From Bimastos eiseni (lineage: Eukaryota; Annelida; Clitellata; Crassiclitellata; Lumbricidae), in assembly GCA_959347315.1 (NCBI GenBank), contig OY365807.1, positions 35,209,312 to 35,273,311 on the forward strand: DNA of 64,000 bases, in the 5' to 3' direction. Below, one piece after another: positions 1 to 64,000 of this stretch. The translations under genes were made by a program, and so were the position numbers. How positions within the stretch are numbered: position 1 is the stretch's first letter; each line of letters opens with the position of its first letter. The notes beneath the pieces were generated by a model. It had not been told where the DNA came from. It worked only from the letters and a program-made list of their open reading frames with translations, and made no database searches.

Positions 1-400
1 TGAATGTTCGTAGTTCCTTGCGAATCGCCGTGGCTGACATTAAGCGTCGCATTGGTCTGCTTGTTAGCAATTACAAACAAGCTCATACATTTAATTAATT
101 ATGATTACTGCTACCGTTTATTTTTGAATTTTATGATAAATTTATTAGTTTGCTGTGCAGTTTGTAAAATCAATAAATGTTTTATCTGCTGCTTTGGTCA
201 TCTGTTTTCATGTATGCCTCGGAATGTTCATAATTTATACGAATATTGTTTCAGTCATGTTGTAGCTATTCTGAACTGCTTCATAGACTTCAACTGATTA
301 TAAGTCGAGAAATTTAAGACTATTTCAAAATAGGTCTTTCGACTCAAACTTGGGAGACAAAATAATGGGAGATTTTTGGAACAAATATTCAACATTCTAG

Positions 401-650
401 AGCAGATATCAAGCTATATATCTTGATTTATGACAGCCACATGCATTAATATTGATCTGCCAGTAGTAAATATATTTCGCGACTAAATCCGCCGAAAAAC
501 AGCAGATATCAGGCTATACCTCTCGATTTATGACGGCTGCATGCATTAATATTGATCTGCCCATAGTAAAATATATAGAAATCCGCCAAAATTCTCTGCC
601 GAAAGACAGCAGATATCAAGCTATACCTCTCGCTTTATCACTCGTTTTTG
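401..650. repeat. Tandem repeat, 100-107 bp unit
   Basis: AGCAGATATCAAGCTATA-type starts at 401, 501 and 608. The units share CATGCATTAATATTGATCTG and AAATCCGCC. Confidence 0.75.
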
Positions 651-770
651 ATTTTATGGGTTCGACTTATATTCGAGCCGTCAATTTGGACGTTATTTTT
701 GTCCAAAAATTGCACTTCGACTTATACTTGAATCGACTTATAGTCTAGTGTATACGGTAATCCACCTTTA

Positions 771-885
771 CAAGGAAAGACCACAACAGAGGCTAGTACC
801 ATTTCATTTCCTCTTTCGCAGGTCACACACATTTAAATATATGCGCACAACGTCTCTCTACTGAGACTACCTTTTGCTAATTATG
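771..885. repeat. Direct repeat, copy 1
   Basis: GGAAAGACCACAACAGAGGC, then TTTCCTCTTTCGCAGGTCAC and CTCTACTGAGACTAC; the same order recurs at 1431-1545. Confidence 0.75.
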
Positions 886-1430
886 CCAAAACCCACAATA
901 GCCAATAATTGATACAGCTGATACAAATCACGAAGTAGAAGATTTCAAAATTTTATATGTTTGGTTTTTTTCTGTTAGTAACGATTATTGTGCAAAAACA
1001 AATAAACTTATTCAGCTTTATTGCTGGTCGAAGCAGGATGTGTTTAGACAGATGAGCCAGCACATGGTATTGTTACGTTTATCTGCCATCTGGCAAGTGG
1101 TGAGCCACCAAAACTAAGATATATAATTTTTTAATATCAGCTCCGATCGTTGTTACAGATGGAGGCAATATTGTTTCAATACATGGTCAATTACTAGCAG
1201 TATTCGTATAGCACATACACCCTGTGCGAGTGCAAATACTAAGCCCTAGTCTAAAATGAGCAGGCACAAGTGGGTAATCCTCAGTTGATTCCTCCACATT
1301 ACGTGGATTAAATGCGGTTGCTTGATACATATCTAGCTTTTCGAATCTAGCAGGGAGGACCAAACCAAACACAGGCACAACATAGCGACTGCCAATGCAA
1401 TGTTCGAGGCTTTAACGACCAAGGTGATGG

Positions 1431-1545
1431 AGGAAAGACCACAACAGAGGCTAATGCCATTTTATTTCCTCTTTCGCAGGTCACACACAATTAAATATAT
1501 TTTCGCACAACGCCTCACATTAGAGCTCTACTGAGACTACTTTAT
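1431..1545. repeat. Direct repeat, copy 2
   Basis: GGAAAGACCACAACAGAGGC, then TTTCCTCTTTCGCAGGTCAC and CTCTACTGAGACTAC, with small indels relative to 771-885. Confidence 0.75.
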
Positions 1546-3145
1546 GCCAAATAGCAAAGATACACGTACTCCAAAGTGTTGATTTATAATCTTCTGCTGG
1601 AGGACGTGGCCATCTGATTAACAATTACCAGGCTAGTCGCCTCAAAAAGTGTCTATGTTTTGAATTATGGTGAAAAACTTTCCCGGGAGGAACACTAATT
1701 CAGAATCGAAAATAATTTGGCCAAGAAAAGTTAAAACAACATCAGAACCATTCTACTCTTTTTAACCACATACACAAGGTGTATATCCAAGTGGAATCAG
1801 CTGGGTGTGCATACCTACTGTGGGTCTTATACTGAGGCTGATGGAAGCACTGCATGCTGCTCTAAGTCTGACAGTAAATTGCCTGGAGTAACCTACACTG
1901 AAGAATCTAGAATGAAAACAATAGGCAGAACTACAAGCCATGCCTCAAAAAAAAATTCCAATGAGGCTACGGCTGGACTGCCACCCAATATTTTGCCCCA
2001 AAGGCCTAGAAGAATGCTGGACACCCCACTCATACCTGTATCTAAACAGCAGAATTGAACCTCCTCCCACCAAAATTTAAGGTCAAACATGGCCCAAAAA
2101 CAAGGTTAGGAGAGGGCTGGCTGGCTGGCAAAGCACCAGAAAAAGGCAACTGAGTTCAAGAGACATCTGGTGATAAAGGAGAGTGATTGTGGCCCGCAGC
2201 ACGACAATAACAAGGCCTCTCTGTGTAATTAGCAAAATTGTCTGGAAGCATGTGAAACTAAATGTGCTTGCACAACACAGATTAAGCTATCAATATAAAA
2301 GCCATCTTAGTTATTATCTGCAGTTGGAAAACACCTTAAAAATTGTACAGATATCATTTAGCCCACTTCACATTAGAAAAGCCCTAACCACGAAGGACCT
2401 GATTATAACATTCCTTAAAACTAAAAAACAGCAGCATACATATCCCTTTCACAATCACTTCTTAACAATCCAATTCAGACTCGGTTACATAATATAGTTG
2501 CAGTCATCCCTGACACTATCAACAGAAGATTATTGAAGTCTGTTTCCATAGATTCTAGGCAACAAGGTGTGCAGATCAATTTAAACCGCCCTTTCTATCC
2601 TGCTGGAACCTCATTAAGAGCAACATCAAAATCAGACTGATAACTCAAAATTGACACTGCAAACATAGAAGCTAGTGACCATGGAGTATTCATAAAAAGC
2701 CTTCAACTTTTAAGTTGAATGTATAAACATAAAACCCATGAAACATAAAAATTTAATCTATCAAACAAATCTAACATCTGTAGGATGTAGTTAGTTTAAA
2801 AAGTGATTGCCAGCTGATTAAGAGAAACTGGAACAGTATAATCACACACACAAGCACGCACACAAACATCATGCCCTTATCAGCTGACAAAAGCAGTTTA
2901 ATCCAATCTATACAAAACTTCTATAGGCCAATATAATATAAAGCGCTAGTCCTTAATCGTTACTTATCACATCACATGAAACTGCAATTCCCGGAAGTAT
3001 AGGCAACATGTTTAGCCTTCTGTAAACCAAGCTGTTTACACATATTACCTTTCAAATGCAAATTTTCTACATAACTTCCCAAACGTGTACACAGTGTGCA
3101 TCACCTTCAAATGCCACCTATTTTTAGTTAACTTGGTGTAAGGGT

Positions 3146-3180
3146 GTCCCTGTTAGCGGGACTTCGGACCCTTCAGGGTC
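3146..3180. repeat. Two adjacent short stem-loops
   Basis: GTCCC-TGTTAGC-GGGAC (3146-3162), then GACCC-TTCA-GGGTC (3167-3180). Both stems are perfect. No T-run follows and the context is non-coding. Confidence 0.6.
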
Positions 3181-3577
3181 TATTCTTCCCTATTGTTTTG
3201 CTGTCAATCCTCACTAAACTGTTATACTATAATAATTTTTTTTAGATTGTCAGCTGATCAATAGAAATGATTGGTTATGGTTATGGCTATGGTTATTAAA
3301 ACTGTTGGGATTCTGTCACTGAGCAAGCATCACGAAAGCCCTCTGTATTTTATGAAATAATTATTAAGGACTAATACTGTATATTGGAAAGTAGACATTT
3401 GGATCATATTAAGTAAGTAAGTATTCTTTAATCAAACGTCTGCAAACACACGACATGCACAGAGAAAATTTAAAAAGTACGAACAAAAACATCCACATAC
3501 AATTATGCATATTCTATCAAAAGCACAGAAATTTATAAAACGCTGGATAGCAACTGAAGGCCGGGCAGGATGAAAAG

Positions 3578-3833
3578 TCAATGGGGATTAAGGTGCTGAT
3601 GTAATACTCCAGTAATGAAGCCACACCGGGAGAAATCATCAGTCTGGGGAACAGACCTGTTGTGAGAATGCAGACACAGTAGGTGTTCCAAAGTCAATAT
3701 AGGAGAGAGAAGATTCCTTAGAATGTGGTACTTTAGATTAGATTCATGTTGAAAGGATGATACCAACGCCAGAAATCCAACAACTGCTGCTTGGTCATTT
3801 CTATCAATTATATGAATGAACAGAGTCAATTTC
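3578..3833 (-). CDS. Putative terminal exon of an unrecognised minus-strand gene
   Basis: On the minus strand a clean acceptor (CTTTTGCAG) at 3834-3835 opens an 84-codon frame (KLTLFIHIIDRNDQAAVVGF, then LVSSFQHESNLKYHILRNLL, ending LHQHLNPH and stop). The composition looks like a helical globular protein rather than a repeat product. I do not recognise the family. The start phase does not match the end of the piece at 4847-5038, so another exon would lie between them, or the two are unrelated. Confidence 0.35.
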
Positions 3834-4793
3834 CTGCAAAAGTTGAGTTAGACGAGTTGAAGTGTATGGAGTCTGAGTCTAGGTATCAAATATTTCACGA
3901 AAGTCTCATTCTCATGATTTTTAGTAGGCAGTTTCCACAATTTGTATGAATTTATTGGCTTTGCCTCAATTTCACTAAGAAGTAGTAACTAGTAAGCATT
4001 AATAATAGTAACATTATTTGAGTTTTCGGTTAAGTCGATCGTCGTTTGGTAAATAAACAAAACAGAAAATCAGAAGGCGGGTTTTTATTAAAACTCAGAC
4101 CCATTGTTTGTCCGAGTCGAAGTTTATGACGACCACTACAAAGCTGAGTTCAGAGTCGGGTTTCGGTTCATCCCTAATAAATTATTTTCAAATGTGATGA
4201 TCCAACAGTGGCCTAGACTAGTATACCAACATGCAAGCAACTATATAGCTGAGCTGAGGCTACACCAAATAAAATCCACCAGTACCTGGGTATTGTGGAG
4301 GATCTTACTATCATTTATCTTAGCTATATTAATGAATGTAGATCTGATCCTTTCATCATAACAGGGGGGGGGGGCAGTAGGAGCTACGCTAAGCTAATCT
4401 GTCAGGATGACCCCTGCCTTATACACCACCTCATGCCAGTAGAAACCAGTCACCACTGTAGCACAGTTGCATATACTGAGGCAACCGTGTGCAGTGGATA
4501 TTGATGGCACATGTAGTTCACAATTTTCCAAAGATAATGTTAATAAATATAGTCAAATTATTTACACAAAACACTCTAAAATAAAATAAATCTATAAATT
4601 ACAAACTTGAAGTCATGTTGCTATATGAAGTATCTCAATAGTTAGTATTTTGGCATTTTTTTTATTTTATTAACATCATCAAAACATCAAAAAGTTTTTT
4701 AAATTTTCATAAAAAAATGTAACTTGCCTTATATCAAATGAATTTTACCACATAATAATAAGACTGACAGGATGTCATGCCTTTGCTAACAAA

Positions 4794-4845
4794 TATAATT
4801 ATATATTATATACTATATATTATTATATATAATTATATATTATCA
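4794..4845. repeat. AT-rich TATA-type low-complexity run
   Basis: Alternating TATA/ATTATA blocks of about 50 bp, directly downstream (minus sense) of the exon-like piece 4847-5038. Confidence 0.8.
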
Positions 4846-4846
4846 C

Positions 4847-5038
4847 CCAAAATATGCATGTCAGAAAGTGACATTGCTTATCCAACAGAGTGATGGGGTC
4901 GTTAGTTAACCAGTGAAGATGGACCTTGACTAGAGCAGTCAATGGGTACCCGGTAACATGTTGACAGTCTCGGGACAGTAAAGATTCGAATGGGTTCCCA
5001 TAAAAAATACCCATAATGGTGCTGCAATCAGCAATATA
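4847..5038 (-). CDS. Putative internal exon of an unrecognised minus-strand gene
   Basis: Minus-strand acceptor CTGCTTTTGCAG, then 64 codons in phase 0 (YIADCSTIMGIFYGNPFESL, then LTALVKVHLHWLTNDPITLL, ending CHFLTCIFW) before GTGATA. Protein-like composition and splice signals at both ends support an exon. Family unknown. Confidence 0.35.
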
Positions 5039-5919
5039 CTGCAAAAGCAGAAACGAACCAGTCGTTCTAAAATTAAGCACTTCATTTTATTAAAATTTTG
5101 TATCAAAGTATTCTATATGCCCATCAAATATTTATTACCCATGTGCTTAAATCATCAAAGTGATCATGCTTTGATAATAGACATTTGTAACTCTGATGGC
5201 TAATACAGGCAAATTAGTACCAAGTGTTTTGGCATTTTGTTTAAAGAAATTTTTTATTTTTAGGGGTGGCCAGTATCCAGAAAGCATTTTAAATATTTGA
5301 CAGTGCTCCCTAACCCTGTCTATAGTCCCAGACACCACTAGGGAACTTGTGATGCTTCAGAATACTGCAGACATTTTCCATCAAGACACGCTAAATTTTT
5401 TGCAGTTTTATAGATTGAGTTTCTACTCTAGCTCATTTTTACAAATTCAAACCTATAATATGTCCTACAATGTTTCCACAGGCAGCTCTAACACATTACT
5501 CTCATGGACTTTTGCCCACCTCTGTTCACTAGTACTGCCTAGCCCAATCATCCATGCAAAATGTCTCAAATGCATTAATCTGAACATCAGTTGTAATAGA
5601 GGGTCAACATACTCAAGCTTATGATGGGCCTTTATTTAGAGAGGGATAAACTTATGTCTGGCCTGGGATAGGGCAGTGCATTACAATAAAAGTCATGACA
5701 ATCTTATATTAAGTCCTGTGGATTGCAACAAAACTGCAAAGAAATACTTGCAATATATCAACACCGACTTTATTTCCCTGAACTTCGTCAATTGGTCTAG
5801 CAAATCAACTTAATTGCTTCACCTATTCCAGATATTATCTCATTTAAATATAAAGGAGCTGCAGTTGAAATGCACACAAGTTTTCTACTGCTCAAATTTA
5901 AACATGTTCTATTTATTCT

Positions 5920-6117
5920 GAAATTTGATATCACCTTCTTCCAACATTTTTTGCTCAGAACGGCACAATTGCAGTTGTACTGCAGAGCAATTGTGTGCGA
6001 AGGACTTGCTCTGCTCAAGGTCCCTACACAGTGACTCCCCGGACAAGGGTCAAATCCGCTCACTCAGCACACTGAGTGTTACGGGCCGACCGTTCTAACC
6101 AATCGGCCACTGTGCTG
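5920..6117 (-). mobile_element. tRNA-derived SINE, family A, copy 1
   Basis: On the minus strand the head reads TGGCCGATTGGTTAGAACGG (box A-like) and GCGGATTTGACCC (box B-like). The body shares GTCACTGTGTAGGGACCTTG and AATTGCTCTGCA with the copies at 8.2 and 51.8 kb. It ends in the GATATCAAATTT motif. Confidence 0.8.
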
Positions 6118-6684
6118 ATTAAATTTATTTATATACTGTAAATTTATTTGATCCAAACAATTGCAACAACTCAATAGAACTGATCTAAACTGGTCTAAAA
6201 TACTTATAGATCGACCACTTTAAATATACAATTTTCTAGACCGGAATTTAAGTCACATACTCTACATTTCTTAGACTTGCTCAGAACTGATGTAAACTCC
6301 ACTGCAGCAAAGTGACTTAGAGGAGAAACCATTGGAAGCCAACAGCCAAGCATTATTCTTCTACACAAAATTGAATCACATTTCTAACATTCATGTTTGC
6401 AACATGCCATGGTCCAAATAACTGTTCTGTTCCTGAATCTCTATAAATTTTCTAAAATTAACATATGTTTACCAAAATTCTAAACAAATAAAAAAGGTAG
6501 AAGCAGCATTTTAAAACAAACTGTGCAAAATATGATCCAGTGCAGGTTGAAGACCGTTTCAATGGAATTTGACAACTCTCTCAACTTCCTAAATTGCATT
6601 GGCATTGGCATATTTAAAGAGACTGAGAGCAAAGTCTGACCAAATGCCTCTACATCCCACTGACAATTCACCAATCCAGCTGAT

Positions 6685-6760
6685 GGTAAGTAATTAACTG
6701 TTTACAAATGAAATGTTATATAATTTAAACAGAAGCCGCCACAATACTTGACATTGCTTA
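6685..6760. repeat. Dispersed repeat, copy 1
   Basis: TAAGTAATTAACTGTTTAC, then AGTTATATAATTTAAACAG-like sequence, CCACAATAC. A close copy lies at 9104-9172. Confidence 0.65.
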
Positions 6761-7058
6761 ACCATGACGTCTTTGCCAGCATCATATTCCCATCACCCAT
6801 AGCTGTGACTGATGCCACTTCAAAAGGATGACATGGGTGTCTTCAAATTGAATTTAAAGATGTAACTTAAATGCCTATGCCAGTTTGATATTTCAGTTTT
6901 TATTGCACAAAGCACTGCTGAACCATGCAGAGCTCCCTCACACCATTTTATAAGTACCAGAAATTTCAGTGATTTATATTACATCATAAAATGTGACAAC
7001 ATATTTTAGTACCATCATGTAAACTGACACATAAGTAGCTCTTACAACTGCAATGCTG

Positions 7059-7130
7059 GAAATATTTGTAACAAAGTACCAATTAAGGTAATCTTGAAAT
7101 ATTTGTAACAAAGTACCAATTAACGTAATC
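7059..7130. repeat. 37-bp tandem duplication
   Basis: GAAATATTTGTAACAAAGTA starts at 7059 and 7096; the two copies are almost identical. Confidence 0.85.
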
Positions 7131-7954
7131 AATTGATACATAAAAAGCACTTCTGCCTTGCACAAGAATTGCCAATTGTCTACAAAATAATAAATTACTA
7201 GATAGCGTAGGGTCAGATAAGGCAAATGTCATTGCTTTAGTTTCTACGTCCAAACTAGGGTTGCTTATATACTATTTCTGGAGATGTGGTATTTACTACG
7301 AATTGTAGATTCCTGACGAATCACATAATGCTTAAATGTAATTTCACATTTAAACATGCTTGTAAAAAGTCAACAAAACAAAAATGTAAAAACCTATTGT
7401 TTTACACAACACATAAATTGCAACAAAACTGCAAAGTTCTGTATTGACCTTCCAGCAATATAGGCGTTAATCTAATTTAATGCAAAGACTTCTAAAGCAC
7501 TGAATTTATCAAAATGTCCAAGGCATCAGTAGACGGTCGGTCGGTGGACTAGAGTGAAAGCGCAGTAAAACTCATAAAGACAGATTGAAGCCCATTTGTA
7601 CAGATCAGAGAAACCAGGAGCTGTGAGGTGGTGGGTATGCAATTTGAAAGAGCCTCAAGCCCACACTTGAACTACATCCAAGAATCAACAATCTGACCGG
7701 AATTGGGCAGCGAATTCCAAAGCCTACAGCCAGTGACCAACAAAGCCAATGAGCCCACAATATTCATGCACTAGGCACATCATGAGTCAGAGCTGATTAC
7801 TGGTCCAATAAAGTATCCATGGGTACAAGGGGTGAGCAGGGAACAGTTGGATAAGATGTAGTCCCATGTGAACTGTATTGGCAGATTGTTAAATGAATTC
7901 ATTGTTAAGTAGGCCGCCAGAGCAATGAATGCATAATGGGTTTATTACACGGAT

Positions 7955-8060
7955 ATCTTTGCTTTATTATACAGATATCTAGATCTATATATTCTATATC
8001 TGTATATCTAGATTTATATATTCTATATCTGTATATCTAGATTTATATCTAGATATTTAA
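7955..8060. repeat. Tandem repeat of TCTATATCTGTATATCTAGA type
   Basis: About three copies of a unit of roughly 30 bp (ATTCTATATCTGTATATCTA), next to the 3' end of SINE A copy 2. Confidence 0.8.
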
Positions 8061-8074
8061 TTATTTATTTATTG

Positions 8075-8300
8075 TATTTATTGCCAAAATTTGATACCGC
8101 CCTTCTTCCAAAATGTTTTGTGTGCTCAGAAGTGCATACACACGCCTAGACAGCACAATTGCAGTTGTAATGCAGAGCAATTGTGAGCGAAGGACTTGCT
8201 CAAGGTCCCTACATAGTGACTCCCCAGATGAGGGTTGAACCCGCTCGCTCAGCGCACACTGAACGTTACGGGCTGACCGCTCTAGCCAATCGGTCACTGT
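8075..8300 (-). mobile_element. tRNA-derived SINE, family A, copy 2
   Basis: Minus-strand head GACCGATTGGCTAGAGCGG and GCGGGTTCAACCC, then the same body and a 3' end GGTATCAAATTTTGGCAATA. A TCTATAT-rich tandem repeat lies next to its 3' end. Confidence 0.82.
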
Positions 8301-9103
8301 AAAAAGACTTTTGATCCATTTCCAGTTAATGCAGACCTCCCTTACTGACACCAATGGGAAGTAACAGTAGTCAGGTCTGCTACAAATAGAAGCATTATCC
8401 AATAGAATTAAGACAGCATGAGGGAACAGCATGAGGGAAAAGAGACCTGATTATACAAATATATCAGAAGCAAAATTTCGATCTGATCTGCATAATGCCA
8501 TGTTAAGGAAGCGACATGGTGGAGTTAAACACAATGCTGCAGGGACCAAATTTGTCTCCATCCCACCCCACTCCAACTAATCTGTCTAAATGCTCACCTC
8601 ATCAGGTCCCCAGCCCATTCCTGTTACGTATATCCTCATTCCCACTCCATCCCCTTTAAGGTATGTCCCATTGTTCCCATGTCTATTCTCATACCAAAGA
8701 AACAAAATAACAAGATAAATTGCTCCTGCACATTAAACAGTTCTGTTAAAATCTTAATTTTTTTAAATTCAGACACCTTCATTGAAGTTGACAAGATGTT
8801 GAAAATTAAAGGATCTCAATTATATATCAAAATGATTAACATTGCGTACACAACTGGCGTCAGCTTAATAAAAGGTGGTTAATTACTACTGTGGACAAAG
8901 TTCAACTATTACCTTGGTAAATAGTAATACTGAGCTCATATTTTCATCCCCAACGTAATCAACCAGGCCTTGCTCCCATCTCCATGGTTTTACCGCCTCT
9001 TCAACACTATCACCACACGTGGTAAACAAGAAAGTCAACCAATTGAATTGAATAGTTGGTCATTGTCAGCATGCTTGTAGTGAGCGCCAAGGGAGGCCAT
9101 TGT

Positions 9104-9172
9104 TAAGTAATTAACTGCTTACAAATGAAGAGTTATATAATTTAAACAGGAGCAACCACAATACAGTGATAT
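9104..9172. repeat. Dispersed repeat, copy 2
   Basis: TTAAGTAATTAACTGCTTAC, then AGTTATATAATTTAAACAGG and CCACAATAC, matching 6685-6760. Confidence 0.65.
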
Positions 9173-9424
9173 GGTGGCAACAGAAATTCCAGGCTCCTAG
9201 GCAGAGCAATCACAGGCATCTAAACTATCTTCATATAAAGCTACTTTCGAGATTTAGCTTCAGCAAAATCGTTCATAAAACTCTCATTTAATTGCCGGCC
9301 TGCCCAGGCCCTTAAAAATCTCCAGGTCCCTCTTATTAGGTCTGGGCAGTGAATGCCTATATCATGATCCATGGTATAAAAATCTGGAAAGAGATCCAAA
9401 ATAACGAGGGAACAGTGACGTTTC

Positions 9425-9760
9425 CTTTATCCATATACAGAGCCATACCGAGCTATAATTGAGCCCTGTGCCTAGCATCAATCTGGCACCACCACATTTT
9501 GTATTTCAAATATAATATAAAATTTATTATTACATAAGAAATTATTTAACTGGTATAACTCCCACCAAAACACTTTCTTAGTTGCACTTTTTAACTGTTG
9601 GTCTAATTGCAATTTTAGTTTTCATTTGTGAAAGAAAATAGTGCCATATTTCAAGAAAGAATGAATTTAGAGAATAGTAAAAGTTATCCCATCCTGACAT
9701 TTGCGCCCCTTCCATATTTTTGCCCTGTGCCGCGGCCCGCCCTTGGTACAGCCCTGTCCA
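9425..9760. repeat. Dispersed repeat, copy 1
   Basis: ACCGAGCTATAATTGAGCCC, then TGTGCCTAGCATCAATCTGG, and later CATCCTGACATTTGCGCCCC and GGCCCGCCCTTGGTAC. The same blocks occur in the same order at 15048-15255. Confidence 0.7.
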
Positions 9761-12203
9761 TAGAGCTGATTATGTGACTGTGATAGTGTCTAGAGCAACT
9801 TCAGTGTAATGGTATTTGCCATAGGCACATTGATAGGGAAACATCTTTCTCATACAGAGGGAAACAAACGATGGATGCGGTGATTAGACCTCCGGCATCA
9901 GAGCATTCTTTAAGATGAGCAGCAGGATTAACATAAATACGTCATCCAAAGATGCTCAATTTGCTTATCCACAGATGAGAAAATGATATTACGAATGTCA
10001 GTGAGCTGGTCAAAACAAGCTTAAAACGAATGGAGGAGGGAGATGCTAGCCCATCAGAGGAAGGAACATTATAAACTTTAGGTCTTATGGTTGAGATCTT
10101 GTTGCAAACCAAATTGAAGAAACCTGTTGGCAAGAAAAGAGGGCAATATGGAGTTAAGACAATGCATAGCAATTGTCAGCGGTGGTTTGGAGCCGGTTCA
10201 GTCAGGTTCGTGCGAACCGTTAGTTCAAAATAATAAATATGCCTAGAATCAACTACTAATTTCAAAAAAATCAAAATTTTTTTAATTGAAAAAAAATGTC
10301 TGTTTCTACAAATTTTTATATAAATTGCATAAATATTACTTTACAGTTTAGCCTTTCGGCAAAAATATAGCGAAATTCAGCTCTAAGCAAAACAGTTTAA
10401 CTCAGAACAACAAGTCACTGGCTAGATGTCGCGCTAGTAGGAATTTTGTTCATTACCTGACTTTCTCATCTTTATTATAGAAAATCTTTGTTTATAACTG
10501 ACCGGAAACCATTCCGCGTCTTCCAACGTGTGCTTTTTCTGTTATTTACTTCCCGTTATTAAAATACAAGTAACAAATTACTATTTTAAAAAGTGTCAAT
10601 TTTATTTTTATTAGTATAATAATAAAACAATAATTTCCCGAAATGAAGCATAGCAACCAACTCTTTCTTAGCGATTTTAATTTTAAATTATGACGCCAGA
10701 CCCCCTAATTGTAATTTGACTGACTGTGGCGGTGACCAATATGGCATAAGGGGACATACTAACTGCAAACCCTTTGTTACAAATTTGGCAATACACTGCT
10801 GGCAATTGTCACAGTGTAAGATTAATTAACTGCAAAATAAAAATATGTTTGAAGAGGAGGTGCACTTAGACATAGTCCCGAGACATGAAAGTCAATATGG
10901 CTGTACTTTGGTATGTTATTTTGCAGTAAACCTTTAGCATGAACCAATCTATCTTATTACATCACAAACTGTAACGGGCAGAAGAGGGCATGACATGAAT
11001 GAAGGTAAGGCAGAGAAGTCATAGAATGCCAATAAATAGACCGACGCGGTAATGTTTACAGGCCTGAAGGATAGGACAGGCAACTGCCAGGAACGACAGA
11101 GGTCTGCAGGCCACAAACTTTACAAACCCAAGCCAACACCCAGCACGTTACCCAAAAAATAGGAAATTGGTGTAAATTTAGAAACCGTTAAAGTTTCCGT
11201 CGATAACAGTAAAACTGGTGCACACGAACTACCAACCCCAAAAGCACTCACTTGAATTCAGCTACAAGAGCAATAAATTAAATGCACAATTATTTTAAAG
11301 ACGCAAAATGAACTCACACACCCTTCCGACACTCCTCAGTGGTCGTTACTCGAACAGAACCCTCTCTTCTAAACTGCCACCGTCCCCGCAGCGTCGCACT
11401 GTATTGGTTTCTTAGGGTTTCTGCTTTGAAATCGCTAAATCGACCTCTGTAAGTCGCTAAATATGTTTCCTCGAGAATTCTCTGGGATCTTTACGACGAT
11501 TGACTAATTCTAACAGTAAGCATTTTTTAATCGTAATCGCAGACTTGAAGCTTCTATTGCGCCCATAAATACGAAGTCGTGGGAACCAGCTTATACACAG
11601 GCGTTTCACCAAAACAAAATCGATAGAGGCTTTATTTATGCCCGTAGGGTCTGTGGGTCTAGGCCCATATTGTTGATCTTGAGAAATATAATCCTTGAAG
11701 GTGAAGTAATTAGCCCTTGCAATGAATGGCTAGGTGCCAGCGAAAAGAAACCAATGTACCAAAACTCGATCTTCACTTCTACCTGTGACCTTTCTGAGGT
11801 TCTGCGGCTTACTGCCTACCCTCCAATTTTGTTGACCCTCTGGAGAACCATACCTCAAGTGTCTCACATGCGCTTGAAACCTTGAAGTAAAGTGTAAATA
11901 TGTAATGTGCGTATGTTTGGCCCATATTAGATTCAGAAGTTCTTATATAAATCGACTATTTCGATAGAATACACTTAGTCCTCGAAGCGGGAACATTTGA
12001 TGAACCGAGAGATTTGCCGAGATAATAAATTTATTTTGCAGTGTAGGCGTATAGATTAGTTTTCTTGCTTTAGAGATACAGACTCATACAGTGGATGAGC
12101 AGCGTTCTACTGCGTCATCTGGGGTTCATTTAATTTGCATTGGTTCATCGCAATTCTCAAAACTTCGTGAACTCTTGAACTTTGAACTTAATCAGTTGCC
12201 GCG

Positions 12204-12230
12204 ATGGAAGGAGGATTCACAGACCTTAAG
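12204..12230 (+). CDS. HGD: HGD exon 1 (start exon)
   Basis: The ATG at 12204 opens nine codons (MEGGFTDLK) ending in AAG before GTTTTT, a weak donor. Phase 0 and the position just before the YLSGFG segment match the start of vertebrate HGD (MAELK). It is the least certain HGD exon because it is short and its residues are not conserved. Confidence 0.65.
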
Positions 12231-12631
12231 GTTTTTAATATGAATTTAATTTATATTATTTATGCTTCTTTGAATGATCTTATTTGCATATTAGTAATAT
12301 TCAATGAGTTCGCATTAATATTGTATTTTCACTATGAAGTGTCACTTTTGCAGTTTGTCGTTTTGCGGAGTTTTAGACACGTGTAAGCCTAGAGGTTAAA
12401 CGTGGTACCGTGTTGTAAACATTATCAGAAGTTGAAAGTTCTATTTGACCAGCTGTTTGTTATTAGTAGGACTTCATGCTCATTGTGTATTTCCTATTTT
12501 GCCTCAATTCAGCTCAGATCTATTAAATACGTCTTTATCTTTGAATTTATTTGACTTCTAAGTTAATTATAATTTCATTACACATTTTCTCCTTCCTCTG
12601 TAGCTTGGTTTCTACCTTAAATTGTATGTGA

Positions 12632-12690
<59 letters not shown>

Positions 12691-15600
12691 GATGTGTGCG
12701 TGCTTGTGTGTGTTTAAAAAATGGTCTATTTTGAAACCTTACTAATGTAATTACAGCTACATTTTTAAGGTTTTGTAATTGACTATCACAAGTGCCTTAA
12801 TGAGGCAGTTATAACATTGGCCTACATATACTGTAGATGCTACATAGGCCTAGGTTTCGCCTACATGTAGATGCTATTATGGCATTTTTATATAGTAGTT
12901 ATGCAATATTTTGTGACGAGACGTTTATAATCAATATACCATTACTAATTTACCTAACCTGATATGGTGGTTATAATTTAGCACTACAACATTAACTACC
13001 TCTATATGGAAGTTTTAATATACTATGTAAGACAAGGAGTAATATAGAGGGGAAGAAACTCTGCCACTGTATTGACTTTGACAGTGCCAGTCCCAAGCCT
13101 GGAGAAAGGAGGAGGGCGACGCCAAATCATCTTCGATATGAAAGTGGTAAATATCTGGTTACATGGGGCGTACACGGTCCGCGTGATTGTGACTCGACCG
13201 TACGCATCTGAAGGATGGTCTGATGCAGTCACATGGTCTGGGCAACTGGCTCTAGAAAACTCCAACATGTTCGAAGTTACTGAGCACATTCTGCACATAG
13301 ATGAAAATATTTGTCAAAATGACAACGATGGCTAGAAACAAGAAACACTTCATGATTCTCTTAAAATCGAAATTGTTTAACGTGTGCAAACATAAAGTGT
13401 CTCCGTATGCTATGTTTAGTACCTTTCTGGGTTTGGAGCCGAGTTGGCTTCAGAAGATCCAAGATGCCCAGCTGCACTTCCTGTTGGCCAGGTTTGTGAA
13501 ATCTTTGTGTCCATTATGCATATTGTTTTGTGTTGTGTACTATTAAAATGTGCAGTAATTGATTTTCAAAATCTTTATGTTGAGCTCAGTTGACATATTA
13601 GTGTGTCATGATATGATTATGGGTTATGAAATATGCATTATATTGTACAGTGTGTCAATTACTGAGAGATGTGCTCTGTAAATGTTAAATTGTGTGCCTT
13701 TCTTTGTCCTGTTAAGTTCAACTTAATAATTAATTAATTATGCTCTGTCTGATCTATCAGAACACTCCACAACAATGTCCTTATGGGTTATATGCAGAAC
13801 AGCTGTCGGGAACGGCCTTCACTGCGCCAAGAGATCAAAACCGACGAAGGTAGGAAATTCAGAAGACACTTCACAAAACTCATTTTATATTACTATCACA
13901 TTTTAGTTCTGTGAGAAATAATTCTTTATTATCTGGGGGGGGGAGGAGGAGCCCATAGAGCAACGAAGAACATACTGTGGTGCATAGCTGAGGAGCCGAG
14001 TTCTATTTCCATTTCCCTCATAAAGTTGACTGGTTCTTCCTTCGCGAGGGGACCGATAGAAATAATTATGTTGCAGGACATAATAATTTATACTAAGAGC
14101 CTTACTATATGATCCTTCTAGAAAAAATGGAGAAACTTCAATTGTAGCATTATAAAGACTTCTCAGGCCTTTTCTGACACTGTAGTGAGTCAAGAGGCTT
14201 TGCACAATAATAAACATTTTATTTAGGCAACTTTATAAAATGAACATGGAGCCAGAAGATAACATTATGCTAATTCTGCAAATGTGCTTCATTTTAAGTT
14301 TAATTGATCTTAAACTGCAGAAATTATATCAGTCTTATATTGATATAATTGTTGATTGTTGCACTACTGAGGCATGACTTTTCTATCAAGTACACAATAC
14401 ACGGATATCAATATCAAACTGGTACCAGCTGATTCAATTCGACTGAAAATCTTTGATTCGCTGGTCACTGCTCTGGCTTCATGTTTATATACTGTATATA
14501 TATATATATTTATATATATGATATATATATATATACTATATATATTATTTTTTCACTATTTTTTCAGCTGACTTTATCGTATCAGACCATCTGTGGTTCA
14601 TTATCCATGGACTAAGGAAACTGATCAAGGAAATCTAACCAGTCGATTCGATGAGGCGGAACCAAATCCAGCTCAGGTGCCATGACTTTCAGTATCATTT
14701 CATTTGTGATCTCATTGTCTGTTTGACTGTGAAATTTTACAAAATGTTTTCATGGATGCCTTTTAACTTTTTTCTTTTAAGCCTTCTTTTGTCCAAATGT
14801 TTTGTTTAACTTTTTATCTTCGATTTTTTTGTTCTTCCTCTGAGTGCAAGGCAATATAGAATTTTCCTTTACTTTTCTTTTATGTTTCAGGATTTGTGAA
14901 ACATTTTGTTTCATCTGCTCTTTGATTAAGTGCATTGTCATTCAATTTTACTCTGGTTTTTGTTTTATTTGTGGATTGTTGAGACAGGTGGATTTCGTTT
15001 TTTTAAATGTGTGCTTAATTTAATTAAAAACAGAGTTTTGGGTCAGTTCAAGCAGGTCTGTACCGAGCTATAATTGCGCCCTGTGCCTAGAATTAATCTG
15101 GCGCCCTGTGCCTAGAATTAATCTGGCGCCCCACATTATGAAAATAGTGCATTTTATGGAATAATAATTTATTTCATCCTGAAATTTGCGCTTTTTCCAC
15201 ATTTGCACTTTGGGCTATGGCCCGCTGGCCCCTCCCTCAGTACGACCCTGAGTTCAAACAGTTTTTGTTCTGTTTTTGAGTTATGAGAGTTTAAAAATGT
15301 AAAATGCATGGGCTAAGACCGTGTCTATGTCTGTAACTATGACTATTAGTCTCTGACTATGACCATGACTATGACTGTGACCATGACTATGACTGTGACC
15401 ATGACTATGACTGTGACCATTACTATGACCACTATGATGTCCAAATGTCACTTGTAATAAGTTGTTTCACTCTTCGCTCTTCGTGTTTTCTTTCAGTTTA
15501 GTCTAATTACTGATTTGTGTTTCAAATGCAGTTATCAAAGACCATTTCTTAAATTGATGCTTTGTTTTAGAACTGTGTTCAATCAATAGCTTCTGAGTAG

Positions 15601-18264
15601 TTCGTATTTACATAGGATATTTAAAAGGCATTTTGATATTCATGTTAACAGTTAAGATGGCAACCATTTGACATACCTAGCAAGGATAGCAGCCAAGTGG
15701 ACTTTGTTCAGGTGAATAATTATAACAACAGGTATTTAGTGTATTTCCGTTTTTTAGATAATTATTTGGTTGAAAATCTTTTGAGTACGTAACATGGTTT
15801 CAAACAAGTTTGCTTTGCTTTTAGGATGGATGTAGACATTTATTTGACTGTCGCCTTTGCACATACAGTTACAATGTAGCAACGTCCTTTCTCTATTATT
15901 GGCCCTGTGACTTGGAACGGGCTTCCTCGGGAGGTACACTGCCTCCTTCAGGTCCTTTTCTCATCGTTCTATCGGCTGCTGAAGGGTGCTTTTCCCTCCT
16001 ATTCTAGGTCGGGAGCTTCTCTGAGTGGAGACTTTGATATAAATGTCAATCATTTGCCTGATTGATTACTAAATTTGGATATGGCCTTTGTAATTTTGCC
16101 AGGGTTTGAACACGATAGCAGGAGCTGGTGATCCTAAGATTCGAAATGGTCTGGCTATTCATATCTACTGCTGCAATAAATCAATGGGAGACAAGTAAGA
16201 CATAGGAATACTTTGGTCTTGCATTATCATCAGCACAATCATCATCATAATCATCATCAAGCTGTATTATTTTCCTAATGATAATTATTATTTACTTAAT
16301 AAAAACAAATACATCAGTTCAACTAAAGTTACTTTCTTTCCAATTGCCACTGCTTGGTAGTAATTTGCCATTTACTAAATACAATGCAATATTGACATTA
16401 ATAGAAAAAGATGACTTCACTAGGGGGGGATGAGAAAATCTTACACAACGCACATGAATGCAGTGTGGCCACCGAGTACCAGCCACCTTCACTAGTGGGC
16501 GACAACTTATTTGACAACACGAATGCAACCTAGCCGCTGAGAAGAAGATCGATAGATACCTTTGCTAGAAGCAACAATAACCTTTACACAATGGATGCGA
16601 ATGTAGCATAGTCGCTGAGTACCAGCCGCCTTCGCTAGGGGTGACAAGAAATTGTTTTCAAATTTTTTTCAAACCATCATAGCATAGACAATATGTTTAA
16701 ATATTAAAATTCGTTTTGAGAGTCTTAGCATGGGCAATGATCTCGAAGCCAGGTTACAAGGTCTACAAATTTTGTTACAGTTATTTGTTACTCTTTGAAA
16801 ATAGTTTTGAACATGCATTATGAAAGTAATTCCTTGCATCACTGCTTTTTTATTAGTCTTTTGAGGATCTTCTCACTAATCAGAAGATTCTTATTGAATT
16901 GACAATCTTTTAATCATCTAATAAGTTCTTTTTGCTTGTGAATATGTGAAATACTCATTAAATTTGAGGATGGGCAAATATCTAGTGATAAATAAAAGTT
17001 AGACATTTGTATTTGTGCTCATATGTACATATGGATTGGAAATTTTTATAGCAGTTGCTATGTTTGGTCTGGGTTTTCAGTTTGATCGTTGGCATCTTGG
17101 GTTGCCGATTCATCATGTTCTCATTCTTACTGTGAATTGGTGTTGTTTACTTAAAATTCTTAGAAGGAGCAGAGAGTGGACAATTATATTTCAATGTTGA
17201 CAGTAAAAGTCCTATAAAAATCAAGAGTACAAACTCAATACAAATTACTTTAGTGATATGCAGTTAGTGCAACAAAATGAACCATTGATGCATGTCATGT
17301 CAAAGACACTGTGACAAAAGTGAATAAAAAAGGGAAAAAGCAGGCAGACACAAGAAAACAAAAGAAGAAGGCAGGAAGACAGAAACACAGACATTCACAG
17401 CGACTTTGAAGAATAAAATTTTTAAAGAAAATAAATTAGCCACATTTACTGTGTTGTGTTTTAGGGCATTTTACAGTTCGGACGGAGATTTCTTAATAGG
17501 TGAGAGCAGTTGAAGGATGTCAGAATACGATTACATTAATGCGTCTTCATGGCTGCACAAATTAACATTTTACAAACAGACCCATATCAGGAAGTTCATC
17601 GTGGTTTGAGCTTCTGCTGTTTAGAAAAGCGATGAATGTCATTATTTCTTAGTTGCTCAGAGAGTTTGAAATTGACTTTATCTAAAGGTGTCTTAATTGA
17701 CGTTCCCATTAGCTGCAATATGATTTGGTCTGTATGTAGTAATAATGCTTGGTAAATGGTATGAGTTTCATTTTGTTGGCTCATTATTGCTATGTGACTT
17801 CTGGGATGCTTTTAGTTTTTGTCTGAAGTGGTAAGAAAATGTAGGCCATAGGCATGTGTTAATCTTTGATAGGTAATAAAAAGGGCAACACACCCTTGTT
17901 TTGATCATGAGTTTATAGTCATAATTCACTGAGCGGGCACTTGAGTAGTTACCAGAATTCACAACTGTCAAATTGATAATGCAAAACTCAGGGAAACTTC
18001 ATATTTTGTAAAGCTTCTGATCATGTAGTATTATATCTTGATGGATAATTCTAGTTTGGTTAGATGTCAGTAAACATGTTAGTTGGACCGTTACATTGGA
18101 ACTCCTTGCCGTTACCAATTCGAAGTCTCCCATTGTGTGTAGCACAGGAGACATTTTCTAGACTATTGAAGACGCATTTATTTCAGAACTGTTAGATAGC
18201 TTCGGTAAGCACCCTTGTGAGATTCTTGTAGGGCGCTATATAAATGTTCATATACATACATACA

Positions 18265-18297
<33 letters not shown>

Positions 18298-21200
18298 GCA
18301 TTGACAGAGTAAAATATGCAGCATCGAAAAGGTCTTGGCTATGAAATTGAAATTTGAATGTTCAGCTGAGCAGGTGGTATGGTCACCCATTTAAATATAA
18401 CTCTGGTTTACATTATAACTTATATGCACTTGTTGGTGGCATATCAACCAAACAATCAAAGTCTAATAATATATTGATTGTATTTTATGATAAGCGGCAA
18501 CGTTGTTAATTTTAATTTTTTCATTCAACAGTTGGCATATATTTCCAATTTCATGAGGGGTTGGTGTTTAGAGACAATGGCCTATAAAACGAGTTGAAAT
18601 TGCTCATTGCAATCAAAATACCAGTTTGTAGTACAGCAGAGCCTCTTATCAGCTGACGGGCTTCATTCTTTCAGACATGATTATAAAAGCAAAGATGGTT
18701 AATGGCCATCATGAACATTTTCATGTCATGCATGATCTGCCTTTCTAGTTCAATGACCATCGTTAACTTGGTAGTAAATGCCGATATCCCGTAAAAGAAA
18801 CAATGCTGATAGTAATAATGACACTAATAGTCCACTCTTGCCTTGCCCCATTTTTCAAACAAGAAACTAGGAAGTTGTAACGATAATATTGGTACTAATA
18901 AGAACAAATTGTGTTGTTGTTAAAAATGTATAAAATAATATTAATGATAAGATGCATATTCAAAAATATATTTGAAAATTTCTGTTTTTGGTGTAGTTCC
19001 TCAGCAAGGGACACTCTACATTACAACTGAGTTTGGGAAATTGACTGTTGAACCACTTGAGATCTGTATTATCCAAGTAAGCCATTCCATCACTTCTTCC
19101 AGATCTACTGATTTGGCTTTTCTCAACATAGGAACACAAAAGCTTCCAAAATTAGATTTCTTCTCTGCTGAGTATTAAACATGGAACCTCTTAACCAATC
19201 TGTGTATTATTGCTATAGCTGGGTCGTATACGATGCTACTGTTTTTTAAGAGGTTTAGCTATTTGGATTAAGTATGAACATAGTGTGAAATCTGTATTTT
19301 CATTGAAGATATGAATGCATTGTCGTAGAATGTGATTGTTCTGTTGTTACAAGGTGAAGCTGCTGTAAGGCTGAACATACCAAAGTTATCTGCAGATGCT
19401 ATAAAGTTATATTCCTATGAACTGATGCCTACCTAGTGCAGGCATAACAGGCATAAATTATATTCTCAGATTCAGTCAGTTTGATAGAAAGGGCATCGAT
19501 ATTTGATGTATGATTTAAGGTTTGATTTAAGTTGCAGTGATTGTGCAAATCTGCTCTTGTCTGTTTAGCTGGGAATGCGTTTCAGCATTGCTGTTGCTGG
19601 GGATTCAAGGGGTTACATACTAGAGGTATATGACACGCACTTCAATCTGCCTGACCTTGGACCAATTGGGGCGAATGGGCTTGCGAATCCAAGGGACTTT
19701 AAGATTCCGGTGGCTTGGTATGAAGATCGAGATGTACCAAACTTTCAGGTTGTGGCCAAGTATCAGGGCGCCTTGCTTTCTGTAAAACAGGTAATTCTCT
19801 GTTCTTCAAAGTAATACAACAGGAATACTTATGCATTAACAGTGTAACAGCACAAGTTAACATTGCCCTAACCTTTGCTGAGTAAGATGGATGGAGTGTG
19901 TTAGTGTAAGTTTAAAAGAGGATGATGAACTGATAACATTTGGTCGACTAGCTTCCTGGAAATTGTGATGTGACTTCTAGATTAAATACAGGCATAACAT
20001 GTTATGTGATTGATCAGTTTACCCACAGAGCATGTTCTCATATTTGCATGTCAGTGACATCTGGCTCGGCTGGCCGTCCAACTCTAGAAAAAGAGCCTAT
20101 ACAATATCAACAAGTCAGATTTGTTATTTCGAAGTTCTCACTTTAACCTCACCAGTTTCACTCTGAAAAACTGCCCTAACATGTCTTGTGGCCTCTCCAA
20201 CATCTCAGACTAAAGTGCATTTTCACCATGGATTCATACAATCTTGACCTATTTAACTTCATCTGAAGCACTGATTGATGCTTAGCTTGTTATGATTGTG
20301 GTGCTATATAAATCTTTACATTATATTCTTTGGTTGTGATTGTTGTTGTGTTGACATTGCACAGGATCATTCGCCATTCGATGTGGTTGGTTGGCATGGC
20401 AACTACTTCCCATACAAGTACCACCTGAACAATTTCATGGCCGTTAACTCAGTCATTTTTGATCATGCTGTAAGTTAATACTTTCTTCGAAATCAGTCAG
20501 TACAAGTTTTTCTGGTGTATTTAGTTGTGCTTTGAAGAATGACTGAATGAAAAAATGTTAAGGTCAGTCAGTTTGGAACGAGAAGGAGATGATGATGATG
20601 GTGGTGGTGGCTGGTGACAGTGACGAAGACGATGACAATGATGAAGATGACGACGATGAGATTCAACTTAGACATGACTTGATAAGGTTCTTGGAACATT
20701 TGCTCTGCCGTGGAATGGATTGGGGAAGATTATATATTTGGTGCAATGAGTTTATGGCTGAGTAAGTCAAAACTTATTCAGTAGATAGCAGACATTCTAT
20801 TGAATACATCAATCTGAAAATGAGTTGTTGAATTATTCATGCAGCATATTACCTTTTACATGCCACAGGTGCAACATTGCGACAATGGAAAACTTTCTGT
20901 CATTACAGGCATATAATGGTAATATTGTAGGTGCCATTATACTAGCTTCAAAGTTAGGGAACCAGCATTTGTCCTAAGACAAATACTGGTGCAAGCAGGG
21001 TGTAGCTAGGCACTTTTATTTCAATGCAAGAACACAAGATTTTAATGATATGCAGGGAAATACTATTAAAAATGTTAAAGATCCTCAGGAGAAATGAAGG
21101 ACAATTATAATATTGGAAATCTGTCAACTCTGACATGTTTAATGAGCAACTTCGGCAACTTTAGACAGAATAAAATGCTGAAATGGTACAGAAGGCAAAT

Positions 21201-24200
21201 AGACAACCAACATCGCCAATGACATTTGTCGATCCCAAAACTATACATTATGAAACTGACACTCACAAAGAATCAAATCAACAGATAGAACAAAGTAAAC
21301 AGATAGAACGAAATAAACAGATAGAATCAAATGAACAGATAGAACTAAATCAACAGATAGAACAAAATGAACAGATAGAATCAAATCAACTGATAGAATC
21401 AACTCAACAGATAGCATCAACTCAACAGATAGAACGAAATAAACAGATAGAATCAAATCAACAGATAGAACGAAATAAACAGATAGAATCAAATCAACAG
21501 ATGGAATCAAATCAACATATAGAACAAAATAAACAGATTGAACAAAATAACGAAACAAATAGATAGAATCAATTTAACAGATAGAACGAAATAAACAGAT
21601 GGAATCAAATCAACATATAGGAAGAAATAAACAGATAGAATCAAATCAACAGATAGAAAAAATAAATAGATAGAATCAAATCATCAGATAGAACGAAATA
21701 AACAGATAGAACTAAATAAACAGATAGAACTAAATAAACAGATAGAATCAAATCAACAGTTAGAACTAAATCAACAGATGGAACAAAAGAAACAGATATA
21801 ATCAAATCAACAGATAAAACTAAATTAACAGATAAAACTAAATAAACAGATAGAATCAAATCAACAGATAGAATCAACTCAACAGATAGAATCCACTCAA
21901 CAGATAGAACGAAATAAACAGATAGAATCAAATCAACAGAGACAACGAAAAAAACAGATAGAATGAACTCAATGGATAGAACGAAATAAACAGATAGAAT
22001 CAACTCAACAGATCGAATCAAATCAACAGATGGAACAAAATATACAGATTGAACAAAATAAATAGATAGAATCAAATCAACAGATCGAATCAAATCAACA
22101 TATAGAACAAAATAAACAGATTGAACAAAATAACGAAACAAATAGATAGAATCAATTTAACAGATAGAATGAAATAAACAGATGGAATCAAATCAACATA
22201 TAGGAAGAAATAAACAGATAGAATCAAATCAACAGATAGAAAAAATAAATAGATAGAATCAAATCATCAGATAGAACGAAATAAACAGATAGAACTAAAT
22301 AAACAGATAGAACTAAATAAACAGATAGAATCAAATCAACAGTTAGAACTAAATCAACAGATGGAACAAAAGAAACAGATATAATCAAATCAACAGATAA
22401 AACTAAATTAACAGATAAAACTAAATAAACAGATAGCATCAAATCAACAGATAGAATCAACTCAACAGATAGAATCCACTCAACAGATAGAACGAAATAA
22501 ACAGATAGAATCAAATCAACAGAGACAACGAAAAAAACAGATAGAATGAACTCAATGGATAGAACGAAATAAACAGATAGAATCAACTCAACAGATCGAA
22601 TCAAATCAACAGATGGAACAAAATATACAGATTGAACAAAATAAATAGATAGAATCAAATCAACTGATAGAATCAACTCAACAGATAGAATCAACTCAAC
22701 AGATACAATCAACTCAACAGATAGAATCAAATCAACAGATAAAACGAAACAAACAGATAGAATCAATTCTACAGATAGAACGAAATAAACAGATAGAATG
22801 AAATCAACAGATAGAACGAAATAAACAGATAGACTCGAATCAACAGATAGAATCAACCCAATAGATAGAATCAAATCAACAGATGGAATCAAATCAACAG
22901 ATCGAAAAAATCAACAGATAGAATCAACTCAACAGATAGAATCAAATCAACAGATAGAACGAAATAGACAGATAGAATCAACTCAACAGATAGAATCAAA
23001 TCAACAGATAGAACGAAAAAAACAGATAAACTCGAATCAACGGATAGAATCAACCCAATAGATAGAATCAAATCAACAGAAGGAATCAAATCAGCAGATG
23101 GAGCGAAATAGACAGATAGAATCAACTCAACAGATAGAATCAAATCAACAGATAGAACGAAATAAACAGATAGACTCGAAGCAACAGATAGAATCAACCC
23201 AATAGATAGAATCAAATCAACAGATGGAATCAAATCAACAGATAGAAAAAATCAACAGATAGAATCAAATCAACAGATGGGATCAAATCAAGAGATAGAA
23301 CGAAATAGACAGATAGAATCAACTCAACAGATAGAATGAAATCAACTGATAGAACGAAATAAACAGATAGACTCGAATCAACAGATAGAATCAACCCAAT
23401 AGATAGAATCAAATCAACAGATGGAATCAAATCAACAGATAGAAAAAATCAACAGATAGAAAAAATCAGCAGGTAGAATCAAATCAACAGATGGAATCAA
23501 ATCAGCAGATAGAATCAAATCAACTGATAGACTTAAATCAACAGATAGAACGAAATAAACAGATAGAATCAAATCAACAGATTCTCCTCCATCTATCATT
23601 TATCACCCTACTTAATGATGGTGTGCTTAACTACATAGGACAAATGCTGTTCCCTACAATTCAATGTGTTATGGTAAATGTATCTGTGATATTGCAATTT
23701 ATTCGGGGTGCATTGGTGCAAATGAGGGTTGATGATAGCCGATTGAAACATTTGTCGATTGTTATTACACCCATTGACTTGCATTCACTTACTAACCTAT
23801 TTGGTGTGGCACGACATTGGGATAGTTGACCCACTTTATCCCTTTTCCTCATTTGGCATTACTTTCTTCCATCCCCCTTTGCTGACATCACAATTCAGCA
23901 TCATATGACGAAGTAATATATCAGAGCATAGACAATATCATTATTAGTTTGCACTTTTTTACCTTACTTCTATAAAGAGATGTGCCTTGACACTGCTGTG
24001 TCGAGCTAGGAAATACAGTGAAACACCATTAATGCAAGCACCGGTAACCTGCAAGTCCTGTTTACACGTGGTGCCGCCTCGCCTCCAGATGTCATGAGAT
24101 TAACGCATGTGAATTGTTGACACATGGTTTAAATAGTAAGATGTTACGTACACTTTGCAGTGCGAGTCTTCTTGTATCCTGCTTCAGTGTTATAACTGGA

Positions 24201-27200
24201 GATGATAGAAAATGTGTGTCTCTCTCCAGTGCATTTTAGACCATCAGTTTTCAAACAGCGGTGAGGGTACCACTAGTGGTGCACCAGATTTTCTAACTGG
24301 TATAAGTTTACGGACTGAATGACCCTCTTGATCAGCTATTTACCTCCAAATGTGCTTCTTTTTCTGTATATTTTCTGTGCGATTATGCCCATCTTTCGTT
24401 GATTAGCTTTCCGACCAATACTTAAAAGGACTTTTTCAGTGTTTCCCCATAATAACTTATCGCAAGGGGACTTCGCGCTCGCCTCTTGTTTTAGTTCTAA
24501 CCTCTACTGGTGATACGCCAACATCCAATTTTTTACCTGGCTGTACAATAGAAGTAAAGTTTGAAAACTGTTTTGGACTATTTAGACTAGTGACACGTAT
24601 ATACTATACAAGGCATGATACAAAGTATATGCGAACTTTGACTGCATAGCAAAGTCCATTAAAGACAATCCAATACAAAAGGAGGCTCTGTATGCTGCCT
24701 GGCTGATGTTGATCCTGGTCTTCAAGGCTCTGGCGGTATTGAAATAACTATTCACCTCCCCATGATTAGTTTTAACACACTACCTCCCCATCTTTCATAT
24801 TTGCATATGTCCTGCATGAACTTCATCACAGCTTGACCTATTTAAAATGGCTTTGGTAACTCTTGTTTGCAAAATGGAAAATTTGGCTCCTAATCTGTGA
24901 ATTTTGCATACCGGTGTATGTGTGTGTATGTGCGTGTGTGGGTGTATGTGTGTGTGTATGTGTGTGTGTATGTGTGTGTATATGTGCGTGTGGGTGTATG
25001 TGTGGGTGTATGTGTGGGTGTATGTGTGGGTGTATGTGCGTGTGTGGGTGTGTGTGGGTGTGGGTGTATGTGTGGGTGTATGTGTGGGTGTATGTGTGTG
25101 TGTATGTGTGTGTGTATGTGTGTGTCTGTATATTCATGTCTGTGTGCATGTGTATTTGTAGGATCCTTCCATTTTTACCGTCTTGACTTGTCCAAGTGTT
25201 CGACCTGGAGTGGCAATTGCAGACTTTGTAATTTTTCCACCTCGTTGGACAGTAACTGAGCATACCTTCCGTCCGCCTTATTACCACAGTGAGTAAGATA
25301 AATTCAGTTGGAAAAGCAACATTCACTTTATTCCTAACATTTGTCAAAGTGTTTAAAGATGTGATATGCTCACTGAAGCATATTATTACCAGCCAAACAT
25401 ATAAATGCAGTAAGTGGAGCCTACAGTGTATCACAGTGGAACATAGAGGCAGGCTGATCAGAAGCGACAGTCGTTGGATTGAAGACTAATCACACCACAC
25501 ATCACTAGACAGATCAGGAGACAGATCATCTAACAAATCACCAGACAGATCACCAGACAGATCACCAGACAGATCACCAGACAGATCACCATGCGGCACT
25601 GCCACAGGACCAATCTAATATTTAAAGTTATAATATATATCTTCTCATTTAATGATAGTTATTCAAACTGACACCCCACAGTAAGTTAAGACAAATCTAC
25701 AATTTCGAGTTTTTGGACTAGAATACATGAAATAAATAAGGGAAATGTACTATACACAAATTATTATACAAACTTGAATTATGTCATTCCTGTAATTTAA
25801 AAATTCTGTTAGTAATAATTTTTATATTGTGAGTTGAAACTGACAATTAGGGGGGGGGGCAGGTGTAGAGTAATGGATAACACACTGGGGAGCAAAGCTG
25901 AGGAACCAAGTTCAAAACCCAGTTGCAGTGTTGGTTAAATTAAATTTACATGTATATCGTAATGGTTGCCGACATCATTCGTTCATACTACGTCTGTAAT
26001 CATACTGTGTTGTTGTCAGTTTGAAAAATGAACGCAAATTATTTTTATTATGAATGTCTGATTATTATAAGATGCCATTAGTTTTCTTATTTTGCAACCT
26101 ATATGGCATGTTAAGTTAACGATGTCAATTGATGTCTTTGCATAGGCTGTTTTGTTTGTTTTCTTAGCTTGCTCCAACTAAAAATACTAATTTTACTTTA
26201 GGAAACTATGAGTGAATTCATGGGTTTGATTGTTGGAACTTATGAGGCAAAGGTAAGAAATATAAAATGTTTGCAGATGTATACTGAGTGAACTCATTAA
26301 GTTTTTTGATGGTTAACTGCATGTGGTTCGCGACCAAGTCAGCAACTTGTCCATTCATTAAATCACTGGTCGATCCTTTTTGCATAATTATTGGTGTCGT
26401 AATTTCGTAAAATAAATAAAATAAAACCAGAAGTAAAAATGAAACAAATTAAATTTAAGTTTCTTCTTTTGGTTCTCTGCACTCCTAGGCAGGTTCGTAT
26501 GTCCTATGTCACTTAACCTAAGCTACCTTTTCTTTATTCTTTTATGTTGTATAGTGGTCCTTTAATCATTTTATCATCGGTTGATGATTGTCAAACAGTA
26601 ATACATAGACGTGCAGAACAGGATGTGGGTTCGATGCCTGCCAGTCCCATACAGTTGACTGGGCTTTCCACTCCCTAGGGGGCGATGGCAAAGTGAACAG
26701 CAGTATAACGACAGATTGGTGCCCATTGTCTAAGCCTTCACCTGCTCTCGAATCAAATACTGCAATTCTCTCTTGGATGGTCTTCATAATTAGTTCATCT
26801 CCATACTCTCTAGTCTGTTCTAAGTGCCTCGGTCATGCAGCATCTCTGCTTTCATTCACGCTGGACCATCTTTATTGGCTCCCCTTCATTACGTGGATTC
26901 ACATTAATCTACCAGTTGTATACTGGCCAATCTACAGATACCTTATTCACATACATTAATTTACCAGTTGTATACTGGCCAATCTACAGATACCTTATTC
27001 ACACATATTAATCTACCAGTTGTATACTGGCCAATCTACAGATACCTTATTCACATACATTAATCTACCAGTTGTATACTGGCCAATAAACCGAGGACCT
27101 GCATGACCTCATTCACATACATTAATCTACCGGTTGAATACTGGCGAATCTACCGAGTATCTACGTGACTTCATCCACATGTCATCATATGCCACTTCTC

Positions 27201-30131
27201 CATGTCCACTCAACTTGACCGATATGATCTCTGTGTCCCATGAGTGAGGACTAGTCTACTACAGCTAAACCAGGAACCTTTGCCTTCACTGGTACTGCAC
27301 TATGGAGCCAACTCCCTGCTTTGACACATTCCTCCTCACCAACTGATGAGCCAAGTGCCTCTTTTCGTTGTCTGAAGACCACTTACTTTTATCTGGGTCT
27401 CTCACACTACCCTTTAAATTTTTAGATACAGTACAATACAATAAACACAGTTATGAAATCGATTCTTGTTTAACTTGTTAACAGTATTCTTTTTGTTTCA
27501 TGAAATCATACTGTTGTCTGTTTGGTTCAATTTAATAATCGAATACTATAATCTTTATTATTAGTTCTTTTATTTGTTCGCATCTATAGCTAACTACATG
27601 AATAACGTTCAAGCTCATTGAGTTGAAAGGTCATGGTCGCAGTTGTTTGTCTAATTAGATTAAATTTTTTTTAATTGAACTGAATAAGCTGCTGTTTACT
27701 AGGAAGCAGGATTTCGTACAGGAGGTGCCACTCTGCACAGCATAATGACCCCTCATGGACCAGATGCAGATTGCTTTGAGAAGTCCTCTATTGCAGATCT
27801 GAAGCCAGAGAAGATTGCCCAGGGAACCATAGTATGTGGCTGGCAATGATTATTTTTATTGCAAATGCTCAACACTCCTTCAACACTGTCATGTCAACAC
27901 AGCTATCGTTATTTTAATATTTTATAAGTTTTCTAAGTAAAAGAAAATAAATTCTCATGTAGTAAAAAATTTGTTTGTGAGCCTTGAGAATATGTCCTGA
28001 ATTGCTAGGGAGCATATAGGGTTCTAAGGTTTGAAGGTAAGCACTAAGGCATGCAATATTAAATTTCATATACCATTGAGTAGGAAGCCAGTGAAGTTCA
28101 CAAAGGCAATTCAACACATCTATCAAGAAGAATAATATATTTAACAATCACGGAAGGAGAGTTCTGAACCATTGAGATCATTTTTAGAGTAGAAGGGGAT
28201 TTACCATATGCCACCATGTTGCAGTCTAATCGAGAACCAACAAATTCATCACAAGTTCTATAAATATACGATTTGTTTGGTTTGCTTGGTTCAAGAACAA
28301 ATTGCCAATTTGACAGGAATTATTTGATGCTTCAGTATTAAAATCCAGGATGGAGATTATTTTAATTTTGCAGATTTTTTTTATTACAACATCAAGATTG
28401 TAATCTTCGTATCACAATCACAGAATTATTAGTTCTGTTTTATGAGCCGTCAGATGATGGATCTTGATGCATGTCATATTTGAACTATAGAAATTGAGAT
28501 AAGTAGTATTTCGGTGACTTAACTCCCTCGTTGCTGAGCTGGTGTACAATACAATACAATATTCGTGGAAGTCGCCCAAAGGTCTACAAGCTGTAATAGC
28601 TACAACTTCAATTATAATTAGGCAATCAGGTTAAGTCATTGCTTTGTAGAAAGGAAGGATTCTCTGTTCCTCCTTAGGGCATAATTTAGTTTTCTATACA
28701 TCTATTGGGGTCTACATCTTCGTATATAAAAGGAGATGAGGTCTGCCTAGATGACTCTGGTTAGCACTAACTTATTAGGTACCTAGGCCTGGATTGCCGT
28801 ACATACAATCTCATCAAGCCACTGGCCCTTCGTGCAGGTGGATGCAGTGCAGACTAAGGCATACCGGTACATTGTCAATGTCTGCCCACAAACTCTTTAA
28901 ATGGCCTAATATCAAACTGATAATTTTTGAACTGATAAGCCCTCATTTAAGTTATTAGCTAGACCTTAACCCATGAGCTGATATTGCTACCTAATGCAAC
29001 ACAGGTAAGACTTTAATTATTGGTTCTTTAGCACCTTCGATAGGTTTTTATAAGGCGCTATATAAATAGCCAGATACATACATACATTGATCTAAGAAAG
29101 GTTGCCCATAAAAATGGTCGCTGAGATGAATGTTGCCCAACGCTATTGTCATATGCATTACTGCAGTTAAAGTTGGCATTTTATCCAGGCATTCATGTTT
29201 GAATCCTGCCTGAGCTTTGCAGTCACTCCTTGGGGCCAGAAGTACAGCAACAAGGTTGATGAGGACTACTGCAAATGCTGGCAACCATTGAAGAAGCACT
29301 TTGACCCAAACTGGAAGCCAGTGTAAGTGCGAAAATCATTGTCATAATTATTTAGCATAAATTCTCAGACATTTTTGAATGAATTATCATAATTTAATGC
29401 CAGTTTAATTTGGCCACATCGCTATGCACATGTGGAATGTCCTCAACTGGTTCATGGTCAACCAGTGCATCCATTATTTGATCTCCTCTGTCATCAGACA
29501 TTGTGTCCTGGACAGTATGCCACTTTGCCTGTCTATCTTTAAAAACTCTTTACCTTAACTTCGGCTGCAGCTCTGGTCGCCAATCCCTGCGAACAGCCTC
29601 CAGAGGCAACCTTGTGGTTCCACATGGTCATTCAGTCGTCAGATAGAATATGGATTTCTTGATGGTGCATTCGTCTGTTTGGAATTGCCTCCCCTCTGAC
29701 CTGTCTGGCTCTGTTATAAACTACTGAAGACTTTCCTCTTTGGCTCTGCCTGGGTCAGAGTGCCTCTGAATAATTATCTTGAAGGAACGCTGTATAAATT
29801 TCATATATATAATGTACTGTAAATAGTTATATCAACTGTATCATTTATAGAATGGCAGATTTGAAATCATAAACCTGTTTTAGTGCTTAAGGCAAGTTTT
29901 CAGAGGTTTTTTGCTTGTATTTACTCTCATTGGAGTGTCATTCCTAAATCGGGTTAAGTGTAGTAAATGTGAAGTCTAGGATTGAGCAATTGCTGCTTTC
30001 ATAGCAGAAGTGTACATTAAACAGATTGAGAAAGTTACATCTTTTCTTGATTACTCTTTTCCTGCTTGCCTGTTTGCAGAGTCAATGTTGCAGCGCTGAC
30101 ATCAGATCTGAAAAAGTTGTCAACTAAATGA
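12204..30131 (+). CDS. HGD: Homogentisate 1,2-dioxygenase gene, 15 exons, possibly disrupted
   Basis: HGD is the Fe(II) cytosolic enzyme that opens the ring of homogentisate to maleylacetoacetate in phenylalanine/tyrosine catabolism. Exons read by eye: 12204-12230, 13420-13491, 13761-13849, 14568-14676, 15652-15711, 16103-16194, 17465-17499, 18997-19076, 19569-19790, 20365-20469, 25162-25288, 26202-26252, 27703-27831, 29189-29322 and 30080-30131. They give about 461 codons; human HGD has 445 residues and the alignment is nearly colinear. Iron ligands equivalent to human His335 (PPYYH), Glu341 (MSEFMG) and His371 (TPHGPDAD) are all visible. Two defects stand out: codon 64, the equivalent of human Trp60, is TGA at 14569-14571, and the exon 11-12 junction is out of phase. 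All other junctions are in phase with GT-AG sites. The identity is firm; whether this copy is functional is uncertain. Confidence 0.93.
12633..12712. repeat. (TG)n microsatellite, HGD intron 1
   Basis: A pure TG run of more than 25 units with a slightly interrupted end. Confidence 0.95.
13420..13491 (+). CDS. HGD: HGD exon 2
   Basis: 24 codons, phase 0 to 0, from YLSGFGAEL to LPVGQ, containing SEDPRCP as in human HGD. The acceptor is TATGTTTAG and the donor CAG|GTTTGT. Confidence 0.93.
13761..13849 (+). CDS. HGD: HGD exon 3
   Basis: 29 codons plus two bases, with [19 protein letters not shown] matching the conserved N-terminal core. It ends in phase 2 (AG), which is completed by the C of exon 4 to give serine. 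Confidence 0.94.
13934..14060 (+). mobile_element. SINE family B head, copy 3, HGD intron 3
   Basis: A G-run, then CATAGAGCAACGAAGAACATAC, GCATAGCTGAGGAGCCGAGTT and CCATTTCCCTC. It corresponds to the 5' part of the other two copies; the 3' part is unclear. Confidence 0.55.
14496..14548. repeat. (TA)n run, HGD intron 3
   Basis: An interrupted TATATA tract that ends about 20 bp before the acceptor of HGD exon 4. Confidence 0.9.
14568..14676 (+). CDS. HGD: HGD exon 4, with in-frame TGA
   Basis: The exon follows a clean acceptor (TTTTTTCAG) and reads [13 protein letters not shown] through EAEPNPAQ to CAG|GTGCCA. The codon just before LYRI, where HGD proteins normally have Trp (human W60), is TGA at 14569-14571. 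The exon length, 1+108, keeps phase. Confidence 0.9.
15048..15255. repeat. Dispersed repeat, copy 2, HGD intron 4
   Basis: ACCGAGCTATAATTGCGCCC, then a direct duplication of CCTGTGCCTAGAATTAATCT, and later CATCCTGAAATTTGCGC and GGCCCGCTGGCCCC. A shorter relative of 9425-9760. Confidence 0.7.
15340..15430. repeat. 18-bp minisatellite, HGD intron 4
   Basis: GACTATGACTGTGACCAT repeated about four to five times with small changes. Confidence 0.85.
15652..15711 (+). CDS. HGD: HGD exon 5
   Basis: 20 codons, [20 protein letters not shown], phase 0 to 0, between AACAG and CAG|GTGAAT. It matches human LRWKPFEIP...VDFVS. Confidence 0.93.
15830..16030 (+). mobile_element. LINE C-terminal remnant, HGD intron 5
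   Basis: Reads [15 protein letters not shown] and [13 protein letters not shown], the WNxLP...FYRLLK pattern of non-LTR RT tails. It lies only about 75-270 bp before HGD exon 6. Confidence 0.55.
16103..16194 (+). CDS. HGD: HGD exon 6
   Basis: 30 codons plus two bases, reading [20 protein letters not shown] and then CCNKSMGD. The acceptor is TTTTGCCAG and the donor AA|GTAAGA. Confidence 0.94.
16415..16640. repeat. Diverged tandem repeat, about 85 bp, HGD intron 6
   Basis: Three imperfect units sharing ACACAACG..GAATGCA, GCCGCTGAG/ACCGAGTACCAGCC and CTTCGCTAGGGG-like blocks. Confidence 0.55.
17465..17499 (+). CDS. HGD: HGD exon 7 (35 bp)
   Basis: A 35-bp exon encoding [11 protein letters not shown] plus split codons at both ends. 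The acceptor is GTTTTAG and the donor G|GTGAGA. Human HGD has FYNSDGDFLIV here. Confidence 0.92.
18075..18300 (+). mobile_element. LINE C-terminal tail with (CATA)n, HGD intron 7
   Basis: Reads [18 protein letters not shown] and [13 protein letters not shown], then stop, GGGCGCTATATAAATG and a (CATA)n microsatellite at 18252-18293. Confidence 0.65.
18997..19076 (+). CDS. HGD: HGD exon 8
   Basis: Two bases complete Val, then [19 protein letters not shown] and LEICIIQ, followed by CAA|GTAAGC. Colinear with human PQKGNLLIYTEFGK. Confidence 0.94.
19569..19790 (+). CDS. HGD: HGD exon 9
   Basis: 74 codons and the most conserved block: [32 protein letters not shown] and WYEDRDVP through KYQG, ending in AAACAG|GTAATT. 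Phase 0 to 0. Confidence 0.97.
20020..20335 (+). mobile_element. Probable LINE 3' end, HGD intron 9
   Basis: Ends with TGTGGTGCTATATAAATCT, like the other plus-strand LINE tails. The coding part is not clearly readable. It ends about 30 bp before HGD exon 10. Confidence 0.35.
20365..20469 (+). CDS. HGD: HGD exon 10
   Basis: 35 codons from [19 protein letters not shown] to VIFDHA, between TTGCACAG and GCT|GTAAGT. It carries the WHGNY segment near the active site. Confidence 0.96.
20585..20665. repeat. GATGATG/GACGATG simple repeat, HGD intron 10
   Basis: A purine-rich GATGAT, GGTGGTG and GACGATG tract about 120 bp after HGD exon 10. Confidence 0.7.
21262..23585. repeat. 2.3 kb minisatellite, 18-bp unit, HGD intron 10
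   Basis: The unit is near AATCAACAGATAGAATCA. Variants change AATC/ACTC/AACGAAAT and CAACAG/AAACAG. Because 18 is divisible by three, long frames stay open on both strands: plus strand N-Q-Q-I-E-S/R, minus strand L-I-L-S-V-D/Y-F-V. These are by-products, not genes. Higher-order structure: a segment starting CGAAACAAATAGATAG at 21551 recurs at 22134 (period 583), and a shorter unit with AGACTCGAATCAACAGATAG recurs four times at 22.8-23.4 kb. Confidence 0.95.
24245..24570. mobile_element. hAT-like MITE, HGD intron 10
   Basis: 326 bp bounded by a perfect 12-bp inverted repeat, CAGTTTTCAAAC and GTTTGAAAACTG. No clear flanking duplication (TTTTAGAC is 3 bp outside the left end; TTTTGGAC abuts the right). 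No ORF. Confidence 0.6.
24915..25137. repeat. TG-rich (GTGTATGTGTGG)n repeat up to HGD exon 11
   Basis: Units of GTGTATGTGTGGGTGTATGT and (GTGT)n ending about 25 bp before the splice acceptor of HGD exon 11. The spurious Cys/Val and His/Thr frames here are not genes. Confidence 0.95.
25162..25288 (+). CDS. HGD: HGD exon 11 (carries iron-ligand His)
   Basis: 42 codons from DPSIFTVLT through [18 protein letters not shown] to FRPPYYH, plus one A before GTGAGTAAG. The last His corresponds to human His335. The acceptor TTTGTAG lies at the end of a TG-rich repeat rather than a pyrimidine tract. Confidence 0.95.
25505..25592. repeat. 12-bp minisatellite, HGD intron 11
   Basis: CAGATCACCAGA repeated about six times with edge variants. 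Confidence 0.85.
25850..26075 (+). mobile_element. tRNA-derived SINE, family B, copy 2, HGD intron 11
   Basis: A G-run, then GTAGAGTAATGGATAACACAC, GAACCAAGTTCAAAACCC and a 3' part CGTTCATACTACGTCTGTAA and CAGTTTGAAAAATGAACG. It aligns with the copy at 56.9 kb over its length and ends about 130 bp before HGD exon 12. Confidence 0.68.
26202..26252 (+). CDS. HGD: HGD exon 12 (carries iron-ligand Glu)
   Basis: The in-frame reading [17 protein letters not shown] (17 codons) lies between CTTTAG and AAG|GTAAGA. The Glu of MSEF is the human Glu341 equivalent. Phase 0 at its 5' end does not match the phase-1 end of exon 11. Confidence 0.88.
26690..27430 (+). mobile_element. LINE C-terminal remnant with internal tandem expansion, HGD intron 12
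   Basis: [10 protein letters not shown] near 26860 and [16 protein letters not shown] near 27280 flank a 52-bp tandem repeat (26898-27175). It reads like an RT C-terminus in which one segment has been multiplied. Confidence 0.45.
26898..27175. repeat. 52-bp tandem repeat, HGD intron 12
   Basis: CCAGTTGTATACTGGCCAAT recurs at 26912, 26964, 27016 and 27068, with a diverged fifth copy at about 27130. Each unit contains the palindrome-like CCAGTTGTATACTGG. Confidence 0.9.
27703..27831 (+). CDS. HGD: HGD exon 13
   Basis: 43 codons with [19 protein letters not shown] and PDADCFEK, equivalent to the human segment holding His365 and iron ligand His371. Acceptor TACTAG, donor ATA|GTATGT, phase 0 to 0. 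Confidence 0.96.
27930..28260 (-). mobile_element. Non-LTR RT fragment in HGD intron 13
   Basis: The minus strand reads [20 protein letters not shown] and [14 protein letters not shown], the ELHWLP...YxPS pattern of LINE RT C-termini, opposite to HGD. Frames are interrupted. Confidence 0.55.
29189..29322 (+). CDS. HGD: HGD exon 14
   Basis: [20 protein letters not shown] through [11 protein letters not shown] to NWKPV, ending in phase 2 (GT|GTAAGT). Human: AFMFESSLSLAVTKWG...CWEPLKSHF. Confidence 0.95.
29400..29815 (+). mobile_element. CR1-like LINE C-terminal fragment in HGD intron 14
   Basis: Reads [17 protein letters not shown], then [16 protein letters not shown] and RLSSLALPG, then CTTGAAGGAACGCTGTATAAAT. 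The pattern matches non-LTR RT C-termini; it is broken by stops. Confidence 0.65.
30080..30131 (+). CDS. HGD: HGD exon 15 (terminal)
   Basis: Acceptor TTTGCAG, then [16 protein letters not shown] and TGA at 30129-30131. The tail is longer than the human C-terminus (PAEPN) and not conserved, as usual for this end. An ATTAAA at 30838 could be the poly(A) signal. Confidence 0.8.
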
Positions 30132-31094
30132 TAAAATTGTCCCTTGAATGGACAATCTTTTATCTTTCCACTTAATTTCATGTCTTATTTCAGTCATATT
30201 CTACAACCAATGACACTTTTTTATGTAATACTAAGAAAATCTTAAGAATTATAATTTCGAGTTTGTGTATTCAGCTCTAAAACACAACATGACAGTACAT
30301 GTGTACATGTGTACTTTGATTCTTGAATATCCTGCTAAATTTTTCCTTATTGCATTGTTGTTAATGGGTTCGACTGAAGTAGTAGTATGTTGACAATGGT
30401 TTGTTTATGGATCGGTTTTGTCGATGTTCTAAGAATAGCTCACCTTCTCATAGAAGTTGAGTTCTGTCTATGAAACCTGTAGGCCTACAGTTGTCATTAA
30501 CATTGATAGCCGCTCAAGTTTTAAACTTTACTCAGTTTAACTTTGTTTTGAATGTTACGTGAGATCTTGTGTCAACTCTTGATGTTATTCTTAAGCTGTT
30601 TTTGTATTTGAAGAACAGATCTGTGTAAATTACAGCTAAGCAAATAGTTAAAATAATTACATTTTATGTAGTTTCTGATAAAATGTGGTTCTATGCTTGC
30701 TTACTTACTCACTGTAAATTGACTTGTTTTTTTCTCTCTGAGATCTTAGCTTTTGGTTGGCTTACATTGATGCCTCATGCATTCTGATTATGAAACTGCA
30801 GAAGCTATTAGATTATACTAAGTTAAACGGTTTATAAATTAAACTTTGTGGCTTATATTATTACTCTGACTGCTCAAATTACCTAATTGTGTTCAATTTA
30901 TGCCTGCCACAATACTGTTCATAGTACTCTTCATATATTTAGTATAGCTGAAAAGTATAGCTTGTGTGTCTTTCAAATACAAAAAATTGTGCATTTACTT
31001 GTTCACATGTTTTAAAATGCAGAAATGGTGCAATCATGGTTAGTCACATATCTTTAACGTGATTAAATGTTTCTTAAATGTTTTTAACATGTTT

Positions 31095-31400
31095 CTTGTT
31101 TTTGTGATGTCTGCCAACCCAGTGTTCGGCATTGTAGCGCATCGAGTGCTTTGCGCAGTGACAAAGGGGAATTTCTAGTTCCACGGACTCAATTGTCTGC
31201 CAGACAGTTGTCGCAGGCCCTGTCATCTGGAATGACTCGTATTGTATGGGCCGCGCTGCCTTGTTACCTTTAGCCAATCAAACTGGGTTTTATGAATCAC
31301 TAGTCTTTTGTCTTTAGGAGTGGCTGGAATTGGGAGTGTCTTTGAGTAGGTTTCTTGAAGGGGTGCTATATAAGTGCCCAGCATGAATATGTGAATGAAT
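31095..31400 (+). mobile_element. CR1-like LINE C-terminal fragment downstream of HGD
   Basis: Reads SALRSDKGEFLVPRTQLSA, then SGMTRIVWAALPC, then stops. It ends with CTTGAAGGGGTGCTATATAAG, the plus-strand form of the LINE tail. Confidence 0.6.
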
Positions 31401-31647
31401 ATTCATGCTATGTGATAATTGCAATGAGTTTTAAACTACTTGTGAACTTGCTTAAATTATTTAAAATTGCATGCAAATGTATCTTGTAAGTCCATTTTGA
31501 TAAACTGTGCAGTTTTGAACATAATGCCAGTTGTGACTTTTTATCTAGGTCACCGATTAACCCAATTCTTAAATGCGATAGAATTTAACACTGTGTGTCT
31601 GTGTGCGTGCGCGTGTGTGTGTGCAAAATAAATACTTCTACTTAAAA

Positions 31648-32000
31648 GAGTGATTCTCAACCTTTTTAATATTTCCAAAGGTGTGGCGACCCCTAGCTAT
31701 TATAAGTATTTAGTTACCGTCTTCACCTCGTTTTTACTACCATGCATTTTACTTCTTACTATTTCGTAACCAATACACCTCATGCATAACAGCATGATCA
31801 ATCTTTCATTAACAGAACAATTTAAAATTTGTTGCTGGCAATAATTATATTAAATGAATCATAGTACAAGAAATAAATAGAGATTAAGTAAAGTCACTAC
31901 AGCTGAAGGCTAGCACGATTACATAAATATTATATATGCGATACAAGGATACGAAAACGTTTTTTACAAATTGCTGAAGGTTCAAAGCGACCCCTGGTAA
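31648..32000. mobile_element. Dispersed repeat, hAT-like, copy 1
   Basis: Starts AGTGATTCTCAACCTTTTT, then GGTGTGGCGACCCCTAG and a body shared with 45.5 kb (AACAGCATGATCAATC, AACAGAACAATTTAAAATTTG, GGCAATAATT). It ends near AAAGCGACCCCTGG. The TTCTCAACC...GCGACCCC start resembles hAT ends. Confidence 0.55.
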
Positions 32001-33590
32001 ATCGTATTACAATTTTTACAGTTACAACAGTTACACAATCATAAGTAAAGACTTTTACAAAACTTTTCTTCTGTTGTTTCTCACGAACACCATTCTTAGA
32101 CGAACACTGTCAAGTAGTTGTTGATTGAACGCCATCAGTGAGTTGCGTTTGCCATGCGCTGTTGACTGGTCCCGCCCACTGGTTGCGAAAGGCCTCCAGA
32201 CGACGGCGGCGTCTCAAAGCTATAGTCTGTGTAACAATGCCGCGAACATTTTAATCTAGTTCGATCCTAGACTTTGATTTAAGCTCAATATTGCGCGTCT
32301 CATTTCCGCATGCGGTGTCGCGGACTGGCGCTGACAGGCGTCTTGTCGTGTGCCAAACACAGGAAGCCAAGCCATTCATGACGCCTAACGCTGTAATTAA
32401 ACCGCAATCGATGACCGAGATGTATTGGGTAAATTATCTGTCATATCAGAGACTCTGACACGGCTTCTAAATTTATTTCCATGAATAAATTGAATTTTTT
32501 GACAGGTTTAAACGCGAAGACGACATGTGTATAGGTCTAAGCAGCCTAGTGTAGAACTTACATGTTGGCCTATACAATGTAAACTTACAATATGTTTCAG
32601 TGCCTATGGCCTATTTAGACGTCCTTAGGGATAAAGGTACATTTGCCCTATGTGTTTTTGCGCATATTTTACAATCACTTACAGTACTTTATTAAGTTGT
32701 CTTAGATTTTTTTAGATTGAATGGTTATGAGTTTTTCCACTTTTGTTGTTTATCAAAACTTGTCAAGTTGACCTCAAGATTTTAAGCGTAGGGCATATGC
32801 CGATTTCTAAAATCATTGAAACTTTTAGCAGTTTTTTTAAAATAAATTTTCTAAATGCAGCAATGTAGCTGAACACGGATCCCAGAAGGCTCCATGTCAT
32901 GCCAAATGCTTTCAATTACGCCATAGAGGCTGTTGAGATCCTAACCCTCTGATATAGGACAGTGAGGGCCGAGGGTGACGCAATCGGTGGCTTTCGACAT
33001 CCTCGTTAGTTTCCGTGCCACCAATTACAAACTTTTCGTCTTACAAAAATTTGGACTCCAATGGCCAAGTCAAGGAGTATATAGGCCTAATATCAAAATT
33101 GTCTCTCAGCCTCATAGCTCTTCTACGAAACAGATAATCAGGCATGCATACAATCGGATGCAGACAAATACATGTAGGGTCTTGGCCTAGTGTAGATTCC
33201 AGCATGTTATAAATTATGATTATTATGTAGAATTAATGGTAAAAAGAAGAATTGGGTCTATGGCATATTAGAACTATCACCAATGTAGCTCCGGGGCACA
33301 AGGTAGGCCTAATTTTTCTTGAAAACGTCAATTTCAAACGCATCCATAAGAGCCGTAGTCCTATGCAAGTTAAGGGATTGGTGTAATGAAACTAATTATA
33401 TGGCAACCAGTCGATAATCTTGGTGCAGATTACCTCCAACACATGACGTATATGCAGGTCCGTCATGTGCGAGATGGGCAGCAGAATATATTAATCATGA
33501 GAATTGACGGTCACGCGTGTCATTCTGTAGACCTACGCTGTAGCACTGTAGAAACCTCTTCTGACTACCATCTCTAAGCAGTGTTGGGTA
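32000..33590. other. Non-coding interval between HGD and the LINE cluster
   Basis: No exon recognised. A CpG-rich stretch at about 32150-32410 (GACGACGGCGGCGTC, GCGGTGTCGCGGACTGGCGC) stands out from the AT-rich surroundings and could be a promoter or CpG island of an unseen transcript. Confidence 0.35.
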
Positions 33591-33591
33591 C

Positions 33592-33765
33592 GAGATCAAA
33601 ATATCAAGACCGAGATGTCCAAGACCAAGACCGAGGCCGAGTGGTCAGAGACCAAGACCGAGACCGGTGGTCCGAGCCCGATGATTCGAGACCAAGACCA
33701 AGACCGAGACTGATGGTCCGAGACCGATGGTCCGAGACCAAGACCAAGACCGAGACCGATACTCT
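33592..33765. repeat. AGACCGAGACC minisatellite
   Basis: Short GAGACCAAGACCGAGACCG and ATGGTCC blocks in irregular order. Confidence 0.85.
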
Positions 33766-34059
33766 TTTTTTTATAAACAATTCAATTTATTAAGACGTTA
33801 AAACGAAATAACACGCTTAAAGCATTAATTTCTTAGCTGAAGAATACTAATCTTAATAATGGTTCAGAAAACAGTTTTACCGGTCACTCTGAACTTTTGA
33901 GGGTTCAGCCCTTGGCATCGGCCTGGGAATATCACACTATAAATTACTAACAGTATACCATAGGCTCCGTTTGAGTGGTGAACTTGTACCACGGACCTCT
34001 TAATTGTAGGTTAGCAATAGGCCTATAGATATACACGTGTCCGACCACATAATTATTAG

Positions 34060-35886
34060 ATTGTTCCAACACCAGAAAGAAGGACTGGATTGCAGACGCC
34101 ATCTGGTGCCTGGTCCAGCGCAAGCGACGAGCCAAACTGAATGGACAGAAAGAAGAACGTTTGAGACTACAGAAGGTGTGCAGAGCCTCTCTACGACTAG
34201 ACCAACAGAAATGGGCCGATGACAAGGCAACAGAAGCAGAATTAGCATTATCACAAGGGCAACATACTTAATTAGAGATGCCTTTGCAAATTTTAGGAAA
34301 CTTCGGTCTGCAGTCCTGCGCGTCTCCTACCCCATCAAGGATGAGAGTGGACAGCTCCTGAGCAATCGAACCGAGAAGATAGAGCGATGGAAAGAACACT
34401 TCAGCACATTGCTGAACAAACCACCACCTGTCGCCCCACTGTTCTCAAGCACTGACCCTGTAGAGGACATCACTATAGATTGCTCATTTTCAACAGAGCA
34501 GGAGGTTTCGGTTCGAGTACAGAGGATGAAATTAAAATGGAAGAGCGCCCAGGATCTGCCGCATCACAGCCGAAATGCTCAAAGTTGGGGGAGGAGCTTA
34601 CGAGAGTTACCTGTGAGGCATGGCGCACCGGAATAATGCCCCTTGATTGGAAACGGGATATCATCCTACCGTTTTACAAAGGCAAAGGAAGCCGTAAAGA
34701 CTGCAAGAACTACAGAGGCATCTCGTTAATGTCAGTGTCAGGGAAAGTGTTTGCAAGCCTTCTCGTATCAAGAGTTAAGGACCGCTTATTGCTCCTCGGA
34801 TGTAAGGAGCAAAGCGGGTTTACGCCAGGAAGATCCACGGTCGACCGCATATTCACTCTCAACTGCCTGATCCAGATGCGACAAGAGTTTCGGCAGCCTC
34901 TGTGCATAACATATGTTGACCTTAGGGCCGCTTTTGACTCGATCGACCGAGCGGCTCTTTGGCGCCGTATACTTCGCACCCTGGGTCTACCAGCAAAAAT
35001 TGTAGACCTCACAAGAGAGTTGTACACCGATACAACAAGTGCAGTTCAGATGGACGGTATATTATCAGAGTGGTTCCGTATAGATAGTGGAGTGCGGCAG
35101 GGATGCAACATTGCCCCGGATGCGTTCCTGGCACCTATGGACTGTGTGATGGAGCAGACAGTAAACGAAGCCCACCCAAGCCCACCCTGGGACGCGAGAC
35201 CTTCTTTGAACTGGACTTCGCGGATGATATGGCCATTATGTCTGATATGCTAGAGGTCTTGGTCCTGTCACTCGAGTTACTTGATGCAAATGCACGCAGA
35301 TTTGGCCTGGAAATCAAATGGGGAAAACCAAAATCCAGACCATAGTAAAATAGCAGAGCCCACCAACAGTACCGATAGCAGGAAATGAGGTGGAAATGGT
35401 ACCCAGGTTCACATACCTGGGCACATGCGTGGGCTGCACCGGAGACAGTGAACAGGAGGTACGCAGAAGAATTGCCCTTGCCCAGAACTGAATGTCCTAC
35501 CTCCAGCGTGGCATATCATGGAACTCAACCATACCGTATTCATTCTGCCGGTCCTGCTATATGGTGCAGAGACCTGGATCCTAACAAAAGCTCTAAAAAA
35601 CAAGCTGGACGCATTCCACCAGCGGTGCCTCCGTAGGATACTGCGTGTTCCGTTTGTGGCCCATATTGCCAACGAGGAAATTTATAGTCGAACACACCAA
35701 GAACCAATCACCGAACGCGATGCCTGAAACTCTTCGGACACATCGCACGATCCGAGAGCAACCAGTAACACGCAAGAGCATTGCGAGCCATGATTGCATG
35801 ACCATGCACCCGCGGACTGGAAGAAACCGTTGGGACGACCAAGACACTCCTGGGGACGAGTAGTGAAGAATGACCTAGACCCCATG
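34060..35886 (+). mobile_element. RTE-like LINE ORF2 fragment (reverse transcriptase), degenerate
   Basis: Reverse-transcriptase motifs appear in order but in several frames: WIADAIWCLVQRKRRAKLN near the start, YRGISLMSVSGKVFASL, EQSGFTPGRSTVDRIF, VDLRAAFDSIDR, GVRQGCNIAPDAF, the catalytic box FADDMAI (about 35217-35237), then VLLYGAETWILTKALKN and CLRRILRVPF. At least two frameshifts (near 34.55 and 35.17 kb) and stops make it a pseudogene. The 5' endonuclease region is missing. It breaks off at about 35886, where an oppositely oriented CR1-like LINE starts. Confidence 0.85.
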
Positions 35887-36620
35887 AACATTCATTCATA
35901 CATTTCGATAATTTATATAGCGCCTTTTCAAGGGTAAAACTACTCAGATGTGCTCATAGCCCAGACACGGCCAAAAAGAAATGACTTTAGCAGCTTACAA
36001 AAGTAGGTTGGTCATTGTAAGGGGGAAGCCGGAGGGCAACAGGGAGCCTATTCCAGGTGGACGGACCAACCACTGAGAAAGCTCGACGTATCATTAGCGA
36101 CGAGCGGGCCCTGGACACCAGAAGCTCGCCTTTAGCATAAGAGCGCAGAGCTCTACGCGAAAGGAGTTCAGACACCGGACGACACAGTTCAGTCAAGTAG
36201 GTTGGCGCACAACCAGAGAGACACCGCAAAACTAGTGTCTCAATGCGGAAAGTAATGCGCTGTTGAATCGGTAGCAGTTGAAGGACAGCGCACATACAAG
36301 GTGAAACCGGTGAAAATTTGGATATAGATCCAATAAGCCTGGCCGCAGAGCGAAGAACGCGATCTAAACGTACCACTAAGGCACAGAGAAGACCAGCCAG
36401 AACAGCGCTGCAGTGATCAATTCTGGTGATTAGGCCTACAAAAGCATGAACGAGGACTACTGAAGCCTCAAAGGTAAGAGAGCGATTAACTGCATGAAGC
36501 TGACGGAGCTGATAGTAGCAGTTACGAGTAACCTGGTTTACATGTTGCGAGAGACTAAGCTACTGATCAAGCAATACACCCAGATCACGCACAACAGATG
36601 AAAAAGTAATGTGAGGGAAC
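35887..36620 (-). mobile_element. CR1/L2-like LINE 3' fragment, nested
   Basis: The minus strand encodes the RT C-terminus: [10 protein letters not shown] (then a stop), LRQLHAVNRSL, DRVLRSAARLIGSI, LLPIQQRITFRIETLVLRCL and FSVVGPSTWNRLPVALRLP. The 3' end at 35905-35935 has the TTTATATAGCGCC signature on the + strand. It sits between two halves of the plus-strand RTE-like element, so it is the younger insertion. Confidence 0.8.
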
Positions 36621-36815
36621 ATTGGCTACATCTCAGGCTGAACGAGAGCACAAGAGAAGAACGGTTGGCGGCTGACCGTGGAAACGGCTATACGCTCCTA
36701 TGCGGGGCATGCTTTTGAAGATAATGATGATGACGATGACGATGACGACGACGACGACGATGACGATGACGATGACGATGATTATGATGATGATGATGAT
36801 GATGATATGACTAAA
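36620..36815 (+). mobile_element. 3' end of the interrupted RTE-like LINE with microsatellite tail
   Basis: After the inserted LINE the plus-strand reading resumes with GWRLTVETAIRSYAGHAFED. This resembles the end of the same kind of RT ORF. It runs into a (GATGAC)n/(GATGAT)n tract at 36724-36809, consistent with the simple-repeat tails of RTE elements. Confidence 0.6.
36724..36809. repeat. (GATGAC)n/(GATGAT)n microsatellite
   Basis: Pure trinucleotide-like tract at the 3' end of the RTE-like LINE. It encodes an artefactual poly-Asp. Confidence 0.95.
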
Positions 36816-37439
36816 AAAATATTCAAAACTATAATTGCAGAACGAACAAAATTGAAGGTATAATTTTTACACTCATTATGCATTCCTCTGCAGCAGAATC
36901 ATTGCAATTTTTAGATATATGTTTAATAGGCCTCTAACAATAATTCAACACAATCAAAACTTTATGCCTCTCCATTCTCATACATTGAGGCAAAATGCTC
37001 ATTCATGGAATAGATAATATCCAATCCACACACTCTACATTTTCCCTGTTTCAGCGACTCTCTGTGGTCTGTGTGTTTGGGCGGGATAACTGATTCCTGC
37101 TTGTGGGTTACAAATGACCGACTCACTTCCAAAACCCCCAAATTGACACCGAGTGTAAAGCCAACAATCCAAAAATTATCATTGCAATGATCATAATTAG
37201 TGCTTGTTAAATTGTGGTAACAATTGCTGTAAGTCATGTGAAACTTGTCTAATTGAGTAAAATTTTTAATAAGGTAACGCACTATGATGTTTGAAGTGAT
37301 GATGTGACTAGGCCTACACATTTTATCGACCCGACGCTCGTCACACATCGTCGCAAATGTGTAACCCTCTCCCCAAGGCGCGTGATGTCATTTACGGACA
37401 GCTCCTGAGTCCTGACCCTTCCACACACCTAGGCGTCTA

Positions 37440-38090
37440 AGTCTATATTATATCCTTTTCATCCAGAGTATCTTCACCCAAAGTTCCTCTAGCTGTCCGA
37501 TATATCTTGGTGTTACTTTTGATCCGCTGCTTTTCTCTAGCCACATCTTCAGCCCATCGCGCTCTTGCTTCATGATGCACATCCAGCATTTGCTCGACTT
37601 CTTCACTGCCTCCTCATCGTTACCTCACTCCAAGCGCGATTAGACCTACTGCAGTTTCCTCCTCCAGTCTTCTTTAACCTTGAATCCATTCAACTCAATC
37701 GTCTGCAACGTCCAACAACTCTTTTTCTCTCTAGAAACGCCCAAGAAATTATCGTGTCACTCCCATCTACAATTCACTCCATTGGCTAAAATCTCAGACC
37801 TAGAGCTAGTCAAAGTTCCACCCCTAACCCACAACTCACAGTCCAAATAGGACCTATCTTCACCATCCATGCGGCCAGCCCGCTTTACCCGACTATTCTA
37901 TTGTCTGAGTCTGTCTCTAGGTCAATCGATCTATCGCTGTGGCTTTCATGTTGTCTTTGAATACGCACATTTTCGGTTCTTCCATCATCATTGCCAATCG
38001 TCCACAATCAAGTTCTTCAGACTCCTCCATCAGACCAACCGAGAGGGTCAAGGGGTCAAGCACCCAGGGACTCAACGAATTGTAGGGGCA
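37440..38090 (+). mobile_element. CR1-like LINE C-terminal fragment
   Basis: The plus strand reads YLGVTFDPLLFSSHI, then NSLHWLKSQ in another frame, with several stops. It shares the KxPRNYRVTPIYNSLHW-like segment with the copy at 50.6-51.2 kb. Confidence 0.55.
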
Positions 38091-38154
38091 ATCAACATAA
38101 TTTGTGACAAATATTTCATCAGTTAACCAAAGTCTATGATTTATGCCTCGTCAG

Positions 38155-38225
38155 ATATATATATATATATATATATATCGTAGCAAAACCCGTTATATAT
38201 ATATTTTATATATATATAGATATAT
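38155..38225. repeat. (TA)n with short duplicated spacer
   Basis: Two TATATA tracts, each next to a GCAAAACCCGTT/GCAAAATCCGTT block. Confidence 0.85.
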
Positions 38226-38389
38226 TGTGGCAAAATCCGTTCTCTATACTATATGGCTGGCACCGAGCGTAATGTTGGTCAGCAGCAGAACAGTCCAACA
38301 GACGCCCAGGGAAACTCCGGATTCCTCCCTTAATCTTCAGGAGGCGGTCCTGAGATCTTCCCAAGTTCGATTGCCCGCTGGGTAAGTCT

Positions 38390-38465
38390 GGCGTTTTGGC
38401 GCAGATATGCACTTCTGAGCAAAAGATGTTGGAAGAAGGGAGGTATCAAATTTCGGTAATAAGAG
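38390..38465 (+). mobile_element. SINE family A 3' end, partial
   Basis: TGCACTTCTGAGCAAAAGATG then GGAAGAAGGGAGGTATCAAATTT matches the tail of family A. The sequence before it (AAGTTCGATTGCCCG) is a different tRNA-like head, so the copy is mosaic or truncated. Confidence 0.55.
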
Positions 38466-38861
38466 AAGGACACTACCGATGATGACACCGTACACGATCC
38501 AACCAATAATATCGACTCAATTTCCATTTTCCACGAATTTGTCTTTATCCACAACTAATCACGAAGATCGTTCTGCATACACTTCAAAAACGAACTGTTC
38601 AATGCACGGTAATAAGCATGTTCTACTCGAGAGACAATTCGACTCACACACGCTTGAGGCAGCGCTCGTGAATAAGCTGGTGCCCTCCGCTTGACTTGTT
38701 TGGCATTGTTATAGTTTGGAAATGAAGAGATTTAATAAAATTTGTTTCTTCAGCTGAGATTAACTAAAGGGGGCTTTTGAGGCTCAGAGGGTCGAATGCT
38801 CTGTGTCGATGGATCAAACAACGAACATGGAGAGAGTGCGTATTGGAAAAGCCATAAGAGA

Positions 38862-39000
38862 AGGCCATTGGAGAAGGTCAAAGGAGGCCATCTGAGGAGG
38901 CCATCTGAGGAGGCCATCTGAGGAAGTCATCAGAGGAGGCAATCGGAAGAGGCCGTCGGAGAAGGCCATCGAAGAAGGCTGTAAACTTCAACTTTCTTTT
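38862..39000. repeat. GAGGAGGCCATCTG minisatellite, part 1
   Basis: 13-15 bp units GAGGAGGCCATCTGA with variants. Related to the block at 39297-39608, from which it is separated by about 300 bp of unique sequence. Confidence 0.85.
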
Positions 39001-39296
39001 CCTTGAGTTAAGCTTACCAAACTACAAGAATCGAGACACGTCTTCTTGTTTTCTCAATTTTCTTTATTAACAACATAAAATATAGATAGTGCCTAAACGA
39101 CTGTACACAAATTAAAATATAAAACGACCGTCCGTATCCTTCGGAAGTCAGAGCAGCAACTGTCTTAATATAAGCAATCAAACGTCTTATCAATACCTTC
39201 TGTCTGCCACCTCATTCGCCCCTAGCAGCCCTTCCAAACACCACCACCCACTTGCGCCCCAAGTGTCTAAATCAACATATTAACAAACATTGGCTG

Positions 39297-39608
39297 ACAA
39301 AGGCCATATGGCGAGGCCATTGGAGGAGACCATCTGAGGAGGCCATCGGAGGAGACCATCTTAGGAGGCCGTAAGAGGAAGCCATCGAAGAAGGCCATAT
39401 GGCGAGGCCATTGGAGGAGACCATCTGAGGAGGCCATCGGAGGAGACCATCTTAGGAGGCCGTAGGAGAAAGCCATCGAAGAAGGCCACATGGCGAGGCC
39501 ATTGGAGGAGACCATCTGAGGAGGCCATCGGAGGAGACCATCGGAGGAGGCTATCGGAGGAGGCGATCGGAGGAGGCTATTGGAGGAGGCTATTGGAGGA
39601 GGCTATCT
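39297..39608. repeat. GAGGAGGCCATCGG minisatellite, part 2, with higher-order unit
   Basis: The same short unit arranged in blocks of about 90 bp that start TGGCGAGGCCATTGGAGG near 39309, 39402 and 39490, ending in simple AGGAGGCTATCGG repeats. Confidence 0.85.
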
Positions 39609-40766
39609 CTCACGATCGATCCGGTTTCGATTCATCGATATTCGGCTGATATGTCTTCTACGTTTCGCCCTTTATGGATGTCGCCGCTACACTATCTGAC
39701 ATGACATTTCATTATTACGCAGCTCGACTACAATGCGTCGCGCAATTAATCAATTCGCAATATGTAAGCTGTATATCTATCTCTATAGATTGTTTATACA
39801 GGGCTCTGTCGTCATGTCGTCCCCGTCGGCGTACAGCTGTGACGAATTAATTAGTCGATTGTCACCGAGATATTTTGAATCATTTGCCATTTTAAATCCT
39901 TTAAATTAGCAGACAGCTTCTTCTCACAGGTCATAGTTAGTCTTTAGCCTAGTTACAGCATGTGTTGTATCAACAAGTATATACGACTAATTAAGTCCTC
40001 AGTGAAATGTCACACCATCATCTCCGACCTATGCTGACGTCTTGACAAATCAAACAGAACAGCAGAAATCGATGGGAAACCTGAGACAGATCGAGGCTGG
40101 CGTCTTCATCCGTTGTCCAATACATGGCTAAAAGTTCATACGTTGCTAAAGCATAAAGCCCTGGATATGCTTAAGAATGTCTAAATGGCTTCAGACCTGT
40201 TTGATGACTATTTAGCGTTGCATTCTGTTCAGAGCCCTTGTCTTGTTAGTAGACCTATATAGGACTACGAACTAGTTCACATTGAATTTGCTTAGATGGA
40301 TTTACGTGACTCAGCTGTCCTTGTCGATGTCCTTGCCCTGGGTACAAGGGGAATAGGAGATCAAGTCGATCAGCGACCGGAAAGTAGCAGTCAGAGCTTG
40401 TAAGTGCTATAGGTCTACTATTGGCATTGGTTCGTAGGCTACTAAATCGGTGAAGGCAGAACTGCATGGTCCCGGTGTCAATGATGGCGTTGTTGCTGCT
40501 GATGTTGACTGCGATTAACCGTAGTGGGTGTGATGATGCTGATGATCATAATTATACGATGTTATTGTGGAAAGGGCAAAGCAAGGTGTAAACATTGAGT
40601 AGGTCAAGCATCGTGTCTAGTGTCCACTGCCCCGTTGTAAAGCAATCTTCTTGGCTGAGAGCCTGATTCAGATATAAGAAATGCTTGCCACCAGCTGACG
40701 ACGATTTTCTCCACCCTGAATCGCGGGAACAACCAATTCATCTGATTTGGTAGGCTATTCTGCGAC

Positions 40767-40769
<3 letters not shown>

Positions 40770-40827
<58 letters not shown>
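40770..40827. repeat. (AT)n microsatellite
   Basis: An uninterrupted AT run of about 58 bp. Confidence 0.97.
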
Positions 40828-40828
<1 letters not shown>

Positions 40829-41538
40829 GAATTCGAATTGCATATCTGCAGCATCGCTTTTCTATAGTCCACGAAGATCTATAGACGAAGGTTCTAGTGC
40901 TTATAGATATCTTTGTCTGGTGTCTCTCTAGCGTGCAGTTATCATTGGTGCAACCTTAGAATCTTCTCGCATCATAATATAACTGTCCGTTTAATGTGTA
41001 TCTGCCATCTGGCACCAGCGTCAGAATTGCTTAGGACAATTATACCATCTACAGTACTTGCAAGTCAAGTCGCCTCAATTTAGAAGCACCAGTTCCTACA
41101 TGTAGGCCTATGAACCAGGCTTGATCATTGGCATTCATTGCACTGGTTTGCGCAGGGTATTATTTCCAGCATTTGCCTTGTAGCAATGTGTTTTAAATTG
41201 CTTCGGATTTATGTTTTGGCATGCATGAATGTATGACCCCATTCAGTTTCAGCCAGAGACCACTGCACTGAATTTCTATTCAAAAGGGAACTGAGTTTAA
41301 GATCGTGATGCATAGATAAGCTAAATATGTCAGTATAAAGGTTATGCATGGTTAAACCTATGGAACGAGCCTCGACAGCGCAGCATAAGTGCTTGGCTGT
41401 GGTTGGTCCAACTTTCTGGAATTGGTTGTTTCTTTTTTTTCTTGAACTTTCTATAGTTGCCGATTGAAGAACATTCTATTCAATCGATGCTCTGCGTTGC
41501 CGCATACCGTGCGCGTGGACACCTCTAGCTAAGGAGTT

Positions 41539-41539
41539 T

Positions 41540-41637
<98 letters not shown>

Positions 41638-41690
41638 AGTCGTCGTCATCGTCGTCATCATCATCAGCAGCAGCAGCATCATTAGCATCA
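41539..41690. repeat. (ATC)n microsatellite
   Basis: About 33 pure ATC units, then interrupted GTC/ATC and AGC units. Long Asp or Met frames across it are artefacts. Confidence 0.97.
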
Positions 41691-41869
41691 TCAGCATCAG
41701 CTTCAGCATCATTTATCGCTGCCGACACCATTGCAAAAGGCTAACGCAGAAAACGGTTTATTGCTTTGAAGTTTGTAATTTGGTGGCAAGGATGCATGAG
41801 AGCAAAATTATGACTAAACCAGCTTTTGGGCGGTCTTTACCGCACTCACACGAACACAAAGACACACCT

Positions 41870-41915
41870 TATATATATATACATTATATATACATATATA
41901 TGTATATATATATAA
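41870..41915. repeat. (TA)n run
   Basis: Interrupted TATATA tract. Confidence 0.9.
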
Positions 41916-43126
41916 CACACACCGATGCCTTAGGGGTGGATGACACTAAATCACACAGCGCACAAATCATTTTATCAGTCAAGGAATTGCATGAGCGGAT
42001 ATTGTCGGTCGAAGTGTGCAAGCGATGTCCTGATGATGTCGCGAACTTAACAATAACAAAAGCGCTGCAGGGCACACAGGTGCACCAGCGATGCCCTCGG
42101 ATAGCCCCTCATCAGACTGCTTCCATGAATTCTATGCTGCATGGCCTCAGTGTGTAATGAATATGATTAGAAATTGTCGTCATGAGAGGTGAGCAAATGG
42201 CCGAGCTGTTAAATTAAAATCTATTTCAGGGTATCGGTGACAGGTGCACAATGTGTGGCGTAGTACTTATGTGTTGTCTAACTAGGCTAGCTGGATATAA
42301 GATTTTATTACACAGGTCCAGCGTTTCTGTGTATGATTCATTAAATTCATCTATGCATATAGGCCTATACTTTTATAGGCCTATATGTTGTTATCGGCTG
42401 ACATTGTAGTTAGATTGGAGTTTGGGATGCAATTCAGGACATGTACCATCTATAGCTCGTCTAAAGTCTAGAATGATGGAACTGGATTCATATATACGTA
42501 CTATAGGCTGGCTATGAATGAGTGCATGAATATTCTGATCAACACTTTCTAAATACGAAGTCGTAGAAACTAGCTTATTTACACACGTCCGGATTCTGCC
42601 ATAACCAACAATCAACGAGACAACTACGATGCAAAAAGTGATATTGAGAAAATAAGAATTGTAAGAAGTTTTCAGTCGATGTCGACTTTCGCTGAAGTAC
42701 TAATAGGAACAGCAAATCGTATCCCTGAAATGGCCACAATAGCGTCAGTCGCGGAGAAATTGCACTGATAGACGAGACACAAGTGCACAACGAAAGCTAA
42801 CAAACCCGGTTTGCGTAGCAGCGCATATGTAGGCCTAGTGTCACTGGAAAATGGAAACAGAGTTACTAACAAACCGTACAAACTAGTGCACCAGCGCATC
42901 AAGTACTGACAGTACTGTACACTAATACAGTCACTATGAGTTGAGCTGTAGGCCTCCACTGTTATTTTGTTCATACGCAATAGTCGCCTCGCCAGTTGTT
43001 TAAATATAAGATACTATGGTTCCTAGATTTAAGCCATGAAATAACGTATATCCTGGCATTGCAATGCTTTGCGATGGTCCGTTAATGCTATAATCATTAG
43101 CAGGTAACGCCAGGTTAGTTGCTGAT

Positions 43127-43511
43127 CAGGGACGTCATTTGGGAGGGGGGACAGCGGGGAATTTGCCCCTGAACTTTCTGATTTGGATTATAGTGCGTTC
43201 AAATTTCCATACGAAGTCATAATTAATAATAGTCATAATAATAATAAATCTCATTTAATTTCATATAATATTAACATTATATCATATCACAAGCACGTGC
43301 CTATGACTGAATAGTTTCACTTTTTTGAAAGTGTGTCAGCATTTTTGCCGATAACAAACATTTAACAAATCAAATCTTTTGTTACCACTGAAAAAACGCA
43401 AAAACGAAACCAAAACAAATTTAAAACAAGATGGAGAAACACCCCCACCCACTCCCGTCGCCAGAAAAATTCTTCCTTGCCCCTCTGGATAAAGCCGAAA
43501 TGACGCCCCTG
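43127..43511. mobile_element. hAT-type MITE with 8-bp target duplication
   Basis: 385 bp. Left end CAGGGACGTCATTTGGG, right end complementary to CAGGGGCGTCATTTCGG. The flanking octamers TTGCTGAT and TTGTTGAT differ at one base, the 8-bp duplication expected for hAT. There is no transposase ORF. Confidence 0.8.
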
Positions 43512-44524
43512 TTGTTGATAAAACAGACAAAAATTATTCAGGAATGTGATGATAACAAAGTGAAAACTGACGATTACATTATTGGTATTTAAACTAAATT
43601 TGCTTATTAGGCGCATAACGATACTTATACAAACACCGAAATTATTAGATTAGGCCTACAGATTAAATTATATGAAATACATTTTGTCTACATCTCTTGT
43701 TCATGACTTGCATAAGCTGCCAAGCATATTCCATTTGTTGCATGGCAGACTATTATTTCTGCCAATTAACATCTTGGCAAATAAGTCTATTGCAAAAGCG
43801 AATACGCTTAGTCCTAAGCAGCATCAATTATACTAAAGTTTGTCTTTCAACAATGTCATTTTCACACTATTTAAGCTACAGAACAAATCCATTGCTCTTT
43901 AAAGTTGAGATTTTGATAGCATAGTGTGTTAGTAGTAAACCACACAGGAAATTGAAATTCGTCACTCGAAGTAGGCCTATTTAAACGACGCCTATTTAGT
44001 GACACAAAATACGAGCTGGCTCTAGTCTTTGTAAGATTTGAGTTTTTCTGATATAGGCAAACACAGAAATGAACTCCATGTCTAAAAAGACAATCGTCAT
44101 TGGTCAAAACACGCATTCCATTTAAGAAGAAACCTCTCTGTCAGTAAACGCCACAGGCTTAGATCCTGCAGAAGAGTAACCGGACAATCACATTTAATAC
44201 CTCCACCATTGTGACTAGGGTTAAAAATAATTATGTTCTTTCTAGTTTCATTTTCAAAGGCCTACGTAGGCCTATATGATGCATTTGCGACATCATTTCG
44301 TCATCATTTCAGTAGAAACGCCTTACATAAGCAATTGCCTATTCATCTCTCAGCGATTAAGATTTATTACACGGTACAATTCCTGCCGCGTCAGCACTTG
44401 CCAAAACAGCTATCAACAGCTATAGTTGACGGAGAAATTCTTATTAAAATAGTTATTGTCATATCGGAATTCCTGACATGTCAGAGTCCAGTTACACAAT
44501 CCCCAACAAGCCTAGCAACGCAAT

Positions 44525-44530
44525 TTTATT
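44525..44530 (-). terminator. Poly(A) signal of the Gfi1/Senseless-like gene
   Basis: AATAAA on the minus strand, 54 bases downstream of the stop codon. It implies a very short 3' UTR if used. Confidence 0.45.
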
Positions 44531-44583
44531 CTCAAACCACTAGGCCTATCCGGAATTTGCATCAATAAGGGTACTTTACAAAA

Positions 44584-45254
44584 TCAGTACTTGGCTAGAC
44601 AGCCGAAGTTCTTCGAAGAAAGGTCGTAAGGCTTCACCTGGTCATCAACTTTGCACAGCCAATTGTCTGGATGCCACGAGGGCAAATAGAAGCCTCTGTC
44701 GCCAAGGCAGTTCCCTACTGCGCCCAAAGCAATGGGACCTATATCTGAGACAGCTGGGAAGTCAAGGCGACGCAATGTATCTACAGAGTATGAGCCGAAG
44801 AGTATCGAAGCCGCTCCTCGACTGAACCCAAGCGACGTTCCGGCTGAGACGAAGCTCTTCTCATCCTGTTCTGCGGACCGAGACGGCGACTTCAAGAATC
44901 CATTCGACCTTGACGGATGGGTTTCGAATAACGTCGAACGCTGTACGTCGACGGCGGTTGTCTGGATATGCCTGACGCCTGTGCTAGGCCACTGGAGAAG
45001 AAGACGACGTGACAGAACCCTCGGCTCAATGGACATGGCTGCTGTGGTCGTTCTAGAGCTGAGTTCACGAGGTCGAGGGACGCCAGAGTGTTGGACGTCC
45101 ATGTGGCGACGCAGGTCGATCTTCTTCTGGAAGGTTCTGGGACAGAGGTGGCACGTGAATGGTCGGTAGTTGGAATGCTTGCGACTGTGGGTTATCAGGT
45201 TCGAAGACTGGCTGAATGCCTTGCCGCAAAGGCGACACACGTATGGCTTCTCGC
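44584..45254 (-). CDS. Gfi1/Senseless-like terminal exon (zinc fingers 3-4 and tail)
   Basis: 671 nt, preceded on the minus strand by acceptor TTGTAG. It encodes [13 protein letters not shown]...HSRKH and [13 protein letters not shown]...HMDVQH, then about 160 residues of non-zinc-finger tail rich in Ser/Arg and hydrophobics, ending in LAKY and TGA at 44586-44584. Vertebrate Gfi1 stops a few residues after its last finger, so the tail is unusual. Confidence 0.87.
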
Positions 45255-48044
45255 CTACAACAGTTTCTCAGTCTTTACCATAAGGTAAACCATAGCCTAT
45301 AAGTTGACTCTATCTGAAGTACAAATAACCTACAATAGCCTTTTTCTACTCGGCCCTAAGTGTTGAAAAAGTTGTTTAGCATCTCTAGTAAATAAAAACG
45401 TAGGCCTAAATGTAAATCGTCATATTATCCACAGTTTAGCGAAGGCTCATGTTAGCGACATATAGTTTGCATGCAGCGGTTCTCATCCTTTTTAGTCCTG
45501 CGACCACCTAATAATATTTCAAAAGGTGTGGCGTCCCTCGGCTATTAAAAGTATTGGGTTGCTGTCTTCACCGTGTTTGACTAGGCCTATCATGCATTTT
45601 ATTTCTTATCATTTTGACAATCCATAGCAGCTTAACAGCATGATCAATCGATTAACAGAACAATTTAAAATTTGCTGTTGGCAATAATTTTATTGAGAGA
45701 ATCATAGTCAATCAATCAATCATAAATACTTTATATAGCGCCCCATGACGATATGTACTCAGAGATGCTCCCGGCCTAACCTTCGGCTGAAAGAGGACAA
45801 GAAGTAAGAACAGATTAATCAAAGTCAATATAGTAGAATGCTAGTTCGTGTAATAATCACGATTTTAATAATAATAACGCCGATTTATATGGCGCCGTAA
45901 ACGCGGCCCAAACCACTACAAGGGCGCCGTACAACCTAAAACGAAAATCAGCAAACAGAATAAGCCTTAGAAAAGATAAAAACTTTCAGTTTAGTTTTAA
46001 ATGAGTCTACTGAGTCGGCCAATCTGACGGTAAGTGGGAGACCGTTCCAACACCGCGGATCAGCAGTCGAGAAAGCACGGTCTTCGAAATGCACACGGAG
46101 ATCGGTCTTCACAGAGGATCTGACTCGCAGACCGGACGCGGAGGAGTGAGTCCCGAAGCAGAAACCGCGCAAATACCCGAGAGCTAATCCACGTATCGAT
46201 CTGTAGACGAGCAAGCATAGCTTGAAGTCAATGCGGTAGGGAACAGAAAGCCAGTGCAGAACGTCGCGAAGGAGTGGCGTAACATGGTCATATCTCCGCC
46301 TGTTACAGATGAGTCAAGCGGCAGCGTTTAGCACCGACTGAAGGCAGTTCAGGAGGCACGCCGGCACGCCGGCAAGAGGACTATTGCAGCGATTCACATG
46401 CAAGACGACAAAGGCAGCACCGGCTGCTCTCGCGGCCTCGAGAGGCAAGGACCTTATGCAGCTCCTTATGAGACGGAGTTAACGAAAGCAGTAGCCAACC
46501 TTCGAAGCGACATGGAGTCTCTTGGACAGATTTGACTTCAGGAGGACGCCAAGATCGCGCACCGAGGTCGAAGGCGCTATTGAGGCCCCACATAAGGTCA
46601 GCGGGCTGGTGTCAAGGTGTTGACGTTGTCTGCTAGTATCGCACTATAGGAAGTCGGTCTTCTCGGGGTTAAGCCGCAGTCGATTGGATCGCATCCACAC
46701 CATGCTCCATACGGCGACGCAGGTGATCCGTCTCTGAAGGAGGCCCCGACGTGTATAGCTGCGTGTCTCGGCGTAGAAGTGTGATGACAGCCCATGAGAC
46801 GCAGCGATCTCACCAACGTCGGCGGTGTATAGCAGGAATAGGATCGGTCCCAGCACGGACCCTTGTAGGACACCGCAGCTGAGTGGGCGGGCGGATGAGA
46901 AAACACCGTCAAAGAGCACGATCTGGTGGCGTTCAACATGTTCGGCCGAGCAGGGGTCCCGCACTTTATGGGTCCTCACATATGCAGAGCAGCAGAAGAA
47001 AAATATTCTTTTGCCACGAGTGACTCTAATATTATTAAAGGATGTCTACTTAAACACCAGATTAGATAATTATTGGCACAAGAAGAAAGGAGGCATGAAT
47101 AAAAATAGAAAATTTTTGCATATTTGATAACATTTAATGTTTCTTTGTTGAATTTGACACGCTTTATGTGTTCTTTTGTTGTGATTCTTTGAGACTGGGG
47201 TCCCAACAGTTCTACTGAATAGGATCACCACATTTATTTATCCGCCCTGAGAGGAAGACCTTCCCAAGAGGAAGACTTTTGAGGACGTGATCAGGAGTTG
47301 AAAAGGGATAAGTCTCAGGATGCCGGAAGCGCAGGCCTACCCCAAGTGCAGGCCTACAATAAGTGGACATGGAACAAGGCCGTAAACTTCTCCGAACATT
47401 TCCGATTTTAAGGCTACTTCTCCAGTTTCAATCAATGCCATTAGGCAACCTTGGCCTATGTCTGAAATCCTCTAATTAACTCCTTTTGTATTGATTGCAA
47501 TGTTTCTTGGAACAATGGATTTCCACGGTGTAGTACTACGACTAATAGTCCAGTATTTGCCATTATAGAATAATTATCAATCAATCAATCAATCAATCAA
47601 TGTGAATTTGATATAGCGCCCCTTCAAGATATCTACTCAGATGCGCTCATTATGTGTGCGACTCGGTTAGAATAATAATGGCTCGCACTTTTGCTCCTTA
47701 GCAGATGGCACCAACAGCTGGAACTTGGTTAGCTTTGTGAAAGAAAATGTTGGGACGTTCTTCACGCAATCTACAGTTCCTAATGCAGAGGAATGCATGA
47801 AACCTGCGTCTACAGCACATGCAATGTGTTGTAATCGAACAATTGAATTGTGCCGCTCAAAATCAGTAGGTAGATACCAGAGAACCAGAGGTATATATAT
47901 TATATATTATATATATATTATATATATATAGATATTATATATATAGGAAAGTCTTTAGACTTCTCCAAAAGTTGGTAACAGTCGTCAGTCAAGTTTAGAG
48001 ATAGGCAGAACCGTTGAATGGAAATCTCTTCCCTACGAATCTGC

Positions 48045-48142
<98 letters not shown>

Positions 48143-51100
48143 GTACAGCAGAAGGATGAAAAATCTCGCCATTCGCACTTCATTTAGTGGGTCCTATTCA
48201 AATCAATGCACATGTGTTGTATTGTAATTATAGTCATATTTTCTGTAGCGTCGCTCACAGCCGTGGCCATATTCAGCAGTGCTCTCAGGGCGAGAACAGG
48301 TCTATTCTTTTCTCAGACTATAATTATACTATCACTCTGTTGAGTGTTCTACGAAATGTATTCCTAACACTTCATTCTGTTCTACGTCCGATTCTGCAGC
48401 AATAATATATTCTATTCTATTCTATTTACGGATTTATAAAGCGCCTCTCACAGTACAACCTAATCAGAGGCGCTCCCTGTGTGAAAAACCCCTAGAGAAG
48501 AGGAAAGTCTTAAGAGAACGAGCAGAAACAGTTGTGCTACTAGATAAGATTGCAGCACGAGTTACAGCAGGAAGGGTGTTCCATAGCAAAGGGTCAACAG
48601 AGGCACAGCACGATACTGAGCTGTGGCAGTTCTAGACTGCGGTACTAGAAGATCGTGACGGTCTAAGGAGCGGAGAGAACGTCCTGTGGTAGCTGAGATA
48701 GGTTGCCTGATAAGATCACATAGAGAGAGTGGAGCTTGACCCAACAACGCTTTGAATGTAAGAAAGAACTTTAAAATGAATCCTACCAGTCAAGGGAAGC
48801 CAATGAAGATGTTGAGTCATGAAAGTAGAAATATGTGAGAAACATGGAAGAGGGGCGATCAACCGAGCAGCTGCATCGAGTACAGACTGGAGCGGAGTGA
48901 GGCGGAGTTTTGGTAGTCCGATGAGTAGTTTGGTAGGCCAATGAGTATATAGGCCTAATTATGCGAAGAGCATAATAATTATATGCCTATGCTTTCCATC
49001 CTAGCACCACGTACGCTGTCTTCCACCGGACGACTTCCCAGGATTCTGAACTGACCCAACAAACAGTGTGGCACTTTGTGAACTTCGTTCTAATTTGACC
49101 TTCAAGTTTATATAGCGCCGCATTTAGGCTGATTGCCTGACGCGCCCTTTGTGTGACCCTGACACCGCCGAGAAATTGCCTAGATTCATATAGCGTAGGC
49201 CTACGTTGGACCTACATCTAATCTTTAGAGCAAAATAAATAAAAAGGTTGACTTAATATCTGCTGTTCAACGCGACCAAGGATCCCTATAGCCTACGTAG
49301 TTTGATTTCGACAATTTCTCCCTTTCTACTATAGACAAAGTGTCTGTACACAACGCAACGTTGACACATGCAGGTCTGCACACATATTTCGTTTTGCGGA
49401 CATACACTGCAATATAGGCCTAGCCTACATTGTAGGCATATATATCTCCCATAAACTACGAAAATAATCAATATGTGTTAATATGATCTTTAGATTGGGA
49501 ATCATTTTTATTGGTTTTGGATAAAAAGAAATTGCAGCATATCATGCCGCGGATTTACGCGTGAATCAACTAAGCCAGATTAGGGGCCTCGCGTTGCAGG
49601 AGCCTCCTTTTGACTATAAATGAGTGTAAGGTGGATTGAAGCGTGCAAGACTAAAGGCCTAATTACCACGAGTGCTTCAAAACGATATTTTGAATGCGTT
49701 CCTAAAGCCTCCAAAGACTTCCAAAGATAAACCGAATTAAATCTGCTAATCTTCATCCATTCAATGTTTCGCAAATAGCACTGAACATACGGAGATCGTC
49801 ACTGGCAAACAAGCGTTGGCTTTCAAGTGGCGCTTTAGAAGTTTGGTGATTACGGTTAGGATCACGATTACGACTATAGGTTGAATTAGGTCGACGATAG
49901 AAATCATCTGACGTTGATCGTCACTAACTTACTTATGCAGCTGTCTAGCAAATTTAGGTCCCACAGACGACCCACATCTGGATACATGTAGATATATTCA
50001 TTAACACAAGAGACAAGTTTCAAACACAATGTTTCCTTCCAATTATTGATCAGTTACAAGCCAGTTTGAGCAGTCGAGCAGCAGTAGGGGCCTATATATT
50101 GGTCCCTACTATAGGATATATATATATATATATATATACTATGTCTTCATAATGAAGACCAATATTGCTGATATTATTCTTGTTGCATTAATTCAGAAGC
50201 ATCAACGATAAGCAGAGCTGTATGAAAGTGTTATTTTGATGACGTAAGCAAATTCCAAAGATGTTGTTCTAAGTCTCATGTATACCCTATTGAAGAATTT
50301 AAGCTATCTCGTGCGCTAGGCCTGCATATCATCCTCTGGCTACGGGTCTGATGGGATGAAGTTTGATGTGATGGGGATAGAAGAAGGACTACTGTATCTC
50401 GTCCCCAACTCCATGATTGTTTGCAAATTACAATGTAACAAATTATCATTAGTTTGTGACGGTGCCGTCACAAACATGCAAAAGTGTTTACAAATATGTG
50501 CTTACGCCTACTATTCAAGGCGGGAAGTCGATCACCATGCCCTTGGCAGATAGATCATGCTATAGGCCTACGTCTACAGCGACCCATAACGCTCCTGCCA
50601 GCGCAGCCACCAAAACTCCCAAACGCTATCTTATAACGTTAGTTCTCAAATCACACCATTGGCTAGAAGTTCCTCAACGCATCCAGTACAAAATTGTATC
50701 GAGCTATTACAACGCACTTCAACTCTCTCCTTCGCTCTTTAGTCTATGCCGTAGCCCTCCTACATTCGTCAGTTATTCACCATCCAACTGCCGGGGTATA
50801 CTCCCTCATCGTCATATCTTTCTCCATCTCGGCCTCCAGTCTCATCCTAATGTTCTGCAACCGCTCCTTAGTCTTTGGAGTAGACTCCCAAAAGAACTCC
50901 GTCAGATTGTTCATTTCCATATTTCTCCTCCAGAGTGTGCCTCTCCTCCGCTTTCGCACTATTCTGTTATTTTCACCTACGACTGAAAACCGAATTCATC
51001 AAGCAGACCTATCCAGATTCAATTACTGCGCCACCTCATCACCGATTACCACCGTAGCACGATGCTATATATCCTCGGTTTGACCTCCCCGGATTTTGAC

Positions 51101-53086
51101 CTGGAAACGAAACTAGAAGCTTGGCTATTGCGGACTTGATTTGGTATAGCGCCGGTGAGTGAGCTGATCTTCCGACGTGGCTTTTGTGGGTGCTGAGAAA
51201 TTTTCGACGATTTGCATAAATTTACATTACATACAGTTCTTGCAGTAGACCAATGCAAGTTTATGTAGCGAACATCAATAATTATTTAGTAATAAGCGGC
51301 AGCGCGTTGATCTGTTTAAAGTTAGTTACATGTTTAGCGATTTTCTTGCGTTTGCACATGTTAGCATTTATGATTTAACGCCTTATTAATTATAAGTTTC
51401 AATCTATTTACCACTGCATTGTCCTGATTAGACGTGTATGGTGCAATATCCTGAACCATGCAACCTTAATTTACAGTAATTATCTGTCAAAATTTAACTA
51501 ACATTTCCCCGAATTAATTTCTTCATCATGTAGGATCATTAGGGCCTAAATAGCGTGTTACAGACGGTAGCTGCATAAAACCTTGAAAATTCATCAAAAT
51601 TAATGTCGGCAAGCGCTCGAATTTATGGTTATGCTGGCACAGGTAATAATGTTGGTACGTACGTGCGGTACTTACATACGCAAAAAGATAACGTTTTAAT
51701 CTAAATGATTAAATGAGGTCTATGTGGCACGGTGGCCGATTGGTAAGAGCGGTCGCTCCGTAACGCTGAGTGTGCGCTGAGTTCGCGGGTTCGACCCTCG
51801 TCCAAGGAGAGTCACTGTGTAGGGACATTGAGCAAGTCCTTTGCGCACAATTGCTCTGCATTACAATTACAGATGTGTCGTCGAGGCGTGTGCACTTCTG
51901 AGCAAACATTTTTGGGAGAAGGGCGATATTAAATGTAGGTATGACTGTGTTATACCGCATTCATGACCAGGGCTTCTACCCCCCCCCCCCCACACCATGG
52001 TGTTAGAGCAACTTCCCAACTTTCCAGTAACTTTCTCTAATTATTAAACTGCCCCTTAATTGAGAAGATATCATTCAATGAAATCTTCTGCCCTACTTCT
52101 TAGATGGAGTATTTGCTCCAAGGCTTACGTGGCGTAGAAGCTTATGTTCATGCCTGACCTGTGTCAAAGCCCTTGCACGTGTAACCTATATATAATGCAC
52201 ATGTTAGTTGTTTTGCTTTTTGAGTAGAGTATTTCAGTACCTGTGTGGGTGTAGGTGTGCTTCTTCATGTCCGACTTCTGGTGGAATCTTTTCCCGCAGT
52301 AGGCGCACGAGTACGGCCGTATGTTGGTGTGGATGAGCAGATGCGCGGACAGCGTCGACGACCTCTTGAAGCTCTTGGAGCAGTAGGAGCAGTGGTAGTT
52401 CCTGTCATTTGAGCTGACTGAATCGCCGACTCCCTGAGCTTCCCCAGCGGACCTGTCCTCATCCTCACCGTAGCCTCCTTCTCTTGCATTGGGCTTCTTC
52501 TGAGGGACAACAACTGGTGGTTTCGGTGGAAGTTCGCAATCATGGGGGCCGCATGGATGCGTCGGAGCCACATTTCCCTTCTTCCAGAGAATTGCTGTTG
52601 GCTCATGAGCGAAGCGATGCGGTCTGTAATGCCCGCTTTCCAAGAACGGATTCCAGATTCTCGGTCCGGTTGCTGAGACAGAAACATTGCTAGACGATGA
52701 TGCCCCTGATCTGGCCTGAGGACCGTTGACAAGCGGTGCATCTGCACCAGCAGCTAAACCTTCATCTGCTTTAACACGCTGACGATCTTCTGTGGCCTCT
52801 CTTCCCGCGTATTCTCCGGAATCTATACCGGTAGTGAAGGATACACTTCGCCTGGAATCTCTGTTGGTTGATAAACTATTGACATCACTTCTGTCCTTTG
52901 ACTGACTTTGATCTCGCCGCTCCACCTCATCATCCGACGGCTGCCGCAAAGAAGAAGCCGACCTTTCTTCCACGTGGCTGATCTTTGCGACACTGCGTGT
53001 GGTCTTAGGCAACAATGTCTCTTTCCTCTGTTGCCTCTGACATTCTGCGACTGATGAATTACAGACCAACCTAGGATCCTCGCAAA
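44584..53086 (-). CDS. Gfi1/Senseless-family C2H2 zinc-finger protein, 3' part of gene
   Basis: A nuclear transcription factor. Two exons are seen on the minus strand: 53086-52241 and 45254-44584. They join in phase within the linker HTG|EKPY (ACA G|GC GAG AAG). Together they give about 503 residues with four consecutive C2H2 fingers whose sequences ([51 protein letters not shown]) are near-identical to the last four fingers of vertebrate Gfi1 and to Drosophila Senseless. The exon at 53086 begins at an acceptor (CTTTTAG), so at least one 5' exon, where the SNAG repressor motif would sit, is missing or unrecognised. The roughly 7 kb intron is full of LINE debris. Confidence 0.88.
45478..45715. 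mobile_element. Dispersed repeat, hAT-like, copy 2
   Basis: The same order of motifs as 31648-32000: GGTTCTCATCCTTTTT, AAAAGGTGTGGCG, AACAGCATGATCAATCG, AACAGAACAATTTAAAATTTG and GGCAATAATTTTATT. It is cut off by a LINE tail at its end. Confidence 0.6.
45715..45800 (-). mobile_element. LINE 3'-end remnant
   Basis: CAATCAATCATAAATAC followed by TTTATATAGCGCCCC and a conserved TACTCAGAGATGCTC segment; the same 3' signature occurs at 47600 and 35910. Only the tail is present. Confidence 0.55.
45875..46980 (-). mobile_element. CR1/L2-like LINE RT fragment, degenerate
   Basis: The minus strand reads [20 protein letters not shown], then [10 protein letters not shown] (the place of the FADDT catalytic box, now mutated), [43 protein letters not shown] and [19 protein letters not shown]. 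It ends near the GCGCC motif at 45895. Several stops and frameshifts. It lies just 5' (on +) to the intron sequence of the Gfi1/Senseless-like gene. Confidence 0.78.
47575..47665 (-). mobile_element. LINE 3'-end remnant with (ATCA)n
   Basis: An (AATC)n tract followed by GATATAGCGCCCCTTCAAG and ACTCAGATGCGCTCAT, the shared LINE tail signature in minus orientation. Confidence 0.55.
47888..47945. repeat. (TA)n run
   Basis: Interrupted TATATTA tract of about 58 bp. Confidence 0.9.
48048..48139. repeat. (AT)n microsatellite
   Basis: An uninterrupted AT run of about 90 bp in the intron of the Gfi1/Senseless-like gene. Confidence 0.97.
48405..48990 (-). mobile_element. CR1-like LINE C-terminal fragment
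   Basis: The minus strand reads an RT C-terminus with [10 protein letters not shown] and [11 protein letters not shown]. The + strand begins with (TTCTA)n and TTTATAAAGCGCCTC, the tail. It is broken by several stops. Confidence 0.65.
49095..49200 (-). mobile_element. LINE 3'-end remnant
   Basis: TTTATATAGCGCCGCATT followed by a GATTGCCTGACGCGCCC segment. Tail only, minus orientation. Confidence 0.4.
50560..51165 (+). mobile_element. CR1-like LINE C-terminal fragment
   Basis: The plus strand reads [20 protein letters not shown], then [13 protein letters not shown] and [14 protein letters not shown], and ends LEAWLLRT and GCGCCGG near 51150. This is the HWLP...WNxLP pattern of non-LTR RT C-termini. 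It is the same family as 37440-38090. Confidence 0.65.
51724..51945 (+). mobile_element. tRNA-derived SINE, family A, copy 3
   Basis: Plus strand. The best-preserved promoter: box A TGGCCGATTGGTAAGAGCGG, box B GCGGGTTCGACCC. The body has GTCACTGTGTAGGGACATTG, AATTGCTCTGCATTACA and CACTTCTGAGCA, and the element ends GGCGATATTAAATG. Confidence 0.85.
52241..53086 (-). CDS. Gfi1/Senseless-like penultimate exon (zinc fingers 1-2)
   Basis: 846 nt. After a long polar, Ser/Arg/Glu-rich low-complexity stretch come the short segment [16 protein letters not shown] and a Pro-rich patch, then two C2H2 fingers ([10 protein letters not shown]...HLLIH and [10 protein letters not shown]...HTYTH). The donor is ACAG|GTACTG, read on the minus strand. 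The open frame continues upstream of the first apparent start, so translation begins in an earlier exon. Confidence 0.88.
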
Positions 53087-53099
53087 CTAAAAGAGAAAG

Positions 53100-54046
53100 A
53101 GAAGACAGCTCATAAAATAGTCCTGCTGAAGGCTCTCATCCTTTCCTTGTCATCATCATTGGCGTATACATGTATACTGGAATGGGACTCATGCAACTAG
53201 TTAGAGGCTAAGAAGTCACACAGTACTCTAAATTACCATACACAAATCAAAACAGTTAACCCTAGAATAGGTTATATATCTTAAACGTTACACCCCAGTC
53301 GTGTCGAGGGTTTGGCGATCGTTCCCCAACCCAAACTCCCGTTGGTAGACGCCACTCAGTCTGGTCATCGCTTACTCCCATTGTCTCCCTTTCCTCCTCT
53401 CATCCCTTCAGCCTCGTGCCCTTCATGATTACTTTCTTCATCATCGATACGTTGGAGTTGTTATCGTCTGTAAATTTATAACCAGCTGACGAATAAACTA
53501 TAATCATATAATCATTGTGATGTTTTTTTAATTGTAGGCCTAAGGCCAATGTTGATACCTTGCAATGCTTTTCGTGTACGTAAGCAATTATTTATAATGC
53601 ATACGTTGTATGGCATCAATGTTTTGCTTTGCAGAGTATATGAGCTTTAAATCACGTGGAAATTGTTTAAACTTTCATTGAAACATTCTATGACATTTGG
53701 TAACTTTTACACAAGGTAATTGTAGTTGAGATGGAAATAAGACTGCTGTCTGGGAATATATCCTTATAGATACGTATAGGCCTATGTACATTATGTACAA
53801 ATTGAGAAAGTCTAAGATTTTAGCCTATTGGAATGATTCTATACCGCTGTGTTTACACTATGAACCTAGCAAAGGACTTTCCTCGGATCTGTGTGGCCAG
53901 TAGGCATATCTGTTAAATAAATCCACTACCAGAAGGCTTTACCTTTTTCAAAAGTTATTGGTTGTTTTGTCAAGTGTCATGGACACTCATATAGTAGATC
54001 AGTGCTGACCATGCATGGACTACATGACGGTATACCGCAACTGGAA
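53100..54046. other. Upstream flank of the visible Gfi1/Senseless-like exons
   Basis: Expected to be intron if a SNAG-encoding first exon lies further to the right. I searched for an MPRSFLVK-like frame on the minus strand out to 64 kb and saw none. Confidence 0.35.
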
Positions 54047-54480
54047 TCTTAACCCTTCCTACAATCACCATGCTCCTTACCCGTTGCCCTTCCTACCTTC
54101 ACCATGCCCCCAGTGCCCACCCTTTGCCCATCCTACCCTCACCATGCCCCTTACCCTTTGCCCATATTACCCTTACCACGCCCCTGCTATTTTCACATCC
54201 TACCCTCACCATGCCCCTTATCATTTGTCTATCCTACCCCCACCATTCTCTACCCATTGCTCATCCTACCTTCACCTTTCCCTTACCATTTGCCCATCCC
54301 AAGATACGCAAAGGGTAGATACCTTGAAGGGGCGCTCTATCAAATTGACATTGATTGATTGATTGATTAATTCATCCTACCCTCACCATGCCTTTTACCC
54401 ATTGCCCATTCTACCATCACCATGCCCTTACCCATTGCCCATCCCACCCTCGCCACGTCCCTTACCCTTTATCTGTTCAT
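54047..54480. repeat. CCATGCCCCTTACCCATTGCC tandem repeat
   Basis: About a dozen imperfect units of 30-35 bp with the core CCTACCCTCACCATGCCC, interrupted at 54300-54372 by a LINE tail. Confidence 0.88.
54300..54372 (+). mobile_element. LINE 3'-end remnant with (GATT)n
   Basis: CTTGAAGGGGCGCTCTATCAA followed by (ATTG)n, the plus-strand LINE tail signature. It lies inside the CCATGCCC-type tandem repeat. Confidence 0.5.
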
Positions 54481-56491
54481 GTGCTTGTGCCTTACAGAAG
54501 TTTAGTCATCAACTCTTCTGTCTTAGCCTACGCCTCGTGGCCTATTTAAGTCATGGTTCTGTGAATAAAACTAGTTATACACTTTCTTTTGATCCGTTAA
54601 TCATACACAACCTAACCAATCAAGCCTAAGGTTTTCTTAGTTTAGCATGGTCACATTAAGACGCCAGCTCAGCTGAATTGCAAGGATAGGCCCCTATCAT
54701 ACCTGAATGTCAGTCCTTTCGAACATCACAAAAGATGGCTCTGTTGCGTTAGTAGGCCTATAAGATTCTTTAAGTAACATATCAGCGCAGATGTACACCC
54801 GTAGATGAAACAATGTCCTAGTATTTGAGTGAGAAATGGCGAGGAGATTGAGTTTTGAAGCAGTTTGGTACAAGTGATATCAGCGAAGGTAGACTGTTTT
54901 GTGCCATAAGGATAGGCGTAATTTATAGACGACCCCGTAACAGCTGCTGCAGGCATCTAAGAATAGGTATGGCAGGCATCGCCGATAAGCGCGCGCTAGT
55001 CAGCGGGTTATTCGGAAAGTTTTGAAGCCGAGGTACAAGGTAGCGCATTAAAGACTACGGGACAAGAGCGCCAGGACAAGTGAGTAAGATGGCAGACGTG
55101 GATTACGCTGAAATTAACTTAAGCGCCGGCAGCAGACGACAGTTTCTCGATGTTGCACCTGTTGGGAATATATGAGAGGCAGGTGTTTCGGACTATGACG
55201 CCATACGATATGATCTGAGTTGAATGCGGCACATCTGACAGGGGACCCGATTGTTCTAGAAGGTTTTTGGAGGTGTCAGTGCCCTGACAAATTGTACTCT
55301 GTGCAGTCGACGTTGTTTTATTTCGCTTGAAACGTGGCTTCCCTGATAAAAACTCTGAATTTTACATATTTTATCCATTGTGCACCGTCTGAACCCAAGT
55401 CCTGAACTCCGACTCGGCGCGCTTGGCCCATTCGCCATGGGCCAAACAAATGAATATTATCGATGTTTTAAGTGGTCTTATGTCTCAAATAGCCGGCTGG
55501 ACGTCACAAGAAGAGCCGCAGCATTTATCCGTCCGTATCTGAAGTCCACACGATACAGTCCTAAGTAATCAAGCTGCGAGTATAAGATGTTGATCATACT
55601 GATATGAACATAATGCGATTTAAGGCTTTGATCTTCTGAACGACAGAAGATGAGAAAAAAGAAGAAGAAGACGAAGACCACCGAGAAGAGACCGAAGTCC
55701 TTTCATTTTGTCTTCCTTTTATATTGGCAGTCAATGATTTCCAGGATGCGAGATTATTCGGCGGCATCTGCATAACTCACAGGCGCCAGCTGTCGCATCA
55801 GCCGAAGCAGTCAATAGGACAGAGCGTCTCATCGAAAGAAGGTTCTCGATGCGAATCTCATCCGTCTAATGATGTCTCAGTCGAACCAGTTAGGACACTA
55901 TAATATTATGATGAAAAGAAGAATATCTGCAGGTGATGCATTATTCTGATCAAAGAGACAGTTGATACAAATAAACTTTGCATGGTGAGGTCTCTTCTCA
56001 ATTCGTCATGCACACATTGATTATTAATTTATTATGTGTAGGCTTAGGTACTTCGAGCATTCTACTTAGAGTTATGTAGAATCTAAAGCAATAGGGGTCA
56101 CTGCTTCTGGAACGTTCTTGTCTGTGGGAAAATGCGTTAAGGTCTTTTCTATCAATAAGTATATCCTATAATTATGCAAATCGACGGGTTTTCTGGTCAC
56201 CGTCCTCTCGATTGTTTATGGAGGGTCTAGAATATCTTTAAAAGCAGCTTTTCTGGATTTAGCTGTAGAAAAATCGTTCATGGTGTACTAGTAAGTAAAT
56301 TGCGAGCCCCTAAAGTCGCCGGGCCAAGGGCACTTGCCCCTCAGGCCCCCCTCTATAGGCGGGCCTGCTGATGACCAACTCAGCTGTGGGGATAAACCTA
56401 CTCTGATATTTCCACAATTATTGAACCAACTCTTGTATCGATTGCTTTTGCTGCCGATCATAATGAGCAAGTATTTGTATGTTTTTGACAG

Positions 56492-56831
56492 GTCCAAGAA
56501 ATGGGTTCAAAACACAAGGCAACAAGATCTTATAAACGTGCAGACTGACCGTTTGAATAAATGTTATGTCCTTTGTGCGGACCATTTCGAGGATAGTCAG
56601 TTCAACAACCGACAGTCCAAGAATCGGCTAAAATGGAATGCTGAACCAACAATATTTGCTGTTCCTAATCCACTACCGCTGCAAACACCTGGATGGAAAC
56701 GACAGACAGAGCATAACTACCAGCCAGCCTCGAAAAGAAGACGGACGAACACTGAAAAGGTTGTCACCAATGATCGATTGATTGTGTTTTTTGGAGCTGT
56801 TCGACTTGAAGAAAGCATGCAAATTGTCTGA
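56492..56831 (+). CDS. THAP-domain C-terminal half (fragment)
   Basis: After acceptor TTTTTGACAG the frame reads SKKWVQNTRQQDL, then YVLCADHFEDSQF and AEPTIF. This matches the second half of a THAP zinc-binding DNA-binding domain (Trp, C-x2-H and the AVPT[I/L]F-like end). The N-terminal C-x2-4-C half was not found upstream; it is missing or too diverged. The frame continues through a basic patch (SKRRRTN) to a stop at 56831 and is followed at about 56922 by a SINE. It is either an exon of a THAP gene or a remnant of a THAP-bearing DNA transposon. Confidence 0.55.
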
Positions 56832-56921
56832 TATTAGGCTTACTGTGGTTGCTACGGTATTGAAGACAATTCCGTTGCCTAGCGATTGCAAGGCGCGTAA
56901 TGTTTCTAAGCTTTTGACTAG

Positions 56922-57180
56922 GGGTGGCATAGAGTAATGGTGAACACACTTGGGCGCACCGCTGAGGAACTGAGTTCGAGACCTGTGTCCTCCGTAAGGT
57001 GGACTAATCCTTTTTTCACTAGGCGGTGCCATTTGTTTAAATGAGATGTATAATGTAATGGGTGCATTGCATGGCTGCCAACGGTGAAATTCAACTCCTG
57101 TCATCATTTGTTCATACTGTGCTTGTAATCATACTGCGATTTGTCAATTTGAAATTAAACGAATATTGTTATTATTAAGG
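56922..57180 (+). mobile_element. tRNA-derived SINE, family B, copy 1
   Basis: GGGGTGGCATAGAGTAATGG, then GAACTGAGTTCGAGACC (box B-like) and a 3' part with TGTTCATACTGTGCTTGTAA and AATTTGAAATTAAACG before (ATT)n. It starts soon after the THAP fragment. Confidence 0.7.
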
Positions 57181-57949
57181 TTTGTGAATTTGATGATATT
57201 TTACAAAGTTAGGTTTTTCAATAGAGATGTGAAAAAGGTTAAAAAGTAAGTGTGCCATTCTGTGACATAACTACTTTGGTGCAACCGTTGTGTTTGTACA
57301 TGTCATTATCGTAGTCCTCAAAAAATAAATTATCAACTCCCCATTATCTTTAACCTTACCTTCTACCTCATTTGCAGACGTACAATGCCTACGAAAGGTC
57401 ACTATATGAAAACATGTACACCTTCAATACTTGTCCCTCCTCTCTTGAACGATTTGATATATCATTAACGTGTCAGATCATAACTTCCTCCTTATCTGAA
57501 ACAATCAAGAAGTAACTCAATCTTAACATCCCCTGGGGAAGGTTGAAACAAGGCACTTTACATGTGGACAACCGCACTGGTCGTATACCCCTTGTCAGCA
57601 TTTGAATGACCCCTCCCTCCCTCATTGCAGATGTGTCTTCCTTCAAGATAACCTCAAACTCACAGTCCACATCAGTTGTCCATGAAGCCTAATATCTGAC
57701 CCGACTCATGAATAGCTGAAGGTTTATGTTGGCTGTTGGGACTCTGAGCTCCTTGTTGAAAATTTGCGCTGCGTCCCAGTGTGTTCACCACTACTCTATG
57801 GGTCTGTAAAAACAACACTCAATTTATCTCCAAATCATTATATAAAAGTATTATTATCAGTATTATTACTATCATTCATTCGGGGAATTCGATGTAAATT
57901 AGTGGTAATGTCGTCCGGAGTGGCTCTGCTCGTTAGTCTCCTGAGCAGC

Positions 57950-58460
57950 GAAAGTTCCCTTGAAGGCATGCAACTATGTTGAAGCGTTAAATCGTCATCG
58001 AGATGCGCTGGTAGAGGAAAGTCGTCTCCTTCTGCTCCCCAGTGACGGCACTGAGTTTGCGGCCCAGTTCTGAAAGGAAGCTTTGGCCTTCGAAATTGAT
58101 GGGGCCCAGGGTTTCGAATGCCACAGATGTGAAGACGTACGAGGTGGCTAGTTCGGCGTATTTCTGAGTCTTGAGGTTCGCCGCCCTCTCGGCCGCTGGG
58201 CCCGCTCTATGTGATGTTTATGGCAGGTAAGACGTTTCCATTGTATCTGACACAGTTGCTACTAGCCCGCCATGGTATATGATGGCGTCTAGCAGATCGG
58301 CTCTTTGACCATGGGGATCCCTGCATGTGCATGATCCCTGCACGGATTAGACTCCTAAATATAAGGTCGTTCAGGGCAGCGTGCATGGGCCAGCGTCCCA
58401 GGCCCAGCCCACGTGAGAGGCCATGATATCCGTTCCCCTCGACCATGCAAAGCACCGCAT
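57950..58460 (-). mobile_element. LINE-associated C-terminal module, degenerate
   Basis: The minus strand reads GNGYHGLSRGLGLGRWPMHA, then ALNDLIFRSLIRAGI, later HSKPWAPSISKAKASF in another frame and a QRIS-like end. This module follows reverse transcriptase in a LINE type common in marine invertebrates. Frames are broken. It ends about 175 bp upstream of the X-box-like element. Confidence 0.55.
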
Positions 58461-58634
58461 GGGCAGCAGACGGATATTAATAGTTTGTCATTCGATTTTT
58501 TTACTTTTATTGTCCTCAGTCACTCATGTTAGCATGTTTGAGAGTTTGTTAGATTGTTTTCTTTCTAAATGTACGAATATACTATTAATATTGTCTTATC
58601 ATCTTATCTTCTGTGGTGCTATTTTCTTTCCTCC

Positions 58635-58658
58635 GTTGTCATAGAAACGCATGCGCAC
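58635..58658 (+). promoter_or_regulatory. X-box (RFX-type) element with adjacent GC-box-like motif
   Basis: GTTGTCATAGAAAC fits the RFX X-box consensus (RYYRYY-N2-RRNRAC) at every position. It is followed directly by GCATGCGCAC, which resembles an NRF1 site. X-boxes within about 150 bp of the start are typical of cilia genes. The candidate MYCBP ATG is 100 bp downstream. The motif match is seen; its function is inferred. Confidence 0.5.
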
Positions 58659-58747
58659 AACGTTATTGCGCATATAGCTACACTCCCGGTAGTGCTAGGC
58701 AGTATTCGAACATTCGTTCTTATAGAATTATTTTCTGTGGTTCTAAG

Positions 58748-58762
58748 ATGACGTCGTTGAAG
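58748..58762 (+). CDS. MYCBP: MYCBP candidate exon 1
   Basis: ATG ACG TCG TTG AAG followed by GCCAGT. Five codons in phase 0 replace human MAHYK exactly and give the expected protein length. An X-box-like element lies 100 bp upstream. The weak point is the GC donor with a poor context (GCCAGT). Another upstream exon is possible. Confidence 0.4.
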
Positions 58763-61700
58763 GCCAGTTTATAGCTTAACTTCTCTTGTATTTGTATTTG
58801 TCTGATATTGCAAGTTACGAATGCTGACGTTGTTTCAATTAATTTAATCGGTTAACGTATAGTCGGCTTTGAAGGGGTTGCCGAGATTTTGCATGCATGT
58901 TAAATCGACAGCCATTGTGTAAAGTTTTACCGTGTAAAGTTTTACCGTTCCTTTTATCGATTTTATGGCATCTAGTATTTAAAGTGTTTCATTGAGGAAT
59001 AAATCTTCCATCCTGGTTCCATTTAATCGTAATTTGTTCATCAATCCAGCTTTTGCTTGCGCAAAATTCTTTTCATCAATATATCTTTACGAAAAATTCT
59101 GATCGGGTGATTATAAACTGCTACTTTCGCCATGATTGATCTCGGTGTGTAATTTGACGCAGCCAATCAGAGCGCGCCATTGCGGGAAGGCCCAATGATA
59201 TTGTATATTATATGATAAATAGAACCCTGATACTAAATGTTGCCGACCTTTGCTCATACACTTTGAGAAATGCCTAGATTATATTAATGTGCATTGCGAA
59301 GGTGGGTGTGGACAGGTTATTGCAAATCGATAGTCGAATATTTTTTCGCCTTATTATTTATCTCACCTGTCCCGTATTAGTTCCCATACGAAGAGCTCAA
59401 CTCTGTCAACTTCAATTGTACAGACGCGACTGAGCGATATATTTCCCGGTCGTGTCTTCCAACAGGGTAATTAATAGCTGCTGATTGCTAATGAGCAGCT
59501 CATTTGTCCAATGCAAGTCTAGCATGAGAAGGTGAGCTGGGGGAAGGGTAACCCGAGCCAACGAAGACAGCAGCACTCAGACAGAAGAGCCGACTGTAAA
59601 GCACCCGAATTATTTGATTCATAGTCTGCACAGGCGACTGTCGACTGGAGGTTTTCAATAGTGAACGATGCGAGCAAGGAGAGTTTGAGAGCCCAGCGCT
59701 GTAGGCTACTGTTCGTTCCAGATTACATCACAATGTGACTTAAACACTTCAGCATCAAGTGCTGATGTTGCATTGCCATGCGTAATACATAATATAATGT
59801 GCATATTGCAATTTATAATATTTTTCCAAGAACACCAATACAAACCGATAATTGGTTTAAAATTGGCTTTTGAAATCCGATTATCGGTTTGCCCTTAAAA
59901 TCGAAATTAACAACCCTAGTTAGGATCAGTGTCATTTTTAAATGTGCACGTAAAACCTTCGGCCGCAGAATGGACGAATATTCTGGTGCCGCTTTATTGA
60001 ATGTGTAGGATTTATATGAAAGTGCCAAGAAGGGCATGTTGGTGGGTTAGTGCAGACAACGAAATGGTCCAAACATTTAAGTTATAATAAATTTTTAGAC
60101 TTGTGTCAATTAGAATAAAATTTTGAAATCTTCATAAGCTAATTGTGTGTCAATGTTAAACAAACGAATCAGTAAGTTATGAACAGGTTTAGAGCTGAAC
60201 AACATATTGACAATAAAAGCTGACTGTTAAAACATTTAGTGTAATTGCACTTCTGCTAGTTTAATTGCTTTAAAAACAGGAGAATGTACTCGAAGTTGAA
60301 ATTTTTATAGCTGGTGGATAATAATTGGAAATGTTTTGGTTATCCAGGGAGCTGACTCGAAGCGAGAAGAGTTCCGAAAGTATCTGGAAAAAGCGGGAGT
60401 TATGGATGTTCTGACAAAGGGTAAGTGACATGTTCATTCAGAGAAAGTCCTATTTGAGAGCTACACGGAGTCATGAAGCAGTTTTACCCAGTGTCATTGC
60501 AGTGCTAACATTAAATGTAGGAAAATTATATTTGTCAGCTGCTGACGTGTTGCAAACAACTGGAGCATCATCATGAGATGTTTGAGGTCACTTTGTAAAA
60601 CAAAGTTCTGTGAAAGTTAGTTACCATTGGCAGTGATGTATTGTATACAACAGCAATTTTTTAAAGTCAATGTGACTGGAAATAAAGAAATAATTTTTTT
60701 ATAAAGTTTAATAAAGCACTTATTCTCTTGAGGATCAGGTCGTTTATTCATTGTGATAGGTTGATTTTTAGCAGATTTATTGATTCTTTATAGTTTTGTT
60801 TTTTAGTATGCCTGTTTGTTGTCTGCTTTTCAGTCCTGGTTGGTTTATATGAGGAGCCAGAAAAGCCTAACAATGCCTTGGAGTATCCTTTTCACATGCT
60901 AAATAAATGTTGTCAAAGTGTGCAAGTAGTTCATGTTTGTTTTAATATTTAATGACAAGAGTGTGGTGAGTGTACTATATACAAGTGGGAAAATAGGGCA
61001 GCACATGTCTAGCACTACAGTAACATGTACTGTGATTTTTGTTAGATCCTCTGCAAAAGTAGACTGTTTTATTATATTGTATTTATATACTATATTTAAT
61101 TATATTTTATTTCTGATGCTAACATCAGGTAATTTTCAAATTGTCTTTTTGAGGTGCAATATTAGACTTGTTGGAAATTCTTTGCTTTGATTAAGATTTA
61201 TGTCCTCCTTATGAAACTTTTGGAATAACACTGCCTGCAGGCCAAATAATTGGCTCAGCTCAGTAAATGTAGGCCAAAAGCACAATATTTAGAAACATTT
61301 TATTTATTGTTTTTGACATCCTTTTATTCAAGGAATCAAAAATTACCGTTCCCTTATGTGTTTGTATTGTCCCACTATTCAGTGCCTATAAATCAGAATT
61401 CAGTGTGAAACTGTTTTAAACTTTGTGAGGAGCAAGTTCCACAAAAACTTTGCTCTTCCATGCTTGCTGCAGACAACACTCTTCTTGCAAGACCTTGCAG
61501 TTGCTGTGATAAAATCCAGTTTGTAATGGTACTGCCAGTACTGTAGAGGACCACCTTCACATTCATAAGACTCCTCTTCAGACATAGCAGTGACCACATG
61601 AATAGTTCAATTCAGTTGCATGACTATCATCACTCGCTTCATAATTACTGTCCCAATCATCGTCGGTATCATTAAAAGATTCATTGTCTGATTTGCACAA

Positions 61701-63231
61701 CACCACAGCCTCCTGTACACAAACCTTTTCTTTTTCAAATAATTCGTATCAACTTATTATGTTTACTGCAAAACGCTTACACCAAGATGGCTGACACAAC
61801 AATAGAAGCTTCATATGTTCAGTTATTAGTTGCAAGACCATGCCAAAAATCATGTCCAACATTGCTTTAGTGGTAGGAAATGTTGCTGGGACGCTTAACT
61901 AGCCACTAAAATTACAGTTACATTTGGTTTTCTTCTTTTCTTTCATGTTTTTTTGCACCTATGTAAGTGGGCTTTTTCTTTTGTTTGCATCTGTAAAGAT
62001 CCCTTTAAAGAACATGAAAAGACTTGGTTTTTTAAGTTGAACTGAAATACACAGAATTGTGATTGACTGGTATATCTTTAACTGGTACCCAGTTTCCTTT
62101 GCCAGCATCTAGGAGCATCAGGACCAGAGACTGCTGATGTTGAAGCACTAAAGCTTGAAGTTACTGAACTTCGGCAGAAACTAGAAAAACTGACTGAAGA
62201 AAATGCGGAGCTGAAGCTCAAGGCAAGTTGTCGCTAGACAGTACATGTTACCAGATGTTAAAGTTATGTGAAGTTTGCTTTGAATTGCAGTTATTCTGAG
62301 ATATTCACTTTTATAACATTAGGTTAGTTAAAGACAATGCCGAGAGACAGTATTCACAATTAACATCGCATGTACTATAGAGTGAATGTTGCCATCAAGC
62401 CATTGTTATTGTTGAAGTCCTTATGGCAGGGGTGGTTGGTGTGTGGCTAGTCCATTGGTTAGTTTTGTTGATGGTTATTTGAAGGTTGGGACATCTGAAG
62501 TTACGACTACGTGCTTCTTATGCCAATTTGGCTATAATGTGTCACTTACTGTACAGCATCAGTGAGTTGGTCAGGCAACAATGCAAGGACTGGTCAGGGG
62601 CCGTTCACATATTACGTACGCAGCAAGGGTAGGTTTCAAATTTTGGCGATTTTGTGTACAGTGGGGGAGGGGGTCTCGAAAATATGTACGTACGCAAATA
62701 TAATTGTCTAATTATGACGTCCACAGTACAGAATATGAAAATCAGAGCTGTAAACACAATCACAGACTATATTCCTGCTTAATCGCTTTTATGTAGCATT
62801 AAACTGGTTCAAATGCAAGTGTTATTAGTGTTTTAATTCTTCATAGTGGTTAAAAAATTTAGGATGTTAAATATGATGCTTAACAAAAATAGCCTGTAGT
62901 AAAATCAATGTCTTTTAGATGTTTTTAGCTATTTAACCTTTGCAATGAGGGGTAGAGCTCAAATGTATGTACACATGGGGAGTGGTCCTCGAAATGTACA
63001 CGGTGCAACAGGCGGGGATCCGAAAATCCGATTTTTTTGGCGTACGTAATATATGGATGGCCCCTCACCTGCCTTTCTATGCTGAGGCAAAGAGACTCGG
63101 AAGTCCCGATGACTTCATTCCCTAGGCAGCTAAGTTTGCATAGGTAGTGACCACTGACTAGTAAACTGTTCTGTTTTCTTTAGTTATCTGAATATGAACC
63201 TGCTGGAAATGAAATGGCTGCTGAAAACTGA
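58748..63231 (+). CDS. MYCBP: MYCBP (c-Myc-binding protein, AMY-1), 5 exons
   Basis: A small adaptor protein that binds c-Myc and AKAPs in vertebrates; its Chlamydomonas relative FAP174 is an axonemal central-pair protein. Coding exons: 58748-58762 (tentative), 60348-60420, 60834-60882, 62093-62222 and 63184-63231. They total 315 nt, or 104 residues plus stop; human MYCBP has 103. Conserved segments: GADSKREEFRKYLEKAGVMD, VLTKVLVGLYEEPEKPNNAL, HLGASGPETADVEALKLEV, a Leu/Glu heptad coiled coil (ELRQKLEKLTEENAELKLK) and LSEYEPAG. Phases agree at every junction. The intron after 62222 begins GC (AAG|GCAAGT). The first exon (MTSLK) would also need a GC donor and is the uncertain part. Confidence 0.9.
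59161..59222 (+). promoter_or_regulatory. CCAAT box with TATA-like run, possible promoter
   Basis: AGCCAATCAG is a perfect NF-Y-type box. It is followed by a GC-rich stretch with GCGGGAAGG, a second CCAAT at 59192, and a TATATTATAT run 35-60 bp on. It lies in the first intron of the proposed MYCBP model, so it may be an alternative start site or serve a minus-strand transcript. No downstream coding exon was recognised. Confidence 0.3.
60348..60420 (+). CDS. MYCBP: MYCBP exon 2
   Basis: Acceptor TTATCCAG, then GADSKREEFRKYLEKAG and VMDVLTK, ending in phase 1 (AAG G|GTAAGT). Human: AADSKREQFRRYLEKSG. Confidence 0.93.
60834..60882 (+). CDS. MYCBP: MYCBP exon 3
   Basis: A 49-bp exon: VLVGLYEEPEKPNNAL plus split codons, between CTTTTCAG and GA|GTATCC. 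It is the MYCBP signature segment. Confidence 0.94.
62093..62222 (+). CDS. MYCBP: MYCBP exon 4
   Basis: The exon starts after ACCCAG and reads DFLCQHLGASGPETADVEAL and then the coiled coil to ELKLK. It ends AAG|GCAAGT, a consensus GC-type donor. A second AG 13 bases into the exon (GCCAG) would leave the reading frame, so the upstream one was chosen. Confidence 0.93.
62597..63064. mobile_element. MITE with about 24-bp terminal inverted repeats, MYCBP intron 4
   Basis: Left end GGGGCCGTTCACATATTACG, right end complementary to GGGGCCATCCATATATTACG; both continue TACG. TCA lies directly outside each end and may be a 3-bp target duplication. The inside has G-rich GTGGGGGAGG and an inverted partner. 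No transposase frame. Non-autonomous DNA transposon, superfamily not assigned. Confidence 0.8.
63184..63231 (+). CDS. MYCBP: MYCBP exon 5 (terminal)
   Basis: Acceptor TTCTTTAG, then LSEYEPAGNEMAAEN and TGA at 63229-63231. Human: LAQYEPPQEEK. Confidence 0.92.
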   Translation, partial: LSEYEPAGNEMAAEN

Positions 63232-63547
63232 CCATTGCCAGCTTTGTCTAGATGTGAAGACAGTTTTACGTAGGTTTCATATTAGGTTTTTGTTTAGCGG
63301 AACTTAACTTGGCTCTGCGTATCTTGGACACTGTTAGGGTTTATCTTAGTGCAATGCTGCAGAGCACAACCGCTGTGAATTGACCTTGTTTCCAGTTAAT
63401 TGGTTTAAATTCGAAAACTTTTAACTTAAGGACCAGATTTTGGACAGACTTTTGTTTCAGCCAACTTGGTGCTACGTTTTTTGTTAATTTTAAGTTTGGT
63501 GTCTTAATTTCTTAATTGATGCGAGTTAGAAACTGTTTGTTGTGTAT

Positions 63548-63553
63548 AATAAA
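63548..63553 (+). terminator. MYCBP: Poly(A) signal of MYCBP
   Basis: AATAAA about 320 bases downstream of the MYCBP stop codon, the first canonical hexamer in the 3' flank that I noticed. Confidence 0.5.
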
Positions 63554-64000
63554 ACCGCGTTTGTTTTTGTAATATTGACCTTAGTTCCAGCTAATTTGTT
63601 TTGTTTGAACTTTGGTTAATTTGAAGCTGGGTATATCTTTGACACAGAACAGTCTTTGTTAATGGGCACATAATTTATTTATGAAAGTGTGCAAAAACCA
63701 CATAGCAACTGAACATGTTTAACAAATATTTTGAAGAAAACCGCTATTAACTAATGCATGGTATGACAAGTAAGTTATGCTTTAAGTTGTCTGTAAAATG
63801 CACTTTTGGCTGCCTGGGAAGTTTATGTGCTCCTGGACATCTATAGCGAGCATAGATGGTTTCAGATGTTGCATACAAGTCGCACTGCTTTATGCAAATA
63901 TAGGGTGACACAAAAGTTCCTTCACCGTTTTCAAACTTAAATATCTTTGTCAAAATGATTCGAATATCTTAAATATTTCAAGCTTATACTATACTCACAT

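Follow-up and report, generated by a model that had tools for sequence, protein, structure and literature searches.

The homogentisate dioxygenase (HGD) gene carried by the window, i.e., the whole stretch of 64,000 nucleotides of Bimastos eiseni DNA that we analysed (contig OY365807.1, positions 35,209,312 to 35,273,311), is almost certainly an ordinary duplicated (unprocessed) pseudogene lying in a large segmental duplication. Duplicated pseudogenes within segmental duplications are a known class. The assembly contains four intron-bearing HGD copies, all on this one contig: copy A is that of the window, copy B lies 123 kb downstream, in tandem with A at a period of about 123 kb, copy D is found at 37.4 Mb in inverted orientation, and copy C is found at 40.46 Mb, about 5.2 Mb downstream of A. 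Copies A, B and D each carry disabling lesions, and copy C is intact.

The first lesion of copy A is an in-frame TGA (14569..14571, plus strand) at a near-invariant tryptophan position of HGD. Exon 3 (13761..13849) ends with CGA CGA AG and exon 4 (14568..14676) begins with C TGA CTT TAT CGT ATC; splicing the two, at GT and AG sites, gives R-R-S-stop-L-Y-R-I, which is the junction described in a first-pass annotation of this DNA, and both the reading frame and the AG acceptor preceding the stop are as stated there. Among 120 listed homologues (of 7,999 scored), the position is occupied by tryptophan in 119 and by tyrosine in one. In the numbering of copy C the residue is Trp64; the codon is TGG in C and D and TGA in A and B only. 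The base that makes TGG into TGA is also the sole difference between A and C in exon 4, which supports the earlier proposal of a single G-to-A change. That annotation pointed to the human variant W60G, by its account an alkaptonuria mutation; in the open-licence literature, we found no paper mentioning W60G together with HGD and alkaptonuria, or together with homogentisate. The last three bases of the exon 4 acceptor are AAG in intact copy C and CAG in the three broken copies.

A second lesion of copy A, absent from the first-pass finding, is a 2-bp deletion in exon 12 (26202..26252; 51 nt, vs 53 in copy C). The deletion junction, at 26206..26207, shifts the frame just after Arg340-Asn341 and removes the C-terminal quarter of HGD. 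All 120 listed homologues share R340, N341, M343, S344 and E345 with copy C, and 117 share C342. The frame of copy A does not continue through the C-terminal domain, being interrupted at codon 64 and then at codon 344 and beyond.

The other exons of copy A are all recognizable on the plus strand: exon 1 (12204..12230, counted from the start ATG, its coding part identical to that of C), exon 2 (13420..13491), exon 5 (15652..15711), exon 6 (16103..16194), exon 7 (17465..17499), exon 8 (18997..19076), exon 9 (19569..19790), exon 10 (20365..20469, absent in copy B), exon 11 (25162..25288), exon 13 (27703..27831), exon 14 (29189..29322) and exon 15, the last (30080..30131). Compared with C, and excluding exon 12 (whose length differs), copy A shows the nonsense change, six missense changes and two synonymous ones. 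The missense changes K214N (in exon 9, together with one of the synonymous changes, likewise common to B), P363T and M400I (exon 13), and L410F and Y428C (exon 14) are all shared with B, while P459S (exon 15) is shared with both B and D. Given the nonsense codon, the frameshift and the six missense changes, copy A cannot encode the full enzyme, and it would make no useful product.

This conclusion would not change if the TGA were circumvented. A candidate alternative acceptor AG (14584..14585, plus strand), 18 nt downstream and in frame, would skip the TGA by turning SWLYRI into one Arg; this agrees with the earlier remark that no acceptor close by spares LYRI, at least for the one site that we checked. 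The resulting product would have 337 residues, ending at the exon 12 frameshift, and if the TGA were read through or edited, the product would stop at 343 residues, likewise within exon 12. Because the frameshift persists, no bypass at the TGA alone is predicted to restore a full enzyme from copy A.

The tally of four copies is based on two genome searches. The search with PF04209, the C-terminal HGD family, scores best candidates only (here 18 of 18 first-look candidates were scored) and gave 12 matches, all of them inside the four copies. A DNA search with 121 bases around exon 4 (14560-14680) gave four matches, all four candidates being scored: besides copy A itself, these were copy B (contig positions 35347050-35347170, 100% identical to A, with TGA), copy C (40460751-40460871, 98%, with TGG) and copy D (37427647-37427762, on the strand opposite to A, 94%, with TGG). 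The question raised in the first-pass annotation, whether there is another HGD copy, is thus answered by three more, one of them intact.

Copy C comprises 15 exons and 14 introns, all of the latter with GT/AG boundaries, and a single open frame of 461 codons with no internal stop. A 445-aa version of its product, predating the identification of the last exon, scored 745.2 bits against a TIGR01015 cut-off of 510.75 and covered positions 1-429 of the 429 in the profile, a full-length match. Exon 15 was then located by means of the C-terminal end of P0001, a homologous protein of 461 aa with 93% identity. Among solved sequences, P0001 matches three distinct ones, each named homogentisate 1,2-dioxygenase, the best being 1ey2/1eyb, presumably the human enzyme. 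In a tree of 32 proteins, copy C pairs with P0001 (support 100/98), and its half of the tree includes the annelids Capitella, Ridgeia and Dimorphilus (95/83, with poor resolution within that half); another annelid, Owenia, falls in the opposite half. The end branch of copy C (0.064) is longer than that of its neighbor P0001 (0.026), so the tree does not indicate any extra constraint on C. Copy C is presumably expressed and supplies the HGD enzyme.

Copies B and D have lesions in addition to those shared with A. The 2-bp deletion in exon 12 is common to A, B and D and absent from C. Copy B also lacks exon 10, owing to a deletion of about 2.9 kb that ends in a minisatellite of intron 10, and copy D has lesions of its own: its exon 4 has lost 5 bp, and its exon 11 has lost 1 bp and carries a CGA-to-TGA change. 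The minisatellite (21269..23582 in copy A, 127.7 copies of an 18-bp unit with 78% matches) is present in all four copies with different lengths, ranging by alignment from about 0.8 kb in B through 1.9 kb in C and 2.3 kb in A to 7 kb in D.

To order these events, we examined site patterns across the four copies in 12,277 ungapped columns (1,273 exonic and 11,004 intronic), after dropping 323 gapped columns (8 exonic, 315 intronic). Because copy B is without exon 10, this exon was omitted, together with introns 9 and 10, which bear the minisatellite. Fifty-five sites join A and B against C and D, and none supports either A with C against B with D or A with D against B with C. Intron divergence is 0.13% for A/B, 0.93% for A/D, 1.46% for C/D and 1.51% for A/C (range among the four copies, 0.13-1.55%). 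Together with the shared exon 12 deletion, these distances lead to the grouping ((A,B),D) vs C, and hence to an exon 12 frameshift that is probably older than the TGA; since the comparison covers the four copies alone, we infer their root, and with it the order of the lesions. The TGA, that is, probably struck an HGD copy that was already dead.

The rates of change on the branches were also compared. The branch separating C carries 2 exon and 112 intron changes (Fisher p = 0.0006), meaning that exons have changed about 6.5-fold more slowly; this branch combines the history of C itself with the stem that A, B and D have in common, so that the low exon rate is not assignable to C alone. On the A/B branch we counted 7 changes in 1,273 exon positions and 48 in 11,004 intron positions (p = 0.51 for a rate difference), and on the D branch 5 and 48, respectively (p = 1.0). 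The branches of the broken copies therefore show no constraint, the numbers being small, and the loss of constraint proper to a pseudogene is seen, on these small numbers, for the A/B branch.

The similarity between copies extends far beyond HGD. Within the stretches compared, the surroundings of C match those of A from about window coordinate -20.0 kb to 55.6 kb, and those of D from about -20.0 kb to 62.3 kb; the value of -20.0 kb is the left limit of the sequence compared around A, and the comparison with C and D has interior gaps. C and D also match sequence farther left of the copy B unit (window coordinates 95-107 kb). Outside the minisatellite, identity between copies occurs in long blocks at about 93-100%. 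The sequence to the right of C (40500001-40510000) shares no match longer than 300 bp with the 126.7 kb around A, indicating that on this side C lies in surroundings of its own. Overall, the contig between 35.2 and 40.5 Mb is a young amplified region in which a large segment occurs four times, with one copy inverted and two arranged in tandem.

Other features of the window include two open frames with C2H2 zinc fingers by Pfam (44584-45267 and 52164-53135, both on the minus strand) and one with a THAP domain, also by Pfam (56295-56831, plus strand). Two further open frames, at 34456-35253 (plus strand) and 46644-47045 (minus strand, below the Pfam cut-off), match the RVT_1 reverse transcriptase family and are likely retroelement remnants. 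The sequence at about 62100-63230 on the plus strand resembles what we take to be the last exons of MYCBP (c-Myc-binding protein).

The alternative that survives best, although we regard it as improbable, is that some of the four copies are alleles split by misassembly, the TGA being a segregating null allele. The intron divergence between copies (0.13-1.55%) is of a size that heterozygous invertebrates can show. However, four copies are more than the two alleles of one diploid locus, copy D is inverted, and the downstream surroundings of C are unlike those of A. For one pair the idea could apply in a narrower form: B could be the second haplotype of A, placed in tandem by the assembler, in which case the TGA would be in both haplotypes.

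There is at most a slim chance that the dead copies A and B have been kept for another role in this repeatedly amplified region, for instance as a source of RNA tuning C or as donors for gene conversion. A consensus error, with TGG as the true sequence of A, is very unlikely. It would take one base only, the one separating A from C in exon 4, but copy B, 123 kb away, has the same TGA, which makes a one-off base error improbable, and B can be told from A because it has substitutions of its own and lacks exon 10. Moreover, copy A has the independent frameshift, and its differences from C comprise six missense vs two synonymous changes.

True loss of HGD in the species, which would also remove the homogentisate step from tyrosine breakdown, would fit with three of the four copies being broken, but the presence of copy C in this assembly contradicts it: C is open over all 15 exons and is separated by a branch with few exon changes. 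We give this possibility almost no weight. Equally hard to credit is a functional copy A in which the UGA is read through, edited in the RNA or avoided by alternative splicing: an in-frame acceptor does exist, but either kind of product would end before the last three exons, and exon changes on the A/B branch have accumulated at about the intron rate.

Of the explanations listed in the first-pass annotation, then, the young pseudogene is the one that stands, with TGG retained in intact copy C, while true loss, consensus error and readthrough or editing find no support; the TGA may nevertheless be a null allele rather than a fixed change. The features of copy A are those of an unprocessed pseudogene: it retains introns and flanks, unlike a retrocopy, it has an intact relative in C, and it bears disabling lesions. 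By sequence, copy C is a full-length member of the HGD family (HmgA; TIGR01015, PF20510 and PF04209), and A matches C exon by exon, differing from a functional HGD in its nonsense codon, its frameshift and its six missense differences from C. As in other unprocessed pseudogenes within segmental duplications, introns are kept, similarity continues over long flanks, lesions are partly shared and partly private to a copy, exons change at about the rate of introns and an intact relative is present. We see no difference in kind from the known cases; with one intact copy next to three broken ones, the locus displays a clear succession of steps. In the open-licence literature, we found no paper joining a homogentisate dioxygenase pseudogene with segmental duplication.

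The pseudogene of the window probably arose as follows. The ancestral HGD locus would have been copied within a large segmental duplication, and one of the resulting copies would then have gained the 2-bp deletion in exon 12. The broken segment would have been copied again, giving rise to the ancestor of A and B and to D. The A/B ancestor would subsequently have gained the TGG-to-TGA change at Trp64, before the tandem duplication, whose period is about 123 kb, produced A and B.

The case carries a warning, in that the window taken alone made a routine pseudogene resemble the possible loss of a core metabolic enzyme. Considered together, the four HGD copies offer a neat natural illustration of how pseudogenes form in recent segmental duplications, with one shared frameshift, later separate decay in A/B and in D, and one copy left intact.
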